Shown: positions 1 to 64,000 of the stretch, in pieces
Position numbering within the stretch: the stretch's first letter is position 1
How the letters are laid out: each line of letters starts with the position of its first letter
NCBI GenBank assembly: GCA_017551625.1
Contig: JAFZLF010000057.1
Coordinates: 1-64,000, forward strand
Reading direction: 5' to 3'
DNA: 64,000 bases
DNA from: Clostridiales bacterium
GTDB taxonomy: Bacteria; Bacillota; Clostridia; Saccharofermentanales; Saccharofermentanaceae
The notes under the pieces: generated by a model
What the model saw: only the letters and a program-made list of their open reading frames with translations
The model's database searches: none
What the model was told of the DNA's origin: nothing
Translations under genes and position numbers: made by a program

Positions 1-609
1 CTCATTCAGAAGCACCAGATGGTCGCAGAGCTTCTCCGCCTCCGTCATGTTATGTGTCGTCAGGAAAATGATCGTACCCGCGTTTTTTCTCTTCCTTATG
101 ATCTCGTGGATCTCACTGCTGGTCTGCGGATCAAGGCCGCTCGTCGGCTCATCCAGGAAAAGCACTTTCGGCCGGGCCAGAAGTGCGCGTGCCAGGCGCA
201 GGCGTTCCTTCATACCCTTGCTGAGTTTCTTCACTTCTTTTTTCTCGGCATCCAGAAGCGCCACTTCCTGAAGAACCGTCCGGATCGCCGCATCGTCCAC
301 GCCGTAGATATCGGCAAACACGCGGAGATTCTGATAGCACGTCAATCTCTCGTAGAGTCCGAAGTCATCCATCATGATGCCGAACTGTTTCTTATCCGCA
401 CCGCTGAGCTGCGACACTCTCTTTCCCATGACCATCGCATCGCCCTCTTCAAAACGGAGCTGCCCGGTCAGCACACGGATCAGTGTCGTCTTCCCCGCGC
501 CCGAAGGACCCAGAAGACCAAAGATCTCCCCATCCTCCACCGAGAAAGAAACCCCGTCCAGAACTTTCTTCTCTCCAAAACTCTTCGAAATTCCCGCAAC
601 AGAAATCAT
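1..609 (-). CDS. ABC transporter ATP-binding protein (3' end outside window)
   Basis: Energising subunit of an ABC transporter, probably paired with a membrane permease encoded beyond the left edge. Visible in order: Walker A GPSGAGKT near residue 33, signature LSKGM, Walker B LFLDEPTSGLD and the switch histidine in TTHNM. The 203 codons shown cover nearly the whole nucleotide-binding domain; the C-terminus is cut by the window edge. The ATG at 609 follows an AGGAGGA ribosome site by 6 bases. The form resembles CcmA/NatA-type exporter ATPases; the substrate cannot be told. Confidence 0.9.
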   Translation of the reverse strand, partial: MISVAGISKSFGEKKVLDGVSFSVEDGEIFGLLGPSGAGKTTLIRVLTGQLRFEEGDAMVMGKRVSQLSGADKKQFGIMMDDFGLYERLTCYQNLRVFADIYGVDDAAIRTVLQEVALLDAEKKEVKKLSKGMKERLRLARALLARPKVLFLDEPTSGLDPQTSSEIHEIIRKRKNAGTIIFLTTHNMTEAEKLCDHLVLLNE

Positions 610-952
610 CGTATCTTCCTCCTGAATCTTTCAGACAAGAAACAGATCTTCCGGCAGTATCTCTTCCGCCGCCACCGTTTCTCTTTCCTTCATCAGGAGA
701 ATAACAGCCCCAAAACGCCTGCGCAATAGGCCTTTACGCGAGTTGCCAAAAGCCATACACAAGATGCAGAAAGCCATGCACAAAAACTTCGCACTCTATA
801 GCATAACGAAAAAAGAAAAGGATCTCCGAGCGACGAATCTTCCGAAAGGATGAGATAAATCGCGCAGCGAAAAAGGGTATAAAAAATCTCACGCACGGCG
901 AGTGTTGCGTAAGCAAACTGTTTGAAGCCGAAGGGAGATATTTTTATACCCT
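610..952. other. Intergenic stretch with repeat elements, no gene
   Basis: No plausible coding sequence. It separates the ABC ATPase start (reading left) from the 3' end of the truncated solute-binding gene. The right half holds a dispersed repeat (780-863) and a long terminator hairpin (872-954). The left 170 bases show nothing I can name. Confidence 0.6.
780..863 (+). repeat. Dispersed ~84-bp repeat, copy 1
   Basis: Closely similar to 11964-12049. Both run from ACAAAAACT through a TAACGAAAAAAG block and the exact 16-mer GATCTCCGAGCGACGA to GGATGAGA. A third, partial copy (right end only) lies at 4944-4966. Copies 1 and 2 each sit directly beside a member of the large terminator-hairpin family. 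Confidence 0.7.
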
Positions 953-954
953 TT
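872..954 (-). terminator. Long hairpin terminator, shared-loop family member A
   Basis: Arms 872-890 and 934-954 pair over about 19 bases (AAGGGTATAAAAA against TTTTTATACCCTT). Nested inside (plus strand, 896-930) is CGGC, then GAGT, a GTTGC/GCAAAC hairpin, TGTTTGAA, then GCCG. It overlaps the stop codon of the solute-binding gene and has T-rich flanks, so it should terminate leftward transcription. Two more hairpins (12072-12159, 52741-52828) share the same unpaired GAGT / TGTYTGA internal loop. Confidence 0.75.
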
Positions 955-2488
955 ACGCTGTCTCAGCCATGAGCGTCGCCGCCCGGTTCTGGATGGTCCT
1001 GCTAACGTCTTCCGCACTCTTGGACCCGTCGAAGTAGGCCGGCGCTTCTTCACGGATAATGTTCACGATCGTCGGATTTACGATGTACCGTGTCGAGACG
1101 CGCTCCATCAGCGCGATCAACTGATCCGAGGTTCCCTGATCCATCTTCGGCGACATTCCGGGCTCGGGGTCGCGCTCGTTGATATTCTTATTATTCTCAT
1201 CGATTGCATTCTGAAGAGAGATGTTGAGGCTCTTCCTGCAAACACTAAAACCAAGACTCTGTCCGCTTTCCGCCATTTTATCCTGCGACTCGGAAGAAAG
1301 CAGGAAGCGGATGAAGTCCCAGGACACCGCCCGGCCTTCTTCATCGGTAAAGGCCGAGATACCTACAGTCATCGTTGCTTCCGCGGATACTCCCTTTCCC
1401 GAGGAGGTCGGCCACCCAATGAAGCTGACCTCTGAATGGCAAAGATCCGCCGCACTGGCGAAGTCATACAAATGGCGGCATCCGACTGTTGTCAGGGCAC
1501 AAAGTCCGCTCTGCATCACGATATATTTTGGTTCGTGATACGCATCTTCTCCGATCTCTTCAAACATCTCGTAGATCGTATCCTGGCTGATGCCCGGCGC
1601 GATCTCCTTGGCGATCTGCATGAGCTTCCGGAAGTCATCACTGTCGAACCTCACCTCGCCTTTGCTGTAATCCACGTAGTGGGGCATATCACGATACAGA
1701 AGATTGAGGAGGATGCCGATAGGTTCAAGAGCGCCCTGTACGGAAGCATCTGTATAAAGGATCGGCTTCACATCTTCGGGAAGCGAGCGCATCTTATCGG
1801 AGAATTCATCCAGCGTCCAGTCGGAAACCCCGCTGATATAATCCGGATTTCCGAGAAGCGTGTCGAGATAGATCGACAGCGGCATCTGAAACAGTTGTCC
1901 GTCTACTTCAAAAGCTCTGAACACGTTATCGAAGTACATCCTTCTGTCGATTCCGTCCGCACCATCCAGATAGGGATTGAGATCAACAAGGATGCTTCCC
2001 GTATCGAACTGGCTGAATTCCGAATAGTTTATAAGCACATCCGGGCCCGTTCCGGACTTCATGTCGAGAAGGAGTCTGTCGGCCGCATCCGCTTCACCGG
2101 ACCGGCTGTAGACGGTCTCATCTGTGCTGGTGGAAGGCGTATACAACACGATCCTGCCCTTACTGTCCGGACTCTTGTTGTACTCGTTAATAAGCTTCAT
2201 ATATCGGGAATCCATGGACTGGACTGCCACATAAATGAGTCTTCGGCCGGCATAAGGATTGGTCGCCTCTTTGTGAAGCTTGACCAGCGAATGCCCGGAG
2301 TTATAGTAGATATCTCCGTTTGAGGAGACCTTGAGGCATTCGATCTCGGAAGAGGAAATATCCACATCAAACCAGTAAAGAAGATATTCAACGGAACCCG
2401 TGGGAATACTCAGTTTGCAGATACCGTAGTCATCGATACCGTAGATCTCACCGCCGTCCGGAAAAACATTGTATTCGAACGGAAACAC
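953..2488 (-). CDS. Extracellular solute-binding protein, 5'-truncated (probable pseudogene)
   Basis: The C-terminal ~400 residues look like a family-1 ABC solute-binding protein (GTGPDVLINYSEF, then MPLSIYLDTLLGN, W-DEF and FIGWPTSSGKG segments). The first ~85 residues resemble the last blades of the propeller-like domain that precedes the binding domain in the intact 728-residue relative at 5005-7191. There is no signal peptide or lipobox. The only possible start is a GTG at 2488 without a ribosome site, and the frame runs open upstream to about 2650 with no usable start. A binding protein without export signal is unlikely to work, so I read this as a decayed gene. Confidence 0.65.
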   Translation of the reverse strand: MFPFEYNVFPDGGEIYGIDDYGICKLSIPTGSVEYLLYWFDVDISSSEIECLKVSSNGDIYYNSGHSLVKLHKEATNPYAGRRLIYVAVQSMDSRYMKLINEYNKSPDSKGRIVLYTPSTSTDETVYSRSGEADAADRLLLDMKSGTGPDVLINYSEFSQFDTGSILVDLNPYLDGADGIDRRMYFDNVFRAFEVDGQLFQMPLSIYLDTLLGNPDYISGVSDWTLDEFSDKMRSLPEDVKPILYTDASVQGALEPIGILLNLLYRDMPHYVDYSKGEVRFDSDDFRKLMQIAKEIAPGISQDTIYEMFEEIGEDAYHEPKYIVMQSGLCALTTVGCRHLYDFASAADLCHSEVSFIGWPTSSGKGVSAEATMTVGISAFTDEEGRAVSWDFIRFLLSSESQDKMAESGQSLGFSVCRKSLNISLQNAIDENNKNINERDPEPGMSPKMDQGTSDQLIALMERVSTRYIVNPTIVNIIREEAPAYFDGSKSAEDVSRTIQNRAATLMAETA

Positions 2489-2972
2489 AGGAGACAGTTC
2501 TTTTTCCTCGGAAAAAGAAAGATCCGCAACAGATATTCTTAAATTTGCAAGAGAAAATGTTACATTTATTGTGGTAGTTAGTTCTGATAAAAACGAAGAA
2601 TAAGATGAAGCTATCGGAACTACTTGGGAAGAAGACGGTGAATTTTATACTCCCTCCAAATTCCTTAAATACAGAGGCTACTATTTCAAAGACGTTTATG
2701 TGCTGACAGAATTAGGCTTGCGTTTTTTTTCGAATACTTTGAATAAAACAATTCGCTCAAGTCAAAACCGTCGAGAGATTAGCATTTTAAATACAATAAG
2801 AATCAATGATCGTAGTGAAACTGAATTGACCACAGTTTTGACCACAATTGTGGTCAGAGAGAGTGGAAAAGTTGGACTGATGCCAAAATCGGCAGTTTTA
2901 CATACCAAAAGGGCCTGTTTTTGATGTAATTGGCGGAAAACCATGAAAAATCCGTAATTCAAACTTTTCTAG
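2489..2972. other. Intergenic stretch with possible gene remnants
   Basis: No complete gene. The minus strand continues the reading frame of the truncated binding protein to about 2650 without a start codon. The plus strand is open from about 2612 to 2924 and encodes a peptide with SKFLKYRGYYFKD, which has no start, no ribosome site and no relative I recognise. Both look like leftovers of rearranged genes. Confidence 0.4.
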
Positions 2973-4250
2973 TCAAGACCAGAGCAGATCCGGATAAAGC
3001 TCTGTATTCGTGTTCGGACCATATTCATTTGAGTATAGTGACTCTCCTGTCACCGCATTAATCATCACCATGCCATAGGAAACAGAAGTATCGTTTTCAG
3101 GATTAGTAATCGAATAATATACTTCCCATACCGGAACCAATGTCAGATTATGAAGCTGATGATCTTCCTCTGTTTCTTCAAAATCTCTGGGACATGGATC
3201 AAATGCAGCATAAGTAAGTTCCATGCAGTAAACTTCAACATCTTTCTCCCATATATGATAGAAGTCTTCCTGTGATGGATCTGCCGATATTCGTTGATCT
3301 ACAAGCGGATTATATCTTAAAGCATTCTTGATTTCGTTTAGACATGACATAGGGTCAATCACAGGCACATCTTTCATGACTGTATCCGATACAGAATACC
3401 TACTCCTTTCAAAATCCAAAATGCATGTCTCGCTCGGATTGATATGTAATATTTCATAACCGGTATCCGCGAGTCTGGACGGTTCCATCACACCCGTCCA
3501 TTCATATGTATCACAATACTGTAACGAGCCCTTGCCATAAACCGGAATATCATCTATATACTGTGTGCACAATCGAGCATACTGAATACTTTGCAAGCCA
3601 TCGGAAACTTTGAAATAGTCTTCCTGTTCATAGAAACTCCATGGGAAATCCTTTATCTGATATGTCCAGCACAGTATTCTGCTGTCAGTTGCAACTCCGA
3701 TTCTTTCTGCAATCTCCGAGCCGTCGTCAATATCTTTGAGGAGGATGCACTGCACGCTGTGGAGATTTTCCAGTGACGTCTCCCTATCCTGAACAGAATA
3801 GCGCAAGATACCATTTTCATTATCATTTAGCGAAGCAATCGGCCATCCACTCCCCCACTGCCATATAACTCCAATTCCACCCAAAGACCAGTCATCATTC
3901 CAATAATCCGGCATCTGTGTATATTTCGCGCGGTAGACACTCACAGTCGTTTTTCCATAGTCCACCACCAGCATGTCCTCACTGTATGCTAAATCAAAAT
4001 CAAATTCCGTCGGTTTATTTAGTTCTCCTCCACCCCAGGTTGTGGAATATGTTTCGGCGGAATCCGATACAGACACTGTAGTGTCATCAATACTCACACT
4101 GGAATTTTCATTCTCAATAGAAGAAACAATAATCTCTTTTACATCAGTCGAACGGCTAACATCCTGCGAAGATGTTTTCTCGCAGGATGTTGTCGCCAAG
4201 GCCATTGCAATAACAAAACATGCTGTGCCAATCCTTCGTTTCACAAGCAC
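2973..4250 (-). CDS. Secreted lipoprotein of unknown function (paralogue of 7209-8567)
   Basis: The signal peptide ends in a lipobox-like ATTSC, so the protein is probably lipid-anchored outside the membrane. The body has no domain I can name. The C-terminus (MVMINAVTGESLYS) recalls the treaty of PepSY/YcdB-like domains, but weakly. It matches the 452-residue protein at 7209-8567 along its length: DMLVVDYGKTTVSVYRAKY against DILLVDYGKKTINVYHAKY, and a shared C-terminal MINAVTGES/MVNAVNGES ending in YGP. The chosen GTG-CTT-GTG start at 4250 aligns with ATG-TTA-ATG of the paralogue and follows GGGAAGG. It lies 46 bases after a small secreted-protein gene and was probably transcribed with it. 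Confidence 0.75.
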   Translation of the reverse strand: MLVKRRIGTACFVIAMALATTSCEKTSSQDVSRSTDVKEIIVSSIENENSSVSIDDTTVSVSDSAETYSTTWGGGELNKPTEFDFDLAYSEDMLVVDYGKTTVSVYRAKYTQMPDYWNDDWSLGGIGVIWQWGSGWPIASLNDNENGILRYSVQDRETSLENLHSVQCILLKDIDDGSEIAERIGVATDSRILCWTYQIKDFPWSFYEQEDYFKVSDGLQSIQYARLCTQYIDDIPVYGKGSLQYCDTYEWTGVMEPSRLADTGYEILHINPSETCILDFERSRYSVSDTVMKDVPVIDPMSCLNEIKNALRYNPLVDQRISADPSQEDFYHIWEKDVEVYCMELTYAAFDPCPRDFEETEEDHQLHNLTLVPVWEVYYSITNPENDTSVSYGMVMINAVTGESLYSNEYGPNTNTELYPDLLWS

Positions 4251-4296
4251 GAACCTTCCCTCAAAAATATCCAAGCCAGTCTTATCACTCTTTCTG

Positions 4297-4743
4297 TTAC
4301 GGATACGGATCTGCGCACCAGTCTATCTTCGCTTGATATGCAATATCCAGATTACTATTTGTTTTCAATAAATAATACTGATTTGCACCTCCGAAATTAT
4401 TATTGTTTTGTATATACGAATAATTGTAGTTTCCAACGGATGTTGGCTGGGAAAAATGTGCCACAGATGTTGCCTGGAGAGATCCTCGATACAATCTTGA
4501 GTTGATATAGTACGAACTGGGAATAGTATTTTCTGGATAATTTGAAAATTTGCACCAGCGTAATCGCATGTAGCATGTCGTACGATCTGCTGTTGTCATA
4601 CTTGAAGTTGACGAATAGGCATATCCACCGGCACTCACTGTAAAATCACTATATACAATAGTAATAGCATTTACCGACAATGAAAAACAGGAAAGAATGA
4701 TGATAATGAGGATCAATGTTATGGTTTTCGAATACTTTTTCAT
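4297..4743 (-). CDS. Small secreted protein, paralogue 1
   Basis: 148 residues: a strong signal peptide (residues 1-26, ending SVNA) and a ~120-residue mature domain of unknown function. It shares with 8588-9013 and 9173-9622 the pattern ending the signal in SVNA, a serine/tyrosine-rich YSS stretch, a YP-[EN/AG]-IPSSYY motif and an [RK]TNS[DN] motif near the C-terminus. It is led by its own promoter (4825-4853) and a GGAGG ribosome site, and is followed by the lipoprotein gene. The motifs suggest a beta-rich surface or released protein; I cannot assign a role. Confidence 0.8.
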   Translation of the reverse strand: MKKYSKTITLILIIIILSCFSLSVNAITIVYSDFTVSAGGYAYSSTSSMTTADRTTCYMRLRWCKFSNYPENTIPSSYYINSRLYRGSLQATSVAHFSQPTSVGNYNYSYIQNNNNFGGANQYYLLKTNSNLDIAYQAKIDWCADPYP

Positions 4744-4824
4744 TTTATTATCCTCCTTCTTTGTTGTAACGTCCCAAAATACATAAACACTTACTGAAGA
4801 ATCGGTTCTCGAGCACCTAAGTCT

Positions 4825-4853
4825 ACAGTATCATCACAACAAGGCATTGTCAA
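4825..4853 (-). promoter_or_regulatory. Sigma-A promoter of the small secreted protein gene
   Basis: Minus strand TTGACA (4848-4853), 17-base spacer, TACTGT (4825-4830), about 80 bases upstream of the start at 4743. The paralogue at 9013 has a promoter of the same design. Confidence 0.7.
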
Positions 4854-4900
4854 CAAAAACGGTCGAAGCAAATCCGTCTGTTTCTGATAGTATTGTGCAG

Positions 4901-4919
4901 TGCTTGAAAACAGGGCATT
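4901..4919 (-). promoter_or_regulatory. 19-bp element repeated upstream of two transcription units, copy 1
   Basis: TGCTTGAAAACAGGGCATT on the plus strand is identical at 11438-11456. The copies lie 158 and 149 bases upstream of the start codons of the small secreted protein (4743) and the XRE regulator (11289), in the same orientation. A common operator is plausible. Confidence 0.5.
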
Positions 4920-5004
4920 CCAAAGATAAGCCAAACCATTTCACAAAAGGATGAGAAAGATTGAGCCAACCTCAAAAATGAGCAACGAAAGGCATCGAGC
5001 AGAA

Positions 5005-7191
5005 CTACTGATAATTCTCCTGCATATAAAGAGTAAGCCTCTTCTCAAGCGTATCCGCAATCTGTTCCGGATCTCTGGTTTGCGTGAAGTAGCTGTTTAC
5101 CTCATCGGAAATGATATCAAACACTCCCCAGTCATAGGTAGCAATTGTATCCACAGTGGAAATGGTCTCCAGAAACAGATCCATCGCCTCCTGTGTCGCC
5201 GGCGTCTTGCTCCGCAAATATCCAATCAGAGTTTCATCTTTCACGGCATCGGGATTCTGCACCATGTCGCAGAGAGTATCCAGCGCATACTGCGTGACCG
5301 GAATGACTCCCGCTACCAGCGTCTGCTTCTGCACATCCTCCGAAAGGAGCATCGAGAGAACTTCCCAGCACTTGTCTTTATTCTCGGCCGTCGTAGAAAT
5401 AGCCAGACAGCACTGCGGAATAGCAAGATTCACTGACCCATGTACAGAAGGATATCCGATATACCGAAAATCGTCTTTTGCCGCAGCAACATCGGCCACA
5501 TCATAGAAGCTGGCCACAAGTGCCGGACACATAAGCACGCGTCCGTTGGACACATCCTCCAGCGATGCATACCCAGTTGTCGACACAGGAACAGACAGCG
5601 CCTCGGTAATCATCTCAACCAATTCCTCATGGGACATTTTTCTCTGCCCGTCATATGCCCCCCACAAATCGGCAAACTGATATCGGATAGCTTCATCCAC
5701 AATATCCGATGCCGCCGACATGGAATAAGTGATCTTATTTTCCTGCGCATATTTATATAAACTGAATATAGAAGTGTCTGGCACGGAATCTGCAACTCTT
5801 TTCAAAACATAGCGGCCATACATCTGATATCCAGAAAAAAGCTGATAACAGGCACCGCTGCCATCGTAGAAAAGACCTTCAGATGCACTGTTGAGCGGAA
5901 GAATTGTTGTCTCATTGTCCTGCAGATATTTGGCCATATCTATGACCATTCCGTTTCTCCCCATATACTCATAGTCAAAACTCGTTCCATAGAAGATATC
6001 AGGTGTATTTCCATCGTTAAAATATTGCATCAGATTCAAAATTGCCCTGCGGCGCTCATCCGGCAAAACATATCCGAATCGATCAGAATAATCTTCCAAG
6101 ATGACCCGATATTCTTTACTCGTTACATTAAATGTATACACCACCCATTGAAGGACCTGATCGTCATATACACCATATCCGCCGATTTTAATCGTCTGCA
6201 CTTTCGAGCGGTCAATCGAGGGATCATAATGGAAAATAAGCACCTCTGCAGAATCATCTCTATATTCATAACTGATTGCGAACCTCTCATCGTCAAGAGG
6301 ATGATAGCCCGCCGGTGTACTTAGGTTCTTCCTGGGTGGACAAATATCAATGCAATTCCAGTCCGCCAAACAATTTACTTTCATATTCTGAAGATCAACT
6401 TTGTACTCTCCATCGGGATTAAAGAAGTACGAACCGCCGATAATAAGCCGGCCGTTGAGACCTACATCCTTTCCTCCCACCACAAACGGACACTCTCCGG
6501 TATCGAAATTTACTTCGTGATATGCGATTTCTCCCATATCGATTTCTTCAACAGCATAGAACTTGCTATTATCTTCGAAGAATCCCTCTTTTTCAGTATA
6601 GAGAGAAAAACCGGGCTTGATTGATTTTACAAGTGTGCCATCTATTGTATATCGGTTGATTGTTGATCCGCCGACGATCACAAACCCATCCGAGACAGGC
6701 GATACATAGTGCGGATCAAAATCCGTCTCAATCGTCCTTACCGGTTCCCCGGTCTTTTTATCCAAGAAAACCGCTGTCCTTTGAAGATCCATAGTTTTTT
6801 CTTCGTTGTTCTCCAGGTCCGATTTTTTATATCCCAGAAAAACATACTCATTAGCCAGTACTGCACACGGAGCCTGACTTCCCAGTAATTCCAAAGTATA
6901 GAGCAGTTTTCCGGAATCATCCACGGTAAACACATCGGTATGCTGATCGACAACAAAATGATTCTCATCGTACTTTGAATAGATGGCAGAGATACAGCAA
7001 TTCTCCCCATCGCGAATCACATTTCGGAGCATCATCTTATACCCCTCTTTTTGCGGAAGCGTAAAAGAAACAGAAGAATACGCATTCGAATCATAGTGCA
7101 TAGCTTCCGTATTTTTTTTACATCCGTATAGGCTAAGCAGAACTGAAGAAATTAGAATACCTATAGTCAGTTTTTTCAAATAATGGCGCAT
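5005..7191 (-). CDS. Solute-binding lipoprotein with N-terminal propeller-like domain
   Basis: 728 residues, about 300 more than a usual extracellular solute-binding protein. A signal peptide with lipobox (LYGC, Cys 24) is followed by ~300 residues of repeated beta-rich segments (VFTVDDSGKLLYTLE, VFLDKKTGEPVRTIE, NRYTIDGTLVKSI), which read like propeller blades. The rest is a family-1 solute-binding domain (NTPDIFYGTSF, VIDMAKYL, GYPSVHG). The start lies 17 bases after the 452-residue lipoprotein gene, so the two are co-transcribed. No permease or ATPase is adjacent, so it may sense or scavenge rather than feed a dedicated transporter. Confidence 0.8.
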   Translation of the reverse strand: MRHYLKKLTIGILISSVLLSLYGCKKNTEAMHYDSNAYSSVSFTLPQKEGYKMMLRNVIRDGENCCISAIYSKYDENHFVVDQHTDVFTVDDSGKLLYTLELLGSQAPCAVLANEYVFLGYKKSDLENNEEKTMDLQRTAVFLDKKTGEPVRTIETDFDPHYVSPVSDGFVIVGGSTINRYTIDGTLVKSIKPGFSLYTEKEGFFEDNSKFYAVEEIDMGEIAYHEVNFDTGECPFVVGGKDVGLNGRLIIGGSYFFNPDGEYKVDLQNMKVNCLADWNCIDICPPRKNLSTPAGYHPLDDERFAISYEYRDDSAEVLIFHYDPSIDRSKVQTIKIGGYGVYDDQVLQWVVYTFNVTSKEYRVILEDYSDRFGYVLPDERRRAILNLMQYFNDGNTPDIFYGTSFDYEYMGRNGMVIDMAKYLQDNETTILPLNSASEGLFYDGSGACYQLFSGYQMYGRYVLKRVADSVPDTSIFSLYKYAQENKITYSMSAASDIVDEAIRYQFADLWGAYDGQRKMSHEELVEMITEALSVPVSTTGYASLEDVSNGRVLMCPALVASFYDVADVAAAKDDFRYIGYPSVHGSVNLAIPQCCLAISTTAENKDKCWEVLSMLLSEDVQKQTLVAGVIPVTQYALDTLCDMVQNPDAVKDETLIGYLRSKTPATQEAMDLFLETISTVDTIATYDWGVFDIISDEVNSYFTQTRDPEQIADTLEKRLTLYMQENYQ

Positions 7192-7208
7192 GAATAATCT
7201 CCCACTTT

Positions 7209-8567
7209 TTATCCTGGGTCCTTCGCATGCGGATACAGATACTCATTCTCCTCTGGTCCGTACATCTCCGAATAGATAGATTCCCCGTTAACTGCATTGA
7301 CCATCACCGTGCCATTATAGACTATTTCCCCGTCCGTTGTTTTTGAATTTGTCGCTGTATAATACGCAATCCATACAGGCACAATTGTCAGTTCATGTGT
7401 TTCGAGATGCTCATCGATTGAGAAGGGATCATACGGATATGGATCCAACACCGTATATGCCAATTCCATGCAATAAACAACTACATCTGTCTCCCAAACA
7501 TAATTCATTCCAAACTCGTCGGGATCTGCCGATGCTTTTTGATGATTATAGGCGTTGTATATGATAGCATTTCTGATTCCAGGCAGGCATTCGTCTGCAG
7601 GGAACACAGATAACCCTTCGGATACAGTATCCCCTATCGCATATTTGTCCACAAGAAACATCACAACAGCAGTATTCGAAGAGTTAATAAAACACCCGTC
7701 CCAATTTTCAAGCGGATTATACTCCGGCTGACGGGATAATTCTGTTTCTTCCGACCATTCTAAAACAGGATAGGCTTTGTTTTCACGCCGTATGGGAATC
7801 CCATCCAAATATTGAGTACTCAGCGGGATATACTGTACCGACTCTATATCGGATGGTATCTGAAAGCCACCAATGCTTCTCAAATAATTGACGTAATCAG
7901 TTTCCCAAGGAAAATCACAAGTATTATATACCCAGCAAAGCACTGGACTATTGATGTCTATTCCCACAGTTTCTGCCACTTCAGAAGCTTCTGAGATCTC
8001 CGAAAAAGAGCAGACTTGCACATTGTAAATATTGTCGAGCACTTTTTCTTTGTCCAGAGCAACATAATCGTCTCCCGCATCGATATGTCCATTCCACTCT
8101 TCGCAGGAGATTGGAACAGGCCAGCCCTCACACCAGTCAATCAACCTCCCAACTCCTCTTTTTTGCCACACGTCTTCTTGCCATTGTTCTGGTGTATCCG
8201 CATATTTCGCATGATATACATTTATCGTTTTCTTTCCATAATCCACCAAGAGAATGTCTTTTTTGAAAGAAATCGTAAAATCATATTCTTGGGGCTTGTT
8301 CGGATAGGAAAGCATACGCTCCGGATCAGACACTCGCACCAGCCACGAATTTGGATCAGGATCATCAGGCAATTCTGAAGACCTGTCGTTTTCCGTTGAA
8401 GAGATTGCATCTCCCGACTGAATAATATCTTGCGAAATGACAATGTCTATGCTTTGGGTCGAACGACTCACTTCCTGCGAAAACGAGTGACCGCAGGAAG
8501 GCAAGACTAGCATATTCGCAAATAAAACTGCGATAATACCACAATCGAGATATCGTTTCATTAACAT
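7209..8567 (-). CDS. Secreted lipoprotein of unknown function (paralogue of 2973-4250)
   Basis: 452 residues with signal peptide and lipobox LPSC. The domain is the same as in the 2973-4250 product, with diverged sequence. It sits between a small secreted protein (8588-9013) and the propeller/binding lipoprotein (5005-7191), with gaps of 20 and 17 bases, so the three form one operon. The same order, with a broken third gene, recurs at 953-4743. No catalytic motif is visible; the three products may work together at the cell surface. Confidence 0.75.
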   Translation of the reverse strand: MLMKRYLDCGIIAVLFANMLVLPSCGHSFSQEVSRSTQSIDIVISQDIIQSGDAISSTENDRSSELPDDPDPNSWLVRVSDPERMLSYPNKPQEYDFTISFKKDILLVDYGKKTINVYHAKYADTPEQWQEDVWQKRGVGRLIDWCEGWPVPISCEEWNGHIDAGDDYVALDKEKVLDNIYNVQVCSFSEISEASEVAETVGIDINSPVLCWVYNTCDFPWETDYVNYLRSIGGFQIPSDIESVQYIPLSTQYLDGIPIRRENKAYPVLEWSEETELSRQPEYNPLENWDGCFINSSNTAVVMFLVDKYAIGDTVSEGLSVFPADECLPGIRNAIIYNAYNHQKASADPDEFGMNYVWETDVVVYCMELAYTVLDPYPYDPFSIDEHLETHELTIVPVWIAYYTATNSKTTDGEIVYNGTVMVNAVNGESIYSEMYGPEENEYLYPHAKDPG

Positions 8568-8587
8568 TTTACTTTACCACATAGCGA

Positions 8588-9013
8588 TTACGCATTTGCA
8601 TACCAATAGAAAGTTGCAGAATAGTAAATGTTAAGATTGCTATTTGATTTTATTATAAACTTCTGACCATCCAATCCAAACCCAGACAAATATGAATAAT
8701 CATAACCGTTGGAATTCACCTGAGAGAATGATGCATTATTGCTTGCAGCCGTGAGTGGATAAGTTCTGTACAACCTGGCATACACATAATAGGAACTAGG
8801 AATGCTATTTTCTGGATAATTGTTAAAATGTACATACGTCAATGCCATATGACAAAGCGAATGATATCCGCTCGTTTCATCAGTTTCTGAACTGTATGCA
8901 CTTGAACCTGCACTAACATATAACGTGCTTGACACAGCATTTACCGACCAAGAAATGCATGCAATAATACTTAGCATAATAAGGACAGACACAAATTTCG
9001 TAGCTGGCTTCAT
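8588..9013 (-). CDS. Small secreted protein, paralogue 2
   Basis: 141 residues with signal peptide (ends SVNA). The mature part shares HFNNYPENSIPSSYYV and a SNSNLNIYY segment with paralogue 1 (4297-4743). It is first in a three-gene operon driven by the promoter at 9078-9106. Ribosome site GGAGGA. Function unknown. Confidence 0.8.
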   Translation of the reverse strand: MKPATKFVSVLIMLSIIACISWSVNAVSSTLYVSAGSSAYSSETDETSGYHSLCHMALTYVHFNNYPENSIPSSYYVYARLYRTYPLTAASNNASFSQVNSNGYDYSYLSGFGLDGQKFIIKSNSNLNIYYSATFYWYANA

Positions 9014-9077
9014 ATAGATATCCTCCTATTTCTGTTAAATGTTTTAGAACCGATATTCCAAGCGAGTGGTCATTTCG

Positions 9078-9106
9078 ATCCTAACATGGGTTTTTATCTG
9101 TGTCAA
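9078..9106 (-). promoter_or_regulatory. Sigma-A promoter of the secreted-protein operon
   Basis: Minus strand TTGACA (9101-9106), 17-base spacer, TAGGAT (9078-9083), 65 bases upstream of the start at 9013. Confidence 0.7.
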
Positions 9107-9172
9107 CAAGAATCGTCTGCGCAAAAACATCGGATTTTTGCCATTCTGCCCAAACGTTACTATTGCGACTTT

Positions 9173-9622
9173 TTAGACCTCGTCCCATTCGTAGATTACT
9201 TCAAACGAAAGGTTGCTATCACTATTAGTTCTAAGTCTGATACATTGCCCAAATCCCCCATTACTGTTATCAAGATAATAGTTGTACCCAAACGTAGAGG
9301 GTTGCGAAAAAGCAATGTTACTATTCCCTATAGGCCAAGCATCTGAGATCGGAGATGTTGAGGAAGGAAAGGCATAGAACCTGACATAAACATAATATGA
9401 TGATGGAATACACCCGGCAGGATAATATACAAACTTAACATAAGTCATCGCTAGATGCATCTGAATGTAATTCGAATTTGTCGGGATTATGCTTTCAGAG
9501 GAAAACGCACTCGCTCCCGCTCCGACATGTATATCGCTGGTAATGGCATTCACCGAAATAGAAAGATTGCAAAGAATACACACCACAACCAACATCGACA
9601 ACAATCGCCTCATTCTTTTCAT
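9173..9622 (-). CDS. Small secreted protein, paralogue 3
   Basis: A third member of the family: signal peptide ending SVNA, then YYPAGCIPSSYYVYVRFY and SNLSFEVIYEW near the C-terminus. The ATG at 9622 is preferred over one 27 bases upstream because AGGGAG lies 11 bases before it. Unlike paralogues 1 and 2 it is not followed by a lipoprotein gene. It lies 46 bases downstream of the secreted protein at 9669-10250 and probably belongs to the regulator-led operon starting at 11289. Confidence 0.75.
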   Translation of the reverse strand: MKRMRRLLSMLVVVCILCNLSISVNAITSDIHVGAGASAFSSESIIPTNSNYIQMHLAMTYVKFVYYPAGCIPSSYYVYVRFYAFPSSTSPISDAWPIGNSNIAFSQPSTFGYNYYLDNSNGGFGQCIRLRTNSDSNLSFEVIYEWDEV

Positions 9623-9668
9623 GTTTATTCTTTCTCCCTCTTGCCACAATGAATATAGTTCCTACAAA

Positions 9669-10250
9669 TTAATACGTTCCCAAATTACCGTGGTTATCGC
9701 ACGTAAGCGTAAGCGAATAGCTTTTGGTTTGGAAAAGATACGTAGCAGTTCCGCTGATTCTGGCATATGCAACAGTTGCAGAATTATTCCCGGTACTGAT
9801 TGTTGGAGAACTTGACCACATGGACATTAGGGGCTTGCTGAACGATCCATTTGCAGAAGTACATGCACACCACGAATACTCAAATTGAAAAGTTCCCTCT
9901 ACTCGAATGGTAAAAATCCTATTTCCATCGTCGTCGTAATAATTCTTCTCCACTTCTGCTGTTTCACTTTGAGGACTCCGTTCTTTCTCTCGTATTGTAG
10001 TCGTACATACGAAGTCCCCTTCATAATCTATATTTATAGAAAATAAAACAACATCACTTTCATCGTATGAATATTGTTGATTGCAATAATCTTCCAGCAC
10101 CTTCTCAAAATCTTCCTGAGAACTGACCAGATGCGATTCACAATACTCAAGCAAACTAAACTCATCATTCGACGCCTTTATATACTGAAAAGGAACAAGT
10201 AACAATACCGCAATCAATAAAACACTTATCATCGTCTTACATTTTTCCAT
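9669..10250 (-). CDS. Secreted protein of unknown function
   Basis: 193 residues: signal peptide (residues 1-26), an acidic helical segment with SSQEDFEKVLEDYCNQQY, then a beta-rich serine/threonine domain with WCACTSANGSF and a C-terminal TLTCDNHGNLG. The C-terminal half recalls the small secreted family in composition but lacks its IPSSYY motif. It is 14 bases downstream of the second XRE gene, so it is probably under the same control. No function can be assigned. Confidence 0.7.
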   Translation of the reverse strand: MEKCKTMISVLLIAVLLLVPFQYIKASNDEFSLLEYCESHLVSSQEDFEKVLEDYCNQQYSYDESDVVLFSINIDYEGDFVCTTTIREKERSPQSETAEVEKNYYDDDGNRIFTIRVEGTFQFEYSWCACTSANGSFSKPLMSMWSSSPTISTGNNSATVAYARISGTATYLFQTKSYSLTLTCDNHGNLGTY

Positions 10251-10264
10251 TTTAATTCCTCCAA

Positions 10265-10807
10265 TTAACTATCAGGTGTTACAAAATGTGCAGCACCTGT
10301 CCCATTCACAATAGGCTCTCCATTTTTTGCAACAAGATGTGCCGACCCTTCTGCTCCACCACCTGGGCCGATTAGATTTCTTCTTATCGACAATCCTGCA
10401 AACAGAAGTATCAGAAAAACAATTCCCAAAACAAGTATTCTCTTGTTTATCTTTTTTGCCAATCTTATCTGCTCAATTTTGTCCATTCTACTCTTTTGAG
10501 CTTCAGATAGATCGATATTCATTTCTGCCATATTATCAGACAGCGAATTGATGTCATGTGCAATTGTTGTCATAATATCCCTGTTTTTAGAGAATCCTGT
10601 TTTCCTCTCAGGATCTTCAGTTTTTAGTTTCTCTGGCGAGACTTGAATGATTTCCGCTATACGCACAAGCATAGTCTCATCCGGAATATTGTTACCACAT
10701 TCCCAGCGAGATATCTGACGCCTATCGACACCAAGGGTCCTTGCAAGTTTATCCTGACTGATTCCGGCTATTTGTCGATACTTGCGAATTTGTTTGCCAA
10801 TAATGAT
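10265..10807 (-). CDS. XRE-family regulator with C-terminal transmembrane segment, non-standard start codon
   Basis: The N-terminal helix-turn-helix (IRKYRQIAGISQDKLARTLG then DRRQISRWECG) is typical of XRE/Cro regulators. A linker and one membrane segment (residues ~125-145) follow, then a short tail containing two AHLV/AHFV segments. The helix-turn-helix is only complete if translation begins at ATC (10805-10807) or one of the two following ATT codons. An AGGAGGGAGG ribosome site lies immediately upstream and no ATG, GTG or TTG is in frame there; the first in-frame ATG (10672) would delete the DNA-binding domain. The gene follows the 11289 gene by 14 bases. Confidence 0.7.
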   Translation of the reverse strand: MIIGKQIRKYRQIAGISQDKLARTLGVDRRQISRWECGNNIPDETMLVRIAEIIQVSPEKLKTEDPERKTGFSKNRDIMTTIAHDINSLSDNMAEMNIDLSEAQKSRMDKIEQIRLAKKINKRILVLGIVFLILLFAGLSIRRNLIGPGGGAEGSAHLVAKNGEPIVNGTGAAHFVTPDS

Positions 10808-10821
10808 ATCCTCCCTCCTTC

Positions 10822-11289
10822 CTATCTGCCTTCAATGTACTCGAAGGAATTGTAGTATCCGTCCACATAAAATAACACAAGTATAATGATGGCGATGATC
10901 GCCAACACGAGAATTATTATCACTCTGTTCCTGTGTAGTCTTTTTAGTTCAATATCCAATTCCTCATCCTGTCCCAAAAGCTGAACTCGTCTGTTTTCCT
11001 GCACTTCAGAAGAAAAACGTGATATGCCTTTCACTATCTCCTGGAGTCTTTTACCACTTTCCTCGTCGCGCTGTATTACTTGTTCAGGTGTTAACGGAAG
11101 AAGTTCATCCTCCTCCGACAATCCGAATATTCCTCTCAACATCTTTATCTCTTTGGAAGAAGGTACCAGATAGTCCTCTTCCCATTTTGCGACAACGCTT
11201 GGAGATGTATATGTTTTATCAGCCAGTTCTTTCTTTGATAATCCAGCTTCAATTCTAAAACGGCGAATAGTCTCTCCTAAGGTCTCCAT
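10822..11289 (-). CDS. XRE-family regulator with C-terminal transmembrane segment
   Basis: 155 residues. The N-terminal helix-turn-helix (IRRFRIEAGLSKKELADKTY, then SPSVVAKWEED) is followed by a charged linker and a membrane helix (IIILVLAIIAIIILVLFYV, residues ~124-143). It has the same layout as the next gene, so the two may form a membrane-tethered regulator pair for the secreted-protein operons. First gene of the unit 11289-9173. The 19-bp element at 11438-11456 lies upstream. Confidence 0.8.
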   Translation of the reverse strand: METLGETIRRFRIEAGLSKKELADKTYTSPSVVAKWEEDYLVPSSKEIKMLRGIFGLSEEDELLPLTPEQVIQRDEESGKRLQEIVKGISRFSSEVQENRRVQLLGQDEELDIELKRLHRNRVIIILVLAIIAIIILVLFYVDGYYNSFEYIEGR

Positions 11290-11654
11290 TTTTACTCCAT
11301 CATAGTTTCGTTATACCTTCGAACACAATTTTCTACACAGATTGATACAAATCCACATTCTTTTTAACAGAATTGCTCCATAATCTCAAGGACAACATCC
11401 ACGCGCAAAAAACGATTATTTCGATCGTTTTGCACAATGCTTGAAAACAGGGCATTACCGCCCATCTGAATATGTTGAGACTTTTCTTTGTCGTCACGAT
11501 CTATGAAACTCAACCATAACAATACACACCAACTGTAGTATTTCGAGATTTCAGTGCAGATAAATTTGTATTAAAAAAAACGTAGTTTTTGAAGAGTGAT
11601 TTCTAGGTTGTTTTTTACCTATTTCTGTTATTCTTGATATAGGAGGCGATAATT
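11290..11654. promoter_or_regulatory. Divergent control region between XRE operon and Phd antitoxin
   Basis: No gene. It holds the second copy of the 19-bp element (11438-11456), identical to 4901-4919. A TATAAC hexamer on the minus strand about 30 bases before the XRE start is a possible -10 without a good -35. The right part is AT-rich and leads to AGGAGGCGA at 11640-11648, the ribosome site of the antitoxin gene. Confidence 0.5.
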
Positions 11655-11942
11655 ATGACCATTGATGCAAATGCAATCGTGACAGCAACAGAAGCAAATC
11701 AGAACTTTTCCAGAGTGGCAAAGATAGCCGAAAAGAAAGGTCATGTTGTTGTGTTCAAGAATAATCGTCCAAAATATCTGCTGATTGACCTGGATACAGA
11801 ACCGCAGATCGATATGACTGAAGATGAAAGAATTGAGTTTGTTGCCGCACGCATTCTTCGTGAACACAAAGCAGCATTTGAGGAGCTTGCAAAGCAGAAA
11901 AACTCTCCTCCGACGAGTCCATACGCTAAGGCTCCCGACTGA
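11655..11942 (+). CDS. Phd/YefM-type antitoxin, orphan
   Basis: 95 residues. The N-terminal MTIDANAIVTATEANQNFSR is the DNA-binding fold of Phd/YefM antitoxins, followed by VVVFKNNRPKYLLID and an acidic C-terminal tail that would normally wrap the toxin. Strong AGGAGG ribosome site. No Doc, YoeB or ParE toxin follows: the next 200 bases hold repeats and a terminator. It may be a solitary antitoxin, a regulator, or the remnant of a pair. Confidence 0.85.
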   Translation: MTIDANAIVTATEANQNFSRVAKIAEKKGHVVVFKNNRPKYLLIDLDTEPQIDMTEDERIEFVAARILREHKAAFEELAKQKNSPPTSPYAKAPD

Positions 11943-11963
11943 TCGTGTCAGCGAACTAAGGGT

Positions 11964-12049
11964 ACAAAAACTCCTCACGCTCTATAACGTAACGAAAAAA
12001 GAAAAGGATCTCCGAGCGACGAGTTATCCGCAAGGATGAGAAAGATCGA
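11964..12049 (+). repeat. Dispersed ~84-bp repeat, copy 2
   Basis: Matches 780-863. Contains TAACGAAAAAAGAAAAGG, the 16-mer GATCTCCGAGCGACGA, then GTTATCC-GCAA-GGATGAG, which can fold as a short hairpin. It lies next to terminator family member B. Confidence 0.7.
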
Positions 12050-12071
12050 GACTGCCATCATGTAGATACAT

Positions 12072-12159
12072 AATAGGAAAAGAAAAACTCTCCGCCGACG
12101 AGTTATTTCGCGAATGCGAAATACTGTCTGAGTCGGAGAGAGTTATTTCTTTTCCTATT
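12072..12159. terminator. Long bidirectional hairpin terminator, shared-loop family member B
   Basis: Arms AATAGGAAAAGAAA / TTTCTTTTCCTATT and CTCTCCG / CGGAGAG flank CCGAC, GAGT, a perfect TATTTCGC-GAAT-GCGAAATA hairpin, CTGTCTGA and GTCGG. It sits between the convergent antitoxin and fusion genes, with T-runs on both sides. Loop positions GAGT and TGTYTGA are the same as in members A and C. Confidence 0.8.
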
Positions 12160-12170
12160 GTTGTTTTAGA

Positions 12171-14783
12171 TTAGGCCGTCTCGATCTTCGAAGCCTTCTC
12201 GAGTCCCAGCATCTTCACCGCATCTTCTCTCATCTTGAATTTCAGGATCTTTCCTGCCGCGTTCATCGGGAATGAATCGACGAAAGCAACATAGCGCGGT
12301 GTTTTGTGCTTGGCCATGTGGTCTTTCACGTACTTCTTGACATCATCCTCGGTCAGTGTGGAGCCTTCCTTCTTGATAATGCAGGCCATGATCTCTTCAC
12401 CGTACTGCTCGTCCGGAACACCGATGACCTGTACGTCGGAAACATCAGGGTGTGTATAGATGAACTCTTCGATCTCCTTCGGGTAGATGTTCTCACCACC
12501 ACGGATGATCATGTCCTTGATACGGCCGGTGATCTTGTAGTAGCCTTCCGGAGTTCTTCTGGCGAGGTCACCGGTATGCAGCCAGCCGTCCTCATCGATC
12601 GCGGCCTTCGTGGCTTCAGGCATCTTGTAGTAGCCCTTCATGATGTTATATCCACGAGCGCAGAACTCACCGTCTACGTTATCCGGCAGGACTTCATTTG
12701 TCGCCGGATCTACGATGCGGCACTCGACACCCGGAAGTTCCTTACCAACAGTCTGGACACGAACTTCGATGGAGTCATCGACACGGCTCTGGGTGCATCC
12801 CGGAGCAGCCTCCGTCTGACCGTAAACGATCGTGATCTCTTTCATGTTCATCTTATTTACCACGTCTTCCATGACCGGGATCGGGCACGGAGAACCGGCC
12901 ATGATACCTGTTCTCATATAAGAGAAGTCGGTCTGCGCAAAGTCAGGATTCTCAAGAAGTGCGATAAACATTGTCGGAACACCGTGCATCGCGGTAACAC
13001 GACGGGCCGTAATGGACGCAAGTACTTTTCGCGGAGAGAAGTAATCGAGCGGAACCATCGTCACGCCGTGGGTCACGGAAGCGGTCATCGCGAGAACCAT
13101 ACCGAAGCAGTGGAACATCGGAACCTGGATCAGGAGACGGTCCTCGGTGGACAGGTTCATGCAGTCACCGATGCATTTACCGTTGTTGAGAACATTTCTG
13201 TGTGTGAGCATGACACCCTTCGGGAAGCCTGTCGTACCGGAAGTGTACTGCATGTTGCAGACTTCGTCCGGCTGTGTCGCGTCGATCATGGCACGAAGTG
13301 CTTCATCACTGACCTTGCTGTCAGCAGCCGCAAACTCGTCGTCCCAGAAGAAGCATCCGTCGTAACGGGAGTCGATCGTGATGACGTTCTTTAAGTACGG
13401 CAGTCTCTCGGAGACCATCTCGCCCGGCTTGGATTTACTAAGTTCAGGGCAGATCTCGTTGACGATATCGACGTAGTTGATGTCCTTATAGCCGTCCATC
13501 ATGACGAGCGTATCGGAATCGGACTGACGGAGCAGGTACTCGATCTCGTGGATCTTATAAGCAGTATTAACTGTAACCAGGACAGCACCGATACGGACGC
13601 AGGCCCAGAATGTCAAGAACCACTGCGGACGGTTCGTGGCCCAGAGCGCGACGTGGGAATCTTTCTTGACACCCATGGCCATGAGCATCTTCGATACGCG
13701 GTCGACGTCATCTCGAAATTCGCTGTATGTTCTGGTGTAATCACGCATGGTGTAGGCAAATGCGGTCTGATCCGGGAATTCGGTTGCGACCTTGTCGAGC
13801 ATCTGACCGAAAGTCATCTCCACAAGAACGTCCTTCTCGAACATTCTCTGGCCCTTGCCTTTTTCGACGTACTTGATATTGGAAGGAACGACCTCGATCG
13901 GTGCCTCCGGACGGACCTGCGCCTTCGTCTCTTTCTTAGAAGGCTCGATGACCTTCTTCGTGCCCTTGGTCTTTTCCCAGGTTCTTACGAAGTTGATGAA
14001 CTGCGGGAATACGATCGCGGCGCTCTCGATCTCTCTTGCCCATCTCTTGACCCACTCGAGGGATACGAATCCGTCGTAGCCGTTCTTATCGAGAAGCTCG
14101 AAGAGTTCTTCCAGCGGAAGATCACCGTGACCCGGCAGGCGGTAAGCCACCGTTCCGTCTTCTTCCTTGATGGAATCCTTGACGTGGATATAGCAGACAT
14201 ACTCACCGACATTTGCCCATGTGGTCTCGACGGACTCGCCGAAATAGCGGAACGGGTGATGTACGTCCCACAGTACTTTTACATAAGGAGAATCAACGGC
14301 CTCGATGAGCTTTCTGAGGCGTGCGGTATCTGCATAGACGCCGTTTGTCTCGACGAGGAGTGTGACATTCTTGCCTTCGCAGAGCGGAGCCAGATCTTTA
14401 AGGATCGCGATGATCTTCTCGTCATCGACTTCACCTTCCGGTGCCGGATGGGCGTCAGCGAGGATACGGACATAGGAAGCGCCGCACTTATTGGCGAGCG
14501 CGACATATTCACCGATCTCAGTCGGCGCGATCTTGGCGCCGTCTTCGTAAGCGAGAACACAGTTAGAGGAGAAGCATGGAATCTCCAAACCGAGCTTTCT
14601 AAGGTTTTCCATGGTACGGTCCACTTCCGACGGAAGGAAGGGCTTGGCGTGGGATGCGGTGATCTCTTCACCCAGTCCACGGATCTCGATACCTGCGTAG
14701 CCAAGGTCATGGGCCATCGGATAGATGTCCTTCCAGGACCACTCGGGGCATGCCAGTGTGGAAAATGCCAGTTTCATAGCCAT
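12171..14783 (-). CDS. Fusion: xylose-isomerase-like TIM barrel + AMP-dependent acyl-CoA synthetase
   Basis: 870 residues. Residues 1-275 are a sugar-phosphate isomerase/epimerase-like TIM barrel (MKLAFSTLACPEW, VETNGVYADT, VLWDVHHPFRYFG, YIHVKDSI, HGDLPLEELF). After a Lys/Pro-rich linker, residues ~310-865 are an acyl-activating enzyme: P-loop-like YTSGTTGFPKGVMLTHRN, AMP-site YGQTEAAPG, hinge GWLHTGDLARR, C-terminal lysine in AAGKILKFK. The synthetase half should load a carboxylic acid onto CoA via an adenylate. The barrel's substrate is unknown. The ATG at 14783 follows GGAGGT. The fusion is uninterrupted. The fatty or aryl acid substrate cannot be read from sequence. Confidence 0.88.
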   Translation of the reverse strand: MAMKLAFSTLACPEWSWKDIYPMAHDLGYAGIEIRGLGEEITASHAKPFLPSEVDRTMENLRKLGLEIPCFSSNCVLAYEDGAKIAPTEIGEYVALANKCGASYVRILADAHPAPEGEVDDEKIIAILKDLAPLCEGKNVTLLVETNGVYADTARLRKLIEAVDSPYVKVLWDVHHPFRYFGESVETTWANVGEYVCYIHVKDSIKEEDGTVAYRLPGHGDLPLEELFELLDKNGYDGFVSLEWVKRWAREIESAAIVFPQFINFVRTWEKTKGTKKVIEPSKKETKAQVRPEAPIEVVPSNIKYVEKGKGQRMFEKDVLVEMTFGQMLDKVATEFPDQTAFAYTMRDYTRTYSEFRDDVDRVSKMLMAMGVKKDSHVALWATNRPQWFLTFWACVRIGAVLVTVNTAYKIHEIEYLLRQSDSDTLVMMDGYKDINYVDIVNEICPELSKSKPGEMVSERLPYLKNVITIDSRYDGCFFWDDEFAAADSKVSDEALRAMIDATQPDEVCNMQYTSGTTGFPKGVMLTHRNVLNNGKCIGDCMNLSTEDRLLIQVPMFHCFGMVLAMTASVTHGVTMVPLDYFSPRKVLASITARRVTAMHGVPTMFIALLENPDFAQTDFSYMRTGIMAGSPCPIPVMEDVVNKMNMKEITIVYGQTEAAPGCTQSRVDDSIEVRVQTVGKELPGVECRIVDPATNEVLPDNVDGEFCARGYNIMKGYYKMPEATKAAIDEDGWLHTGDLARRTPEGYYKITGRIKDMIIRGGENIYPKEIEEFIYTHPDVSDVQVIGVPDEQYGEEIMACIIKKEGSTLTEDDVKKYVKDHMAKHKTPRYVAFVDSFPMNAAGKILKFKMREDAVKMLGLEKASKIETA

Positions 14784-15008
14784 TTCGAAAACCTCCGGTT
14801 TATCACCTCAGCCCGTCCTCTTTCGAGAAAAAACCTCTTTCGATAGAGAACCTGTGCTTGATAACAGGCACAGGCAGGATAAGGCAATTCTTAAGATGGC
14901 ATAAGCATACACCGAAAGAACAGGAAAAGAAACGGGCAAACAGTGCTTTTGCCGAAAGAAGGCAAAAAAGCGGAAGAAAAAGCAAACTACTATGACTTTG
15001 GCGGTGGC
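14784..15008. other. Intergenic stretch with one AAAAGCACT motif
   Basis: 225 bases between co-directional genes. Contains AGTGCTTTT (14942-14950) within GGCAAACAGTGCTTTTGCC, which can form a small hairpin and may end transcription of the GGDEF-EAL gene. No gene seen. Confidence 0.45.
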
Positions 15009-16874
15009 TCAGGCGTCTTTCTTCGCGAAAAGCTGACCGACTTCGCTCTCGATGACCGGGCGGCCCCAGATGTTGCCCTGTACGAAATCGCACTGGTACT
15101 TCGTCAGGATATCGAGCTGTCTTCTGTCATCCACACCTTCTGCGACGACCCGGATCTTCATCTGATGCACGAGGCCGATGATAGAGCCGACCATGAGGCG
15201 CTGGGCGTTCTTCATAGGAAGCTCGTCGACGAAGGACTTATCGATCTTCAGAACGTTGATCGGGAGCTGCTGGAGATAATTGAGGGACGAATAGCCGGTG
15301 CCGAAGTCGTCGAGTGCGACGGAGATGCCGAGCTCGGAGATCTCCTTTAAGACCTTCACGGCGTAGTCGACGTTCGATACCATGATGGACTCGGTCACTT
15401 CAAACTCGAGGTTCTTCGGGTCGATGCCGGTCTTCTTGATGATGCGCTTGACGGACTGTACGAACATCGGGGACATGAGCTGTACAGCGGAGATATTGAC
15501 GGACATGACGCCGTCCCAGCCATACTCTTCCTTGATGCGGAGCAGCGTCTCGCAGGCGGTCTCGAGTACCCACTCACCAAGCGGTACGATAAATCCGACA
15601 GACTCCGCGACCGGGATAAATTCTCCCGGGCTGACCTCGCCGAACTTCTCGGAGTTCCAGCGGCAGAGCGCCTCAAATCCACGGAGTTTTCTTTCTTTCA
15701 TGTCATACTGCGGCTGGAAGCACAGGTACAGCTCGTCGTTCTTGATCGCGCTCAGGAGACGGCTCTCGTACTTCATCTTCCGCATGATGTCGTCCTTCAT
15801 CTCCTTCTTATAGAACTGCACCATGTTGCGGCCATATTCCTTTGCCTTATACATAGCGGTCTCGGCACACTTGACCATCTCGGCCGAAGTAGTCGCATCC
15901 TGCGGGAAGAAAGAAACACCGAAGCTCGCGGTGACCTTGTACTCGGAATCCTCAATGGTAAACGGATGGGAGAAGGAATCACGGAGCATCTCGACGTAAT
16001 TGAGCATATCCTCGTCGGAGAACTGGCGCTGTACGACGATGGCAAATTCATCTCCGCCCCAGCGGCCGATCATATCCTCGGAGTCGATCGTGGAAGTGAG
16101 ACGGTTCGCGACGGCCTGCAGGATGTTGTCGCCGAGCTTATGACCCATCGAGTCATTGATGACCTTGAAGTTATCAAGATCCACATAGATGAGCGCGAAC
16201 GGCATCTTCTTATGGGACAGCAGGCTGATGAGAAGGTCCATACGGTCGATCACCTTCACGCGGTTCGGAAGTCCGGTGACGGTATCGAAGTGGTTCATCT
16301 GATAGAGGCGCTCTTCGTTATCCTTCATGGCACGGTTGTACTCGGAAAGGAGGGTATTCTGGCGCTTCGTCTCTTCTTCTCTGATCTTGAGGTCGTTGTT
16401 CGCCTGCTCGAGTTCTTCGGTCTTACTGGCTACGCGCTCGATCTCGATCGCCACCCGGCGGTTATAGGCCAGGATGATCGCCACGATCACGAGGCCCAGA
16501 GCCGTGGTCGCCAGACCATTGACAGCGTAGTTGTCCTGAAAACGGAAGAGAACGAATACTGTCGCAGCAAGCTGGATCACCGTCATGACCAGTACGGCAT
16601 AGAAGCCCTTGGTGTTAAGAGACTGGACGATGAGCACCGACAGGAGAAGCTGTATGATCGTGAACACGCCTCTGACAGGCATGAGGAATTCAAACTCAGG
16701 AACCGTGGCCACCAGGGGATTAAGAACAGCGAAGAAGCCAAACGCCAGGACGAACAGTATTATCTTTAATGCTGCGAAGCGCTGTCCGACTTCAGGATGG
16801 AGATTAGAATCTACGAATCTCTCTGCAAATGATACTTCCTTCTTTGCTACCTTGTTCTCACTATCCTGTTCCAT
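15009..16874 (-). CDS. Membrane-bound GGDEF-EAL protein (cyclic-di-GMP turnover)
   Basis: 621 residues. Five or six membrane segments fill residues ~30-150, followed by a coiled coil (~160-190). Then comes a GGDEF domain with intact RWGGDEF and an EAL domain with FEALCRW, EVTES, DDFGTGYSSL, KIDKSFV and EGVDD. Both active sites look complete, so it could make or break cyclic di-GMP. The inhibitory I-site arginine is absent: the expected RxxD five residues before GGDEF reads DSED. Stand-alone gene with its own AGGGG ribosome site; the membrane region probably senses a signal. Confidence 0.92.
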   Translation of the reverse strand: MEQDSENKVAKKEVSFAERFVDSNLHPEVGQRFAALKIILFVLAFGFFAVLNPLVATVPEFEFLMPVRGVFTIIQLLLSVLIVQSLNTKGFYAVLVMTVIQLAATVFVLFRFQDNYAVNGLATTALGLVIVAIILAYNRRVAIEIERVASKTEELEQANNDLKIREEETKRQNTLLSEYNRAMKDNEERLYQMNHFDTVTGLPNRVKVIDRMDLLISLLSHKKMPFALIYVDLDNFKVINDSMGHKLGDNILQAVANRLTSTIDSEDMIGRWGGDEFAIVVQRQFSDEDMLNYVEMLRDSFSHPFTIEDSEYKVTASFGVSFFPQDATTSAEMVKCAETAMYKAKEYGRNMVQFYKKEMKDDIMRKMKYESRLLSAIKNDELYLCFQPQYDMKERKLRGFEALCRWNSEKFGEVSPGEFIPVAESVGFIVPLGEWVLETACETLLRIKEEYGWDGVMSVNISAVQLMSPMFVQSVKRIIKKTGIDPKNLEFEVTESIMVSNVDYAVKVLKEISELGISVALDDFGTGYSSLNYLQQLPINVLKIDKSFVDELPMKNAQRLMVGSIIGLVHQMKIRVVAEGVDDRRQLDILTKYQCDFVQGNIWGRPVIESEVGQLFAKKDA

Positions 16875-17033
16875 ACTACGCCCCTTTTAACCACCCAAGA
16901 GTAATCACGAATACTATTATGCACGATTTTTCGCGATATTGCACGGCTTTTGTGCGAAAAACCCTGACTAGATGTTATAATTTTTTCCGTGCATAGTAAA
17001 TGCAAAGAATTTGATATTTGGGAGAAGGCACGG

Positions 17034-17681
17034 ATGTTTCTACCTAAAGCAGCGATATTTGATCTGGACGGGACGCTTCTCGACTCGATGTGGGTGTGGA
17101 AGAAGATCGATGCGGAGTTTCTCGAGAGGCGCGGTCACCGGGTCACGCAGGACTATACGGATGCCATCAAGGCGATGGGCTGGGAGGAAGGCGCCCGTTA
17201 CACGATCGAGCGCTATGGTCTCTCCGAGACGACGCAGCAGGTCATCGATGCCTGGTTTGATATGTCCGAGGAGTATTACCGCTCCCATATTCCCATGAAG
17301 CCCGGGGCAAAGGAGTACCTCTCCTTCCTGCACGAGCACGGCGTGCCCATGGCGATCGCCACCTCGATGGAGCCGCAGAAGAATATCGATGTCGTCATCC
17401 GCGCGAACGGTCTTTCTGATTATTTTCAAAATGTCACGATGAACTCCGAGGTCACTCGCGGGAAAGGCTTCCCGGACATCTATCTTCTCGCCGCTTCCCG
17501 TATGGGCGTAGAGCCCTCCGACTGCGCCGTCTTCGAGGACATCCTCGCTGCCATCCGCGGCGCCGGGAGCGGGGGCTTTCAGACAGTGGGAATCTACGAT
17601 GACATCTCCGAGGGCGAGTGGCCGGTCATCCAAAAAGAAGCAACTCTCGCCGTTCGTTCCTGGCGGGAGTTGCTGGAGTGA
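17034..17681 (+). CDS. HAD-superfamily hydrolase, beta-phosphoglucomutase-like
   Basis: A HAD phosphatase or phosphomutase with motif I FDLDGTLLDSMW (nucleophile and acid Asp), motif II ATSMEP, motif III lysine in TRGKGFPD and motif IV VFEDILAAIRGA. The helical cap between motif I and II is the C1 type of beta-phosphoglucomutase relatives. The ATG at 17034 is preferred over one 45 bases upstream because GGGAGAAGG lies just before it. Substrate unknown; sugar phosphates are usual for the family. A TATAAT at about 16975 may be its -10. Confidence 0.85.
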   Translation: MFLPKAAIFDLDGTLLDSMWVWKKIDAEFLERRGHRVTQDYTDAIKAMGWEEGARYTIERYGLSETTQQVIDAWFDMSEEYYRSHIPMKPGAKEYLSFLHEHGVPMAIATSMEPQKNIDVVIRANGLSDYFQNVTMNSEVTRGKGFPDIYLLAASRMGVEPSDCAVFEDILAAIRGAGSGGFQTVGIYDDISEGEWPVIQKEATLAVRSWRELLE

Positions 17682-17747
17682 TCTTTCAGAGATATGCTTC
17701 ATCCTGAGATGCAGCGCTTTTCGTGCATATAAAGAGAACCTGAATTG

Positions 17748-18194
17748 TCAATATTGTTCTCCAAATCCGGAAGGCAGGATCGAGATGATCCAGGCAAGTA
17801 CGAAACCCGCGACCGGAAGGGTGTAGACAAGCGCGATCCACTTGGTCAGGCAGATATCGTTCAGCCTCCTCACAAATGCAGACAGATTGATAAACGTGAC
17901 GATCGCCAGCGTGATGAGCCAGCATATTCGCGCGGGGCCGTTGAGCTTCATGATGTTCATCGGATTCATGATTTCGAAGAAAGACTCGCCCGGCATAGCC
18001 GCTTTCGCCTTAAGGCCCACAAGCATAATGACCATCGAGATCGTGATCGTTACGGCCGTGTAGCAGGCACTGCAGATGTAGAACGGCCAGCGTTGGAGCT
18101 GTCCTGTCTTCCAGTTGAACATGTCTGTCCCAAACTCGACAAAATCGTCAACGTCGATGACGTCGAACATACGGCCCATCGTATTAAGTGGCAT
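17748..18194 (-). CDS. DUF805-like inner-membrane protein
   Basis: 148 residues with four hydrophobic segments. Family signs are the RWPFY segment near residue 40 (W-R-..F motif) and FVRRLNDICLTKW near the third helix, which matches the RRLHD-x-G-x-S-G-W motif of DUF805 proteins in part. Strong GGGAGGA ribosome site. DUF805 proteins have no settled function. Alone between convergent and divergent neighbours. Confidence 0.7.
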   Translation of the reverse strand: MPLNTMGRMFDVIDVDDFVEFGTDMFNWKTGQLQRWPFYICSACYTAVTITISMVIMLVGLKAKAAMPGESFFEIMNPMNIMKLNGPARICWLITLAIVTFINLSAFVRRLNDICLTKWIALVYTLPVAGFVLAWIISILPSGFGEQY

Positions 18195-18555
18195 AGAAAT
18201 CTCCTCCCTTTCCTGCTACCAGACGCTCATGTGACCGACGAACAGGCGGTCTTCCCGCATCTGCTCTTCTCGCGCACCTTCGCGTCGCTGTTTCAACCTT
18301 GTTTCCATTTAATTAGTTGAAATAAACCCAAAACCGTCCACACCATGATACCACAAAACAGGTTGACTTTATAAGGCTCTATCACCCAAAGATGACGCAG
18401 CTTTCGACAAAACGACGACAATTGTCGGGAATTGTCTGAAACATAATCGCCTTCGCATGGCAGACTATAAGTATCCGGAACACGAAAAATGTCAGAAAAG
18501 AAATCTTGTTAATCACGGTCAGCAGATATATGACCATCCAGAAGGAGAGAAGAAT
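18195..18555. other. Intergenic stretch, nothing certain
   Basis: 360 bases between divergent genes. Contains a 12-base palindrome CGACAATTGTCG at about 18414-18425, a TATCAT on the minus strand that could serve the DUF805 gene, and an in-frame extension of the following gene (ATG at 18457) that lacks a ribosome site. Confidence 0.4.
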
Positions 18556-19350
18556 ATGCTTGCTGCAGAATTCCACAAAACAGCGCTATTTCTCAGAGGA
18601 AAGCGATTGGCTCTTCTCAAAGGCAAACTACGAACCATTCCCCATATTGCTTTCGGAAAGCGGAAAGGAAAGGAATCATATCTCGATGTCATACGTATAT
18701 ATGGAGTCAAAGACGGAAGCGGAAAGGAAGCCGTTCTTCATCAGTTTGATATCGACTCAAAGAATGCAAGAACCTTAATTGCAGCTATGAATCAGCGGGA
18801 CAGTATCGAAAAAGAGCTTTCGGAATTGAGATTCAGGGATGCGCTCGATATTGGAGAATGTAGCATTTCCCAGAAGCGTTCTGCTATCGGGGGAAATGAT
18901 GCACGTTTCTCAAAGGCAGAGTTCGATAAGTTAGTCGAGCTCAATGAGGAACACCCCCTGAAAGAGCATTACTTCGATGGACATGTTTTCCGTTCAAAAT
19001 CAGAAATGATTGTGGCCCAGTTCATCAAATCTATGGGGCTGGAGTATAAGTACGAAGTTGTTGTTCGCATCGGCGATCAGGTCTACTATACGGATTTTGC
19101 CGTGTATTGTCCGGAGACAGGGCGCTTTTTTCTCATAGAACATCTCGGGATGATGTCTAAGGATTCTTATCGCATGAAAAACTTCGCTAAAATCACAAAC
19201 TATACTATGAACGGCTATATTGAGGGACTTGATGTCCTCTTCATAATCGAACATGGAGATGGCCGTTTCTCGGCCGACGCAATTTGCGGAAAGATCCTCG
19301 GTGTAATTGCTGCACAAGCGAGATCAATTGCTGCTGCTTCGGTATTCTGA
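18556..19350 (+). CDS. Predicted PD-(D/E)XK-like nuclease-fold protein
   Basis: 264 residues. The C-terminal half has the restriction-endonuclease-like spacing FRSKSEMIVAQFIKSMG, then YTDFAVYCPETGRFFLIEHLG (Asp, then Glu-His-Leu-Gly in place of E-x-K), then NFAKITNY. This pattern belongs to a clostridial family of stand-alone endonuclease-like proteins that accompany mobile or repeated regions. The ATG at 18556 follows AAGGAGA; an ATG at 18457 in the same frame would add 33 residues but lacks a ribosome site. Followed by a repeat patch (19366-19545). Nuclease activity is inferred from the fold pattern only. Confidence 0.65.
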   Translation: MLAAEFHKTALFLRGKRLALLKGKLRTIPHIAFGKRKGKESYLDVIRIYGVKDGSGKEAVLHQFDIDSKNARTLIAAMNQRDSIEKELSELRFRDALDIGECSISQKRSAIGGNDARFSKAEFDKLVELNEEHPLKEHYFDGHVFRSKSEMIVAQFIKSMGLEYKYEVVVRIGDQVYYTDFAVYCPETGRFFLIEHLGMMSKDSYRMKNFAKITNYTMNGYIEGLDVLFIIEHGDGRFSADAICGKILGVIAAQARSIAAASVF

Positions 19351-19365
19351 GGCACCCGAAATATT

Positions 19366-19545
19366 GTTATTCGATTTCTGTTCGATTTTTCTTGCGGTAA
19401 TTCAAACAATACAACAAATACACCTCTTGAAAGCGCAACATTCGATTTCTGTTCGATTTTTGTGCGTAGAAATCAAATGTATTATCGAACACTCCTTTGG
19501 GATGCCTATATTTGATTCCCGTTCGATGCTTATGTGCAGAAAATC
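19366..19545. repeat. Three degenerate ~70-bp direct repeats
   Basis: ATTCGATTTCTGTTCGAT occurs at about 19368 and 19441, with a third, diverged copy (TTTGATTCCCGTTCGAT) at about 19510, spaced 73 and 69 bases. Each is followed by a TTGCG/GTGCG/GTGCAG segment and an AATC/AATT block. On the minus strand they read as repeated KSNRNR-like peptides, which are not a gene. Confidence 0.65.
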
Positions 19546-19564
19546 GAACTAGTTTCAAAGGTTA

Positions 19565-20077
19565 TCACCAGTACCCCGCCATATCGCCAAGGAAGTCCCA
19601 CTTGAAGAGGACCAGCGCGAGGTTGCGAAGCACGAAGAATCCGACCACCACAACGAGGATGCCCCACATTTCCCACTGATAAAGAAGCCGCCAACGGCGG
19701 GGGCCACCCGTCGCCCTTTCATCCGCGTTCTTTTCTTGTGCTTGCATCGACGCACGATGTGGCTCTCGGCAGCAAATCACGTTATGGAGAAGTGCGGTCC
19801 AGATGCGAAGAAGCAGGATCGCGGTGTAGATCGGGACCGGATTGGCAAGGAACGAGCGCACGAGATCAAACTCCAAGAGATATTTCACGGAGCGCGTGCC
19901 GCCGCAGCCCGGACAGTAGAGATGGAGTGTCTGTGAAAAGCCGCACGCCCCCTCTTGAAAAGCAACGTCGTTCACTTGAGTTTTCAGGTACCATGCAAAT
20001 ACAAAAGCAGTGGCCAGGATCAGGGTCATTCCCAGAAATCCGAGCCACTGCCGATTTTTGTTACTTAACGTCCGCAT
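19565..20077 (-). CDS. DUF2752 membrane protein
   Basis: 170 residues with a membrane helix at residues ~12-30, then the family signature LYCPGCGGTRSVKYLLEFDL and two further helices. DUF2752 proteins are short membrane proteins of unknown role defined by this CPxCGxTR motif. There is a basic insertion (residues ~110-125) before the last helix. Last gene of an operon with the zinc-ribbon protein (20153-20737) and the DUF1846 protein. Confidence 0.85.
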   Translation of the reverse strand: MRTLSNKNRQWLGFLGMTLILATAFVFAWYLKTQVNDVAFQEGACGFSQTLHLYCPGCGGTRSVKYLLEFDLVRSFLANPVPIYTAILLLRIWTALLHNVICCREPHRASMQAQEKNADERATGGPRRWRLLYQWEMWGILVVVVGFFVLRNLALVLFKWDFLGDMAGYW

Positions 20078-20152
20078 CTTAGCACTTCACTTACTTCTCT
20101 TCGTCATGCCCACATCACTTGGATCCCTCACGAATCGAGAGTCAAAACTATA

Positions 20153-20737
20153 TCAGAAGCAGATTGCGATGCTGCCGATGCCGCATGTCGTCGCCGCGCA
20201 GATGAAGTCGAAGAGCAGCTGCACAGCAAGTGACGAGGCTCCGAGGATCCATCCCACCATGCCCAGCGTCTTCTTACTGCCATTATTCGCATGACCGATG
20301 ATGCCCAGCACGATCGCCGCAACACTTACGAGGTAGAGAGGATTCAGGAAAAAACCCAAGATACCAAATACCAGCGCCAGTACGCAAACATTCTCGTAGT
20401 CCGGCTTGTTGCCGCGGAGAAGCTGCTGCTGATAGGCAGCCTGATCCTTCGCGTTAAAAGGTACGGTATTGGCGGGCTCGTAGTACTGGGAGTTCGGTCC
20501 CTGCGATGCGACATAGGGCTGCGGCTGTGGCGCCTGTGTCTGTGGCGCCTGTGTCTGCGGTGTCAGGATCTCGTCCTTCTTATCAGATGCGGAAGAAGCG
20601 GCCTCACTTGCTGTTCCTGCGCCTGCTTCTGAAGTCGAAGCCGCAGAAGCAGATGACACATCCAGTACATTTCCACAATTCGAGCAGAACTGCATGCCAT
20701 CCGGATTCTCATGATTACAAAGTTTGCAAATTGCCAT
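20153..20737 (-). CDS. Zinc-ribbon DUF4190-like membrane protein
   Basis: 194 residues. An N-terminal zinc ribbon (CKLCNHENPDGMQFCSNCG, four cysteines) is followed by an Ala/Ser then Gln/Pro-rich linker, and two to three membrane helices with LVFGILGFFLNPLY and IVLGIIGHANNG, the DUF4190 pattern. It begins 17 bases after the DUF1846 gene, so it is co-transcribed. Role unknown. Confidence 0.8.
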   Translation of the reverse strand: MAICKLCNHENPDGMQFCSNCGNVLDVSSASAASTSEAGAGTASEAASSASDKKDEILTPQTQAPQTQAPQPQPYVASQGPNSQYYEPANTVPFNAKDQAAYQQQLLRGNKPDYENVCVLALVFGILGFFLNPLYLVSVAAIVLGIIGHANNGSKKTLGMVGWILGASSLAVQLLFDFICAATTCGIGSIAICF

Positions 20738-20754
20738 TTTCTTTCTCCGAAATA

Positions 20755-22239
20755 TTACTTGTTGTACAGTTTCTTCTTCTGGTACTCCGGCTCGCAGGTG
20801 ATGTTTACGCCGAGTTTTCTAAAGACGCCTTCGTCTACGTTCGACAGGATCGTCGTGGAGTGCGCGTCGCTGTGACGGAGATTGTTGATCTGCTGCATCG
20901 CGAGTTCCGCGACCGGGTTCGTCGCCGCGCTCATCGCCAGCGCGATCAGTACCTCATCGGTGTGAAGACGCGGATTGCGGTTGCCCATGTGGTTGACCTT
21001 CAGATCCTGGATCGGCTCGATGACATTCGGTGAGATGAGCGGGATCTCGTGCTGGATGCCGCCGAGGACCTTCAGGGCATTTAGAAGCACAGCTGCCGAC
21101 GCGCCGAGGAATTCGGAGTTCTTGCCGGTCACGATCTGTCCGTCCGGGAGCTCGAGCGCTACCGCCGGACCGTGCGTCGACTCGGCACGTACCAGCGCGG
21201 CGCCGACTACACGGCGGTCGTTGATCTCGATACCGGACTTGTTCATGAGAAGCTCGATCTTGCTGACATCCGCGCCGTCGGAGAGGCCCTGACGCACCAG
21301 ACATTTCGCCTGGAAATAGCGGCGGATGATCTCCTGCTTGCTGGCCTCGCGGCATGCCTCATCGTCGACGATGGCGAAGCCTGCCATGTTAACGCCCATA
21401 TCCGTCGGGCTCTTGTACGGGGACTCGCCGTAGATCTTCTCGAAGATCGCGTTTACGACCGGGAAGACCTCGACGTCACGGTTGTAGTTGACTGTTGTCT
21501 CGCCGTACGCCTCGAGGTGGAACGGGTCGATCATGTTGACGTCGGCCAGGTCCGCGGTCGCGGCCTCGTATGCGATATTGACCGGATGGTTCAGAGGGAT
21601 GCTCCAGATCGGGAAGGTCTCGAACTTCGCATAGCCGGCCTTGATGCCTCTTCTGTTCTCGTGATAAAGCTGCGACAGGCAGGTCGCCATCTTCCCGGAA
21701 CCCGGGCCCGGCGCCGTCACGACGATCAGCGAACGTGTCGTCTCGATGTATTCATTCTTGCCATAACCCTCGTCGCTTACGATAAGCGGAACATTCATCG
21801 GGTATCCGGCGATCGGATACTGCTTATAGACCTTGATGCCCAGCTGATGCAGTCTCTTGCTGAACTGCTCGGCCAGAGGCTGGTTCGTGAACTGCGTGAT
21901 CGTCACGGAGCCGACATACAGACCGATCTCGGTAAATGCATCGATCAGGCGGAGCACTTCCTGGTCGTAGGTGATGCCGAGGTCGCCGCGGCGCTTGTTC
22001 TTCTCGATAGCATCCGCGTTGATCGCGATCACGATCTCCGCCTCGTCCTTCAGCTCGAGAAGCATCTTTACTTTACTGTCCGGCTCGAAGCCCGGAAGAA
22101 CGCGGGAGGCATGGTAGTCATCGAAGAGCTTGCCGCCGAATTCCAGATACAGTTTCCCGCCGAACTTATTGATCCTGTCGCGGATCTTCTGCGACTGCAT
22201 CTGTACGTATTTCTCGTTACTAAAGCCTACCTTAAACAT
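20755..22239 (-). CDS. DUF1846 family protein
   Basis: 495 residues, matching the length of DUF1846 proteins, which are conserved in Firmicutes and lack a settled function. Recognised by the N-terminal [19 protein letters not shown] and [18 protein letters not shown], a nucleotide-loop-like [16 protein letters not shown] near residue 180, and [16 protein letters not shown] nine bases upstream could also start it, but AAGGGG is better spaced to the ATG at 22239. First gene of an operon with a possible leader attenuator at 22289-22366. Confidence 0.88.
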
Positions 22240-22288
22240 ACTTTTCACGCCCCTTATATCAGGAATCAGGTCTCTCCTGCCTTCCCTT

Positions 22289-22366
22289 ATTGCAAATAAA
22301 AAGAGCTCCTCGCGAACAATTCTTGAGAAGCCCGTCTGCCTTTTTTAACGGCTCTTTGCAATTATA
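22289..22366 (-). promoter_or_regulatory. Promoter plus attenuator-like leader of the DUF1846 operon
   Basis: Minus strand: an extended -10 (TGTTATAAT, hexamer 22361-22366) puts the transcript start near 22354. The first ~60 bases then fold as GCTTCTC / GAGGAGC (22325-22331 with 22305-22311), followed by TCTTTTTATTT, an intrinsic-terminator form. An overlapping outer pairing AAAGAGC / GCTCTTT competes with it. It looks like a transcription attenuator; the signal is not evident. Confidence 0.5.
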
Positions 22367-22421
22367 ACACATTTTGATATGCTGTCCATATAACTTTCCG
22401 TCAAAAAGGAGTACTAATTTT

Positions 22422-22880
22422 ATGCGTTTTCTGATTCAAAGAGTGACCTCTGCGAAAGTCGATGTCGAGGGGCAGACGGTGGGCGCGATCGATCATGGAT
22501 TCCTCGTATTTATCGGGGTTTGCAGCACCGATACTCGCGAGATCGCTGACGCCATGGTCAGGAAACTCCTGGGTCTTCGGATCTTCCGCGACGAGAACGG
22601 CAAGACGAATCTGAGCCTTTCTGATGTGGACGGGAGCCTCCTTCTCATCTCCCAGTTCACCCTATACGCCGACTGCCACCACGGCAACCGCCCGTCCTTC
22701 ATTAACGCGGGGGCGCCGGACATGGCCGAGGAGCTCTACGAGTATATCATCGCTTCCTGCCGTCCGCTTGTAAAAGCACTGGCCACCGGGGTGTTTGGCG
22801 CGGATATGGCGGTATCGATCGAGAACCAGGGCCCGTTCACGATCATGCTGGACAGTGAGGAGATCTTAAAGAAGAAGTAG
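22422..22880 (+). CDS. dtd: D-aminoacyl-tRNA deacylase
   Basis: Removes D-amino acids (and glycine from tRNA-Ala) wrongly attached to tRNAs. 152 residues, the usual length. Motifs: [13 protein letters not shown] start, GFLVFIGV, the catalytic SQFTLYAD, the GNRPSF segment and the cross-subunit NQGPFTI (Gly-cis-Pro) motif that enforces chirality. The ATG at 22422 follows AAGGAG and fits the family start; an upstream ATG at 22374 does not. Sits just before tRNA-Arg but is separately promoted. Confidence 0.97.
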
Positions 22881-22891
22881 ATCCATCGATG

Positions 22892-22920
22892 TTGCGAGTG
22901 CGATAGAGAATTGCTATAAT
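22892..22920 (+). promoter_or_regulatory. Promoter of tRNA-Arg(CCG)
   Basis: TTGCGA (22892-22897), 17-base spacer, TATAAT (22915-22920), 26 bases before the tRNA. Confidence 0.8.
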
Positions 22921-22946
22921 ATCCTTTGTTCCCTCGGGAATGAGAT

Positions 22947-23021
22947 GCTTCGATCGTTCAACGGATAGGACTGCAGTTTCCGGTACTGCCAATGCGGGTT
23001 CGATTCCTGCTCGGAGCGCCA
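22947..23021 (+). tRNA. tRNA-Arg(CCG)
   Basis: 75 bases with encoded CCA. Acceptor GCTTCGA pairs with TCGGAGC, anticodon stem GCAGT/ACTGC with loop TTCCGGT (anticodon CCG), T-arm GCGGG-TTCGATT-CCTGC. Reads CGG codons. Confidence 0.95.
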
Positions 23022-23032
23022 ACTTTGTATAT

Positions 23033-23067
23033 CGGCAGCCGACTCAAAAGAGCCGGCTGTTTTTTCT
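23033..23067 (+). terminator. Intrinsic terminator after tRNA-Arg
   Basis: AGCCGACTC-AAAA-GAGCCGGCT hairpin followed by GTTTTTTC. Confidence 0.85.
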
Positions 23068-23150
23068 TGACTCTCCCCCTGGGGCACCCTTTATGCTGGG
23101 GCCTGTGAAATGGTATCATGTTGTTTAGGTCATTACGAGGAAGGAATACT

Positions 23151-23645
23151 ATGGACGAGAAAGCACTATATATCCTGGCAGGGTACGATGATGAGACCGA
23201 ATCTCGTCTGGCCGGGATCCAGAACAATCTTTACGAGCGCGGTTTCACAGGGGTGCACACCAAGAATATCCCCCAGCACATCACGCTCGATTCTTTTCCC
23301 ACCGATCAGGAAGACGCCCTAATCGAGAAGATCCGGAAGGTCGCATCGGAGACACCGCCCTTTGAAGTGACGTTCAGCCACGTCGGGATTTTTACCGGGG
23401 GAAAAGTACTGTTCATCGCACCAGATAAAAACGTGCCGCTTCTCCGTCTGAAGGAGGAGTTCGGAAACAGTGAAACCTGGACGCCGCACACCACGATGCT
23501 CATCGATCAGCCCGAGGTGATCTGCGAGGCGCTGCCCATCGTGATGGAGTCCTTCTCCTCTTTCCGGGGCACGGTCACTTCGCTGCACCTTTACGAGTTC
23601 TTCCCGACACGCTACATCACGACCATCCCGCTTCAGAAGAAATAA
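23151..23645 (+). CDS. 2H-phosphoesterase, 2'-5' RNA ligase-like
   Basis: Carries the two HxTx motifs of the LigT/2H fold, HITLDS near residue 43 and HTTML near residue 118, which act on 2',3'-cyclic phosphates or 2'-5' bonds in RNA. 164 residues. The ATG at 23151 follows GAGGAAGG. The two downstream genes are Nudix proteins, so this is a small nucleotide/RNA-processing group. The natural substrate in such bacterial proteins is generally unknown. Confidence 0.85.
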   Translation: MDEKALYILAGYDDETESRLAGIQNNLYERGFTGVHTKNIPQHITLDSFPTDQEDALIEKIRKVASETPPFEVTFSHVGIFTGGKVLFIAPDKNVPLLRLKEEFGNSETWTPHTTMLIDQPEVICEALPIVMESFSSFRGTVTSLHLYEFFPTRYITTIPLQKK

Positions 23646-23684
23646 AACACCCTGTCCGATCCAACAGCATAAAGGAGATACGAT

Positions 23685-24185
23685 ATGGAATACGATTGCT
23701 ATCTGCAAAAAGGGAACTACTACTTCCGCTTCCGAACGGGAGCGATCATCCTGCGTGGGCGGAAGATGCTCTTCGTCCAGAACGATCTGGGCGGATATTA
23801 CTACATGATCGGCGGCGCGGTACATCTGGGCGAGAACACGAAGGACTGCATCGAGCGCGAAGTCCTCGAGGAGACGGGCGTGCCGTGCAAGGTCGTTCGC
23901 TCCGGCATCATCTGCGAGAATTTTTTCGAGGGCGACCGGCTGGATGAACGCATCTGCGGTTTGCACTGCCACGTGCTGGAATTCTATTACCTGATGGAAG
24001 CTCCGGAAGGAAGTGTTTTTGCCGAGGAAACGGACACCGGGGAGAAGCTCGTGTGGCTCCCGCTGGACGAGCTCGACAAGTACGACGTCCGCCCCATCAT
24101 GCTGAAGACAAAACTCAAGGAAGCCATCGACGGCGGAGTCGTGCTGCACGTCATCAACAACGACATCGACCGAAGATACGAATAA
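23685..24185 (+). CDS. Nudix hydrolase
   Basis: 166 residues with a complete Nudix box GGAVHLGEN-(5)-EREVLEETGV (G-x5-E-x7-REUxEExGU) at residues ~46-68, which binds Mg2+ and cleaves nucleoside-diphosphate-linked compounds. AAAGGAG ribosome site. 14 bases before a second Nudix gene. Substrate not predictable from sequence. Confidence 0.92.
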   Translation: MEYDCYLQKGNYYFRFRTGAIILRGRKMLFVQNDLGGYYYMIGGAVHLGENTKDCIEREVLEETGVPCKVVRSGIICENFFEGDRLDERICGLHCHVLEFYYLMEAPEGSVFAEETDTGEKLVWLPLDELDKYDVRPIMLKTKLKEAIDGGVVLHVINNDIDRRYE

Positions 24186-24199
24186 CGGAGGAATAAAAT

Positions 24200-25111
24200 A
24201 TGGGCTATATCATGGATCTGCGAAAAGAACTGGGGCACCGCCCTCTCATCATGGCGGGCGCCTGCGTGCTATTCATCAATGAGAAAAACGAGATACTGCT
24301 TCAAGAGCGTGCAGACAATCACTACTGGGGCTACCCGGGCGGATCGATGGAACTCGGCGAATCTTTCGAAGAGTGCGCGAAGAGGGAGGCCTTCGAGGAG
24401 TCCGGCCTGATCGCCGACGAGCTTCTATACTTCGATACCAAATCAGGGGAATCGACACACTATATCTATCCGAACGGAGACGAGATCTACGTCGCCGTCG
24501 TCGTCTTTCTCTGCAGAAAGTACCACGGCGAGATGAAGGTCCAGGAAGAGGAAGTCATCCAACAGCGTTTCTTCTCTGAAGACGAACTTCCCGAGCGGAT
24601 GGACCCGATGAACGAGGATTTTATCAGGAGGGCATTTGCGATGCTGAAAACCGGCACCGCAAGATCCTCCGAAGTCGAGGAGCTCATCGATTTCCGTCTT
24701 CTGGCGAACCGGAACACCTACGCTGCTTACTCAAATGAAGTGGAAGCATCACGTCCTTCCGCGCACGATTTCAAGTACGAAAAGGACGGATACACTTACA
24801 TCGACACGTATGTCGGCGGCGAACAGTTTGCCGGCGAGGAAGCGGTCTTCCGGGATGGCATCGCGAAGTACGCGATGAACTACTGCGGCCGCGTCCTCGA
24901 CAGCGCATTTAGCGGAGATTTTCTAAAAGAAGCCCTGCGCGCCGCGACGCGAGAGCTTCCTTATCGTGGTCCGGAGCACTACTCCTCCGGAGAATACACC
25001 TACACCTGCAAGGTCACGGGCGACATCGACTGGTTCCAGGGATACGAGGAGATCTTCCACGCAGGAACGAAAGTGTACGAGTGCTTCTTCCACGGAGGCC
25101 TGATGCACTAG
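24200..25111 (+). CDS. Nudix hydrolase fused to DUF5680 domain
   Basis: 303 residues. The Nudix domain (residues 1-150) has a full box GGSMELGESFEECAKREAF then EESGL. The second domain (~155-300) matches DUF5680: NRNTYAAYSNEVEASRPSAHD, YIDTYVGGEQFAGEEAV, FSGDFLKEALR, WFQGYEEI and a final VYECFFHGG. GGAGG ribosome site 8 bases before ATG. The stop is 3 bases from the convergent serpin stop, leaving no room for a terminator between them. Confidence 0.88.
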   Translation: MGYIMDLRKELGHRPLIMAGACVLFINEKNEILLQERADNHYWGYPGGSMELGESFEECAKREAFEESGLIADELLYFDTKSGESTHYIYPNGDEIYVAVVVFLCRKYHGEMKVQEEEVIQQRFFSEDELPERMDPMNEDFIRRAFAMLKTGTARSSEVEELIDFRLLANRNTYAAYSNEVEASRPSAHDFKYEKDGYTYIDTYVGGEQFAGEEAVFRDGIAKYAMNYCGRVLDSAFSGDFLKEALRAATRELPYRGPEHYSSGEYTYTCKVTGDIDWFQGYEEIFHAGTKVYECFFHGGLMH

Positions 25112-25114
25112 ATC

Positions 25115-26452
25115 TTACACGTTCTCGACTGTTCCGAGGAATACCGGAAGTCCGGTGGACCGATCGACGATCGCATAGGCGTACGGACGGTCGCAGACGA
25201 CGCGGTGTACCGTACCCGGCTCCGCGCACGTTGACTCCGTCATCACGACTGCCGTTGCTGCCGCAGCCTTCGTGCCCGCACGGTCGACCTCGATGTAGGT
25301 CTTGTGGATGACCTTGGAGATATACACATCTGTACTGCTCATATTCGAGAAATCCGCGTTATCTTCATCAAATGCATCTTTCATGCCCATATCGGAAAGC
25401 GCCCTCTGAAGTTCGATGGCGTACTCGCTCTTGAACTCCGGCATCAGCGCCTGCACCTCACCGGACATATCCCGGCTGTTCCAGAACTGCCAGTACTCTT
25501 CCGCCGTCATGTCCGCGATAAACTCGTTGATGTCGACCGACGCATCGTTCGGCAGGATCGTCATGAAAGTATACTTGCCGTCGTCGTAGTCCTTGAGGAA
25601 GCCGACTGCCTCGTCGCCACTTAAGTACGCCACTTCTGTACTCGAGAGGAAAGGCGTGGTCTTCGTCTCGCCGTTTCCGGCTGTGAAGACCAGATTCAAT
25701 ACCTGATCGTCGGAGTACGGTTCAGCCCATTTCGCGTCAAATGTGATGGCGTTGATGAGGACCATGAGGTCGTCCGGCGTAAGCTCCCGGATCAGTTCCT
25801 TGATGCGTCCCTCGGTCTTCTCATCGACCCAGCCGTTGATCATGTCCACTGCATCACCATTAAACGGGATGACAGAAATGGTCGCGTCGAAGTGGCGCTG
25901 CACATAGTCGAGATAGTCGCCATAGACATTCTGGCTTTTGGCATCATTCAGCCAGACTGAGTTCGCGATTTTCAGAGAATCGTTCTGCAGGTTATTCATG
26001 CGGTTCACCGCGAACTGGAATGCCTCTCCGTTATCCGCGCCCGGCACGAGGGTGCTCATCATCTGATTGAGGGTCTCGCCATCGGCTCCTGCCGCTGCCA
26101 TTTCCAGCGCGAAAAGCACTGAATCCGCGGAGATCAGTACGTTTTCTCCATTTGCGTTCTCGGTGCAGCGTTTCATGAGCGCGAAGATGAACTCAGAGTA
26201 TGCCTGATTCAGTTCTTCTTCGGACATCGTAGTTTTTCCGGCTCCCGCCGTACTCAGCTCGAAGACCGCCTGCTTACCGTTTTCGCGGTTCACTGTTTTT
26301 ACATCACCGGGCTCCTTGTTCTCATTCAGAGGTCCTTCCGTCGGAGTCTCCCGGCGAGTCGACGTCCTGGTTTTTCCTGTCTTTCCGGAGCATCCCACCG
26401 CCATGGACAGGAGCACCGATGTGGTCAATAAAACTGCTACTAATTTCTTCAT
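25115..26452 (-). CDS. Serpin-family protease-inhibitor lipoprotein
   Basis: 445 residues: signal peptide with lipobox AVGC, a Thr/Glu/Asn-rich linker (~25-70), then a full-length serpin. Family marks: NVLISADSVLFALEMAAAGADGET, INGWVDEKTEGRIKELI, LINAITFDAKWAEPY, MPEFKSEYAIELQRAL, and the hinge/reactive loop GTKAAAATAVVMTEST followed by PYAYAIVDRSTGLPVFLGTV. The small-residue hinge predicts an inhibitory serpin. Counting from the hinge glycine as P15 puts P1 at or near the serine of TES, but the loop could be one or two residues off. Likely guards the cell surface against host or bacterial proteases. Confidence 0.93.
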   Translation of the reverse strand: MKKLVAVLLTTSVLLSMAVGCSGKTGKTRTSTRRETPTEGPLNENKEPGDVKTVNRENGKQAVFELSTAGAGKTTMSEEELNQAYSEFIFALMKRCTENANGENVLISADSVLFALEMAAAGADGETLNQMMSTLVPGADNGEAFQFAVNRMNNLQNDSLKIANSVWLNDAKSQNVYGDYLDYVQRHFDATISVIPFNGDAVDMINGWVDEKTEGRIKELIRELTPDDLMVLINAITFDAKWAEPYSDDQVLNLVFTAGNGETKTTPFLSSTEVAYLSGDEAVGFLKDYDDGKYTFMTILPNDASVDINEFIADMTAEEYWQFWNSRDMSGEVQALMPEFKSEYAIELQRALSDMGMKDAFDEDNADFSNMSSTDVYISKVIHKTYIEVDRAGTKAAAATAVVMTESTCAEPGTVHRVVCDRPYAYAIVDRSTGLPVFLGTVENV

Positions 26453-26556
26453 TTTTCTTTCCTCACTTTTCTTGTTATTTCTGTATTATTCTCGTGCGCT
26501 TCACCTGATATAGGGAAGCCGCGGCGAAAGTGCTTTTCAAGCGGTATCATCTTTTC

Positions 26557-28233
26557 TCAGGCGATGTGGATATGGAACACCAGGTCCTCGAGCACGCCAC
26601 CGTTGTCATAGGCATAAAGGAGAATGAAATCTCCCTGGTCGTTTCTCTGAAGGAAGCTGTAGTGAACAAATGTCATGTCGTCGATTCCGATGAGCTCGGA
26701 GAGCGCGGCCGACGCGATGGTGTGGCCGGAGCGGTCCATCAGACGGAGCGTATCTTCGCCCTGATCCATGACCAGGAGATATTCTCCAAACTCACAGAGG
26801 GCATAGGTGTACATGATCTCGAGAGTATCATCCTTCCACTCCTTGATAAACTTGCCTTCGAGATCGTACTCGAGAAGTGCGCATCCGGACCCGTCCTGTC
26901 CGAATGTGGAGAAACGGATGAAAATACTGCCGGAGGTCACATATGCGTACTGCAGATCCCATCCCTCAAGCGGGACCTGATCAAGCTCCACCGGCTCTGC
27001 GGTCACGCTCTTTCCATCCGGATCCAGATGCAGAAGATGCAGCTGATTGCCAAGAGGATTGTGAACGAAGATCACACTTCCGTCCGGAGAAACCGCCACG
27101 TCATTGAGACAGGACATCACACGATCACCGGATTCCGTCGTCTCGACGAGGAAGAAATGATCCTGATAACCATCATACGGATCCGGATAGAATGTAACCG
27201 TATCGCCGTCAAGCAGTTCCACTGTCTCGATCTCGGCTCCGAAGGCCACCTCCGTGACCTTCGTCATTTCTTCGTCTGTGATCAGGTAGATATACACGAC
27301 GGATGTGCGGATATCAAACGTGTACAGATACTTTTCCGAAGCTGCGGCGTGCGTCGCCGTGGAGGAGAATCTCACGATGCCGCCCTCTGAAGTAACAAAT
27401 ACATGCTCGCCGAAATGTGCCTGGCTCGGAGTCACGGTGTACTCACCCAGAGGCATCGTCGTAACAGTGGTCTGGTGCTCGCCGTTTTCAAACGAGAAAC
27501 CGGGATCGCTCAGGCCCAGATCCGGTAGTTTGAACTCGATGTTTCTGAGGATCTCGTCGCCTTTGTACGGGGTATTCAAAGTGTATCCGTTCACCGTGAT
27601 CTCTACGGTCATACCGGAGGCCTCATGACGATAGACATAACGTGTCTCATCGAGGTCGATCTCCTTTCCGAAATGCATGTTCTCGAAGCTGATAAATCCG
27701 TATCCGCCGATGTCAGTCGTGGGGAGTTTCCCTTCTGCAAAATCACTTAATGAGAAGTAGTACTGGTATTCCTTCTGGAAATCCTCGAGATCTTCTGTCC
27801 GGATCTCCAGGAAAATGTAGTTATAGTCCGGGTGATCCGGGTCACCCCAGAATGCGAAGAAGGACTCTTTATCCGTGTCGATGCATTCGTCCTTGATGCA
27901 TTTATAAAAATCGGGGATATCACTCGCCCAAAGCGCCGCATCGATGTGGTATGTATCCTGGGAGGCCGCGCTGCTTCCGTTTCCGGAATTCGTACCCGAG
28001 CCCGGAGCGGCTTGTTGATTCGTGTTCTGACTTGAATTCTTGTTGGAAGACTTGTTCACCTCTCCGCTGGTGGTCGCCGCTGACTTGTTTGACTTCTTCG
28101 TGCCTGTTTTCTTCCCGCCTGTCTTTGAGCATCCGCTGAGCAGCATCCCTGCCGCAAGCGCTATTGCTCCCGCCTTTATCGCGATCTTGTTAACTCTTGA
28201 TCTAAACATCTGGTTCACTATTGTCCTTTTCAT
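26557..28233 (-). CDS. Lipoprotein of unknown function with propeller-like C-terminus
   Basis: 558 residues: a long basic leader and signal peptide with lipobox LSGC (Cys ~35), a Lys/Ser/Asn-rich linker (~36-95), a globular part with ALWASDIPDFYKC, then ~300 residues of short beta segments (DVAVSPDGSVIFVHN, LEYDLEGKFIKEW, LRLMDRSGHTIAS) that read like propeller blades. No enzyme motif. The downstream spacer (26453-26556) carries an AAAAGCACT motif in reverse. Divergent from the superoxide reductase gene across the hairpin array. Confidence 0.6.
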   Translation of the reverse strand: MKRTIVNQMFRSRVNKIAIKAGAIALAAGMLLSGCSKTGGKKTGTKKSNKSAATTSGEVNKSSNKNSSQNTNQQAAPGSGTNSGNGSSAASQDTYHIDAALWASDIPDFYKCIKDECIDTDKESFFAFWGDPDHPDYNYIFLEIRTEDLEDFQKEYQYYFSLSDFAEGKLPTTDIGGYGFISFENMHFGKEIDLDETRYVYRHEASGMTVEITVNGYTLNTPYKGDEILRNIEFKLPDLGLSDPGFSFENGEHQTTVTTMPLGEYTVTPSQAHFGEHVFVTSEGGIVRFSSTATHAAASEKYLYTFDIRTSVVYIYLITDEEMTKVTEVAFGAEIETVELLDGDTVTFYPDPYDGYQDHFFLVETTESGDRVMSCLNDVAVSPDGSVIFVHNPLGNQLHLLHLDPDGKSVTAEPVELDQVPLEGWDLQYAYVTSGSIFIRFSTFGQDGSGCALLEYDLEGKFIKEWKDDTLEIMYTYALCEFGEYLLVMDQGEDTLRLMDRSGHTIASAALSELIGIDDMTFVHYSFLQRNDQGDFILLYAYDNGGVLEDLVFHIHIA

Positions 28234-28366
28234 ATCTTTTTCATTTCATTACTCGAGCGCTCTTTGCGCATCTTCCGGTGGCGCTCTGCATAATAGACGA
28301 AGTAGAATTTCTCTCTGTTGCAATTTCAGAAAAGAGAGAAGCTCAACTATACAAAACATATCCTCT

Positions 28367-28566
28367 CAGTCAGATATTTGTCAGATTTGGTCTTCGTATC
28401 TGACACTTTTCTGACTGAGTCAGTTATTTGTCAGATTTGGCCTTCGTATCTGACACTTTTCTGACTGAGTCAGATATTTGTCAGATTTGGTCTTCGTATC
28501 TGACACTTTTCTGACTGAGTCAGATATTTGTCAGATTTGGTCTTCGTATCTGACACTTTTCTGACT
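28367..28566. repeat. Four tandem 50-bp hairpin repeats
   Basis: Exact 50-base period, units starting at 28367, 28417, 28467 and 28517. Each unit folds as AGTCAG ... TGTCAGAT-(11-base loop)-ATCTGACA ... CTGACT. The changes within the array (unit 1 first base C for G; unit 2 ATA to TTA and GGTC to GGCC) fall outside the paired arms. The array occupies the divergent region between 28233 and 28635, ending 68 bases before the superoxide reductase start. Confidence 0.9.
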
Positions 28567-28634
28567 GGAACCCGCAACATGTGCTAAAATGCACTCATAA
28601 CCATCTGATTCTATCTGGCAAAGGAGTGTGTACT

Positions 28635-29009
28635 ATGGAGATTGTTATTTATCGTTGTAAACATTGCGGAAATATCGCGATCAAGCTCGTGGATTCAGGC
28701 GTCCCCATGATGTGCTGCGGAGAAAAGATGGAAGCGCTCGTTCCCTCTTCCGTTGACGCATCGCTGGAAAAGCACGTACCCGTCATCTCGCGCGACGGAG
28801 ATCTGGTCACTGTCTCCATCGGTTCCACCGCGCACCCGATGGTTGAGGAGCACTACATCCAGTTCGTGATCCTCGATACGACCGCCGGCATCCAGATCGC
28901 GGAACTTCACCCCGGAGACGATCCAAAGGCCGTGTTTACGGTCATTCCGAGCGTCGAAGTGAAGAACGCCTACGAATACTGTAACCTGCACGGCCTCTGG
29001 GTCAGCTGA
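28635..29009 (+). CDS. Desulfoferrodoxin-type superoxide reductase
   Basis: Reduces superoxide to peroxide in anaerobes without releasing oxygen. 124 residues, usual length. N-terminal desulforedoxin domain with four cysteines (CKHC ... MCCGE) for a rubredoxin-like iron; C-terminal catalytic iron site ligands in EKHVPV, TAHPM, EEHYIQ and CNLHGLW. The ATG at 28635 follows AAGGAG; an upstream in-frame ATG (28581) would add an unlikely leader. A TAAAAT at about 28585 is the probable -10, so the tandem hairpin array lies immediately upstream of the promoter. Confidence 0.95.
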   Translation: MEIVIYRCKHCGNIAIKLVDSGVPMMCCGEKMEALVPSSVDASLEKHVPVISRDGDLVTVSIGSTAHPMVEEHYIQFVILDTTAGIQIAELHPGDDPKAVFTVIPSVEVKNAYEYCNLHGLWVS

Positions 29010-29038
29010 TTTTTCTGTTTAGTTTTGATTCATATCCT

Positions 29039-29076
29039 GCGCGAAAAGCACTTATCCCCGTGCTTCGCGCGCGGTT
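29039..29076 (+). terminator. Terminator after the superoxide reductase, built from AAAAGCACT
   Basis: GCGCGAAAAGCAC / GTGCTTCGCGC hairpin followed by GCGGTTTTT. The left arm contains one of the 16 AAAAGCACT motifs (29044-29052) and the right arm its near-inverse. Confidence 0.8.
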
Positions 29077-29123
29077 TTTCCTACGCTTCTATTTCGGCAG
29101 GATCGTCATCCGTTTTGCACCTG

Positions 29124-31613
29124 TTACTTCGGCAGCACGAACGTATACTCCAGGCTGTCTGCATAGCGGTAGTAGATCTTCGCGTCTTCTGAAAGTCCGG
29201 ATACGATCTCCACATCCGTTCCGTCCGAAAGACCTGTGGTCACTTCCGTAAGACCATCGAGAGTATCTTTTTCTTCGTTGTAGATAGTGTAGACATAAGT
29301 CTTTCCATCTTTCTCAAGAAGTGCGGCAACCGGCACGGTCAAGCTGCTCGTCGCCTCTCCGAGTTCAACACGGATCCCGGCATTCATGCCGGACCACATC
29401 TGCTCGGTTCGCGGAACAGAAATCGTAACCGCATACTTGGTGTTACCCGTATCATATGTACCTTCAGAACCGATCTCTGTGATCTCACCATCGAAGCTCT
29501 GACCGGCGATCGCATCGAGCGTAATGGTTACCTTCTGCCCGACAGCAAGACCGCGGATATCGAGTTCATCCACACTGATTTCGATTGACATCGTCTCACG
29601 TGGAGAAATCTGGCAGATCTCCGACTCGGAGATCGTATAACCGCTCTTTGTCTTCGTGTTCTGAGTATCGGCTGTCATGGTATCTGTCCCGGTTGCACCG
29701 CCGTTTCCGGAACCGCCACCGAAATCACCGCCACCGAATCCGGAACCGCCCGAGGGCATGGATCCCATTGCATCACCAAATCCGGAACCACCAGGCATCT
29801 GCGACTGACCTTCACCTGAGGTCGGATCCTGCATCTGGTCCTGGCCGGCATCATCGCCCTGCATAGGCTCCTCTCCCTGGACAGTTCCATCGCCCTGCGC
29901 ATCGCCGCCGTCATTTCCACCTTCCGGTGCCTGCGCTGGTTCGCCTGGCTGATTCGGCGCTTCACCGGCATCTTCCTCCTCCGGCAACGCATACGCGTTA
30001 TAGCGGAATACCACTTCGCCTGCGCCTTCTTCCACATAGTCCAGAAGCGTGTCTGCGTCATCCGACTCGTCATTCTCAAGCACGATGTCCTCGTTCAGAC
30101 CCGAGATCTCACCGGACTCCTCTGCACGGATCTCACCCGACTCATACAGCGCGAAAAGCTTTTCCACGTGAGCTGTCAGTTCGTCGCGCTCTTCTACGAG
30201 CTGCGCATACTCCGCCGAACGCTCGGCTTTACTGAGTGTGATCAGTGCATCCCCGGCTTCGACTTCATCGCCGACCTCGACATTGATCTCTTCAGCCAGG
30301 CCCTGATACCCTGTCACCTTCAGTGCACTATGTACGGACAGCGTCGTTTTGCCAAGAGGATTTCCGTTCTCATCTAGGATCGAAACTTCGTCACCCGGAA
30401 GAGCAGTTTCGTCAGAAAGAACGATCGTTGCCGTTCCTTCCGTGATCGCGATCACGCGTCCAGTTTCCTCTGTCTCATCCGGCAAAACCACTGTGACCTT
30501 GTTGCCGACTGCGAGGTATCCGGAAGGGATCTGCGCCTCCATGAGACCATCCAGGGAAAGAACGAGCAGCGCACCGTTTTCCGCCATGGTATCTACGACA
30601 GATTTTCCTGCTTCGGCATACACCGCTTTGACACGTCCGTCAGCAGAAGCCGTGATCTTCTCCGCATCCTCATCGTCATCCAGCTCGTCCGCGATCTTTC
30701 CGTCGAGTTCGGTGATGTATGTCTCGACCTCACGGATCTCCTCGAGCACGGATGCCTTATTCACTACCGCGATCAGGTCACCTGCCTCTACGATCTCCCC
30801 GTCCGAAACGGCATAGGAATCGAGCATGATCCCGTCCGGCAGAGAGACGCTCACTGCATCCTCGACAGCCAGAACGCCACCGGAAAGATAGACCTTCGAG
30901 ATGGCCCCCATGGCCACGTCGGCCGAGAGCACTTTCTCCTTTACCGTAACCGAGGACACCTTGTCTTTCTTGCCAAGCGGAAGCGTCTTCAGAACGATGG
31001 CGATGATCAGGATGATCACAACGGGGATGAGGATCCAGTAGTTCTTCTTTCTTCTCGGTTCGTCATTCGTTTCCTCTTCGTGCGCCTTCTGGACCCGGCC
31101 CTTCTTCTGCATGGCTTTGCGCTTTGCTTCTTCTTTCTCTTCCTTCGTGAGGCGAACGATCATGTAAGCACAGGCCGCGTCCACGAGAACGCAGATGATC
31201 GTGATCGGGATCCAGAACTTACGCACCGCGCCTAAAAAGCCACTGTTCTCCGAGGAGGAACTTCTCCCCGGACGGTTGCTTCCGAAACTTCCGTTTCCAG
31301 GCTGAAAACCACTGAAATCTCCGCCCTGCGGCATGTTGCTCATGTCAAATCCGCCCTGCGGGAGATTGCTCATATCAAAACCTTCGGGCATATTGTTCGG
31401 ATCGAAGCTGCTGAAATCCCCACCGGACATCCCGCTAAAGTCTCCGCTGAAATCCCCGCCCGGCATCCCGCTGAAACCACCCGGCACCGAGGCCGTATCG
31501 GACGAAGAAGACTTGCTCGGGACCGCGAACCGGATGATCAGCGTCGCCACGAGAATGAGCGAGAAAATCACGAGCAGCGCGATATATAACTTTTTATTCT
31601 TCAAGATCTTCAT
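29124..31613 (-). CDS. Membrane-fusion adaptor of a MacAB-like exporter, extra-long with low-complexity regions
   Basis: 829 residues, roughly twice the normal HlyD/MacA adaptor. A membrane helix (5-27), then a Gly/Met/Phe/Asp-rich stretch (~40-115) with repeated GGDFSG and DMSN-PQGG units, two further helices (~128-150, ~192-213), then a duplicated lipoyl/biotinyl-type hairpin region. A second low-complexity insertion (~570-655) is rich in Gly/Gln/Pro. The C-terminal beta-barrel parts follow (TMSIEISVDELDIRGLAVG, MWSGMNAGIRVELG, LLEKDGKTYVYT). Last gene after the permease (6-base gap) and ATPase. Probably connects the exporter to the cell envelope; substrate unknown. Confidence 0.82.
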   Translation of the reverse strand: MKILKNKKLYIALLVIFSLILVATLIIRFAVPSKSSSSDTASVPGGFSGMPGGDFSGDFSGMSGGDFSSFDPNNMPEGFDMSNLPQGGFDMSNMPQGGDFSGFQPGNGSFGSNRPGRSSSSENSGFLGAVRKFWIPITIICVLVDAACAYMIVRLTKEEKEEAKRKAMQKKGRVQKAHEEETNDEPRRKKNYWILIPVVIILIIAIVLKTLPLGKKDKVSSVTVKEKVLSADVAMGAISKVYLSGGVLAVEDAVSVSLPDGIMLDSYAVSDGEIVEAGDLIAVVNKASVLEEIREVETYITELDGKIADELDDDEDAEKITASADGRVKAVYAEAGKSVVDTMAENGALLVLSLDGLMEAQIPSGYLAVGNKVTVVLPDETEETGRVIAITEGTATIVLSDETALPGDEVSILDENGNPLGKTTLSVHSALKVTGYQGLAEEINVEVGDEVEAGDALITLSKAERSAEYAQLVEERDELTAHVEKLFALYESGEIRAEESGEISGLNEDIVLENDESDDADTLLDYVEEGAGEVVFRYNAYALPEEEDAGEAPNQPGEPAQAPEGGNDGGDAQGDGTVQGEEPMQGDDAGQDQMQDPTSGEGQSQMPGGSGFGDAMGSMPSGGSGFGGGDFGGGSGNGGATGTDTMTADTQNTKTKSGYTISESEICQISPRETMSIEISVDELDIRGLAVGQKVTITLDAIAGQSFDGEITEIGSEGTYDTGNTKYAVTISVPRTEQMWSGMNAGIRVELGEATSSLTVPVAALLEKDGKTYVYTIYNEEKDTLDGLTEVTTGLSDGTDVEIVSGLSEDAKIYYRYADSLEYTFVLPK

Positions 31614-31619
31614 GTGTCA

Positions 31620-32807
31620 TCAACCTCCGTAGTGCAGTGCATCGATCGGCTTCATCTTGGCCGCTTTGTTCGCCGGGTAAAGTCCGAAGACGATACCGAT
31701 CATGAAGCAGAATCCGACCGCGACGAGAACCACGTTGAGGTTCATCTTAAATGTGATACTCAGACTCGATACTACGACGCCGATGACACGCAGGATCGCC
31801 CACGAAAGGCCGATACCGATCGCGCATCCCATCATGCAGAGCACGACCGCTTCGAGCAGGAACTGCTGCAGGATCACACGGCGGTTAGCGCCGATCGCCT
31901 TACGGATACCGATCTCACGGGTACGCTCGGTTACGGTTACGAGCATGATGTTCATGATGCCGATACCACCAACGATCAGAGAGATCGCCGCGATACCGCC
32001 GAGCAGGATCGTCAGCGCCGAAGTAACGGTGCTCATGGTATCCTCCAGAACATTTTGGGACTTCACGGAGAATGCATCCTCGTCATCTTCGAAGCGGTCC
32101 ATCAGGATCTTCGTGATCCGCTCCTCCGCCTGATCTGTCGTACCGTTTTCCGCGGCACTGACATAGAACGAAGTGATCTCGAGTGTCGTCGTCTCACTCA
32201 GACGGACGAGCGTCGTATACGGGATATAAGCGACGAGTGAGTCGCTGGAAAAAGCACTTGTCAACGAGGTGTCGTTGTCTTCGAGGACACCTACGACAGT
32301 GAACTTCACGCCGTTGATGGTGATCTCCTTACCGACACAGTCCGTGTAGCCGATCAGTTCGGTCGCCAGTGTCTCGTTGATGACACATACATACGTGTGG
32401 TTCTCGATATCTGTGCTCTTGATGAATCGTCCGAGCATCATCGAGAGATCCTGGATCGTATCGTAGTATGCCGTCACACCATACACATCTACCGAATCCG
32501 AATTGCCGCCGGATTTTCCGGTGAAGCTTTCTTTCGTATAGGCCGCGGCATTGCCGATCGCATCTTCTTCCATCCAGGTGCGGAGGTCATCGAGATGGAC
32601 CGGTGCGCCCTTGTTATCGGAAACATTTACCGTCAGCATATTGCTGCCGAGGCTGGAGATGGTGTCGGTTACCGATCCTGTCGCGCCGTTTACGAGGCTG
32701 ACGAGAATGACCAGCGCCATAACACCGATGATGATGCCCAGCATGGTGAGAAAAGCACGGAGCTTATTGCTGCCGATGGATTTTAAAGCCATCTTCAAAG
32801 TCTGCAT
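31620..32807 (-). CDS. MacB-type ABC transporter permease (FtsX-like)
   Basis: 395 residues: N-terminal helix (LRAFLTMLGIIIGVMALVILV), a large extracytoplasmic domain (~40-255), then three helices at the C-terminus with ERTREIGIRKAIGA, the FtsX-family signature between helices. Start TAATG overlaps the ATPase stop by one base. Forms a mechanotransmission-type exporter with the ATPase at 32807-33523 and the adaptors on either side. Confidence 0.93.
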   Translation of the reverse strand: MQTLKMALKSIGSNKLRAFLTMLGIIIGVMALVILVSLVNGATGSVTDTISSLGSNMLTVNVSDNKGAPVHLDDLRTWMEEDAIGNAAAYTKESFTGKSGGNSDSVDVYGVTAYYDTIQDLSMMLGRFIKSTDIENHTYVCVINETLATELIGYTDCVGKEITINGVKFTVVGVLEDNDTSLTSAFSSDSLVAYIPYTTLVRLSETTTLEITSFYVSAAENGTTDQAEERITKILMDRFEDDEDAFSVKSQNVLEDTMSTVTSALTILLGGIAAISLIVGGIGIMNIMLVTVTERTREIGIRKAIGANRRVILQQFLLEAVVLCMMGCAIGIGLSWAILRVIGVVVSSLSITFKMNLNVVLVAVGFCFMIGIVFGLYPANKAAKMKPIDALHYGG

Positions 32808-33523
32808 TATCTTCTCACCTCCGTGATCTTTCCGTCGAGGATATGGATACTGCGCTCCGCTTGCTGCGCGACATCGTTATCGTGTGTGATGAGCACGATG
32901 GTATGTCCTGTCCTGTGAAGCTCATGGAAGATGTCCATGATCTCTTTACTCGTGACCGAGTCGAGGTTACCGGTCGGTTCGTCCGCGAGGATCAGAGACG
33001 GATTCGTCGCGATCGCTCTGGCAATCGCCACACGCTGCTGCTGACCACCGGAAAGTTCCGTCGGATAGTGGCTCGCGCGCTTCTCGAGTTTGACGCGCTT
33101 CAGGGCTTCCTCCACCCGGCGCGTCCTCTCGGCGCGCTTCACCTTCTGGTAGATAAGCGGCAGTTCCACATTCTCTTCTGCCGTCAGTTTCGAGATCAGA
33201 TTGAAGCTCTGGAACACGAAACCGATCTTCTGATTTCTTATCTTCGCAAGCTCGCCTTCCGTATAATCTTCGATCGGGATCCCGTCGAGGATATACTCAC
33301 CGGAGTCCGCAATATCGAGACATCCGATGATGTTCATGAGGGTCGATTTGCCTGAACCGGACGGGCCGATGATGCTGACGAATTCTCCTTCCTTCACATC
33401 CAGTGTCGCCTCATCGAGCGCATGGATGACTTCTCGTCCGATCTGATAGTTCTTGCAGACATCGCGAAGACTGATCAATGTTTCCTTCTTATCCGGCTCT
33501 CTTTTTTTATCGATCTTACCCAT
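32807..33523 (-). CDS. MacB/LolD-type ABC transporter ATPase
   Basis: 238 residues: Walker A GPSGSGKST, Q-loop FVFQSFNLI, signature LSGGQQQRVAIARA, Walker B LILADEPTGNLD and switch histidine ITHD. The sequence is typical of ATPases that pair with FtsX-like permeases. GAGGTGA ribosome site. It lies 11 bases after the first adaptor gene and is coupled to the permease by TAATG. Confidence 0.95.
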   Translation of the reverse strand: MGKIDKKREPDKKETLISLRDVCKNYQIGREVIHALDEATLDVKEGEFVSIIGPSGSGKSTLMNIIGCLDIADSGEYILDGIPIEDYTEGELAKIRNQKIGFVFQSFNLISKLTAEENVELPLIYQKVKRAERTRRVEEALKRVKLEKRASHYPTELSGGQQQRVAIARAIATNPSLILADEPTGNLDSVTSKEIMDIFHELHRTGHTIVLITHDNDVAQQAERSIHILDGKITEVRR

Positions 33524-33534
33524 CAGCCGTCACC

Positions 33535-35274
33535 TCACTTGCTGCGGGACTTGCCGGAGCCGCCTGACTTACCGGAACCACTTCCGGAACCGCCTGATTT
33601 ACCGGATCCACTGCCTGAACCGCCACCCGGGAAGGAATTCCCGCCGCCTGACGATCCGCCCGGGAAAGATCCTCCGCCGAAATCACCGCCGCCCGGGAAC
33701 GAACCGCCACCGGGGAAGGATCCTCCGCCGAAGTCTCCGCCCGGGAATCCACTGAAGGTGTTGGTCTGCTTCTCCTGATAGTAAACGGTATCGCCCGCAG
33801 AAAGGCCGCTCTTGATCTCGACGTAGCTGCTGTTCGAGATACCGATCTCGACTTCTTTCATGCCATCGAGTGTGCCGGTGGCTTCATCATAAGTCGTATA
33901 AACATATGCTGTGGAACTTGTCTGCTTTAGGGCATCAAGAGGGATGATCAGCGCATTTTCAACACTCTCGATCGTGATGCTCGCCGAAGCGCTCATCCCG
34001 GAGAGCATGCCCTCCACCTTATCGATCTCGACAGTCGCCGTATAGGTCGTCACACCACTGCTGCTCGTACCGGTCTTGTCAATATCCGTGATCATCCCCG
34101 AGAAAGTATCTTCGCTTACGGATTCGACGGAGACATCGACCTCCTGTCCGACCGAGAGAGAAAGGATATCTGTCTCATCGATGCTGACCGAGATCGTCAT
34201 CTTCTGTTCCGGGCAGACCGTGAACTGCGAGTCGCTGCCCGCTGAAGTACCACTGCTGCCCGTCGAAGAATCGTCGCCCGCCGGCGGAAGTGCTTTTACC
34301 GTACCGGCATACTCGGAAAAGATCACGCCTGCGCGGTAGATCTCCACGAGTTCGAGCAGGTCATCTTCGAGTTCCGCCCGGGAACTCAGGAGGCTCTTGT
34401 AGTTTGCCGTATAGGAAGTATCCGTCAGTTCCATAAGCACCTTATCCGCCTTGACACTCTCGTTCTCTTCCACTTTGACAGACTCGATCGTGCCCGCGAA
34501 TCCGACGATAGAAAGCGGATCGTGGATGTAGAGCGCACCGGATGCAATCGTGATGCCTTCTTCGTCCTTGATGGTCACCCGGTCATCGCACTCCGGACCG
34601 TCATCCGTGATCAGGATCGTCACAGTATTTCCGGCCTTCTTTTCGACTTCTCCTTCGTACTCGGTACCGTCCGAAGTCGCCACCGTAACGGCATCCCCCG
34701 CCTCAAGCGAGGCATCCTCGATATCGACTGCCATGTAGCCGTCGAGGGACAGGATCATGAGGGCGTTGTACTTTGCCATCACGGTGGAGACATCGTCCTC
34801 TTCCTGCACGTAGATCTTCTTCACACGTCCGGCCACCGCCGTGACGATCTCATCGTCGATCTCTTCTTCGGCCGCATCCTCGAGCTGGGAGTCGATATCA
34901 TCGATGCTGGCCTGCTTATCGGACATCGCCGAGAGAACAGAAGAAAGGTCGACCGACGCGATCTCATCGCCAACAGCGACGGTATCTCCGACTTCGACCT
35001 TCAGCTCCGATAGCTTCACTCCATCCGGAAGTGACTGTGTATCCGTCTCTTCATCCGCGAGGCGTCCTGTCCCGTATACGGTCGTGCTGATCGTTCCGGT
35101 CTCGACGGTCACCGCTTTGATGCCGGTATCCGATGTCTTCGCGAACTTATCCTTGACCTGATTCTTCAGGAAAAGCACTGTTCCCGTGAGGATCGCGCCT
35201 ACCAGCGCGACTGCGATGACGACCTTGATGATCTTCCCCGCCTTGATTTTCTTCTTACGACGTTTCGTATCCAT
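33535..35274 (-). CDS. MacA/HlyD-like adaptor protein with Gly-rich tail
   Basis: 579 residues. A basic N-terminus and membrane helix (~17-40), then a duplicated lipoyl-like hairpin, beta-barrel segments (KMTISVSIDETDILSLSVG, GMLSGMSASASITIE) and a ~75-residue C-terminal tail made of GGGSFPGG, GGDFGG and GSGSGKSG repeats. The ATG at 35274 follows GGAAGGA. First gene of the exporter operon. The low-complexity tail resembles the GGDF/GGGS stretches of the second adaptor (29124-31613), suggesting they contact the same partner or the cell wall. Confidence 0.85.
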   Translation of the reverse strand: MDTKRRKKKIKAGKIIKVVIAVALVGAILTGTVLFLKNQVKDKFAKTSDTGIKAVTVETGTISTTVYGTGRLADEETDTQSLPDGVKLSELKVEVGDTVAVGDEIASVDLSSVLSAMSDKQASIDDIDSQLEDAAEEEIDDEIVTAVAGRVKKIYVQEEDDVSTVMAKYNALMILSLDGYMAVDIEDASLEAGDAVTVATSDGTEYEGEVEKKAGNTVTILITDDGPECDDRVTIKDEEGITIASGALYIHDPLSIVGFAGTIESVKVEENESVKADKVLMELTDTSYTANYKSLLSSRAELEDDLLELVEIYRAGVIFSEYAGTVKALPPAGDDSSTGSSGTSAGSDSQFTVCPEQKMTISVSIDETDILSLSVGQEVDVSVESVSEDTFSGMITDIDKTGTSSSGVTTYTATVEIDKVEGMLSGMSASASITIESVENALIIPLDALKQTSSTAYVYTTYDEATGTLDGMKEVEIGISNSSYVEIKSGLSAGDTVYYQEKQTNTFSGFPGGDFGGGSFPGGGSFPGGGDFGGGSFPGGSSGGGNSFPGGGSGSGSGKSGGSGSGSGKSGGSGKSRSK

Positions 35275-35373
35275 AACATGGCTCCTTCCGGATGACAAAA
35301 GTATCACCGGTTACAAGGATACCGTGCCTACCTTAAACGAAACTTAAGGACCAGGGAATCGCCTGAAAATGCC

Positions 35374-36516
35374 TTACTCGTTCACGATCTTCTCGTTATT
35401 GAAGAGGCTGCTCACAACCGCAAGGCAGAGGATGCCGAATACGATATTGATCGCACAGGTCATCAGGATATCAGCCGTGCTCACACCCGTGAGAAGGATA
35501 TTCTTCGTAAGGTATGTCGCATTCCACATCGGGATCAGGTAGTTCGTGGTACCGACCTTCGAGAGCATCGCATCCATACCGGCATTCGATGTCAGGAACG
35601 AGCCGAGGAACAGGACCATGATCGGGATGACGGACAGGGTCTGCGCCGAGCGCGCGGTCTTCGCCAGCGTGGAGATGATGAGGATCAGTCCCACGAGTGC
35701 GAAAGCCTCGCAGATGATAACGACGAATGTCAGGATATAGTCGGTCGCGGCATAGGTCACCGCGTACTCACCGAGCATCTTGTTAAATGTACTCATCAGG
35801 TATGCAAGTCCGGCGAACGCGGAGATCGCGCTGATGCCCGCTGCTGTCATGACGGCCAGTGCTTTTCCGATCGCAACGGAGCTTCTGCGGACCGGCGTGA
35901 TGAGCACGGTATTTAAGAAGTTGCTCTCCTTATCGCCTGCGATGATGTTGCTCGCGAGGGCCATGATACCGTAGATGATCGTCATCACGAGAAGACCCGG
36001 CACCATGCTGGCGATCAGATTCTTCGCCTGATAATCCTCGTCACCGAGGTCGTACGTGATGGAAGTATCCGCGTTGATCGTAAAGACCTCCGGACGGAGT
36101 GTGTCGAGGAGCGTGGAGATCTTGTCACGCACCTTCAGGGACTCGGTATTTGAGGAGTTGTAATAGATCTCGATATTCGGGATGTTGTTGCCTTCCGGAT
36201 CGATCGCAAAACCATCCGGGAAGATCACGAGCATCTCGGCTTCCTTGTTCTTGATCTGATCGATCGTGGTCTGCTTTTCGACCTGCTTATCGGAAAAACC
36301 GATGGCCTTCAGCGCCGTCGCCAGATCTTCCGGCGCATTCATGTAGTATGCGTTATAGGTCTTCTCCTCGTTCTCCGTATCGTTCATCGCACTCATCAGG
36401 AAACCCTCCATGAACATGATGGCAAACGGAAGTATGATACACATCAGAAGGATCGTCTTATCCTTCAGGATCGATCGGATCTCTTTCTTATAAACTGTGG
36501 AAATATCTTTCATCAT
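35374..36516 (-). CDS. ABC-2 type permease, NatB-like
   Basis: 380 residues: one N-terminal helix (~20-40), an extracytoplasmic domain (~45-175), then five or six helices. MVPGLLVMTIIYGIMALASNIIAGDKE and NTVLITPVRRSSVAIGKALAV are the ABC-2 permease signature. It starts 33 bases after the ATPase gene 36550-37320 stop. The pair resembles Na+-exporting NatAB; substrate unproven. Confidence 0.9.
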   Translation of the reverse strand: MMKDISTVYKKEIRSILKDKTILLMCIILPFAIMFMEGFLMSAMNDTENEEKTYNAYYMNAPEDLATALKAIGFSDKQVEKQTTIDQIKNKEAEMLVIFPDGFAIDPEGNNIPNIEIYYNSSNTESLKVRDKISTLLDTLRPEVFTINADTSITYDLGDEDYQAKNLIASMVPGLLVMTIIYGIMALASNIIAGDKESNFLNTVLITPVRRSSVAIGKALAVMTAAGISAISAFAGLAYLMSTFNKMLGEYAVTYAATDYILTFVVIICEAFALVGLILIISTLAKTARSAQTLSVIPIMVLFLGSFLTSNAGMDAMLSKVGTTNYLIPMWNATYLTKNILLTGVSTADILMTCAINIVFGILCLAVVSSLFNNEKIVNE

Positions 36517-36549
36517 TTTCTCTCACCTAACCTTATCGATTCGCCTTTC

Positions 36550-37320
36550 TCATTTCTTTTCCTGATACTGTGTGTAGATGTCGTAGAACGAATCTTCCAG
36601 AGAACGGCCGTTCATGAGGTTCGGCAGTGTATCGTTGACGACGATCTTTCCGTTTACGATCATGGCCGCGCGGTCACAGATCTTCTCGACCAGATCGAAA
36701 AGGTGGGTGGAAATGATCATGCATTTTCCTTCTTCTTTCATGCGGAGGATAAACTCGCGCACATCGCGCGATGCGATGATATCCAGGCCGTTCGTCGGCT
36801 CGTCGAAGATGATAAAATCCGGATCATGGATAACGGAGATGACCAGTGATACTTTCTGTCTCATACCCTGTGAGAGCTTGCTGATCTTCGTGTCCGCGAA
36901 CTGGTCGACGCCGAATGTCGAGAAGAGTTCCTTCTTTCTCGCCTCGGCCTTCTCCTTCGGAACGTGATACAGTCCCGCGAAATAATCGAACATGTCATTG
37001 GCCGTCGATTTCTTATCGAGCTGCAGATCCGTCGTCAGGAACGCGAAGTTATTCTTGATCCCGATCGGATCGGCCTTGATGCTTTTGCCGTCATAAAGGA
37101 CATCTCCCGTGTCCGGTTTGATGAGCGTCGCCAGCATTCTCATCGTTGTCGTTTTTCCCGCGCCGTTCGGCCCCAAAAGTCCGAAAACCTCTCCGGAATG
37201 CGCGGTGAAGCTGATGTCATCTACCGCGATCTTTTTCCTGTTCGGCAGGTCCTGCGCGCGTCTCTGCGCCTCACTGAGCGTAAAGGATTTGCTCAGATTC
37301 TTTGCTTCCAGCGTATGCAT
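36550..37320 (-). CDS. ABC transporter ATPase, NatA-like
   Basis: 256 residues: Walker A GPNGAGKTTTMRMLA, Q-loop FLTTDLQLD, signature LSQGMRQKVSL, Walker B FIIFDEPTNGLD, switch histidine ISTHLF. First gene of a two-gene unit with the ABC-2 permease. Divergent from the HAD gene at 37493. Confidence 0.93.
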   Translation of the reverse strand: MHTLEAKNLSKSFTLSEAQRRAQDLPNRKKIAVDDISFTAHSGEVFGLLGPNGAGKTTTMRMLATLIKPDTGDVLYDGKSIKADPIGIKNNFAFLTTDLQLDKKSTANDMFDYFAGLYHVPKEKAEARKKELFSTFGVDQFADTKISKLSQGMRQKVSLVISVIHDPDFIIFDEPTNGLDIIASRDVREFILRMKEEGKCMIISTHLFDLVEKICDRAAMIVNGKIVVNDTLPNLMNGRSLEDSFYDIYTQYQEKK

Positions 37321-37432
37321 ATGTTGTAGCCCTCCACTTCAAATGTCTTCTTCATCTTAATCAGCAAATCTAAATATATCGCAAAGTTCCGGTTCCTTAA
37401 AGTTAAGAATTTATAAAGGCACGCGCCGTCAT

Positions 37433-37461
37433 TTGTCCCATCTATCCCGTCATGTTAAAAT
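37433..37461 (+). promoter_or_regulatory. Promoter of the HAD / G1P-dehydrogenase-like operon
   Basis: TTGTCC (37433-37438), 17-base spacer, TAAAAT (37456-37461), followed by GAGGAG before the GTG start at 37493. Confidence 0.65.
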
Positions 37462-37492
37462 GTGGGAAACGCAAAAGATGAGGAGAATCTAC

Positions 37493-38152
37493 GTGAGAAA
37501 GAAAAAAGGAATCATCTTCGACATGGACGGCACGGTCTGGGACAGCTCCGCAAACGTCGCCAAAGCATGGACGGTAAAGGTAAAAGAAGCCGGTTTCGAC
37601 AAGGTCGTGACCCAGGATGACATCAAGAGCGTCATGGGAAAACCGATGGATGTTATCGCCGACACGCTCTTTACTTACACGAAGAAAGGCAAGCAGAGAG
37701 ACGAGCTCCGGGAGGCCTGTGAAAACTACGAAAACGAGTATCTCCGGGAACACGGCGGACTTCTTTATCCGGACGTCGTCGAGACGTGGGAGAAATTGAA
37801 GAAAGAGGGCTATCACCTCTACATCGTCAGTAACTGCCAGGCCGGCTACATCGAGGCATTTCTCGAGTTCTTCCGGATCCCCTGGGGAAAACCGTCCTGT
37901 CTCATCGAGGACATCGAGTGCTACGGGAATAACTTCCTCCAGAAGGATGAAAACATCAAGCTCATGGCCGAGAGAAATAAGCTCACCGCCGCCTGCTACG
38001 TGGGCGATATCCAGAGCGATTACGACGCCACTGATAAGGCCGGTTTTCCGTTTATCCATGCAACTTACGGCTTCGGAAGAATCAACGTTTCTGTCCCCGA
38101 GATCCACAAGTTCAGTGATCTTCCGGACGTGGTGAAGGAGGTACTCAAATGA
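37493..38152 (+). CDS. HAD-superfamily phosphatase, phosphoglycolate-phosphatase-like
   Basis: Motif I FDMDGTVWDSSANV (catalytic Asp pair), motif II VSNCQAGY, lysine in NFLQKDEN, motif IV YVGDIQSDYDATDKAG. 219 residues with a helical C1 cap. The start is taken as GTG 37493 because GAGGAG precedes it at the right distance; upstream ATGs have no ribosome site. Its stop overlaps the next start (ATGA), so it is translationally coupled to the G1P-dehydrogenase-like enzyme and may dephosphorylate a related polyol or sugar phosphate. Confidence 0.85.
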   Translation: MRKKKGIIFDMDGTVWDSSANVAKAWTVKVKEAGFDKVVTQDDIKSVMGKPMDVIADTLFTYTKKGKQRDELREACENYENEYLREHGGLLYPDVVETWEKLKKEGYHLYIVSNCQAGYIEAFLEFFRIPWGKPSCLIEDIECYGNNFLQKDENIKLMAERNKLTAACYVGDIQSDYDATDKAGFPFIHATYGFGRINVSVPEIHKFSDLPDVVKEVLK

Positions 38153-39204
38153 ATAAGAATCACATCAACATCCCGTCCATCCTGAAGATCGAAAAAGGCG
38201 TCACGGCGAAGATCGGCACCTATCTCAAGGATGCAGATCTGACCTCGGTCACGATCCTTTTCGGAAACGGTCTGATCGCCATGTTCGGCGACACGGTTTT
38301 CAAGTCCTGCGAGGAAGCCGGCGTCACGATCCTGCACCATCAGGAGATGGATACAGTCGACTTTAACGACATCACGGATCTGGCTTTCCAGATCCCGAAT
38401 AAGACACAGGCCATCATCGGGATGGGAGGCGGCAAGGTCATCGATGCAGCGAAGTATATCGGCTACATCCTGCACATCCCGTTCATCAGTGTGCCGACGA
38501 GTTCCTCGTCCGACGGTTTTTCCAGTTCGAGTGCGTCGCTTACGATCGGCGGGCACAGAAGATCGCTTCCTGCCAAGCTCGCTTTCGGGATCCTCGTCGA
38601 TACCGACGTCATCAAGAGCGCACCTGTGCGTTTCCTGTATTCCGGTGTCGGCGATATGGTCGCGAAGATCTCCTCGACATATGACTGGCAGCACGAAGAA
38701 GATCTCGGCTATGACGAGGTCAACGACTTCGCTTTTATGATCGCCAAGAAGGCCGTGAACTCGTTCGTTCGAACACCTTTCGAATCGATCAACGAAGAGC
38801 TTTTCCTGAAGGAGCTTCTGGACTCACTTGCGATGAGCGGCATCGCGAATGAGATCGCCGGTTCTTCCGCGCCGACATCGGGAAGTGAACATCTCATCTC
38901 GCACGCTCTCGACCAGCTTCTCGAGAAACCGCAGCTGCACGGCGTCCAGGTCGGCATCGCGACGTACATCATGTGTAAGATCTGCGATCACAGATGGAAG
39001 CGGATCGACACCGTCTTCACCAAGACCGGCTTCTGGGAATTCTGCGCGACACTCGATCTGAAAGCATCCGATTATTGTGACGCGATCGATATGGCTCCGC
39101 AGATCAAGCCGCATCGTCACACCTATCTGCACGAAGAAAAGTACAGGATACTTGCGAAGAAACTCATCGCGGAAGATCCGAAACTGACAGCGATTCTGAA
39201 GTAA
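38149..39204 (+). CDS. sn-Glycerol-1-phosphate dehydrogenase-like enzyme (iron-alcohol-dehydrogenase fold)
   Basis: 351 residues. Nucleotide-binding GMGGGKVIDAAKYIGY and VPTSSSSDGFSSSSASL are typical of the AraM/EgsA branch, which reduces dihydroxyacetone phosphate to sn-glycerol-1-phosphate. Metal ligands are probably the Asp in YSGVGDM and the histidines in GSEHLISHAL and KPHRHTYLHE. Coupled by ATGA overlap to the HAD phosphatase. In bacteria such enzymes feed unusual glycerol-1-phosphate ethers or polymers; the exact substrate here is inferred from the family. Confidence 0.87.
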   Translation: MNKNHINIPSILKIEKGVTAKIGTYLKDADLTSVTILFGNGLIAMFGDTVFKSCEEAGVTILHHQEMDTVDFNDITDLAFQIPNKTQAIIGMGGGKVIDAAKYIGYILHIPFISVPTSSSSDGFSSSSASLTIGGHRRSLPAKLAFGILVDTDVIKSAPVRFLYSGVGDMVAKISSTYDWQHEEDLGYDEVNDFAFMIAKKAVNSFVRTPFESINEELFLKELLDSLAMSGIANEIAGSSAPTSGSEHLISHALDQLLEKPQLHGVQVGIATYIMCKICDHRWKRIDTVFTKTGFWEFCATLDLKASDYCDAIDMAPQIKPHRHTYLHEEKYRILAKKLIAEDPKLTAILK

Positions 39205-39280
39205 CGAAAAAAGAGATTTCTCGTGCTGTCCTCAGAATTATCAGTTCCTGCGGAGGCACTTCGAAATCTCTTTTTTTCGT
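39205..39280 (+). terminator. Long hairpin terminator, CTCCGCA/GAGGACA family copy
   Basis: Arms CGAAAAAAGAGATTTC / GAAATCTCTTTTTTTCG. The loop (39223-39259, read on the minus strand) starts GTGCCTCCGCAGGA and ends GAGGACAGCAC, the same as in the hairpin at 41627-41705. Confidence 0.8.
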
Positions 39281-39362
39281 CGCGCCGGGAGTGCCCTATA
39301 TATTAATAATATAGGGCGTTTGCGCCGATACAAAATTTTTTCGGGAAATTTGAAAAAAGGGG

Positions 39363-39390
39363 TTTACAAATCATTTTTCACGGGTATAAT
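39363..39390 (+). promoter_or_regulatory. Promoter of the small ORF / tRNA region
   Basis: TTTACA (39363-39368), 16-base spacer, TATAAT (39385-39390). A palindrome CCCTATAT...ATATAGGG lies 50 bases upstream (39294-39316). Confidence 0.8.
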
Positions 39391-39405
39391 ACGAACCAGA
39401 TGAAG

Positions 39406-39468
39406 GAAGTGCCTGTCCGACATCCAATTCGAAAAGTCGAGTTTGGATCGTGCAGCACTTCTTTTTTT
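39406..39468 (+). terminator. Leader hairpin with T-run (attenuator-like) or terminator of a ~75-nt RNA
   Basis: GAAGTGC (39406-39412) pairs with GCACTTC (39455-39461), with an inner ATCCAA / TTGGAT stem, and seven T follow directly. It lies ~10 bases after the expected transcript start and before the 55-residue ORF, so it is either an attenuator or the 3' end of a short RNA. Confidence 0.65.
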
Positions 39469-39505
39469 GTTTATACAAATTGATTGAAACGAAAGGATGG
39501 TAAAT

Positions 39506-39673
39506 ATGTCTTCGACAATGTTCGGAAGAAAATTGAAAGATCTCCAGACGCTCATTATAAAGATAGCGTTTGATTCTCTGCGCCATTCTTACGCCCTCGT
39601 TACAATCGAAGAGCGCGATTATGACTGGAATAAAAACATTGATGAACTCACAAACGAGCGATTACGATGTTGA
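39506..39673 (+). CDS. 55-residue protein of unknown function
   Basis: Begins MSSTMFGRKLKDLQTL and has a charged C-terminus (TIEERDYDWNKNID). A GAAAGGATGG ribosome site sits 5 bases before ATG. It is bounded by its own promoter and leader hairpin upstream and an intrinsic terminator downstream, which supports a real small gene. No signal peptide or membrane helix. I do not recognise it. Confidence 0.6.
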   Translation: MSSTMFGRKLKDLQTLIIKIAFDSLRHSYALVTIEERDYDWNKNIDELTNERLRC

Positions 39674-39708
39674 TTCTTTTTTGTTTAGGCACAAGCAAAA
39701 TATGATTC

Positions 39709-39757
39709 AGCAGGACCGCTCGACGAAGAATAGAATCGGGCGGTCCTTTTTCGTTCT
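39709..39757 (+). terminator. Terminator after the small ORF
   Basis: AGGACCGCTCG / CGGGCGGTCCT hairpin followed by TTTTTCG. Confidence 0.8.
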
Positions 39758-39786
39758 TCACGAACCTTGACAATTTACTTAAACAA

Positions 39787-39863
39787 TTCCGGGTAGCTCA
39801 GTTGGTAGTAGCAGTCGGCTGTTAACCGAAAGATCGTGGGTTCGAGCCCCACCCCGGGAGCCA
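39787..39863 (+). tRNA. tRNA-Asn(GTT)
   Basis: 77 bases with CCA. Acceptor TTCCGGG / CCCGGGA, anticodon loop CTGTTAA between TCGG and CCGA, T-arm GTGGG-TTCGAGC-CCCAC. Confidence 0.95.
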
Positions 39864-39923
39864 ATTCAGATGATCCTTAAAGAACCAGGCACTCTTTGTG
39901 GAAATCATCTGATGGAAACTGTG

Positions 39924-39974
39924 GAAAGTGCTTTTTGCAAAGAATACTTCCTTGTGAGAATCACTCTCCACCAT
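39924..39974 (+). pseudogene. Possible tRNA remnant between tRNA-Asn and tRNA-Lys
   Basis: 51 bases beginning GGAAAGT and ending ACTCTCCACCA; the ends pair at 6 of 7 positions and a CCA is present, but there is no anticodon arm and the T-loop is eroded. An AAAAGCACT motif (reverse, 39927-39935) lies inside. An unrelated inverted repeat CAGATGAT / ATCATCTG (39867-39913) precedes it. Confidence 0.35.
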
Positions 39975-39978
39975 TTTC

Positions 39979-40053
39979 GGATCTGTAGTTTAGTGGTAAA
40001 ACAGCGGACCTTTAATCCGTAAGACAGGAGTTCGAATCTCTTTAGATCCACCA
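39979..40053 (+). tRNA. tRNA-Lys(TTT)
   Basis: 75 bases with CCA. Acceptor GGATCTG / TAGATCC, anticodon loop CCTTTAA between GCGGA and TCCGT. Confidence 0.95.
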
Positions 40054-40057
40054 ACAT

Positions 40058-40131
40058 GGCCATATGGTATAGCGGTATTATGTCGGCTTGTCGCGCCGAA
40101 GATCGGGGTTCGACTCCCCGTATGGTCGCCA
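40058..40131 (+). tRNA. tRNA-Asp(GTC)
   Basis: 74 bases with CCA. Acceptor GGCCATA / TATGGTC, anticodon loop TTGTCGC between TCGGC and GCCGA. Confidence 0.95.
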
Positions 40132-40139
40132 ACAATTTC

Positions 40140-40215
40140 GGCCCCTTGGTCAAGTGGTTACGACATCACACTTTCAATGTGAAGAGGATGGGTTCAATTC
40201 CCGCAGGGGTCACCA
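40140..40215 (+). tRNA. tRNA-Glu(TTC)
   Basis: 76 bases with CCA. Acceptor GGCCCCT / AGGGGTC, anticodon loop CTTTCAA between TCACA and TGTGA. Confidence 0.95.
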
Positions 40216-40219
40216 ATAC

Positions 40220-40295
40220 GGCGCTTTCCTCTAAGAGGCCAGGAGATCAGACTCTCAATCTGAAAATATGGGTTCGAGTCCCGTAAGCGTCACCA
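40220..40295 (+). tRNA. tRNA-Glu(CTC)
   Basis: 76 bases with CCA. Acceptor GGCGCTT / AAGCGTC, anticodon loop CTCTCAA between TCAGA and TCTGA. A dedicated GAG reader beside tRNA-Glu(TTC). Confidence 0.93.
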
Positions 40296-40298
40296 CTT

Positions 40299-40372
40299 GC
40301 TCCTGTAGCACAACGGTAGTGCGGCTGCCTTGTAAGCAGTTGATGAGGGTTCGAGTCCCTACGGAAGCTCCA
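40299..40372 (+). tRNA. tRNA-Thr(TGT)
   Basis: 74 bases with CCA. Anticodon loop CTTGTAA between GCTGC and GCAGT. The acceptor GCTCCTG / CGGAAGC has one C-A mismatch. Confidence 0.92.
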
Positions 40373-40377
40373 AAAAT

Positions 40378-40451
40378 GCCGGCGTAGTGTAACGGTAGCA
40401 CGACAGTCTCCAAAACTGTTTGTCGAGGTTCAAATCCTTGCGCCGGTGCCA
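40378..40451 (+). tRNA. tRNA-Trp(CCA)
   Basis: 74 bases with CCA. Anticodon loop CTCCAAA between ACAGT and ACTGT; acceptor GCCGGCG / CGCCGGT. Confidence 0.95.
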
Positions 40452-40456
40452 AATAT

Positions 40457-40529
40457 GGCAGGGAGGGTCGGTTCCCATTCTGGCCTCATAAGCCAGATGA
40501 TTCGAGTTCAACTCTCGGCCCTGCAACCA
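40457..40529 (+). tRNA. tRNA-Met(CAT), initiator-like
   Basis: 73 bases with CCA. Anticodon loop CTCATAA between CTGGC and GCCAG. Position 1 (G) faces A72 while GCAGGG pairs with CCCTGC, an unpaired 1-72 end as in initiator tRNA, and the anticodon stem next to the loop is G-C only. The D-arm is short (GGG-TCGGTT-CCC). Confidence 0.85.
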
Positions 40530-40534
40530 CATAC

Positions 40535-40608
40535 TGTAGCTTCTTTCAAAGGTAGGAAGCCCGTCTGATACGCGGGTAATGACAGTTCGATTCTGTCAGC
40601 TACAACCA
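40535..40608 (+). tRNA. tRNA-Ile(GAT)
   Basis: 74 bases with CCA. Acceptor TGTAGCT / AGCTACA, anticodon loop CTGATAC between CCCGT and GCGGG. Confidence 0.95.
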
Positions 40609-40686
40609 TGGAACATAGCTCAAGCTGGTGAGAGCATCGGCCTTATAAGCCGGAGGTTCAGAGTTCGAGTCTCTGTGTTCCGACCA
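40609..40686 (+). tRNA. tRNA-Ile(TAT)
   Basis: 78 bases with CCA, beginning directly after the CCA of tRNA-Ile(GAT). Acceptor TGGAACA / TGTTCCG (T-G first pair), anticodon loop CTTATAA between TCGGC and GCCGG, so the anticodon is TAT. Most bacteria read AUA with a lysidine-modified CAT tRNA instead. Confidence 0.9.
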
Positions 40687-40689
40687 TAA

Positions 40690-40764
40690 GATTGCATAGG
40701 CTAACGGAGAAACCTTCCGGCTACGGACCGGACATTGGGGGTTCGAATCCCTCTGCGATCGCCA
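40690..40764 (+). tRNA. tRNA-Arg(ACG)
   Basis: 75 bases with CCA. Acceptor GATTGCA / TGCGATC, anticodon loop CTACGGA between TCCGG and CCGGA. The A34 would be deaminated to inosine. Confidence 0.95.
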
Positions 40765-40830
40765 ATCGGTTCAAGTCCGAGTGCTTGCACCACGACCATG
40801 TTGTATTTCTGACGAAAGGAGTGATTTTAA

Positions 40831-41322
40831 GTGTTCAGAGCAGCAAGTGGAAAAGAAATGAGTATGGACGAGATCGCGAGTCGTGTCGCAGGGTATCTCA
40901 TGGAGGATACCGACGCGCAGTACGAGATCACGGTCGGTACAGACAGTCAGAGTGGGAAGGAAACCAAGATGGTAGAAGTCATCGCAGTTCACCGTAAAGG
41001 CCGCGGCGGTATCTACTTTTACAGCATCGAGTATCTTCCTCTGATCCGAAATCTCAGACAGAAGATCAACGAAGAAACCGGTCGGAGTCTCCGTGTCGCG
41101 AATGACCTTCTGGCTTCTCTGGAAACACCTCTGCTCGAGAAGAACTACACCATTGAAGATCTGCATGTCTCCTTCCAGATCCACTGTGATATCGGAACAC
41201 ACGGCAAGACTTCTATGCTCATCAAGGAAATCACTCGCTGGGTCACAGGCCAGGGGTACATCTGTCTGATCAAACCGTACAGTTATACCGCATCCGGAAT
41301 TGCAAACAAGTACAGCAAATAA
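40831..41322 (+). CDS. YkuK-like (DUF458) RNase H-fold protein
   Basis: 163 residues. ITVGTDSQSGKETKMVEVIAV carries the first acidic strand of the RNase H-like fold, and SFQIHCDIGTHGKTSMLIKEI with GYICLIKPYSYTASGIANKYSK are the conserved C-terminal blocks of YkuK/DUF458. These proteins are widespread in spore-forming Firmicutes; activity is unproven. Start GTG 40831 after GAAAGGAG. Lies immediately downstream of the tRNA cluster. Confidence 0.88.
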   Translation: MFRAASGKEMSMDEIASRVAGYLMEDTDAQYEITVGTDSQSGKETKMVEVIAVHRKGRGGIYFYSIEYLPLIRNLRQKINEETGRSLRVANDLLASLETPLLEKNYTIEDLHVSFQIHCDIGTHGKTSMLIKEITRWVTGQGYICLIKPYSYTASGIANKYSK

Positions 41323-41368
41323 GTGGCCTTACCAGAAGACCAACTATGAAGATTCTGTTAGAAATAAC

Positions 41369-41619
41369 TCATGAGGTTTGCTCAATTCCGAACGAAACTC
41401 ATGACTTGAAAAGAAGGAGAACTCACGTGTTTTGTTTATTTTGTTGAAAACTCGTGATACTTTTTGCAAAGCGAGTCATGAGGTTTGATAAATTACACAC
41501 GAAACTCATGATGAAATAGTCAGATACTGGTCACGAGGTTTGCTCAATATCAAATAAATTCATGAAATAGATGGCTGAACAGGTCATGAGGTTTGACTGG
41601 TTTTGGAAGAAACTCATGA
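41369..41619. repeat. Array of five hairpin repeats
   Basis: Inverted-repeat units at 41369-41404, 41432-41457, 41476-41511, 41531-41563 and 41584-41619, at ~44-63 base spacing. Consensus TCATGAGGTTTG ... GAAACTCATGA. In the second unit the arms read TCACG ... CGTGA, a compensated change (T to C with A to G), which supports pairing. The fourth copy is imperfect. It lies in the 397-base gap between the YkuK-like gene and brnT. Confidence 0.85.
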
Positions 41620-41626
41620 GTGGAGT

Positions 41627-41705
41627 AATGAAACAACAGCTTTCGCCGTGTCTCCGCAGGAGCTTCGCTCCGAGGACAGCACAAGAAAACTGCTGTTTTC
41701 ATTCA
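41627..41705 (+). terminator. Long hairpin with CTCCGCA/GAGGACA loop, second copy
   Basis: Arms AATGAAACAACAGCTTTCG and AAAACTGCTGTTTTCATT enclose GTGTCTCCGCA, a GGAGC-TTC-GCTCC hairpin, and GAGGACAGCAC. The core matches the terminator at 39205-39280 read in reverse. There is no long T-run, so it may be a decayed terminator or a different structural element. Confidence 0.65.
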
Positions 41706-41719
41706 TAAAAAACGTTCAA

Positions 41720-42070
41720 ATGAGCTCCGCGTATATTGACGAATACTTACGGCATAATTATACTATAAGTACGAACGAGTTAAGATTTGAATGGGATCCG
41801 ATAAAGACGAAAGCAAATGTTGATAAGCACGGAGTTAGCTTCGAGGAAGCAGCTACAGTGTTTGGAGATTATAATGCAATCCTTTTTTATGACCCGGATC
41901 ATTCTGAAGATGAAGATCGGTTGATTCTTCTGGGGATGAGTATCGAAGCGAGGCTACTGATAGTATGTCACTGCCTTCGCGAGAGTGAAACAGTTATCAG
42001 AATTATATCGGCTCGAAAAGCTACCAAATCAGAATCGATGCAGTACGCTGAGTTAAATGAAGGATGGTGA
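41720..42070 (+). CDS. brnT: BrnT-family ribonuclease toxin
   Basis: 116 residues. The core FEWDPIKTKANVDKHGVSFEEAATVF and the C-terminal block RIISARKATKSESMQY are the BrnT signature (RelE-like ribonuclease fold). Paired with a BrnA antitoxin overlapping the end of this gene, as in other BrnTA systems. The only in-frame standard start before the core is ATG 41720, which has no ribosome site; a TTGACG-N17-TATACT promoter sequence (41736-41764) lies inside the reading frame, so the true start may be later and non-standard. Confidence 0.85.
   Translation: MSSAYIDEYLRHNYTISTNELRFEWDPIKTKANVDKHGVSFEEAATVFGDYNAILFYDPDHSEDEDRLILLGMSIEARLLIVCHCLRESETVIRIISARKATKSESMQYAELNEGW
41736..41764 (+). promoter_or_regulatory. 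Promoter-like sequence at the start of brnT
   Basis: TTGACG (41736-41741), exactly 17 bases, TATACT (41759-41764). If used, transcription starts at about 41771, before the conserved BrnT core but after the annotated ATG. Confidence 0.5.
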
Positions 42071-42075
42071 ATGAA

Positions 42076-42285
42076 ATGAGAGAAGAATATGATATCAAGT
42101 CTTTGAATCCGCGCAAGAATCCTTACGCCGGAAAAACGAAGCAACAGGTTACAATGAATCTGAATACCAGTACTATCGAGTACTTTAAGAATATGTCAAT
42201 GGAAACCGGGATTCCGTACCAAGTGTTGATTAACTTGTATCTCGACGAATGCGTAAAAGAAAAGAAGAGAATCCAGTTTGTATAA
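42076..42285 (+). CDS. brnA: BrnA-like antitoxin
   Basis: 69 residues: an N-terminal toxin-binding part (DIKSLNPRKNPYAGK) and a ribbon-helix-helix DNA-binding part (VTMNLNTSTIEYFKNMSMETGIPYQVLINLYLDECVKEKK). Directly follows brnT. Start is ATG 42076 or the overlapping ATG 42064; GAAGGA precedes both and is better spaced for 42076. Would neutralise BrnT and repress the pair. Confidence 0.85.
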   Translation: MREEYDIKSLNPRKNPYAGKTKQQVTMNLNTSTIEYFKNMSMETGIPYQVLINLYLDECVKEKKRIQFV

Positions 42286-42316
42286 GTGTCCGGTAATCTG
42301 ATGAAACATGCGTTAA

Positions 42317-44818
42317 TTACTCGAATAAACTGTCCGTATCTTCGACCGCCCTGATCGCGATGATGCACATCACCTGATCGTCGATGCTTCGTACATACCA
42401 GGCCCATGGTACACCATCCATCGTACATGTTTGTTTCCAGTACTCGGTTCCGCCAAGTGTCACCTGTGATTTCTCGCTGAATTCCACCTTAATACCGAAT
42501 CTTTTGAGGATGCTTTCAAGGAGCGACTGATTATCTTCGAGATACTTCTCTTCGTTGTAGTCCGAATCATCCGGCACACCGAGCCCTATGTTCAGAAATT
42601 CGACCATGATATACTCGCCTTGGTCATTTAAGAACATGGTTTCGTAGTGCGTGCCGGCGATTCGGGTCTTATCTCTTTCATCTGTGCAGTCATCGATATC
42701 CTGTTCCTTACACTCCACCAGCCATTCCTCTCCTGCCAGAATCAGGCCGTCCGGAACATGCATCTTAACACCTGCATATTCGTTCGTATATTCTCCGCTC
42801 TTGGAATACTCTCCCGCTACATAATCCGTCCCTTGCATCGGATTCTCACTTTCACCTGATTCAGCTGGCACATCTTTGATTGCAACGGGCTCTTCCTTTG
42901 GGACGAAATCCTCACCGTAAGAAAGACCATATCCGCGCTCCAGGAAGTACTCCTCTTTACCGATCTTATTCATCGAGTCGTACCAAGGTTCAGGAAGTCT
43001 TCCTGTGAAATCCGCGCATCCGCAGAGAACATCGGAAATACCTTTTCCCTCCGATCCCGGGAGATAGCACATCACGACGGCGTCCCAGTTCTTATACAGG
43101 TCTTTATCCAGGATGACCTGTCTTCCTGCGATGATACACGTAACGGTGGGTTTACCCAGTGCTTTTGCCTCGTTGACCGCCTCCTGATTCCCGGAAAGTC
43201 CGTGATCGCCGCAGAGCTTAAGATCGAGTGTGTCACCGAACCATTCGGCATACGCATCTTCTCCGACACAGAGAAGAACGACATCCGCCTGATCCGCTTC
43301 GTCCGGATCCGTGATCACTTCGATACCGTAGTCAGCGGCATATCTTTCGAAAGCTTCGCGAATCGTTGTCACGCCCTGGATCTCGCTCTTGTAGCTCATG
43401 TTCCAGCCCATCGTCCAGCCGCCGCACTGCGCACGCGGATTATCTGAAGCCGGGCCCATGACGTAGACCTTCGTCCCTTCCTTAAGGGGCAATGTATCGT
43501 TCTCATTTTTTATTAGAACAAGACTCTCTTCGACGAGTTTCTCGGCTACGGCTCTGTACTCCATCGAGCCGACTTCGTCTGCCTCGGTCTTCAAACTCGT
43601 ATAGAACGGATCGTCGAATAATCCCATGTCCTTCTTGACTTTGATGATCCGGGTCACGGCCTCGTCGATCCTCTCCATCGAGATCTTCCCGCTATTTACC
43701 GCGTCGATGATGATCCTTCTGGCATCGTCGTAACGGATGCCTTCCATGAGAAGATCGATGCCGCAGTTGATCGCCGAGATGACCTGCTCTTCGTATGTCT
43801 CGGGAGAGGTGTTCTGGATAGCCATGCTGTCGCTCATGATGACGCCCGTAAAGCCCATCTCGCTTCGAAGCTTTCCGATGTACTCCGCGTTCTCGTGCAT
43901 CTTCGTTCCGTTTAGTGAAGAGTAGCTGACCATGATGAACTGCACGCCCGCATCGATCTGCGCCTGATAAACCTTCAGAAGTTCCACGATCTCCTCATCT
44001 GTCAGTCTCGCATCGCCGCGGTCGATGAGACGCGGATAATCCGATTGCTCCCCCGTCCCGAAAAGCACATTTCCGTCACCGAAGAAGTGCTTCGCCGTGG
44101 CGAGAACACCCCCGTCGAGAAGACCCTTCGTATAGGCGGTGCTGAGTCGCGTGATCGTCAGAAGATCCGAGCTGTAGCACTCGTAGTTTCGTCCCCATCT
44201 CGGGTCATTGGACTGCGCGACACACGGGTACAGATTCCACAGCATGTGGCATCTCTTCGTTTCTTCCGCTGTGATCCGTCCCATCTGATACGCCAGTTCT
44301 TCATCGTTGGCCGCGCCGATCCCGATGTTATGCGGGAAATACACTGCATCGATGCAGTATCCCACACCGTGCACATCGTCCTGCGCCACGAGATACGGGA
44401 TCCCTGCCTCAGACTCGATCGCTTCCTTCTGGTACGCGTCGACCATCTCCCACCATTCTTCCTCAGTAAACATGCCTTCGTCAGCATATAAACTTCCGTA
44501 GCAGTATGTGCGAAATGGCTTTTCCTCATCTTCACTGACTATATACGAGATCGGCTGCACCATCTGTGCGGTCTTCTGTTCAAGCGTCAGTACGGAGGTG
44601 ATCTCCTCCGGCGTCATGGTCGCGTACCACTGGTATTTATATTCGTACTGATCGGACGGGAAAGGGATCGTCGTTTCCGACGATTCAGTACTTTCCGATA
44701 CGGAATCGGATACGGATGCATCCGTTCCCGATGCTCCTTCTGTCTCCCCGGTTTTCGCCTTACACGATGTCGATAAAAGCATCGCAAAAATCAGTAATGC
44801 TGCGGTCGTTTTCTTCAT
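42317..44818 (-). CDS. Glycoside hydrolase family 3 lipoprotein (beta-glucosidase-like) with extra C-terminal domain
   Basis: 833 residues: signal peptide with lipobox STSC, a GH3 N-terminal barrel (VLATAKHFFGDG, GFTGVIMSDSMAI with the nucleophile Asp) and a GH3 C-terminal sandwich (KVYVMGPASDNPRAQCGGWTM, LCVGEDAYAEWFGD). A further ~150 residues (from ~660) start with NEYAGVKMHVPDGLIL and look like a separate lipoprotein-type domain. Splits terminal beta-linked sugars at the cell surface. The ATG at 44818 is 23 bases after the esterase gene, so the two are co-transcribed. Confidence 0.9.
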   Translation of the reverse strand: MKKTTAALLIFAMLLSTSCKAKTGETEGASGTDASVSDSVSESTESSETTIPFPSDQYEYKYQWYATMTPEEITSVLTLEQKTAQMVQPISYIVSEDEEKPFRTYCYGSLYADEGMFTEEEWWEMVDAYQKEAIESEAGIPYLVAQDDVHGVGYCIDAVYFPHNIGIGAANDEELAYQMGRITAEETKRCHMLWNLYPCVAQSNDPRWGRNYECYSSDLLTITRLSTAYTKGLLDGGVLATAKHFFGDGNVLFGTGEQSDYPRLIDRGDARLTDEEIVELLKVYQAQIDAGVQFIMVSYSSLNGTKMHENAEYIGKLRSEMGFTGVIMSDSMAIQNTSPETYEEQVISAINCGIDLLMEGIRYDDARRIIIDAVNSGKISMERIDEAVTRIIKVKKDMGLFDDPFYTSLKTEADEVGSMEYRAVAEKLVEESLVLIKNENDTLPLKEGTKVYVMGPASDNPRAQCGGWTMGWNMSYKSEIQGVTTIREAFERYAADYGIEVITDPDEADQADVVLLCVGEDAYAEWFGDTLDLKLCGDHGLSGNQEAVNEAKALGKPTVTCIIAGRQVILDKDLYKNWDAVVMCYLPGSEGKGISDVLCGCADFTGRLPEPWYDSMNKIGKEEYFLERGYGLSYGEDFVPKEEPVAIKDVPAESGESENPMQGTDYVAGEYSKSGEYTNEYAGVKMHVPDGLILAGEEWLVECKEQDIDDCTDERDKTRIAGTHYETMFLNDQGEYIMVEFLNIGLGVPDDSDYNEEKYLEDNQSLLESILKRFGIKVEFSEKSQVTLGGTEYWKQTCTMDGVPWAWYVRSIDDQVMCIIAIRAVEDTDSLFE

Positions 44819-44841
44819 GTTCACTGCCTCCTGTTCATATT

Positions 44842-46515
44842 TCAAAATGTCCCATCCACATATTCGATCAGCATATCCGGGATGTACTGATAGTGGTGGC
44901 TCTTGTAAAGCTTGTCCTTCGCCATCGGGCAGGAAGGATCGCACTTGGCGTTTATTCTTTCTGCGAGGTGTGCGATGCTCTGCGTAGTGGAATCACCATC
45001 CTCGAAATACTCTTCGTAATCCTCATCTTCGTCCGATCCGGCCGTAATGAAGACACGCTTACTGACCGTATCATTTCTGTCGAGATAACCGTAGTCATCC
45101 GCCTGGTTTTCGTAGTCACTCATCTCACGGGAATACGGCGACCAGAATGCGGGGCTACCGATGATGTAGCATCCGAACGGCTGGTTCTCATACCGGTCAC
45201 TGTTGCAGAGTGCGTAGTGGGCGAAAACACCGCCGAGAGAGTGTCCGAAAAGCGTCGAGTTACTATAGTCGATCGCATACTTCTCACCGAGATACGGCAT
45301 GAGGTTATCCGTGATGAAATCGAGGAATTTATCCTTACCTTCACAGAAGAGTGCCGAGCGCTCCATGTTATCGGAATTGCAGATGCTGTAATCCTGTCCG
45401 ATGGAGATCAGGATCTGCGGTTTTGCACGCCCCTCTTCCATCTCCTTAAGGAGCTTCGCGATGTCGTTGAAGCGCCAGACCGCATCTGTCAGCACCAGTG
45501 CCGGTAGGGCGGACTGCCCGGACAAATTTGCCGGATCAGTCACACCGCCGGATGCTGACACACCATCGCCGGACAGTGCTTCTCGCGCAGATTCATATCC
45601 CTTCGGGATCGCCACGTGCACCACGAGTTTTCTATCCAGTTCGGCGTCATAGAAAGTGAACTCCGTGACCTGATTCTTGATGGCCTCGACCTGATCCTTA
45701 TCGAGTTCCCAGGACAGATCTTCCGATTGATTCATAAGAGTCTGGAAATACTCGTCGACCAGTTGCTCGGATGTTCCCACAGGAAGCTTCTGATATGACT
45801 GATTCTGCTTTGCTTCGAAAATCCGGATGATATCCTTTTCCCACATCTCTTCGTCGAGATCCGTCCCGAAATAGAAATACTGATAATCATCCTTCTCGTA
45901 TTCTTCCAGGATCTGCGGAAAAATCTCTTTCAGATCCGAAAGATCCGTGATTTCTCTGGTGGTCAGATTCTCCCCATCCAAAATGCTGTACCACCCATAC
46001 GTTCCGTCATCTTCCGGAGGTAAAGAGATCATCGTTCCGTAGTGGCGTCCATCCACTACAAAACCTCTGATATAAGAAACGAGATTCGCTTTATACTCTT
46101 CCAGTTCCTCCTCGGTCCATCCCTGATAGGATTCCGGGTTCTCCTCGATATCGCGAAGCAGGTCTTCTTTTTCCCAGATCTCGAAATACACTCCGTCCTG
46201 ATACGCTGCCAGTTTCTCATTTTCCCCTTTATTGGTATTCCACGGTTCGTCAAGAACGGTGAGCGGCCCTTCCGTCACACTCTCGAGTTCTTTTGCCGTC
46301 ATATGATTCGTAAGCGGACCATACGATGCAGCGAGGTCCTTCCCTGGGGCCAAACCCGAGGAGAGGCTCTCCCCTGCCACCAGACCCGCTACGGAAACGG
46401 CTGCTCCATCGTTGTTCTTATCTTTTGCACTACATCCGCACATGAAGAAGCACTGTGCCGAGAGGATCGAGCACAGTGCCAAAGCCAAGATTCTTGCTGT
46501 CTTTTTCATGTCCAT
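44842..46515 (-). CDS. Alpha/beta-hydrolase esterase lipoprotein
   Basis: 557 residues: signal peptide with lipobox MCGC, an N-terminal region of ~250 residues without known domain, then a putative esterase with nucleophile elbow FGHSLGGVFAHYAL, GSPAFWSPY and an acidic TAGSDEDED segment near the catalytic Asp, and a final SHHYQYIP histidine. This set matches Fes/IroE-like esterases acting on carbohydrate or siderophore esters; with the GH3 neighbour, removal of acyl groups from plant glycans is plausible. Starts ATG 46515 after GAAGGG. An 18-base motif upstream is shared with the response-regulator gene. Confidence 0.82.
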   Translation of the reverse strand: MDMKKTARILALALCSILSAQCFFMCGCSAKDKNNDGAAVSVAGLVAGESLSSGLAPGKDLAASYGPLTNHMTAKELESVTEGPLTVLDEPWNTNKGENEKLAAYQDGVYFEIWEKEDLLRDIEENPESYQGWTEEELEEYKANLVSYIRGFVVDGRHYGTMISLPPEDDGTYGWYSILDGENLTTREITDLSDLKEIFPQILEEYEKDDYQYFYFGTDLDEEMWEKDIIRIFEAKQNQSYQKLPVGTSEQLVDEYFQTLMNQSEDLSWELDKDQVEAIKNQVTEFTFYDAELDRKLVVHVAIPKGYESAREALSGDGVSASGGVTDPANLSGQSALPALVLTDAVWRFNDIAKLLKEMEEGRAKPQILISIGQDYSICNSDNMERSALFCEGKDKFLDFITDNLMPYLGEKYAIDYSNSTLFGHSLGGVFAHYALCNSDRYENQPFGCYIIGSPAFWSPYSREMSDYENQADDYGYLDRNDTVSKRVFITAGSDEDEDYEEYFEDGDSTTQSIAHLAERINAKCDPSCPMAKDKLYKSHHYQYIPDMLIEYVDGTF

Positions 46516-46580
46516 TACACATCCCTTCGTCATTTCTCATCTTGATGGTAGCATCGCAACAAGAATTCCTAAGGGAGGTT

Positions 46581-46598
46581 TTATGGATTTTATGTGGA
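46581..46598 (-). promoter_or_regulatory. Candidate response-regulator site upstream of the esterase
   Basis: TTATGGATTTTATGTGGA on the plus strand matches 17 of 18 bases of 49805-49822, upstream of the response-regulator gene. On the minus strand both are followed after 8 bases by a -10-like hexamer (TTAGGA here, TATAAT there). Confidence 0.55.
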
Positions 46599-46659
46599 GA
46601 AGTATGCTTCGCACGCGGATATCCGAAACGAGAGTTCCGCCGCGATAATCATCAGCGGC

Positions 46660-47652
46660 TCATCCGTGATCCGTCCATTCCAGTGTCGTCGTTGTCAGGA
46701 TCCGGTTCCCGTAGATGATCCGGACCAGGCAGCTCGTCGCTTCCCGACCTTCTCCATCTTTTCGGAACACTTCGGCGACTTCCTCTTTCGACAATTCGTC
46801 CACAGCGATCTGCAGAAGTTCCTCCGCCTTCTGATCCGTAAGCTCATCCGGTACATAGATGAATACGCGCATGCTGCAGCCATCCGAAGTGACGAGAGAT
46901 CCGTAGTGGAATCTCTCGACCGGATAGGCTGCATTTATAGTACTTTCAAATTCGTCCACCAATGCGCCGCTATTCGTATCCGGCGTCCACTTCGGAAGAA
47001 ACACTTCTTTTGAAACGATATCCACGACCTGTGCGGAAGCGATACTTTCCAGAAGAACGCCCCAGTCAATGGAAGGATCGTCATAGACATACATGATTCC
47101 GTCTTTGTCACAGAAACGGATATTCTCACTGAGATCATACACACTCCCGGAAAGGATATCTGATCTTCCGGTAAATGATTCCGTCGCGAAATCACGCAGG
47201 ACGAATTCCCCGCCCAGGTTATTCCTCCATACTTCGTACGAAAGATCCGGATTAGATGAATACTCGTACAGGGTCTCTTCATCGTATCGGAACGAGAAGG
47301 CTACCGAATCGTATACCGTCTTTGAAAAGAGGATCGAGAACACATCATTGTTTCTCGCAAGCGCCGGGAAAATGACGGATACGACGATCTCGTCCATCGC
47401 CTCTGTCTCGAGTTTCTTCGAAAGGAGAATATCGATACTCAGGGCATTATCTGCTTTCCTGTACATATACTCGATTCTCGTCACGGAAGGATCAGAAACG
47501 ATCGCGTTTCCCAGCTCGTCCAGTGGCTCTCTGTGATCCACCTGAAAAACCTCTATCTCATAGCCCGGTCTGGAATGCCCTCTGTGGTAGCATCCGGGAA
47601 ACAACATCAGCGCACTTAGTACGATCACTCCGAGTTTTCTAAGATCCTTCAT
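46660..47652 (-). CDS. Lipoprotein of unknown function
   Basis: 330 residues: signal peptide with lipobox LFPGC, then alternating beta segments without a recognised domain. The ATG at 47652 follows GAGGTG; a longer frame upstream overlaps the kinase gene and is unlikely. It begins 16 bases after the histidine kinase stop, so it belongs to the two-component operon and may be an accessory sensor or target lipoprotein. Confidence 0.7.
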   Translation of the reverse strand: MKDLRKLGVIVLSALMLFPGCYHRGHSRPGYEIEVFQVDHREPLDELGNAIVSDPSVTRIEYMYRKADNALSIDILLSKKLETEAMDEIVVSVIFPALARNNDVFSILFSKTVYDSVAFSFRYDEETLYEYSSNPDLSYEVWRNNLGGEFVLRDFATESFTGRSDILSGSVYDLSENIRFCDKDGIMYVYDDPSIDWGVLLESIASAQVVDIVSKEVFLPKWTPDTNSGALVDEFESTINAAYPVERFHYGSLVTSDGCSMRVFIYVPDELTDQKAEELLQIAVDELSKEEVAEVFRKDGEGREATSCLVRIIYGNRILTTTTLEWTDHG

Positions 47653-47668
47653 ATTCACACACCTCATT

Positions 47669-49120
47669 TCAGATGGCAGGCAGATCGATCGTCGCCAGAA
47701 CATCTTCCCCGTCATTTTCCAGAAGGCAGGAGCCTCCCTGTTTCTCGATGATCAGTTTCGACAGATAAAGTCCCAGTCCGGAACCGCCGGATCTACGGCT
47801 CCTCGATTTATCCGCGCGATAGAAAGGCTCGAAGAGATGGCCGATATCTTCGTCCTCGATATGACCGGGATTCCGGATCTGTACGCGGACCTTCCCATCA
47901 CATATCTCTCCGTCGACAGATACGACCGCGCCCTCTTTCGTATAGAACACTGCATTACTTAAGAATCCACCGATCGCGATGGAAGTAAGTTCCTTATTCC
48001 CCGGGAAGATCAATCCGCCCGGCGCGCTTTCCAGATTCAGTTCCATCTTCAGACCACGCACCTCGAAGAGTTCTTCGCTTTCTTCCATCTTTTCTTCGAG
48101 GATCTGCGCCATGTCCGTCCGCGTGGCAGCGATCTCCTGCCCGGCCTGCATACGGGACGCCATCAGGATCTCGTTGATGAGGCTCTCCATACGCTTGACC
48201 GTTCCCAGGAGCTTCGGAAGATACGTGTCGTGATCCGTATACGGCTCGACGCCCTCGATCATGCCGCGCAGCTGTCCCTCGAGCACCGTGACAGGTGTCT
48301 TCAGTTCGTGCGATGCCGCCGAGAAGAACATATCCTTCTGGCTCTCGAGTTCTTTTCGTCGGGTGACCTCTTCTTCAAGTTCTACGTTCTTCTCCTGAAG
48401 CGAGTGGATATTCTTATCGAGGGATTCGGCCATCGCGTCGAGATCCCGTGCCAGATCGCCGATCTCATCTTTCCTTTGCGAAGCGCATTTCCGGCTGAAA
48501 TCCATCTTCGCCATAGACCTCGATACCTCACTTAATTCCTTCACGGGCCTTGCGAAGAGCCGCGTATAGATGAAGGAACACAGTAGCGAAAGGACGACGA
48601 CTACACCCACCATGACCGGCAGACTCTTCCGGATCGAGACCGGCATGATGTTTACTTTCGAATCGTTAGAGAAATACACCAGGCGGTATCGGGTATTTCC
48701 GCCCTGCCACACGGAATCCTCCGAGTAATACCGAAAATCGAACGACCCCGTATTATCCTTCTCCGTGAGTCTGTCGATGCGTGCCGCCACTTCTTTTTCC
48801 GTCTTAAGAGACAGCTTCGAGTTCGTATCTGCAAAGATCCGGTAATCGGGAGAGTAACTCTCTGCCACATAGATCGCGACATCGATACCCGTATCGCGGA
48901 TGAAATCATCGATGACCGCTCCGCCCTTGTCTTCGGGAATACCGCGAAGTTCTTTGACCAGATCGTAGGCCTTCATGTAGTCATCATCGATGGTCGAGCG
49001 GTACGTACCCGGCGTGCTGAAATAAAGGGCCGCGCAGATCAGCACACCCGCGATGATCTGTACGACAAACGTGATCAGGAATACCTTCACGGACAGACGG
49101 TTAAGGATCTTCTTTTGCAA
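47669..49120 (-). CDS. Sensor histidine kinase
   Basis: About 483 residues: helix 1 (~12-32), extracytoplasmic sensor (~33-165), helix 2 (~170-195), HAMP (TRLFARPVKELSEVSRSMAKMDF), coiled coil, HisKA with SAASHELKTPVTVLEGQL (phospho-His), then HATPase_c with a diverged N-box (GGFLSNAVFYT), then DEDIGHLFEPFYRAD and GGSGLGLYLSKLI. Start is probably TTG 49120 after GGGGG, overlapping the response-regulator gene by 20 bases. Confidence 0.92.
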   Translation of the reverse strand: MQKKILNRLSVKVFLITFVVQIIAGVLICAALYFSTPGTYRSTIDDDYMKAYDLVKELRGIPEDKGGAVIDDFIRDTGIDVAIYVAESYSPDYRIFADTNSKLSLKTEKEVAARIDRLTEKDNTGSFDFRYYSEDSVWQGGNTRYRLVYFSNDSKVNIMPVSIRKSLPVMVGVVVVLSLLCSFIYTRLFARPVKELSEVSRSMAKMDFSRKCASQRKDEIGDLARDLDAMAESLDKNIHSLQEKNVELEEEVTRRKELESQKDMFFSAASHELKTPVTVLEGQLRGMIEGVEPYTDHDTYLPKLLGTVKRMESLINEILMASRMQAGQEIAATRTDMAQILEEKMEESEELFEVRGLKMELNLESAPGGLIFPGNKELTSIAIGGFLSNAVFYTKEGAVVSVDGEICDGKVRVQIRNPGHIEDEDIGHLFEPFYRADKSRSRRSGGSGLGLYLSKLIIEKQGGSCLLENDGEDVLATIDLPAI

Positions 49121-49784
49121 TTTTATACCCCCGCCCGCGCACGGTCTCGATGGCATTTCCGGCAGTTCCGAGTTTGTGCCTCAAGTTCTTGACGTGACTG
49201 TCTACGATTCTTTCGTCTACAAAAGCACTGTAATCCCACAGCATATCGAGCAGCATCTCGCGTGTGAACACCCGCCCCGGATGCTTAAGAAGCAGCGCCA
49301 GAAGATCAAACTCGCGAGCGGTCAGGTCAACTTTCTTCCCGGAAGCGAAGACCTCCATCGTATCCGCATTCATCGAGATATCACCGTACACGACAAGAGA
49401 CAGTGCTTTTGCCGGATCGGCGGTACCTTCACGCCGCAGGACTGCGCGCACTTTCCGAAGCAGGACCGGCATGGAGAAAGGCTTCGTTACATAGTCATCG
49501 GCCATCACGTCGTAGCCCTTAAGGAGGGACTTCTCGTCGCCTAGTGCCGACAGAAAAATGACCGGCACATCCGACTGTTTCTTGATGACCTCACACACAC
49601 TGTACCCGTCGATCTTCGGGAGCATGATGTCGAGGAGCACCAGATCGTACTGATCCTTCGAAAACTGCGCGATCGCAGACACGCCGTCCGCAGCCGACGC
49701 GACCTCATACCCCTCGTTTCGGAGATAGTTTCCGAGGAGCTCACGAATTTCCGGTTCATCTTCCACAACAAGTATCTTCTTCAT
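49101..49784 (-). CDS. OmpR-family response regulator
   Basis: 227 residues: receiver domain (ILVVEDEPEIREL, phospho-Asp in LVLLDIMLPKIDG, conserved Lys in VTKPF) and winged-helix DNA-binding domain (LTAREFDLLALLLKHPGRVFTREMLLD, VDSHVKNLRHKLG). The ATG at 49784 is 7 bases after TATAAT, so the mRNA may be leaderless. Overlaps the kinase gene. Probably controls itself and the downstream lipoprotein/esterase/GH3 genes through the 18-base motif. Confidence 0.93.
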   Translation of the reverse strand: MKKILVVEDEPEIRELLGNYLRNEGYEVASAADGVSAIAQFSKDQYDLVLLDIMLPKIDGYSVCEVIKKQSDVPVIFLSALGDEKSLLKGYDVMADDYVTKPFSMPVLLRKVRAVLRREGTADPAKALSLVVYGDISMNADTMEVFASGKKVDLTAREFDLLALLLKHPGRVFTREMLLDMLWDYSAFVDERIVDSHVKNLRHKLGTAGNAIETVRGRGYKIAKEDP

Positions 49785-49790
49785 GCTTAC

Positions 49791-49822
49791 ATTATAAGGC
49801 ACGATTATGGATTTTGTGTGGA
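49791..49822 (-). promoter_or_regulatory. Promoter and candidate autoregulatory site of the response regulator
   Basis: TATAAT on the minus strand at 49791-49796 places the transcript start at the ATG (49784). The usual -35 is replaced by the 18-base motif (49805-49822) shared with the esterase promoter region, as expected for an activator-dependent promoter. Confidence 0.5.
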
Positions 49823-49855
49823 AACCCGATCCTAAAATGATGAAGCTCCCGTGGT

Positions 49856-51229
49856 TTACTTGATGATCTCCTGGATCTTCCACTTGGAATTATCGACCTG
49901 GAGGCTATAGCCGCAGTAGCTGCAGGAGCCGTGGTCATCGGGGAGGAAAGGTACGCCGCAGGAAGGGCAGGACTTATTCTGCAGGATCTCGCCCTCGGAC
50001 CGAAGCTTCTGCGGGTATCTCGCGCGCACCATCTTCAGTTTCCGCTTCTCGACCTTCGTACTGATCCGACCGCTACTGTCGATCAGCTTCGTCTTGACCG
50101 GGACCGTCGCCGTGATGAAGCTCTGTTCTTCCGTGTTCTCCACAGCACCGTACTTGATCTCTCCGATATACATCTCGAGCGTCGTCTCGGGATCCGATCT
50201 CTTCCAGAGTTCTTCTATGACCGAGCTACGGAAGAGATTTCCGTAGAAGCGGACGACTCCCTTGAGCTTCTTTTCTTTGCTCGTGAGATGCTCAAAAAGA
50301 AGGATCAGAAGCAGTGTCGCGATAAAGCCCACGACTACTCCGACAGCCGTAAGACCGAGCGAGAAAACGATATCATCTGTGGCAACAGATCCGAATGGCA
50401 GGAACAGCAGAAGTGTCACGAGAAAGGTCACCGGGAAGACCGGCAGGAACAGAAGGATCGTCTTGCCGAGTCCTTCGTTCTCCATCGTGAGGTCCTGCGT
50501 CTGCCAATCGTAGAAATTCGAGAATACCGGTCGTCCGCAGAACGGGCATACTGTCTCGTTTCCGCTGATCGAGATCTCCGCGCCGCAGGAATAACACCTC
50601 TGTTCCTGCACCTCTTCGTAGAACTCGGTATTTCCCTTCTTCCCCTGTTTCTTTCTCTCTTTTTCCGAACGCAAGTCCTTACACTTCACGTGACGGCTCT
50701 GCCGCACTGCGATTCTCGCCGACTTGAGATACTCCTCACTTACCTTTTGTCCGGCGCTATTTACATAGGTATCCCGGACCGGGCCCTCGGCCTCCGCCTC
50801 ACGCCACTGCCGGCCGCCGTCATTCCAGCTCAGGAAGTTACCGGGCTTACCGGTATTCTTCATCTTCATTTTCTGGAGACGGATCACACGGCGGAGACCA
50901 TGCTTCTGCAAAAGGCGGATGCTGTTTTCCTGCATCTGCCGGAAGGTCTTGTCCATCCTTCCCGTGAGCAGGGAACTGTCCGCATGCTCCCACGACAGAA
51001 AGATCGGCTCGATCGCCTGCTTCATCTCTCCGGTAAGAGAAGTGCCGGCGAGGGGGGAACCCCCTGCCGGCGCTTCTTTCGCAGATTTGTTCTTGGATTC
51101 TTTATCATAGCTTCCGAAGAGTCCATCCGATTTTCTCTCGAAAAAGGACGTGATGTCATCGCCATAGACGAGCCACAGCGCTCCGAGAAGATCTATGATA
51201 GCTGCAAGAATGGCATAGAAGAAAATCAT
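49856..51229 (-). CDS. Zinc-ribbon membrane protein of unknown function
   Basis: 457 residues: an N-terminal membrane helix (3-22), a long polar region (~30-210), a first zinc ribbon (CYSCGAEISISGNETVCPFCG), two or three helices (~265-330), a soluble part and a C-terminal zinc ribbon (CPSCGVPFLPDDHGSCSYCG). The layout resembles clostridial TIM44-like/zinc-ribbon membrane proteins. Eight bases downstream of the uracil permease gene, so co-transcribed. No function assigned. Confidence 0.75.
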   Translation of the reverse strand: MIFFYAILAAIIDLLGALWLVYGDDITSFFERKSDGLFGSYDKESKNKSAKEAPAGGSPLAGTSLTGEMKQAIEPIFLSWEHADSSLLTGRMDKTFRQMQENSIRLLQKHGLRRVIRLQKMKMKNTGKPGNFLSWNDGGRQWREAEAEGPVRDTYVNSAGQKVSEEYLKSARIAVRQSRHVKCKDLRSEKERKKQGKKGNTEFYEEVQEQRCYSCGAEISISGNETVCPFCGRPVFSNFYDWQTQDLTMENEGLGKTILLFLPVFPVTFLVTLLLFLPFGSVATDDIVFSLGLTAVGVVVGFIATLLLILLFEHLTSKEKKLKGVVRFYGNLFRSSVIEELWKRSDPETTLEMYIGEIKYGAVENTEEQSFITATVPVKTKLIDSSGRISTKVEKRKLKMVRARYPQKLRSEGEILQNKSCPSCGVPFLPDDHGSCSYCGYSLQVDNSKWKIQEIIK

Positions 51230-51238
51230 GGTCAACCT

Positions 51239-52621
51239 TTATCTCTTATGTCTCGGCTTTTTTCTGTCTTTTCTCGGCGCGGTCGGTGTCACTCCGGCAC
51301 GCTCCTTCTCCGTTATGAAAGCCTTGTTTGCACCGGCGTAATCCTTCTCATCCAGAGGGAGGATCGCGTTAAAGATGATACCCACGAGAGCACCTACTGC
51401 AAGACCGGTGAGCGCGATGTCTACAGAACCGATCTTGATGTTGATGGCGCCGGCTGCGCAGTATTTGACACCGACGGACAGACCCAGGATGAGCGCCGCG
51501 ATGATGACGTTTCTGCTCTTACCGAAGTCGACCTGATTCTCAACGATGTTACGTACACCGACTGCAGAGATCATACCGTAAAGGACGATCGACACACCGC
51601 CGATGGTCGCAGCCGGAAGCGATGAGATCAGTGCCGCGAACTTCGGGCAGAAGGAGAAAAGGATCGCGCAGTAAGCAGCGATACGGATGACCTTCGGGTC
51701 ATACACTTTCGTCAGGGAAAGAACACCGGTGTTCTCGCCGTAGGTCGTGTTCGCCGGAGCTCCGAAAAGCGAAGCCAGCATGGTCGCCAGACCATCGCCG
51801 AGGAGGGTCCTGTGAAGACCCGGATCCTCGATAAAGTTTCTGTTGGTGGTAGAAGAGATCGCGGAGATATCACCGATATGCTCAACCATTGTCGCCAGCG
51901 CGATCGGCATGATCGTGATCAGAGCATTGGTGATTTTCGAGCCGTCCGGCGTGCGGAACACCTCAAATACGGTATCCTCGATCTTGAAGGGAAGGCCGAT
52001 CCAGGCGGCATCTCTCACCGGGCCAAAATCAACGATACCCAGGATGCATGCTGCGATGTAAGAAACGAGAACGCCCAGGAGGATCGGCACAATCTTGATC
52101 ATGCCCTTACCGAATATACTGCACACGATAACGACCAGGATCGCCAGAAGAGCGACCACCCAGTTTTTCTGGCAGCTGTCGATCGCCGATGATGAGAGAG
52201 TAAGACCGATCGCGATGATGATCGGGCCGGTTACGATCGGCGGGAAGAAACGCATGACCTTCTTCTGTCCGAAAACCTTGATGAGTCCCGCCAGCACCAG
52301 ATAGAGTGCACCGGCTCCCAGTACACCTAAGCACGCATACGGGAGAAGCTCCTTTTCTCCATTCGGCGCGATCGCCGCATAGCCTCCGATAAAAGCGAAG
52401 GACGAACCTAAGAAAGCAGGCACTTTACCCTTTGTGAGAAAGTGGAAAAGCAAAGTACCCAGTCCCGCGAACAAAAGTGTCGCAGATACAGAAAGTCCGG
52501 TCAGAGCCGGAACAAGAACTGTCGCGCCGAACATCGCAAACATATGCTGAAGTCCGAGCACGAACATCTTCGGATATCCGAGCGTTTTCGCATCGTATAT
52601 CGCTTCTTTGTTGTCTCCCAT
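51239..52621 (-). CDS. uraA: Uracil permease (NCS2 family)
   Basis: 460 residues with about 14 hydrophobic segments. Family marks: GLQHMFAMFGATVLVPALTGL at the start, PAFLGSSFAFIGGYA, TMVEHIGDISAISSTT (conserved Glu for nucleobase binding) and GAPANTTYGENTGVL. It imports uracil with protons. It has a basic C-terminal tail (APRKDRKKPRHKR). The spacer upstream holds no pyrimidine attenuator that I can see. Confidence 0.93.
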   Translation of the reverse strand: MGDNKEAIYDAKTLGYPKMFVLGLQHMFAMFGATVLVPALTGLSVSATLLFAGLGTLLFHFLTKGKVPAFLGSSFAFIGGYAAIAPNGEKELLPYACLGVLGAGALYLVLAGLIKVFGQKKVMRFFPPIVTGPIIIAIGLTLSSSAIDSCQKNWVVALLAILVVIVCSIFGKGMIKIVPILLGVLVSYIAACILGIVDFGPVRDAAWIGLPFKIEDTVFEVFRTPDGSKITNALITIMPIALATMVEHIGDISAISSTTNRNFIEDPGLHRTLLGDGLATMLASLFGAPANTTYGENTGVLSLTKVYDPKVIRIAAYCAILFSFCPKFAALISSLPAATIGGVSIVLYGMISAVGVRNIVENQVDFGKSRNVIIAALILGLSVGVKYCAAGAINIKIGSVDIALTGLAVGALVGIIFNAILPLDEKDYAGANKAFITEKERAGVTPTAPRKDRKKPRHKR

Positions 52622-52740
52622 AACATACCCTCCTTGTGAGATTTACCTTGTAAATAATTGTAGCACTCTTGGAAAAATAAATGGGAAGAAGTGAAGGATT
52701 TTTTGCATGAAAATCTTCTTTCAAAATCGTGAAAAAGAAC

Positions 52741-52828
52741 AAAAAGGTCCCGGAAATAGTCTCGTCACTTCAAACAACATTTGCCTGCGGCAAATAACTC
52801 GTGACTCGACAGATTTCCGTGCCCCTTT
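52741..52828 (-). terminator. Long hairpin terminator, shared-loop family member C
   Basis: Minus strand: GGCACGGAAAT ... ATTTCCGGGACC outer arms, then GTCAC, GAGT, a perfect ATTTGCC-GCA-GGCAAAT hairpin, GTTGTTTGAA, GTGAC, and TTTTTG after the outer stem. Ends the signalling-island transcript before uraA. Confidence 0.8.
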
Positions 52829-52832
52829 CTGA

Positions 52833-53423
52833 TCATTCTTTCGGTTCTGAGTAGCCGTTTTTCTTAAGAAAATCCTCCACTTCCGCAATTGCTTTTTCGC
52901 AGAGTTCTTCTGTTTCGGCTTCTACAAATATACGGTTCTCATATGGGATCCCGGCTAAGCGGTATCGGAGCTTCCCTGCCTTTCCGATTCTTTCATCAAT
53001 ATCTTTCAGCAGTCTGAGGAATACTTCGTCCTTCATCAGTCTATCCGCAGCAAAAATCGTTATCCTCTTAACCATGCAGGGCATGTAGTAATCGGGTGCT
53101 TCGGTCGAGTCATACCAGGCAAATTCCACATAGCGGACCTGTTCCATCTCGATATCCGGGAAGAGTTCACGGAAGACCGGTTCATATTCTTCTCTTTCCG
53201 ACTTTGTCAGTGCTCTCGTCTCCCCGTAAGATTCTTTCTCCGTCACTTCGCACTTCAGAACATAGTCGATAAACTTTCGCGTGGTCAGGGCCACGTGAAA
53301 GCCGAGATCCTCATCGGGCGCCGCGAACTGATCTGCGTGATCCGCGCAGAACTTCCACGGATCTTCCACGCCGACCCGGTCGCAGGCGACCCGGAGCACG
53401 ATCATAAACATTCTTGCCGACAT
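52833..53423 (-). CDS. Unknown protein at the end of the TIR/kinase operon
   Basis: 196 residues, soluble, acidic, no signal peptide or membrane helix. It starts SARMFMIVLRVACDRVG and has YVEFAWYDSTEAPDYYMP and a C-terminal ferredoxin-like alpha/beta pattern (YENRIFVEAETEELCEKAIAEV). I do not recognise a family. GAGGTGAG ribosome site. It begins 53 bases after the kinase gene with the same direction, and the operon's terminator follows, so it is probably part of the same system. Confidence 0.7.
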   Translation of the reverse strand: MSARMFMIVLRVACDRVGVEDPWKFCADHADQFAAPDEDLGFHVALTTRKFIDYVLKCEVTEKESYGETRALTKSEREEYEPVFRELFPDIEMEQVRYVEFAWYDSTEAPDYYMPCMVKRITIFAADRLMKDEVFLRLLKDIDERIGKAGKLRYRLAGIPYENRIFVEAETEELCEKAIAEVEDFLKKNGYSEPKE

Positions 53424-53476
53424 TCTTTCTCACCTCATCACATCTTGTCTCGCGTCACCTGTAAAGTGCGCGCCCG

Positions 53477-56029
53477 TTACTTCTTCCAGAAAAGGAATCC
53501 CTTCTTTTCCGCTTTCTTCGCGCCTTCTTTCAGGAACGCCACGCCGGTATTGCTTGACACAAAGTTCTTACAGTCTTCCCTGTCCAGACAGATCTTCAGT
53601 GCGCCTTCCCCCGTTACCGGATCACCCTTCTCCCAATCCCAGTCGATCAGGAACAGTTCCTGATCCAGCATAAGATAGCGTCCGTCGCAGCTAAAACAGA
53701 GATCTCTTCTTGGCGCGATCCTCTTCTCGAGAAGAACTTTTCCACTGCGCTCATCTTTGAAGGCATACGAGTTATCCGATCCCGAATGGGAATACCTTCT
53801 GGTGATCTTCACTTTCCCTCTCCACAGAAGATATCCTCCCGGATGGAAAACCTTCGTTTTCGTGCCACGCTGGGCGCCTTTCGGCTGCGTATCCAGTTCC
53901 AGTCTCATGACCGATACGCCCTTACCGATCGGAGCGATCGTCCCTCCTTCGAGGTCGATCTCATGCATGAGATAATTACAGGCGATCGTCTTCAGATTAT
54001 GCACTCTGTACTTGCAGTCATGCTCACATTTCTTATTGCTGAAATCCTGACTTCTTTTCTTTGTCGTATATTCCGGATCGGCAGCTTCCCGGACTTCATC
54101 GTACGTCACGAGGATCGCTTTTTTCTCACCTCGAAGCACTTGGAAATACGCGGTCCTTCCGGGAAGCGGAATCGAGAAGATCTGTTCTCCCGTCGCACGG
54201 TTGTAGACATCCAGAGTCTGTTCCTCCGGCGCGTATACGATATCTCCGGTCCCGAGATGCATCCCCGGCTCCATCGTGAAGACTTCCTTCAGCGGCCCCA
54301 GGCGTTTCTCTTCTTTTCTGATCTCATACCGGTACATGACACCGGTGATGCTGTCGGCTCTTCTCGTATGGTCTTTGTTCTCGACTTTAAAAGCATATGT
54401 ACTTCCGAGATTGATCGGATAGACTGCGTGGATCCCTGCAGGCTGCGCGATTCCTCCGAGCATCGAGCTGAGTCTTGCGATGTCATCGAGATGCCCGTCC
54501 GAAGCCACCTCCCGCACTTCACGAAGGATCGTCATCGCACCATCGGGGTCTTTCGCCGCGACTCTGCTCTCCATCTTCGCAAACGCCTCTCTGAAGTACG
54601 CTCTTTCTTTTTGTATCTCTTCTTCCGACTGGAAATGCGCCAGTACCCATGGCGCCTCGTACGGACTTTTTTCTTTCAGCGCCTCTCTTATCTCCGGCGC
54701 ATATTCACGTACGGATTCCGGGATGTTCTCTCCCCATGTATCGAGGAGCGCCTGCGCTTCTTTTGTATCTCCGTTTCGCATGTGAAGAAGAAGCGCAAAC
54801 GCTTCATTCTTCTTATTATCGAAGAAGACTTTCTGTTCGAAAGATCCGGGCTTTTCTTCCGAAAGGATCAAGTAGTTATAGCGCGCGGGATTCTCTCCGA
54901 ACCAGATCATGTTTCTGGCCTGATCGAGGATCGTCATGGCCTTCTTTCTCTGCCCGAGTTCGAGGTAGCTCAGCGCACGGTTATTCAGCGTGAGTGGCGA
55001 ATTCCATTCCGCGCGGGGCTCCGGGCGTGGGTATTCTTTTCCTGTGACCGACTTATATCTTTCCAGAAGCGATTGCTCGTGAAAAGAAAGAAAATCTTCT
55101 TTCGCAGAAAGGATCGTCCGGAGCATGGAGAAGATCCGATCCTGGATCTGCGCTCTCGCATTTGAAGCAAGCTCCGTAAGCTGCTCCGGCACGTCACCTC
55201 CGAGTCTCCATCTTCTCTCCCCCAGATACATCTCCAGTACCGTCAGCGCCCAGGAATACACATCCATCCATGCCCTCGGTTTTTCTCCTTCCGCCTGTTC
55301 CCGCGGGCAGTATTCAGGTGTATAACCGGAGACACGCAGCACATCTGCGCCGGTACTTGATGCACCTCCTTTCGCAGAAGAAGCACTGCCTCTTCCTAGA
55401 ATCCCCGCCACCTTCGACAGACCGAAGTCCGCGACCTTAGCCTCCCCGGACTTCGTCAGAAGGATATTGGCCGGCTTGATGTCCTGATGGATCAGTCCTT
55501 TTTCATGCGAATACAGGATACCTCGTGCCGTCTGGATCGCGATGTCGAGGATACGCTCCTGCACTTCTTCCCCAGTGCCTTCGTAGAGAGAGCCGTCCCT
55601 GATACAATCTTTGAGGCTTCCGCCGTCCATCCACTCCGAGAAGATCGTCGGTACGCCGCCGATCTCGCGCACGTAGTAACAGGACACGATGTTCGGATGA
55701 AGTCCGAGCCCGATCCAGTTCTCACATTCTTTAATGAATTCCTCTTTCTTTTTCTCGCTTCCTTCCGCGAAGAAACGAGGCTGGGGACGCTTCATGGCGA
55801 GGTCCGTGCCCCATCCCTTATGGTGTACTTTCCACACACTTCCCATACCGCCCGATATCGGATCGGAGAGGACCTGATATGTCTCCAGAAGCACATCTTT
55901 TTCCCGGATCTGCTCGTTAGAGATCACGTCTTCTTTCCGCGAAGCGGCATCCTCCAGCACTGCGCGGGAGAACTCTTCCATTCCGGATTCTTTACTTATG
56001 GAAATACTGACACTCAGAGAATCATCCAT
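53477..56029 (-). CDS. Ser/Thr protein kinase with C-terminal TPR-like and propeller-like region
   Basis: 850 residues. The kinase domain (~45-330) has Gly-loop GGMGSVWKV, Lys in LAMKRP, catalytic loop LIHQDIKPANILL (HQD, a non-RD loop), DFG in ADFGLSK and SGYTPEYCPREQ. A helical, TPR-like part (~345-520: LTLNNRALSYLELGQRKKAM) leads into ~300 residues of beta-rich repeats (LDVYNRATGEQIFSIPLPG, SYAFKDERSGKVLLEK). No membrane helix, unlike PrkC-type kinases, so it is cytoplasmic. The ATG at 56029 overlaps the TIR gene end by 8 bases. Such kinases often accompany TIR, TPR and phosphatase partners in signalling islands. Confidence 0.9.
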   Translation of the reverse strand: MDDSLSVSISISKESGMEEFSRAVLEDAASRKEDVISNEQIREKDVLLETYQVLSDPISGGMGSVWKVHHKGWGTDLAMKRPQPRFFAEGSEKKKEEFIKECENWIGLGLHPNIVSCYYVREIGGVPTIFSEWMDGGSLKDCIRDGSLYEGTGEEVQERILDIAIQTARGILYSHEKGLIHQDIKPANILLTKSGEAKVADFGLSKVAGILGRGSASSAKGGASSTGADVLRVSGYTPEYCPREQAEGEKPRAWMDVYSWALTVLEMYLGERRWRLGGDVPEQLTELASNARAQIQDRIFSMLRTILSAKEDFLSFHEQSLLERYKSVTGKEYPRPEPRAEWNSPLTLNNRALSYLELGQRKKAMTILDQARNMIWFGENPARYNYLILSEEKPGSFEQKVFFDNKKNEAFALLLHMRNGDTKEAQALLDTWGENIPESVREYAPEIREALKEKSPYEAPWVLAHFQSEEEIQKERAYFREAFAKMESRVAAKDPDGAMTILREVREVASDGHLDDIARLSSMLGGIAQPAGIHAVYPINLGSTYAFKVENKDHTRRADSITGVMYRYEIRKEEKRLGPLKEVFTMEPGMHLGTGDIVYAPEEQTLDVYNRATGEQIFSIPLPGRTAYFQVLRGEKKAILVTYDEVREAADPEYTTKKRSQDFSNKKCEHDCKYRVHNLKTIACNYLMHEIDLEGGTIAPIGKGVSVMRLELDTQPKGAQRGTKTKVFHPGGYLLWRGKVKITRRYSHSGSDNSYAFKDERSGKVLLEKRIAPRRDLCFSCDGRYLMLDQELFLIDWDWEKGDPVTGEGALKICLDREDCKNFVSSNTGVAFLKEGAKKAEKKGFLFWKK

Positions 56030-56888
56030 CACTATCTTCTCCTTCACGTTTCTCGTCAGATCTCTTGCGAAATGCTTCCAGTTCTTCGTCGGACACGGCA
56101 TAGAATCCATGGACCAGATGCATGAGCAGTTTGTAGTCGTCATCCGTCTGTTCATAGTCGGGAGCACCATGCTTGCCGACGATGAAGTATTGATCCAGTT
56201 TCAGTTCCTGCGCCACGTGAAGCTCGCGCTCCGACATCGTGAAATGCTTGTTTCGTTTCTCGTCATATCCGATGTGCGTCCGCAGATTACATACCAGTTT
56301 CTCTCCGGAACCGGAGCCCTCCTCCAGCTTGTCCTGGATGTCCGGATAGAAAGAGAGCATCAGGTCGAACATCGGTCTTTTTACTTCTCTCACCGACCAC
56401 TCCCGCGTCGGAGGGATACCAAGCTTCGTCAGATGCTCTTTCAGGATCTCCGGAAGATTCGGATCCTTCGTATCGACATATACCACGGAATCGCTCTCAG
56501 AAGGGATCTTCCTCTCCTTTTCCGGAAGAGCTTTTTCTTCCTCCGGCACTTTGATATAGACATGGAGGCGCTTCTTTCTTAGCCCTTCCGCAAATGCCTC
56601 TTCGCACATATTGACCACACGTTTCCGTCCTTCGTATGGCCGCAGATAGATCATGATCGCACATCTTTCTACCGCGTCCGACATCTCGCCTCTCCAGACC
56701 ATGTTCAGGGATTCTTCATCAAACCAGATTCGGTACTCCGCTTTATCGAGCGCCTGCACGACCCTGACCGCATCGGTAAAGAGATCCTGTGGATAGGACA
56801 GATAGACGAAACGGCTGACCTGGTTACATGCCCAGACGCCCCAGGGATTCTCCTGTTCCCGAACGACATCGTCGAATATACCTGCCAT
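56022..56888 (-). CDS. TIR-domain protein
   Basis: 288 residues. A TIR-like fold at ~25-165: RFVYLSYPQDLFTDAVRVV (first strand and helix), YRIWFDEESLNM (BB-loop region), CAIMIYLRPYEGRKRVVNMCEEAF (fourth strand and the helix with a candidate catalytic Glu), RLHVYIKV. The C-terminal half is alpha-helical, with acidic ends and no named domain. It lies 10 bases after the double-TIR gene and overlaps the kinase gene by 8 bases, so all three are translated together. TIR domains of this type commonly consume NAD+ or bind partner TIRs. Confidence 0.8.
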   Translation of the reverse strand: MAGIFDDVVREQENPWGVWACNQVSRFVYLSYPQDLFTDAVRVVQALDKAEYRIWFDEESLNMVWRGEMSDAVERCAIMIYLRPYEGRKRVVNMCEEAFAEGLRKKRLHVYIKVPEEEKALPEKERKIPSESDSVVYVDTKDPNLPEILKEHLTKLGIPPTREWSVREVKRPMFDLMLSFYPDIQDKLEEGSGSGEKLVCNLRTHIGYDEKRNKHFTMSERELHVAQELKLDQYFIVGKHGAPDYEQTDDDYKLLMHLVHGFYAVSDEELEAFRKRSDEKREGEDSDG

Positions 56889-56898
56889 AGGTACCTCC

Positions 56899-59139
56899 CT
56901 AACCGAGCTTCCCGATCTCCTGGTCGGCCGTCTTGAGATATTTCACGTACTCTCTGTCCTGTAAGGAGAGTTCCTCCCAGATCTTCCGGGCACGGAGAAG
57001 CAAATCTCTGTCCTTCTTAAATAGTCCGAAGTTAAAGCATGCGACTGCCAGCTCATGTCCCACATCGTCAGACGGGGAGGTCGCAAAGATCTCCTCCCGA
57101 AGTCCGACCGACTTCACGTAGTACTCTTCTGCCGACTCAAGATCTCCACCATGTTTCTTCGCACTTGCGATCTTCTCACAGGTCGCTGCATAGTTTCTCC
57201 GATACTGGAGAAGCGGTCTTTCAGAGATCATCTTAAGAAGGATCTCTTCCGCTTCATGGAAACGCTCCATTGCCTCCTCCGGATATCCGGTCTTCACAAG
57301 AATATCGCCATATTTCAGAAGGCTGACCGCGCAGTCATCTGCCGCCTGAGGGGTACGAAGTTCATCCGACAGACTTCTGTCGATGGAGAGAGCCTCTTTA
57401 TACTGCTCCATCGCCTGCGGATAGTCCTTGCCGGCCTTACTGATATTCCCGAGTTTCGTCAGGATCGAGGACAGATCGCGTCTGGCTGTCGCCGAAGATC
57501 TGTCCGACGCCAGTTCCTGCCTGAGAGAGAAAGCCTCTTCGTAATACTTCTTCGCCTGATCGAGTTCCTTCTTTTTCCGGAAGAGATCACCGAGACGTTC
57601 ATCTGCGATAGATAAGTCCTTTCGCGCACGGGCCGTCCCGATCTCCCTGGCGAGACGCTCGTAGATCTGCCTCGCCTTGAAATAATACCGCTGCGCCGGA
57701 TCCGGTTCTTTACGGACCAGATAGAGACTGCCGAGACGGTTACACACGACCGCCATATCTCTCTCCGATTCGCGGATCCCGACCTCTTCTTTTAGTTCTT
57801 CACATAGGGCGAAAGCCTCCTCGGCCGCTACGATCGCCGCGTCGATATCCTTATCCTCGCGGCAAAGATCCGACAGTTTCAGGAGTGACTTTAAGTACTT
57901 CGTGCCGAAGCCCTTGTGCTCGTCCGGCGAATAGTTCTTCCCGTATTCTTCCTTATACTGCTCTGTGAGGACTTTCTGCCACTTGATGGCCATCGCGATG
58001 CTCAAGTTCACTCCGTCGCCGGTCTGGTACATCTCGACGAGTTTCTCCGTCGCCTCGAAGCAGGGCTGCGGATCTGCCGCCGCCGACTCGAGAAGACCCA
58101 GCGCTCTTGCATAATCGACCTCGACATCGATGCCGTTTAAGTAGGCAAGTCCGATGAAGAACCGATGCTGCGCGGACCCGTCGTTACACTTCTTCGCTAT
58201 TCTTTCCAACGCCGCGACAAAAGCACTGTCCATGGCGTCTTTTTGGTGTTCGTCCTGCAGGTCCTCGATTCTCTTGTACTTGAATTCTTCGTGTCCCTCG
58301 AGCGCCTCGCGATCGATCCTCCAGTCCTTCCCTTCCACGGCATCTATGTCTTCGTACATCTCGACCGGGACGATCTCGAACTCATTATCGCCCGAGCCGT
58401 TCTTTCTGTCGCGAGCCATCGGATACTCGACCCGCATGACATAGTTTCCCTCTTCCAGAAGGTGCGGTGTGACCACCATCGCAAAGAGCGCACTCTTACG
58501 GAAGGCATCCGCGATCGCTTCGTTAAAGCCTTCGCCCGGCACGAGAAATTCATCGTACCAGATGGCAATGTCGCGGAACTGCGGATTCTCATGTATGAGA
58601 CGCATCAGGCGCTGGGCGTGGCGACGGTCTTTCTTTCTGTAACTCAGGAATACATATGCGTCAAAAGCATCCCTGACCTTTTCGGCCAGTTCATCACCGA
58701 TCAGCACCGAGGTAAGAAAAGTCTTCAGCACTTCCTCATACGGGGTAGCTGTCGGGTCTTTGACATAGCGGTTCACGACCTGGATCTTCGCGCAGTTGTT
58801 ACTGAACTTATAGCCGAGTCCGGTCTCCATCATGATCGGCAGCAACGGGATATGGCGCTCCAGCGCATACGGAAGTTCGACCTCGCGCGCCCGGTTCGGC
58901 GTGAAGATAAAGTCAGAGGTAACCGCGAAGACGACGAGCTGCATATCCGAGATCTCGTCCACATGATCCACCGCATCAGAAAGATCCTCATCGTACCAGA
59001 TCGCGCAGTTCGACTGACGCAGAATATCCTCGGAAACGAGCGGAAACGCCATTGCAAAATCATTCGGGTGACAGGAAAAATACACACGCGGCTTCCCTTT
59101 CGGATCGCTCATTCCTCTCGTGATGTATCTCATCGCCAT
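56899..59139 (-). CDS. Double-TIR protein with Sel1/TPR repeats
   Basis: 746 residues. TIR 1 (~15-140): VYFSCHPNDF, AIWYDEDLS, LVVFAVTSDFI, REVELPYALE. TIR 2 (~158-290): YVFLSYRKKDRRHAQRLM, IAIWYDEFLVPGEGF, LFAMVVTPHLLEEG, then MRVEYPMA with the position of the catalytic Glu. Then a Sel1-like repeat (YLNGIDVEVDYARALGLLES) and about eight TPRs (~410-740; e.g. ERLGDLFRKKKELDQAKKYY). Starts ATG 59139 after GGGAGGTG. TPRs suggest assembly with a partner such as the kinase or the RyR protein. Two TIRs in one chain could pair intramolecularly. Confidence 0.88.
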   Translation of the reverse strand: MAMRYITRGMSDPKGKPRVYFSCHPNDFAMAFPLVSEDILRQSNCAIWYDEDLSDAVDHVDEISDMQLVVFAVTSDFIFTPNRAREVELPYALERHIPLLPIMMETGLGYKFSNNCAKIQVVNRYVKDPTATPYEEVLKTFLTSVLIGDELAEKVRDAFDAYVFLSYRKKDRRHAQRLMRLIHENPQFRDIAIWYDEFLVPGEGFNEAIADAFRKSALFAMVVTPHLLEEGNYVMRVEYPMARDRKNGSGDNEFEIVPVEMYEDIDAVEGKDWRIDREALEGHEEFKYKRIEDLQDEHQKDAMDSAFVAALERIAKKCNDGSAQHRFFIGLAYLNGIDVEVDYARALGLLESAAADPQPCFEATEKLVEMYQTGDGVNLSIAMAIKWQKVLTEQYKEEYGKNYSPDEHKGFGTKYLKSLLKLSDLCREDKDIDAAIVAAEEAFALCEELKEEVGIRESERDMAVVCNRLGSLYLVRKEPDPAQRYYFKARQIYERLAREIGTARARKDLSIADERLGDLFRKKKELDQAKKYYEEAFSLRQELASDRSSATARRDLSSILTKLGNISKAGKDYPQAMEQYKEALSIDRSLSDELRTPQAADDCAVSLLKYGDILVKTGYPEEAMERFHEAEEILLKMISERPLLQYRRNYAATCEKIASAKKHGGDLESAEEYYVKSVGLREEIFATSPSDDVGHELAVACFNFGLFKKDRDLLLRARKIWEELSLQDREYVKYLKTADQEIGKLG

Positions 59140-59160
59140 ACCACATCACCTCCCGCATGC

Positions 59161-61236
59161 CTATCCGCCCAGTGAATAGATATAGATCCGCACACCGTCG
59201 AACTTCTTCAGGATCTTCAGAAGGCTGTTAAACGGGCGCCAGTCCTTGTCCTGTTCTTCCGGGGGAAGTTCGTCGTAGTGCTTCTTGATTTCTTCTGTGG
59301 TCGGGTTCCCGTTCATCGTCAGTTTATGGCGCCGCATCTGCTCACGGAGCTTCCCGGACAGTTCTTTCTTCTCCGCAACCGTGAGATCCTTGCGATTTTC
59401 TACCGCCGTCTCATAGTCGTTTCCCACGACCCATCCCATATCGATATGCTCACGCACCCATCTCTCGTGCTCCATCGGCGCGAAGATCGCGGCGTGCTCC
59501 GGCGTGAACTCCGTCACCATCTCGTAGTCCACCGGCTTGTCCGTATAGAAGCAGTTGATGGCGTCGAGATACCGGCTGAAATTCTTCGCGCGGTTCAGCG
59601 TCGACAGCTGATACTCGAGAGCCAGATCCTCGAAGATCTTCTCGAGCTGTTCGACCGGTGTGCCCTCGCCTTTTCTCCTTCCGTGAAGCGCCACTGCGAA
59701 ATCATAAAGGTGCAGGAAGTTACTGCTCGACAGGAAGATATGCTTATTCTTTCTGTCGTTTTTCCGTACACTCGGTGTAACATGAAGCGGGATATCCGTC
59801 GTATCTACGATCAACTTGATGTCTGCCGCGAAACGCTGTTCTTTCTCGGCCATGTCGCTATAGGCCTTGAGGCGCGGCGCATCGCCGATCTCACCGCCAT
59901 CTTCCCACGCCGCATACTCCTCTTTAAAGGCATTGATCTTGTCGATCTCCATGTCGTCATAGTAATAACAGGCGCGGATCTCTCCATCGGTAAAGTCGAA
60001 GTCCACCGCCATCGGATGAAGCTCCGTTCTGGAGTTCCTGCCGTACGCCGTCCTGTCCCAGCACTGGAGCTCGTCGCAGATCATCAGGAGGAAGGCCAGC
60101 GGGTGATCCTGCATGCGTATCGGTCCCTTGCGTTTGTTCTTGTCCTTATCTTTGTAGAAAGCGATCGAGAACTTGAAAAGACTGTTATGAAGCATGATGG
60201 CCGACAGCACATCGATATGCATCTTCTGGATCCGATCTCCGCCGAGCGACGATTCCAGTTCCCGGAAGAGTCTTCCGGCGCTAAAGAAAGCGTGGTCCAT
60301 AAAGTACCCGAAATCCTCCGGATCGGTCGGTTTCCTCTCTAGGATATCGAGCATCTTCTCTTCCGTAAATCCATAACGATCACCGAGTTTAGCTGCGATG
60401 TCGAAGGCCAGGATCTCCGTGACCGTATCAAACTCTTTCCCGTAAAGGCGGAGGAACTGTTTCTTTGCTTCCTGTCCGATATCGACGAGTGCGCCGAGAT
60501 CCCGGTACGCGACATAGATGCTCCCTTCCCCGCGCTTCTGGCGGTTCACTTCGAAATAGGACATGACCTGTTCGAAAGGAAGCTCGAAGGGATACCCGAT
60601 ATCGTGGAAGAGCGCCGTCAGTCCCCAGTACTCGAGGAACAGATTCGCCGCCGATGCGCCTTCGTCCTGACCCTCCTCACGCATGCCGTTTCGCACGTCA
60701 GCATAGAAGGCATCAAATGTTTCCCGAAAGGTCATATTCGTCTCATAGATCGCAAGACCCAGCATGAAAACATATACCGAGTGAGAATAGTGATCTCTGT
60801 GCTTCATGAGAAGAGAACTGCCGTTACTCTCAAACTCCGACAGCAGCTCCACCATCTTCTTCGATTTGCCGTAATGCCCGAGGAAGATCTCTAAGAAACA
60901 GTAGTAGACATCGTAGGCATCTTCCGCCACACCCGAATCGAAGAAGCGTCCGAGTGCTCTCTCGAGGCACAGACGGTTGTTATCCATCTGCATATCGTAA
61001 GGGATCTGGTTCTTCCGAAGCCCCGTGCCCTGATACTCGCCCGACTCGTCTTCCTTCTTCGTGATCTCCGGATCGAACTTCAGCTGCTCGCATCTTTCGT
61101 GGATGAACCGCAGCGCCGCAGACTTCAGATCCATCCCTGACCCGTTTTCATAAAGGGCCGGCTCAAAAGGACCGACGTCTCTACCGAACCGCTGACGGTT
61201 CACTTGCCTCATCTTTGCCCATGCCGTATATGCCAT
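59161..61236 (-). CDS. HD-domain phosphohydrolase-like protein with C-terminal RyR domain
   Basis: 691 residues, cytoplasmic. The HD-type metal motif is spread as HRDHYSHS (~146), LFHDIGYP (HD at 211-212), MDHAF and MLHNS; LLMICDELQCWDR near residue 400 fits the last metal Asp of HD phosphohydrolases. Residues ~588-691 match the RyR domain (EHERWVREHIDMGWVVGND, then HKLTMNG, HYDELPPEEQDKDWRPF). HD domains often cleave nucleotide signals, and RyR domains are thought to bind ligands. ATG 61236 after GGGAGGA; extended -10 promoter at 61324-61332. Confidence 0.78.
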   Translation of the reverse strand: MAYTAWAKMRQVNRQRFGRDVGPFEPALYENGSGMDLKSAALRFIHERCEQLKFDPEITKKEDESGEYQGTGLRKNQIPYDMQMDNNRLCLERALGRFFDSGVAEDAYDVYYCFLEIFLGHYGKSKKMVELLSEFESNGSSLLMKHRDHYSHSVYVFMLGLAIYETNMTFRETFDAFYADVRNGMREEGQDEGASAANLFLEYWGLTALFHDIGYPFELPFEQVMSYFEVNRQKRGEGSIYVAYRDLGALVDIGQEAKKQFLRLYGKEFDTVTEILAFDIAAKLGDRYGFTEEKMLDILERKPTDPEDFGYFMDHAFFSAGRLFRELESSLGGDRIQKMHIDVLSAIMLHNSLFKFSIAFYKDKDKNKRKGPIRMQDHPLAFLLMICDELQCWDRTAYGRNSRTELHPMAVDFDFTDGEIRACYYYDDMEIDKINAFKEEYAAWEDGGEIGDAPRLKAYSDMAEKEQRFAADIKLIVDTTDIPLHVTPSVRKNDRKNKHIFLSSSNFLHLYDFAVALHGRRKGEGTPVEQLEKIFEDLALEYQLSTLNRAKNFSRYLDAINCFYTDKPVDYEMVTEFTPEHAAIFAPMEHERWVREHIDMGWVVGNDYETAVENRKDLTVAEKKELSGKLREQMRRHKLTMNGNPTTEEIKKHYDELPPEEQDKDWRPFNSLLKILKKFDGVRIYIYSLGG

Positions 61237-61323
61237 ATGATGCGTCCTCCCACGCCCATGTTCCGGCCAGGCCTGCACGAACGGCATTTCCGGCCGGTTT
61301 CACCCGTGATCCAACATATAGCC

Positions 61324-61332
61324 ATTATACCA
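61324..61332 (-). promoter_or_regulatory. Extended -10 promoter before the HD-RyR gene
   Basis: Minus strand TGGTATAAT (TATAAT at 61324-61329 with upstream TGG), 88 bases before the start at 61236 and just beyond the lipase stop. No convincing -35. Confidence 0.5.
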
Positions 61333-61342
61333 TAGGGAGGTC

Positions 61343-62698
61343 TTAAAAACCTTTCTTCTTAAGGTCGGCGACGATCTGCACGAAGAGCTCCCGCACGTCA
61401 AATCCATCGATATTCTCGCGGTTGAGATCGATGACATCGCCATGTGAGATACCACGCTTCCCGTTCACGGTAAGGAAGTGATAATCTTCTCCCCAGTTAA
61501 AAGATTTCGCACCGACGAGCCCATCGTTCGGGCCATCGAAGTGACCCACCAGGAATGTCGAGAAATTGAGCGGGAACTGACCGGAAGTCGCATGGTTCAG
61601 TTTGGATCCGTAGCTCTGGCAGTAGATGCCCTCCGGATCCGGCATCTCTTCATTTAATCTCGCGCAGGCCGAAGATGTCAGGTCGGTTACCGCCGCGAGG
61701 AAATTCGGATTCGGATCGCCGGCTTTACGAAGCGCCGCCTCATACATGGAGGCCACCCGCACCTGATGGGATTCCCCGATCTTACTTAAGAGATAATCCG
61801 CAAATTCACAACCTCTGTGTGGTGTATTGATCGTCGTCAGGCTGGCCACATACGGAGCCGCGCCGAATCTCGCGATCGCCATTCTGCTGTCGAGTCCGCC
61901 CTTCGAGTGGGCGATGATGTTCACCTTCCCGCAGCCGGTCTCCTCGCAGATCTTCTTTATACGCTCCGCAAGCTCCATTCCGCTTGTCGTGACCGAGGCA
62001 GCCGACTGCTGGTTCCCGTAGAAGATGCGCGCGCCGTTCTTCTCGAGCACCGCCGGGACGCGTCCCCAGTAGTTAAAGAAACGAAAGTCACGGAAGAAGA
62101 CTCCGTGCACCATGAGGATCGGATATTTGCACGCGCAGATCTGTTCGGAGGCGCGCGATTCATCCAGGAGGATCTTGTCGTTTTCGAACTTCACTTCCTT
62201 ATCGGCGATGCGGATAATGATGCCCAGCGCGATCAGGTGCGCGATCGGGATCATGCCGCAGAGGATACCGATCACACGGTACTTCATGCCGAGCTGGTTC
62301 GTCGTGATATAGACCCGGACGATGCCGTTCCAGAAGATGATATTTTCGATCACCACGATGAGGACGATATGCCCCGTCCACTTCCACGGCGCATCGCCGA
62401 TCGCAGGGATATCCCGGCCTTCAAGCGCCCCACACATACCGGGGATATTGAAGGCCAGATTGATGACCATCGTGACCAGAAATATCTTCAGCAGCATCGA
62501 TCCAGCCTGCGTATTCTTAAGGCGCAGGGAGTGTATCTTTGCCGATGCTCCCGGGAAGACCGGCAGCACCTGGAGGACCAGGAAAAGAGGGATCAGAAGC
62601 AGCAGGAACCACTTTGAAACAGGCAGCATCACGAAGTTACCTAAGACCAGCCCGCATGCTGTGCCAAGAATGAAATAAAGGATCTCCAGAACGATCAT
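61343..62698 (-). CDS. Membrane-anchored lipase-like alpha/beta hydrolase
   Basis: 451 residues. Four or five membrane helices (~1-175: LYFILGTACGLVLGNFVML, VLIVVIENIIFWNGIV and others) precede a lipase domain: PILMVHGVFF oxyanion segment, nucleophile AHSKGG, INTPHRG, GPNDGLV (acid) and RGISHGDVIDL (His). This is the arrangement of triacylglycerol-lipase-like proteins of clostridia. Start ATG 62698 after GGGGAGA. Located between the ATPase and HD-RyR genes in the same direction; it may be an ordinary envelope lipase or a membrane-attacking effector of the island. Confidence 0.82.
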   Translation of the reverse strand: MIVLEILYFILGTACGLVLGNFVMLPVSKWFLLLLIPLFLVLQVLPVFPGASAKIHSLRLKNTQAGSMLLKIFLVTMVINLAFNIPGMCGALEGRDIPAIGDAPWKWTGHIVLIVVIENIIFWNGIVRVYITTNQLGMKYRVIGILCGMIPIAHLIALGIIIRIADKEVKFENDKILLDESRASEQICACKYPILMVHGVFFRDFRFFNYWGRVPAVLEKNGARIFYGNQQSAASVTTSGMELAERIKKICEETGCGKVNIIAHSKGGLDSRMAIARFGAAPYVASLTTINTPHRGCEFADYLLSKIGESHQVRVASMYEAALRKAGDPNPNFLAAVTDLTSSACARLNEEMPDPEGIYCQSYGSKLNHATSGQFPLNFSTFLVGHFDGPNDGLVGAKSFNWGEDYHFLTVNGKRGISHGDVIDLNRENIDGFDVRELFVQIVADLKKKGF

Positions 62699-62749
62699 AA
62701 TCATATCTCCCCGAATCATCTTTATGTAGTACGCATCTTCCGACCCGAA

Positions 62750-63790
62750 CTACAGCCTGTAATTCCTCGTTACTTCGTAGAAACGAGGAAGCGAAAGAGC
62801 AATATATCCGTATTTCGGCGCATCGATGATGCCTCGAGCCATCAGGTTTTCTCTGTATCTGGAAAAAGTGCTGCTATTCACAGAAGCCCTCTGACATACA
62901 GCACTTGTTTTTACCTCGTCTTCCGAGATCGCGCGCATGATCTTCTTCTCCGTCCCGGAAAGCGAAGACCAGATCTTCTTATACACGAAGTCATCGAGCA
63001 GTTCATCCAGCTCCTCCAGCACCGTGTTCAATCCCATCCCTCTGTTATTCCAGTATGAGATACCCAGCGCCTGAAATGCAAATGCATATCCCTTAGTGAT
63101 ATCCGCGAGTTCTTTTGCTTCTTCCTCACCGATCCCGAATATCGTCTTATACTGTCTTGTGATCTGAAGGATACTGAGAGGTCCTGTGACGATTTTCGGA
63201 GAACGGAGAAGGAAAGTCAGCGCCGGATCATTCTGGATCCCGTTAATGTTCTCATAAAGTCCGGTCATGATCATGAAGATCGGAAAATCCTGTCTGACGA
63301 AGATCTGAAACTGACTGGCGAAGATCTTCATGTTGTCATCATGAATGACCTCATCGATCGTGACCAGCACACGCTTTTTCTTTTTGATCAGAGACCTGAA
63401 ACACTTCTCGATCATACCGACATGATCCGTATCCGCTTCTCCTCCGCTGATCCCGAGTCCGAATCCTCCGGCAGATACACTGAAACCTTTGCTGAGAAGC
63501 TCAGGCTTTGATCTGCACGCATCACTTAACCGGATCGCAAAATTCGAGAGAAGATCCATAGCCGGATTGAGATTGATGACTACCCAGTCTTTCTTCTCAC
63601 CGAGAATCTTCGCCACCGTAGTCATGAGCACCGTCTTCCCAGAGCCCCTGATCCCCTCGATGAGAAATGTCTGACATACCGCATTTTCCGCTTCAAAAGC
63701 ACTGACGATCCGGTCTGTATCTTCGTATCGGGCGATCTGCTTATTCGGTTGCTTCCCGAAGGTGATCGTAAATGGATTTGCGCCGTTCAT
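62750..63790 (-). CDS. AAA/archaeal-type ATPase with winged-helix C-terminus
   Basis: 346 residues. Walker A GIRGSGKT, Walker B VLVTIDEV, arginine-finger-like LLRSPKIV, and a C-terminal winged helix (AVCQRASVNSSTFSRYRENLMARG). The layout is that of prokaryotic STAND/ORC-like ATPases that sense a ligand or regulate nearby genes. ATG 63790 follows GAGGAGGT. The four TTACCATAACT sites just upstream (63828-63906) are candidate self-binding sites. Confidence 0.82.
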   Translation of the reverse strand: MNGANPFTITFGKQPNKQIARYEDTDRIVSAFEAENAVCQTFLIEGIRGSGKTVLMTTVAKILGEKKDWVVINLNPAMDLLSNFAIRLSDACRSKPELLSKGFSVSAGGFGLGISGGEADTDHVGMIEKCFRSLIKKKKRVLVTIDEVIHDDNMKIFASQFQIFVRQDFPIFMIMTGLYENINGIQNDPALTFLLRSPKIVTGPLSILQITRQYKTIFGIGEEEAKELADITKGYAFAFQALGISYWNNRGMGLNTVLEELDELLDDFVYKKIWSSLSGTEKKIMRAISEDEVKTSAVCQRASVNSSTFSRYRENLMARGIIDAPKYGYIALSLPRFYEVTRNYRL

Positions 63791-63827
63791 ACCGTACCTC
63801 CTCACAGATTTGTCATCTATGGGAATC

Positions 63828-63906
63828 TTACCATAACTTGGTAATTTATGCAAAACTTACCATAACTCACCATAACTTTGCAATTATGCGTGAACTTACC
63901 ATAACT
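63828..63906 (-). promoter_or_regulatory. Four operator-like repeats upstream of the ATPase gene
   Basis: TTACCATAACT at 63828, 63857 and 63896 and TCACCATAACT at 63867, all in the same orientation with start-to-start spacings 29, 10 and 29. Placed between the ATPase start and the stop of the next gene. Confidence 0.65.
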
Positions 63907-64000
63907 CTACTTCGCCGGCACCTGTCCCATCAGATCAAGAAGTGCGGCGACATTCGCAACAATATTCTTCTTGTCCTTTGGCGCAGGCTTATACTGCAGG
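63907..64000 (-). CDS. C-terminal end of a protein (gene extends beyond window)
   Basis: Reading frame ends KDKKNIVANVAALLDLMGQ then VPAK and stop at 63907-63909. Only ~31 codons are visible. Coding is supported by codon pattern and direction; the family cannot be told. Confidence 0.5.
   Translation of the reverse strand, partial: LQYKPAPKDKKNIVANVAALLDLMGQVPAK

Follow-up and report, generated by a model that had tools for sequence, protein, structure and literature searches.

Why should four near-identical 50-bp palindromic units lie in tandem between two divergent genes, one of them coding for a superoxide reductase (SOR), and what, if anything, reads them? The array was found in a 64,000-nucleotide stretch of a Clostridiales genome (hereafter the window), and an earlier note, made from the letters alone, implied a control element selected either for its fold or as a symmetric protein site. 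Our leading reading, to which we give an even chance, is that the array belongs to a REP/BIME-like dispersed intergenic family, the half-sites of which would most likely be read by a dedicated, putative protein.

The array and its dispersed frame

Tandem Repeats Finder places the array at 28368-28567 (period 50, 4.0 copies, 97% matches), and self-comparison of the array at a lag of 50 gives 146 identities in 150 positions, against 29 in 151 and 29 in 149 at lags of 49 and 51. The four tandem units with nested inverted arms, AGTCAG/CTGACT and TGTCAGAT/ATCTGACA in every unit, are therefore real, the coordinates given earlier (28367-28566) being off by one base. Units 1, 3 and 4 are identical, and unit 2 differs from them at two positions (Table 1). 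It had been claimed that the differences between units fall outside the paired arms; this holds for 28441, in the central gap, and for 28424, the seventh base of the outer arm, only when no more than six bases are assigned to the arm. Likewise, the array does sit in the divergent region but does not fill it, occupying 200 of the approximately 400 bp from 28233 to 28635. An Rfam search returned seven weak matches, all to miRNA families and far below the gathering score. Elsewhere in the window, a two-copy 39-bp tandem repeat with ACTTACCATAACT motifs is found at 63830-63907.

Table 1. Positions in the window of the array units, their half-sites and the neighbouring features
Feature	Position	Strand	Basis or remark
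Array unit 1 (50 bp)	28368-28417		Tandem Repeats Finder; frame match 28369-28415
Half-sites of unit 1, GTCAGA	28369, 28380		
Mirror half-sites of unit 1, TCTGAC	28399, 28410		
Array unit 2	28418-28467		Differs from unit 1 only by A to T at 28424 (half-site) and T to C at 28441 (central gap)
Array unit 3	28468-28517		Identical to unit 1
Array unit 4	28518-28567		Identical to unit 1
Superoxide reductase (desulfoferrodoxin) gene, adjoining the array	28635-29009	+	PF01880 (3.3e-18), PF06397 (3.4e-6)
Lipoprotein-like ORF (558 aa), divergent neighbour	26557-28233	-	No Pfam match
CTGACT, last arm of unit 4, possible -35 hexamer	28561-28566	+	Consensus scan only
TAAAAT preceded by TG, likely -10 of the SOR promoter	28585-28590	+	Consensus scan, alignment

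A blastn search with two units as the query located the repeat on five further contigs of the genome to which the window belongs (G000); the loops are alike inside one array and unlike between places. A covariance model built on nine units detected further copies in this genome. The unit is formed by four half-sites of the form GTCNNN: a direct pair, a central gap of 12-14 bp and the same pair inverted, the head-to-tail half-sites being 11 bp apart (12 bp in some species), or about one helical turn. The corresponding exact 47-bp frame, GTC-N8-GTC-N19-GAC-N8-GAC, has 68 matches in the whole of G000 and none for the reversed control; in these whole-genome counts, as in the order and genus scans and the letter-variation figures below, GTC was fixed by the search. 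One of the 68, at C19:53909, has unlike arms and is probably a chance match. A regular-expression scan for the frame in 463 kb from three species gave 52 matches, whereas two control patterns gave 9 and 2. A de novo scan for four similar hexamers, their letters left unnamed, gave 58 raw matches in 323 kb of G000, 20 in 60 kb of G018 and 60 in 80 kb of G019, all in stretches that had been picked for holding arrays, and none in block-shuffled DNA. Nearly all of these matches carried GTC or were the same arrays read across a junction, with a few weak exceptions: three of the listed G000 matches were without GTC and several of those in G019 were off-register arrays read from the junction, and we treated matches without GTC as chance or as off-register readings of the same arrays. 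The G000 stretches examined hold 27 arrays with 64 units, one to six per array, in intergenic DNA; most of the units are written GTCTCC, unlike the GTCAGA of the window. One G000 unit (L274, at C17:57878) is written GTCTAT and shows the 12-bp spacing typical of other species.

The family is spread over the genus. Among 59 genomes searched with the covariance model, it was found in four genus genomes besides G000 and in none of the 36 genomes outside the genus. When 188 genomes of the order were scanned for the 11-bp frame, allowing 18-20 bases between the inner triplets, there were 71 matches in G000, 13 in G018 and 7 in G015; each of the other 185 had 0-2, with no excess over the control. The 12-bp frame, searched in 23 genus genomes, gave 75 matches in G014 (control 7), 62 in G019 (3), 18 in G017 (0), 15 in G011 (1) and 8 in G020 (0), against a background in which two genomes had control counts of 10-11 yet 0-1 matches. 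The letters following GTC differ with the species and include GTCAGA, GTCTCC, GTCTGA, GTCTGC and GTCGCA. Plasmid and phage records held no match to the window stretch with the array and viral contigs, searched with two patterns, held none either; a phage or plasmid origin of the repeat was rejected on these results. The literature searches made returned no publication on this repeat family.

Constant spacing and changed letters at shared loci

Classification of dispersed palindromic repeats commonly goes by sequence. In the present family the spacing and a three-base core are constant, and the remainder of the site varies among closely related species and even among the arrays of a single locus. 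The units collected from nine species comprise 203 exact ones and, adjoining such units, eight with one triplet base changed, or about 0.3% per triplet base, an estimate that was taken from units beside exact ones and leans low. The exact units had been filtered for at least two of six agreeing partner bases, which leans towards the frame, and exact matches with fewer were excluded from the unit, flank, placement and chimera analyses. In the GTCTCC family (40 distinct units) the deviation from consensus is 0.04 for the bases after GTC, 0.30 for the spacers and 0.19 for the central gap; in the GTCAGA/GTCTGA (GTCWGA) family, with 11 distinct units, the same figures are 0.13, 0.33 and 0.39. The layout is constant by species, with the 8/19 arrangement in 61 of 65 G000 units and 9/19 in all 47 units of G014, and the junction between units measures 3 bp in 37 of 37 cases in G000, 13 bp in 30 of 30 in G019 and in 37 of 39 in G014, and 3, 13 or 14 bp in G018; junctions of 3 and 14 bp are one turn of DNA apart. 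Moreover, the outer and inner half-sites carry the same letters, for which a hairpin has no need. Three G018 arrays (L179:12368-12590, L180:1375-1596 and L162/L278) are built alike, their outer units lying at a distance of about 175 bp and enclosing degenerate ones, and two unit subfamilies adjoin within one array in G019 (L175:19195-19620, L176:19369-19673) and in G014 (L256).

Comparison of flanks by blastn and tblastx allowed nine G000 arrays to be set against syntenic DNA of the sister species G018. Four arrays are absent there (C62:46829, C62:58053, C59:43388 and C56:9229), two are the same and three have as counterparts arrays of other letters. The two shared ones are the GTCGCA units at C62:50399 and C39:28111, the latter also present in G015. 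At C56:14230, one pair of convergent genes encloses GTCTCC in G000 and GTCTGA in G018 (next to the G000 array, inspection by eye shows a relic GTCAGA-type half unit); at C59:56243, with both flanks syntenic, GTCTCC corresponds to GTCAGA; and at C56:23295, where the right flank adjoins and the left is not syntenic nearby, GTCTCY corresponds to GTCTGA. In addition, at the 3'-end of a gene that resembles, by its sequence, a methyltransferase gene, G019 and G014 each have a GTCTGA array of five units and G017 and G011 each have a GTCTGC array of two, the comparison resting on one shared flank; no array lies within 500 bp of the G018 copy of this gene.

With respect to genes, one of 62 arrays from seven species lies inside a called gene. 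The median distance from array to gene is 67 bp on 3' sides and 137 bp on 5' sides, and 19 of 53 3' sides but one of 47 5' sides fall within 30 bp of an array (p 0.0002); between co-directional genes, 21 of 29 arrays are nearer the stop codon. Genes were called for these counts by a simple script, and arrays at orthologous loci were not thinned. The SOR copy is one of nine arrays, among 50, that lie between divergent genes. An upstream bias such as operators have was considered and dropped: a first look was background-like and a wider one showed the bias towards 3'-ends.

A mechanism that would bring these observations together is as follows. Tandem duplication would produce arrays whose junction is of constant length (3 bp in G000, mostly 13 bp in the others); a dedicated DNA-binding protein would recognize the half-sites in double-stranded form, GTC providing the contact that stays fixed and the three bases after it the part that changed between species; and an array would offer this putative protein a high-affinity landing place. 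We further propose, tentatively, that the protein is a fast-changing one which reads a genus-wide GTCNNN lattice, and that its preferred letters shifted and the arrays followed. If so, sister species would keep arrays at the same gene written in different letters, and a bacterial DNA-reader and its dispersed sites would be changing together, with the geometry as the fixed part; arrays read by such a protein would supply a natural series, in uncultured rumen bacteria, for following the co-change of a DNA-binding specificity and dozens of genomic sites. Several observations speak against a protein reader: the two halves of a unit are largely complementary, so that a hairpin is able to form, partner arms agree above the shuffle in three species (below), and the placement near stop codons is unlike that of operators.

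A rather doubtful alternative dispenses with the reader: the arrays would be neutral minisatellites, palindromic units moved by small transposons and kept alike through tandem duplication and replicative copying from one arm to another. It is in keeping with units that are near-identical within an array while arrays differ, with the avoidance of gene starts and with the absence from G018 of four of the nine comparable arrays. It also draws on the 8 of 27 G000 arrays that lie in a small transposon-like element with at least one imperfect terminal repeat like GGCTCTGTCACCTTTGAGTGTTGAT, at a set distance; these flanks enclose GTCTCC or GTCTGA units. Such ends, which we take to be ISL3-like, are absent from the G018, G019 and G015 stretches and from the window copy, and two array sites that are empty in G018 show, by eye, no clear target-site duplication. 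An ISL3 transposase as the mover of the G000 elements was rejected, since PF01610 was not found in G000 and occurs in one (G019) of six genomes searched. Neutrality, however, does not require GTC, the 11/12-bp spacing and the junction length to persist while other letters change from species to species, and the GTCGCA units of G000 (C62) and G018 (C41) differ at two sites, neither of them in a half-site, within an intergene that is less conserved. A longer dispersed element of G019, with one GTCTGA unit, is found at several contig ends (both ends of L150, which is C26 of G019; L156, L158 and L169), a placement that resembles that of mobile repeats.

Hairpin or half-site

It is unlikely, in our estimate, that the element works as a hairpin, whether as folded RNA (a 3'-end stabilizer or terminator) or as single-stranded DNA recognized by a REP-type transposase. 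The predicted fold is strong (z about -5.5 to -6.5 overall), at -19.3 to -20.5 kcal/mol for single units of the array (z -5.5 to -6.1) and -18.5 kcal/mol on the opposite strand (z -6.5), and proximity to gene 3'-ends is likewise described for REPs (PMC3733652). Against this, the nine G000 units show no covariation in support of a fold, since 155 of 500 shuffles reach the observed value, and one inner pair is broken in five of the nine.

The arms were then compared with their partners and with arms reassigned by shuffling within each species; if a fold were kept, partners should exceed the shuffle. They do not in G019 (partner/shuffle, outer 0.99/0.99, inner 0.63/0.71), G017 (0.61/0.61 and 0.52/0.61) or G011 (0.50/0.57 and 0.72/0.80), and the result for G014 is mixed, with the outer pair no better than shuffled (0.79/0.81) and the inner pair above it (0.85/0.75). 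Partner arms exceed the shuffle in G000, G018 and G020, but so do direct neighbours (0.82 vs 0.48 in G000); for G000 and G018 such an excess is as expected where several letter sets coexist, direct pairs rising equally.

When halves taken from different arrays are joined, the chimeras fold less well than the units themselves in two of eight species, G018 and G020; their fold is equal or better in G019, G014, G017 and G011 and about equal in G000 and G015. Energies alone are compared here, the z-scores having been set aside because the shuffle behind them preserved too much order. The better fold of the G019 chimeras (-25.3 vs -18.3 kcal/mol) arises because the left and right inner half-sites of this species are consistently unlike (GTCAGA vs GTCTAA), a mismatch that argues for a directional site and against a perfect hairpin.

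As to a transposase, Y1_Tnp (PF01797, RAYT) occurs in 4 of 23 genus genomes, twice in the array-rich G014, and was not found in G000, G018 or G019, which are incomplete metagenome-assembled genomes. The array at L191:8021-8067 comes after a stop codon and is itself followed by another strong hairpin, which has a T run, so that the array is not the obvious terminator of the gene.

The fold was rejected as the conserved property: a structure model did find the family, but covariation, shuffles and half-swaps in species with a single letter set were all negative. Between the two possibilities first raised, a fold and a symmetric protein site, the repeated half-site is the better supported. The reading of half-sites by a protein is preferred to the fold because GTC is near-invariant and arm pairing is no better than shuffled.

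The superoxide reductase promoter and known systems

There remains the locus itself. SOR orthologues were collected by protein search, and the array is absent from all five of the closest (L009-L013), the nearest of which, L009, shares 98% protein identity and 94.5% DNA identity over 458 bp; none of 80 SOR loci (327 kb, some without the full upstream DNA) holds a unit. In an alignment of five SOR upstream sequences, the window and four relatives, only the window has the array, and TG-TAAAAT and TCTGTTGCA are kept in all five. A different inverted repeat, GAAAAAGAAGGTTTC...GAAACCTTCTTTTTC, occupies L009:1822-1905, where the window has the array. A consensus scan puts the possible -35 hexamer 18 bp upstream of TAAAAT. 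Array neighbours elsewhere include a pyruvate kinase, an acetyltransferase, a beta-lactamase-fold protein and an aminotransferase, and no shared function was seen among 30 proteins examined, a part of all the neighbours in G000. That the array is an operator of the SOR gene bound by an oxidative-stress regulator is, although it lies in the SOR/lipoprotein divergent region, its last arm could serve as a -35 hexamer and a GTCGCA unit lies 3' of a gene read from its sequence as rubrerythrin in three species, highly improbable given the empty orthologous loci and the unrelated genes beside other arrays. Conservation of the array upstream of SOR orthologues was not found at the same five orthologues and 80 loci, and the idea of a control element of this gene was rejected; absence from related strains, which the earlier note had named beforehand as telling against it, is what was found at the SOR locus, and the repeat recurs elsewhere in the genome. 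On our leading reading, the SOR-adjacent copy would have arrived in this lineage and would lie at the SOR promoter incidentally, though it may supply that promoter with a -35 hexamer.

Several known systems share features with the family. Operators of the OmpR/PhoB type are formed by 11-bp direct repeats, that is, head-to-tail half-sites one turn apart as here; in the present family, by contrast, the pairs are mirrored and stand in arrays, beside genes that show no common function. The DNA uptake sequences of Neisseriaceae come in dialects with a fixed core and species-specific outer letters, as our half-sites do; uptake sequences, however, are single sites and far more numerous, whereas the present family has about 70 units per genome, in arrays. 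BrickBuilt, a MITE of Porphyromonas gingivalis with an inner minisatellite, a leader and tail and small inverted ends, resembles the eight putatively MITE-borne arrays in the placing of its tandem repeat, but its unit is 23 bp, the stem 'palindrom' does not occur in the text of the paper, and most arrays here are without such ends (PMC4596501).

REPs are described in PMC3733652 as short intergenic palindromic units near gene 3'-ends, clustered and lineage-specific. The present units share with REP/BIME elements, as portrayed there, the short intergenic palindrome, the tens of copies per genome, the arrays, the restriction to a lineage and the position near 3'-ends, and they differ in having four half-sites at fixed spacing instead of one stem-loop. 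They are not REPs of the GTAG/RAYT kind: their borders are typically CA|GTC...GAC|TG, with no constant, unpaired GTAG tag, and Y1_Tnp is absent from G000, G018 and G019, though G014 has two. CGTC-REPs, in which an unpaired CGTC flanks one end of a stem (8-9 bp) closed by a loop of 4-5 bases, are alike in their GTC-bearing motif and in that no dedicated transposase is reported (PMC3733652); they differ in that here GTC opens all four arms and there are two nested arms and a 12-14 bp gap. A broad definition of BIME-like elements, as intergenic clusters of inverted units at many places, does describe the family, and its likeness to REP/BIME repeats, which extends to neither GTAG- nor CGTC-REPs, lies in dispersal and placement.

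Follow-up and report, generated by a model that had tools for sequence, protein, structure and literature searches.

A putative HD hydrolase fused to a RyR domain and encoded beside TIR genes: a candidate arm of TIR-based nucleotide signalling in Clostridia

Described RyR and TIR systems and the HD-RyR locus

The closest described relatives of the domain considered here are phage RyR proteins of the RyDEP or sponge type (PF02026; Lopez Rivera et al. 2026 preprint, PMC13232231). RyDEP is a 2′/3′cADPR glycosidase that uses H75, W78, H100, and D117, with H75 and D117 as its dyad, and among eight other phage RyR homologues tested, six bind 2′/3′cADPR and none cleaves it (PMC13232231). Animal Repeat12 domains are known to bind adenine nucleotides (PMC13232231). 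Other points of comparison are Thoeris, in which a ThsB TIR protein is encoded with ThsA or another effector, and nucleotide-centred conflict systems that draw on SLOG/LSDAT, SLATT, and RelA/SpoT modules.

The window, by which we mean the whole stretch of 64,000 nucleotides analysed here (contig JAFZLF010000057.1 of a Clostridiales bacterium), carries on its minus strand an uninterrupted open reading frame for a 691-amino-acid HD-RyR fusion protein (59161 to 61236). This feature is defined by its translation, its start context, an alignment of 48 full-length HD-RyR sequences (alignment A1), and an AlphaFold model. The start codon chosen in the sequence-only reading, ATG 61236, is supported by a Shine–Dalgarno GGAGG located 9 nt upstream (61246 to 61250), whereas an alternative ATG at 61287 has no such motif and was rejected.

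Further minus-strand genes follow closely. A gene for a 746-amino-acid TIR-TIR-Sel1/TPR protein (56899 to 59139; Pfam TIR_2 at 46.8 bits, over the cut-off) begins 21 nt past the HD-RyR stop codon. A second TIR gene, whose product has 288 amino acids (56022 to 56888; TIR_2 at E = 6e-5, below the cut-off, and 4e-23 with our in-house TIR profile), lies 10 nt past the stop of the TIR-TIR-TPR gene. The ATG at 56029 of a Ser/Thr protein kinase gene (53477 to 56029; Pfam Pkinase at 97 bits), whose product has a C-terminal repeat region, creates an 8-nt overlap with the end of the second TIR gene. Adjoining TIR genes had been claimed from the sequence, and the claim holds, with two TIR domains in the first product and one in the second. 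The 288-amino-acid TIR gene is also found in the nearest relative (L002), and kinase genes occur near HD-RyR in several further loci.

Upstream of HD-RyR, a TATAAT hexamer preceded by TG (61324 to 61329, minus strand) was read from the sequence as an extended −10-like element. It is tentatively proposed as a possible operon promoter; a consensus promoter scan at the locus gave nothing above chance and did not pick it up. On the other side of this element is a gene for a membrane alpha/beta hydrolase (61343 to 62719, minus strand; Pfam). This gene was rejected as a system member on synteny, being common only to the window and its two nearest relatives (L002 and L003), and it is probably outside the system. 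An upstream AAA gene was also rejected; L002 and L003 have an Mfd-like gene there, further upstream. Elsewhere in the window, positions 2001 to 12000 have a lower G+C content (0.39 to 0.43 versus about 0.52) and perhaps represent an acquired element. The three longest minus-strand open reading frames of that stretch (2973 to 4274, 5005 to 7191, and 7209 to 8567) matched no Pfam family.

The window protein shares with the phage proteins the domain family, the H..W/D pocket residues, and probably a second His, and both belong to the same biological field of TIR-derived NAD signals. In contrast to the phage proteins, its RyR domain is bacterial, is located C-terminal to an HD hydrolase, and carries an insertion of about 22 residues. 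Its gene also shares an operon with TIR genes, whereas the phage genes work against them. Given this context of a bacterial chromosome with adjoining TIR genes, a phage anti-defence role for the locus was rejected.

Thoeris likewise places one or more TIR genes beside a putative nucleotide-responsive effector. However, in the window HD-RyR takes the place of the effector candidate, accompanied by additional kinase, TPR, and second TIR genes. The window TIR proteins match PADLOC ThsB models only weakly (E = 5e-6), and none of ten window proteins matched a ThsA model. Because a recognised ThsA is lacking, we do not file the system as Thoeris. The nucleotide-centred conflict systems resemble it in that RyR is joined to RelA_SpoT and LSDAT in one protein (L144) and adjoins SLATT/DUF4231-like 2TM proteins in others. 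We did not find HD-RyR described as a sensor-effector in such systems, although a 2015 survey (10.1093/nar/gkv1267) lies outside this comparison and an earlier mention is possible. A full-text literature search on RyR with TIR, Thoeris, and anti-phage terms, which did not cover the 2015 and 2020 surveys, returned the phage RyR preprint and unrelated reviews but no paper on host RyR-TIR operons, and we make no claim to priority.

Our preferred reading, to which we assign a probability of just under one half (about 0.48), is that HD-RyR would serve as the effector arm that responds to the signal in an operon for TIR-based NAD-nucleotide signalling.

The RyR domain and the HD core

Taken alone, the window protein gives only a marginal RyR assignment because its Pfam scores fall below the cut-offs. 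Pfam RyR (PF02026) matches residues 567 to 633 with E = 0.0012 and 19.5 bits, compared to a cut-off of 27.4 bits, so the RyR match expected in the sequence-only reading was obtained, but at a sub-threshold score. Pfam HD is also below its cut-off (E = 0.021). No PADLOC or NCBIfam model matches HD-RyR, and the missing PADLOC model and the low Pfam scores both count against the effector-arm reading.

The wider family provides stronger matches. A database scan yielded 54 relatives with 55 to 87% identity, mainly in Clostridia and Erysipelotrichia MAGs of gut and rumen origin, and Pfam RyR was matched in 32 of the 48 A1 members at E ≤ 0.05 (best E = 1.1e-5). A whole-genome PF02026 search in the class revealed a second HD-RyR clade, with proteins of about 575 amino acids whose RyR domains score over the Pfam cut-off at 48 to 61 bits (59.7 bits for L096). 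These proteins are 24 to 26% identical to the query clade over about 540 residues, and the A1 profile matches them across both the HD and RyR parts. When a profile of the C-terminal region was searched against 177,635 PDB sequences, all ten matches were ryanodine receptors (E from 0.009 to 0.38); a profile of the full A1 alignment produced no match among PDB sequences. In addition, hhalign gave 67% probability (E = 5e-5) for a pairing of the C-terminus of the query family with solo RyR domains from bacteria.

The full-length AlphaFold model of HD-RyR (pLDDT 85.6 and pTM 0.90, with pLDDT of about 90 over the RyR domain) has human RyR3 Repeat12 with AMP-PCP as its top PDB fold match (9ls7; probability 0.92, E = 0.16), and the adenine-nucleotide pocket residues are conserved in kind. 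Unlike animal Repeat12, the window protein has one RyR unit instead of a tandem repeat, and it is a soluble HD enzyme rather than a calcium channel. Modelling the RyR domain in isolation was less successful (pLDDT 73.6), and RyR2 came no higher than ranks 25 and 29 among the matches of that model, both with E > 5. Thus, structure prediction bears out the RyR claim for the full-length model but not for the isolated domain, and support for a RyR/Repeat12 fold is moderate.

Could the C-terminus instead be an unrelated helical domain, with the HD-TIR linkage incidental? The sub-threshold query score and the failure of the isolated-domain model to retrieve RyR would fit this idea. It is nevertheless very improbable and already largely refuted by the second clade that scores over the cut-off, the matches in 32 A1 members, the exclusive retrieval of ryanodine receptors among PDB sequences, the RyR3 match of the better model, and the drop in TIR gene density from 54 per 100 kb close to HD-RyR to none farther away (see below). 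Because the family members, the second clade, the PDB profile matches, the hhalign result, and the full-length model agree, we regard the assignment as settled. The RyR identity of the C-terminus, proposed in the sequence-only reading, is therefore firm from these lines combined, while no single score is firm alone. The earlier extent of residues 580 to 691 was correctly C-terminal; the profiles, hhalign, fold match, and residue alignment place a slightly larger domain at about 566 to 686 (59179 to 59541, minus strand), including the insertion of about 22 residues.

The putative HD metal-dependent hydrolase core spans residues of about 141 to 400 (60037 to 60816, minus strand), as judged from the sub-threshold Pfam HD match, conserved residues, and weak fold matches to the HD-GYP protein Bd1817 and a dGTPase. 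The H...HD...D metal-ligand pattern of the HD metal-dependent phosphohydrolase superfamily is present. Its putative ligands (H149, H152, H211-D212, H315, H350, and D388) are kept in 47 to 48 of the 48 A1 members, with H152 in 47, and in all four second-clade proteins. The earlier claim of an HD hydrolase fused to RyR is upheld by this conservation across both clades, even with Pfam HD itself sub-threshold, and the protein can be placed in the RyR and HD families with reasonable certainty.

The RyR pocket is similarly conserved. Residues H590, W593, W602, and D665 are invariant in A1 (48/48) and are also present in the second clade and in solo RyR genes; H590, W593, and D665 align at the positions of RyDEP H75, W78, and D117. 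H637 is invariant in the same 48 sequences, but not in the second clade. From its motif context, H637 is probably the equivalent of RyDEP H100, an equivalence made less certain because the insertion of about 22 residues precedes it.

Linkage with TIR genes and other RyR architectures

TIR genes were scored with the in-house profile in the 40 HD-RyR loci that have at least 2.5 kb downstream. A same-strand TIR gene lies within 2.5 kb of HD-RyR in 26 of these, directly adjacent in 19; a few of the counted cases have TIR directly upstream (L016 and L042), and L047 is a further upstream case. In 46 loci dereplicated at 90%, TIR genes number 54 per 100 kb within the first kb downstream of HD-RyR, 5 at 1 to 3 kb, and 2 at 3 to 6 kb. 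The distant flanks of the same loci, beyond 5 to 6 kb on both sides and totalling 207 kb, contain none, and the entire window genome (3.18 Mb) has seven TIR_2 matches. Linkage at this level greatly exceeds what chance would give. Among 114 neighbouring proteins, Pfam TIR_2 is the commonest family, with 29 members.

The second clade also has TIR genes directly downstream in L097, L098, L141, and L142, with a 4-nt overlap in the last two; no TIR gene directly follows in L096, L100, or L139. Solo RyR genes of about 95 amino acids with a full-length match are directly followed by TIR in six of 11 sampled cases (L086, L090, L091, L094, L095, and L137). RyR-TIR pairing is thus not a chance feature of one genome, as stand-alone RyR genes and both of the diverged HD-RyR clades show it repeatedly. 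Certain HD-RyR loci, for example L007, L022, and L045, lack a nearby TIR gene, and these weigh against the effector-arm reading.

Pairwise distances of HD-RyR and TIR-TIR-TPR proteins correlate across 15 loci (Mantel r = 0.89; 0 of 5000 permutations), and therefore the two tend to travel together. In the TIR-TIR-TPR protein, the candidate catalytic Glu of the second TIR domain, E238, is present in all 18 relatives, and the first TIR domain is less conserved (E88 in 14 of 18). Over the loci, RyR genes adjoin TIR proteins with varied C-terminal architectures, including TPR, LRR, DUF5050, and beta-helix regions.

Tight operon coupling and co-inheritance would also fit a protein complex. One alternative is that RyR helps TIR proteins to dock or assemble, or acts as a metabolic gauge of ATP, ADPR, or NAD, with no cyclic ADP-ribose messenger involved. 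Binding of adenine nucleotides by Repeat12 (9ls7 with AMP-PCP; PMC13232231) is compatible with a gauge. We consider this alternative improbable, since the best-characterised RyR ligands in bacteria–phage conflict are TIR products (PMC13232231) and the wide variation among the TIR partners makes a common small molecule the simpler link.

Other genes occupy the position after HD-RyR in some loci. Several have a SLATT/DUF4231-like 2TM protein directly downstream instead of TIR. Profile support for this assignment is weak (E = 0.005 for L023 and, for the best of the neighbours, 7e-6). In L046 (8440 to 10026), a clostripain-family (caspase-clan) peptidase takes the place of TIR and is a possible alternative effector. 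A small gene resembling dual-specificity phosphatases directly follows TIR in L006 (14363 to 14854), L009 (14235 to 14783), and L011 (14667 to 15098), with kinases nearby in L006 and L009, which suggests that the system may be under phosphorylation control.

RyR domains are also found at the C-termini of unrelated effector-like proteins, specifically TrkA_N membrane proteins (L110 and L138), AAA proteins (L101, L103, and L143), and a RelA_SpoT and LSDAT protein (L144). Because the domain is fused to several unrelated modules of this kind, its pattern is that of a portable sensor. The TrkA_N membrane proteins with C-terminal RyR are encoded within L138 (7985 to 11629; TrkA_N 55 bits, RyR 66 bits), L140 (8340 to 14910), and L110 (3067 to 5007). 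A DUF4231/SLATT-like protein follows in L138 and L140, and then a TIR-NACHT-TPR gene in L140. The L144 gene (9813 to 12407, minus strand) encodes a single 864-amino-acid protein with RelA_SpoT, LSDAT/SLOG (TRPM-type, just below the cut-off), and RyR, thereby uniting modules from two animal calcium-channel families.

In L094 (2182 to 7378) and L095 (1 to 4658), a multi-TM protein ends in a RyR domain, just under the cut-off at 27.0 and 25.5 bits, respectively, and is followed by a solo RyR gene and then TIR, which is a TIR-LRR in L094. This arrangement resembles a RyR-domain channel combined with a maker of cyclic nucleotides. The L086 locus (5788 to 11981) has a kinase with a Card1-like/PD-DEXK C-terminal end, a solo RyR, and then TIR-TIR. 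These partners are those of the window (kinase, RyR, and TIR-TIR) in a different arrangement.

HD-RyR is distributed patchily, occurring in four of 115 genomes of the family and five of 391 of the class. The sole IMG/VR match (L126; IMGVR_UViG_2898606423_000005) carries HD-RyR with a serine recombinase and a MobA/MobL relaxase. It is listed as viral but looks like a mobilisable element and is not evidently a phage. The patchy spread and this element fit accessory mobile defence cargo, which does not by itself prove defence.

Possible roles of HD-RyR

Under the effector-arm reading, the TPR part of TIR-TIR-TPR, perhaps under kinase control, would detect infection or stress. The second TIR domain, with its intact candidate catalytic site, would then convert NAD into a cyclic ADP-ribose-type messenger. 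The RyR domain would take up this messenger in the same pocket that is used by phage RyDEP and animal RyR Repeat12, and binding would activate the attached HD part, a metal-dependent phosphohydrolase or nuclease, as the effector. In this scheme, the domain identities, the conservation of both active sites, and the operon linkage are observed, and we infer which ligand this protein binds, which way control runs, what the HD enzyme acts on, and that the system serves defence.

That RyR recognises NAD-derived TIR products, as the sequence-only reading had proposed, is well founded for the domain family because the phage ligands are 2′/3′cADPR and the equivalents of H75, W78, D117, and probably H100 are kept; the recurrent pairing with TIR genes agrees with this. 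For the sensor role that was part of the same proposal, signal clearing is a competing possibility. The pocket residues cannot tell a sensor from a hydrolase because they are equally conserved in phage homologues that only bind and in those that cleave, and the sequence evidence fits an effector and an off-switch alike.

The main rival is therefore an off-switch, in which RyR would capture or cleave the cyclic ADP-ribose messenger and the HD phosphohydrolase would destroy the product or the messenger. Ring nucleases, which limit CRISPR type III signalling, offer a parallel, and HD enzymes commonly cut phosphate esters, the kind of substrate that this role would require. Many TIR-adjoining RyR genes, the solo genes among them, have no effector attached, as would be expected of a sponge or regulator more than of an effector arm, and the SLATT/DUF4231-like protein that follows HD-RyR in several loci could be a separate effector. 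Moreover, RyDEP, the sole RyR protein with demonstrated catalysis, degrades 2′/3′cADPR (PMC13232231), and the equivalents of its dyad in HD-RyR, H590 and D665, are invariant. However, RyDEP alone cleaved among the RyR homologues tested (PMC13232231), RyR fusions to membrane, AAA, and RelA_SpoT modules favour sensing, and a dedicated phosphohydrolase would be redundant beside a RyR glycosidase. We judge the off-switch somewhat unlikely and retain the effector arm as the preferred reading.

The sequence-only reading had argued by analogy with classical cADPR in animals. This analogy is probably off in detail, as the RyR ligands shown in phages are 2′/3′cADPR (PMC13232231). One broader speculation, which we hold to be doubtful, is that bacterial RyR domains form one broad family of receptors for cyclic ADP-ribose signals of TIR origin, mounted on HD, TrkA_N, AAA, and RelA_SpoT/LSDAT proteins, and that the animal link between cADPR and RyR descends from this bacterial pairing. 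Direct action of cyclic ADP-ribose on ryanodine receptors has long been disputed.

With a TIR enzyme and a soluble RyR-domain enzyme encoded together, the operon offers a simple biochemical system for testing RyR as a receptor for TIR-made nucleotides. If the effector-arm reading is true, HD-RyR would be a new effector class for TIR-based immunity, and its existence would account for the RyR proteins with which phages sequester these signals.
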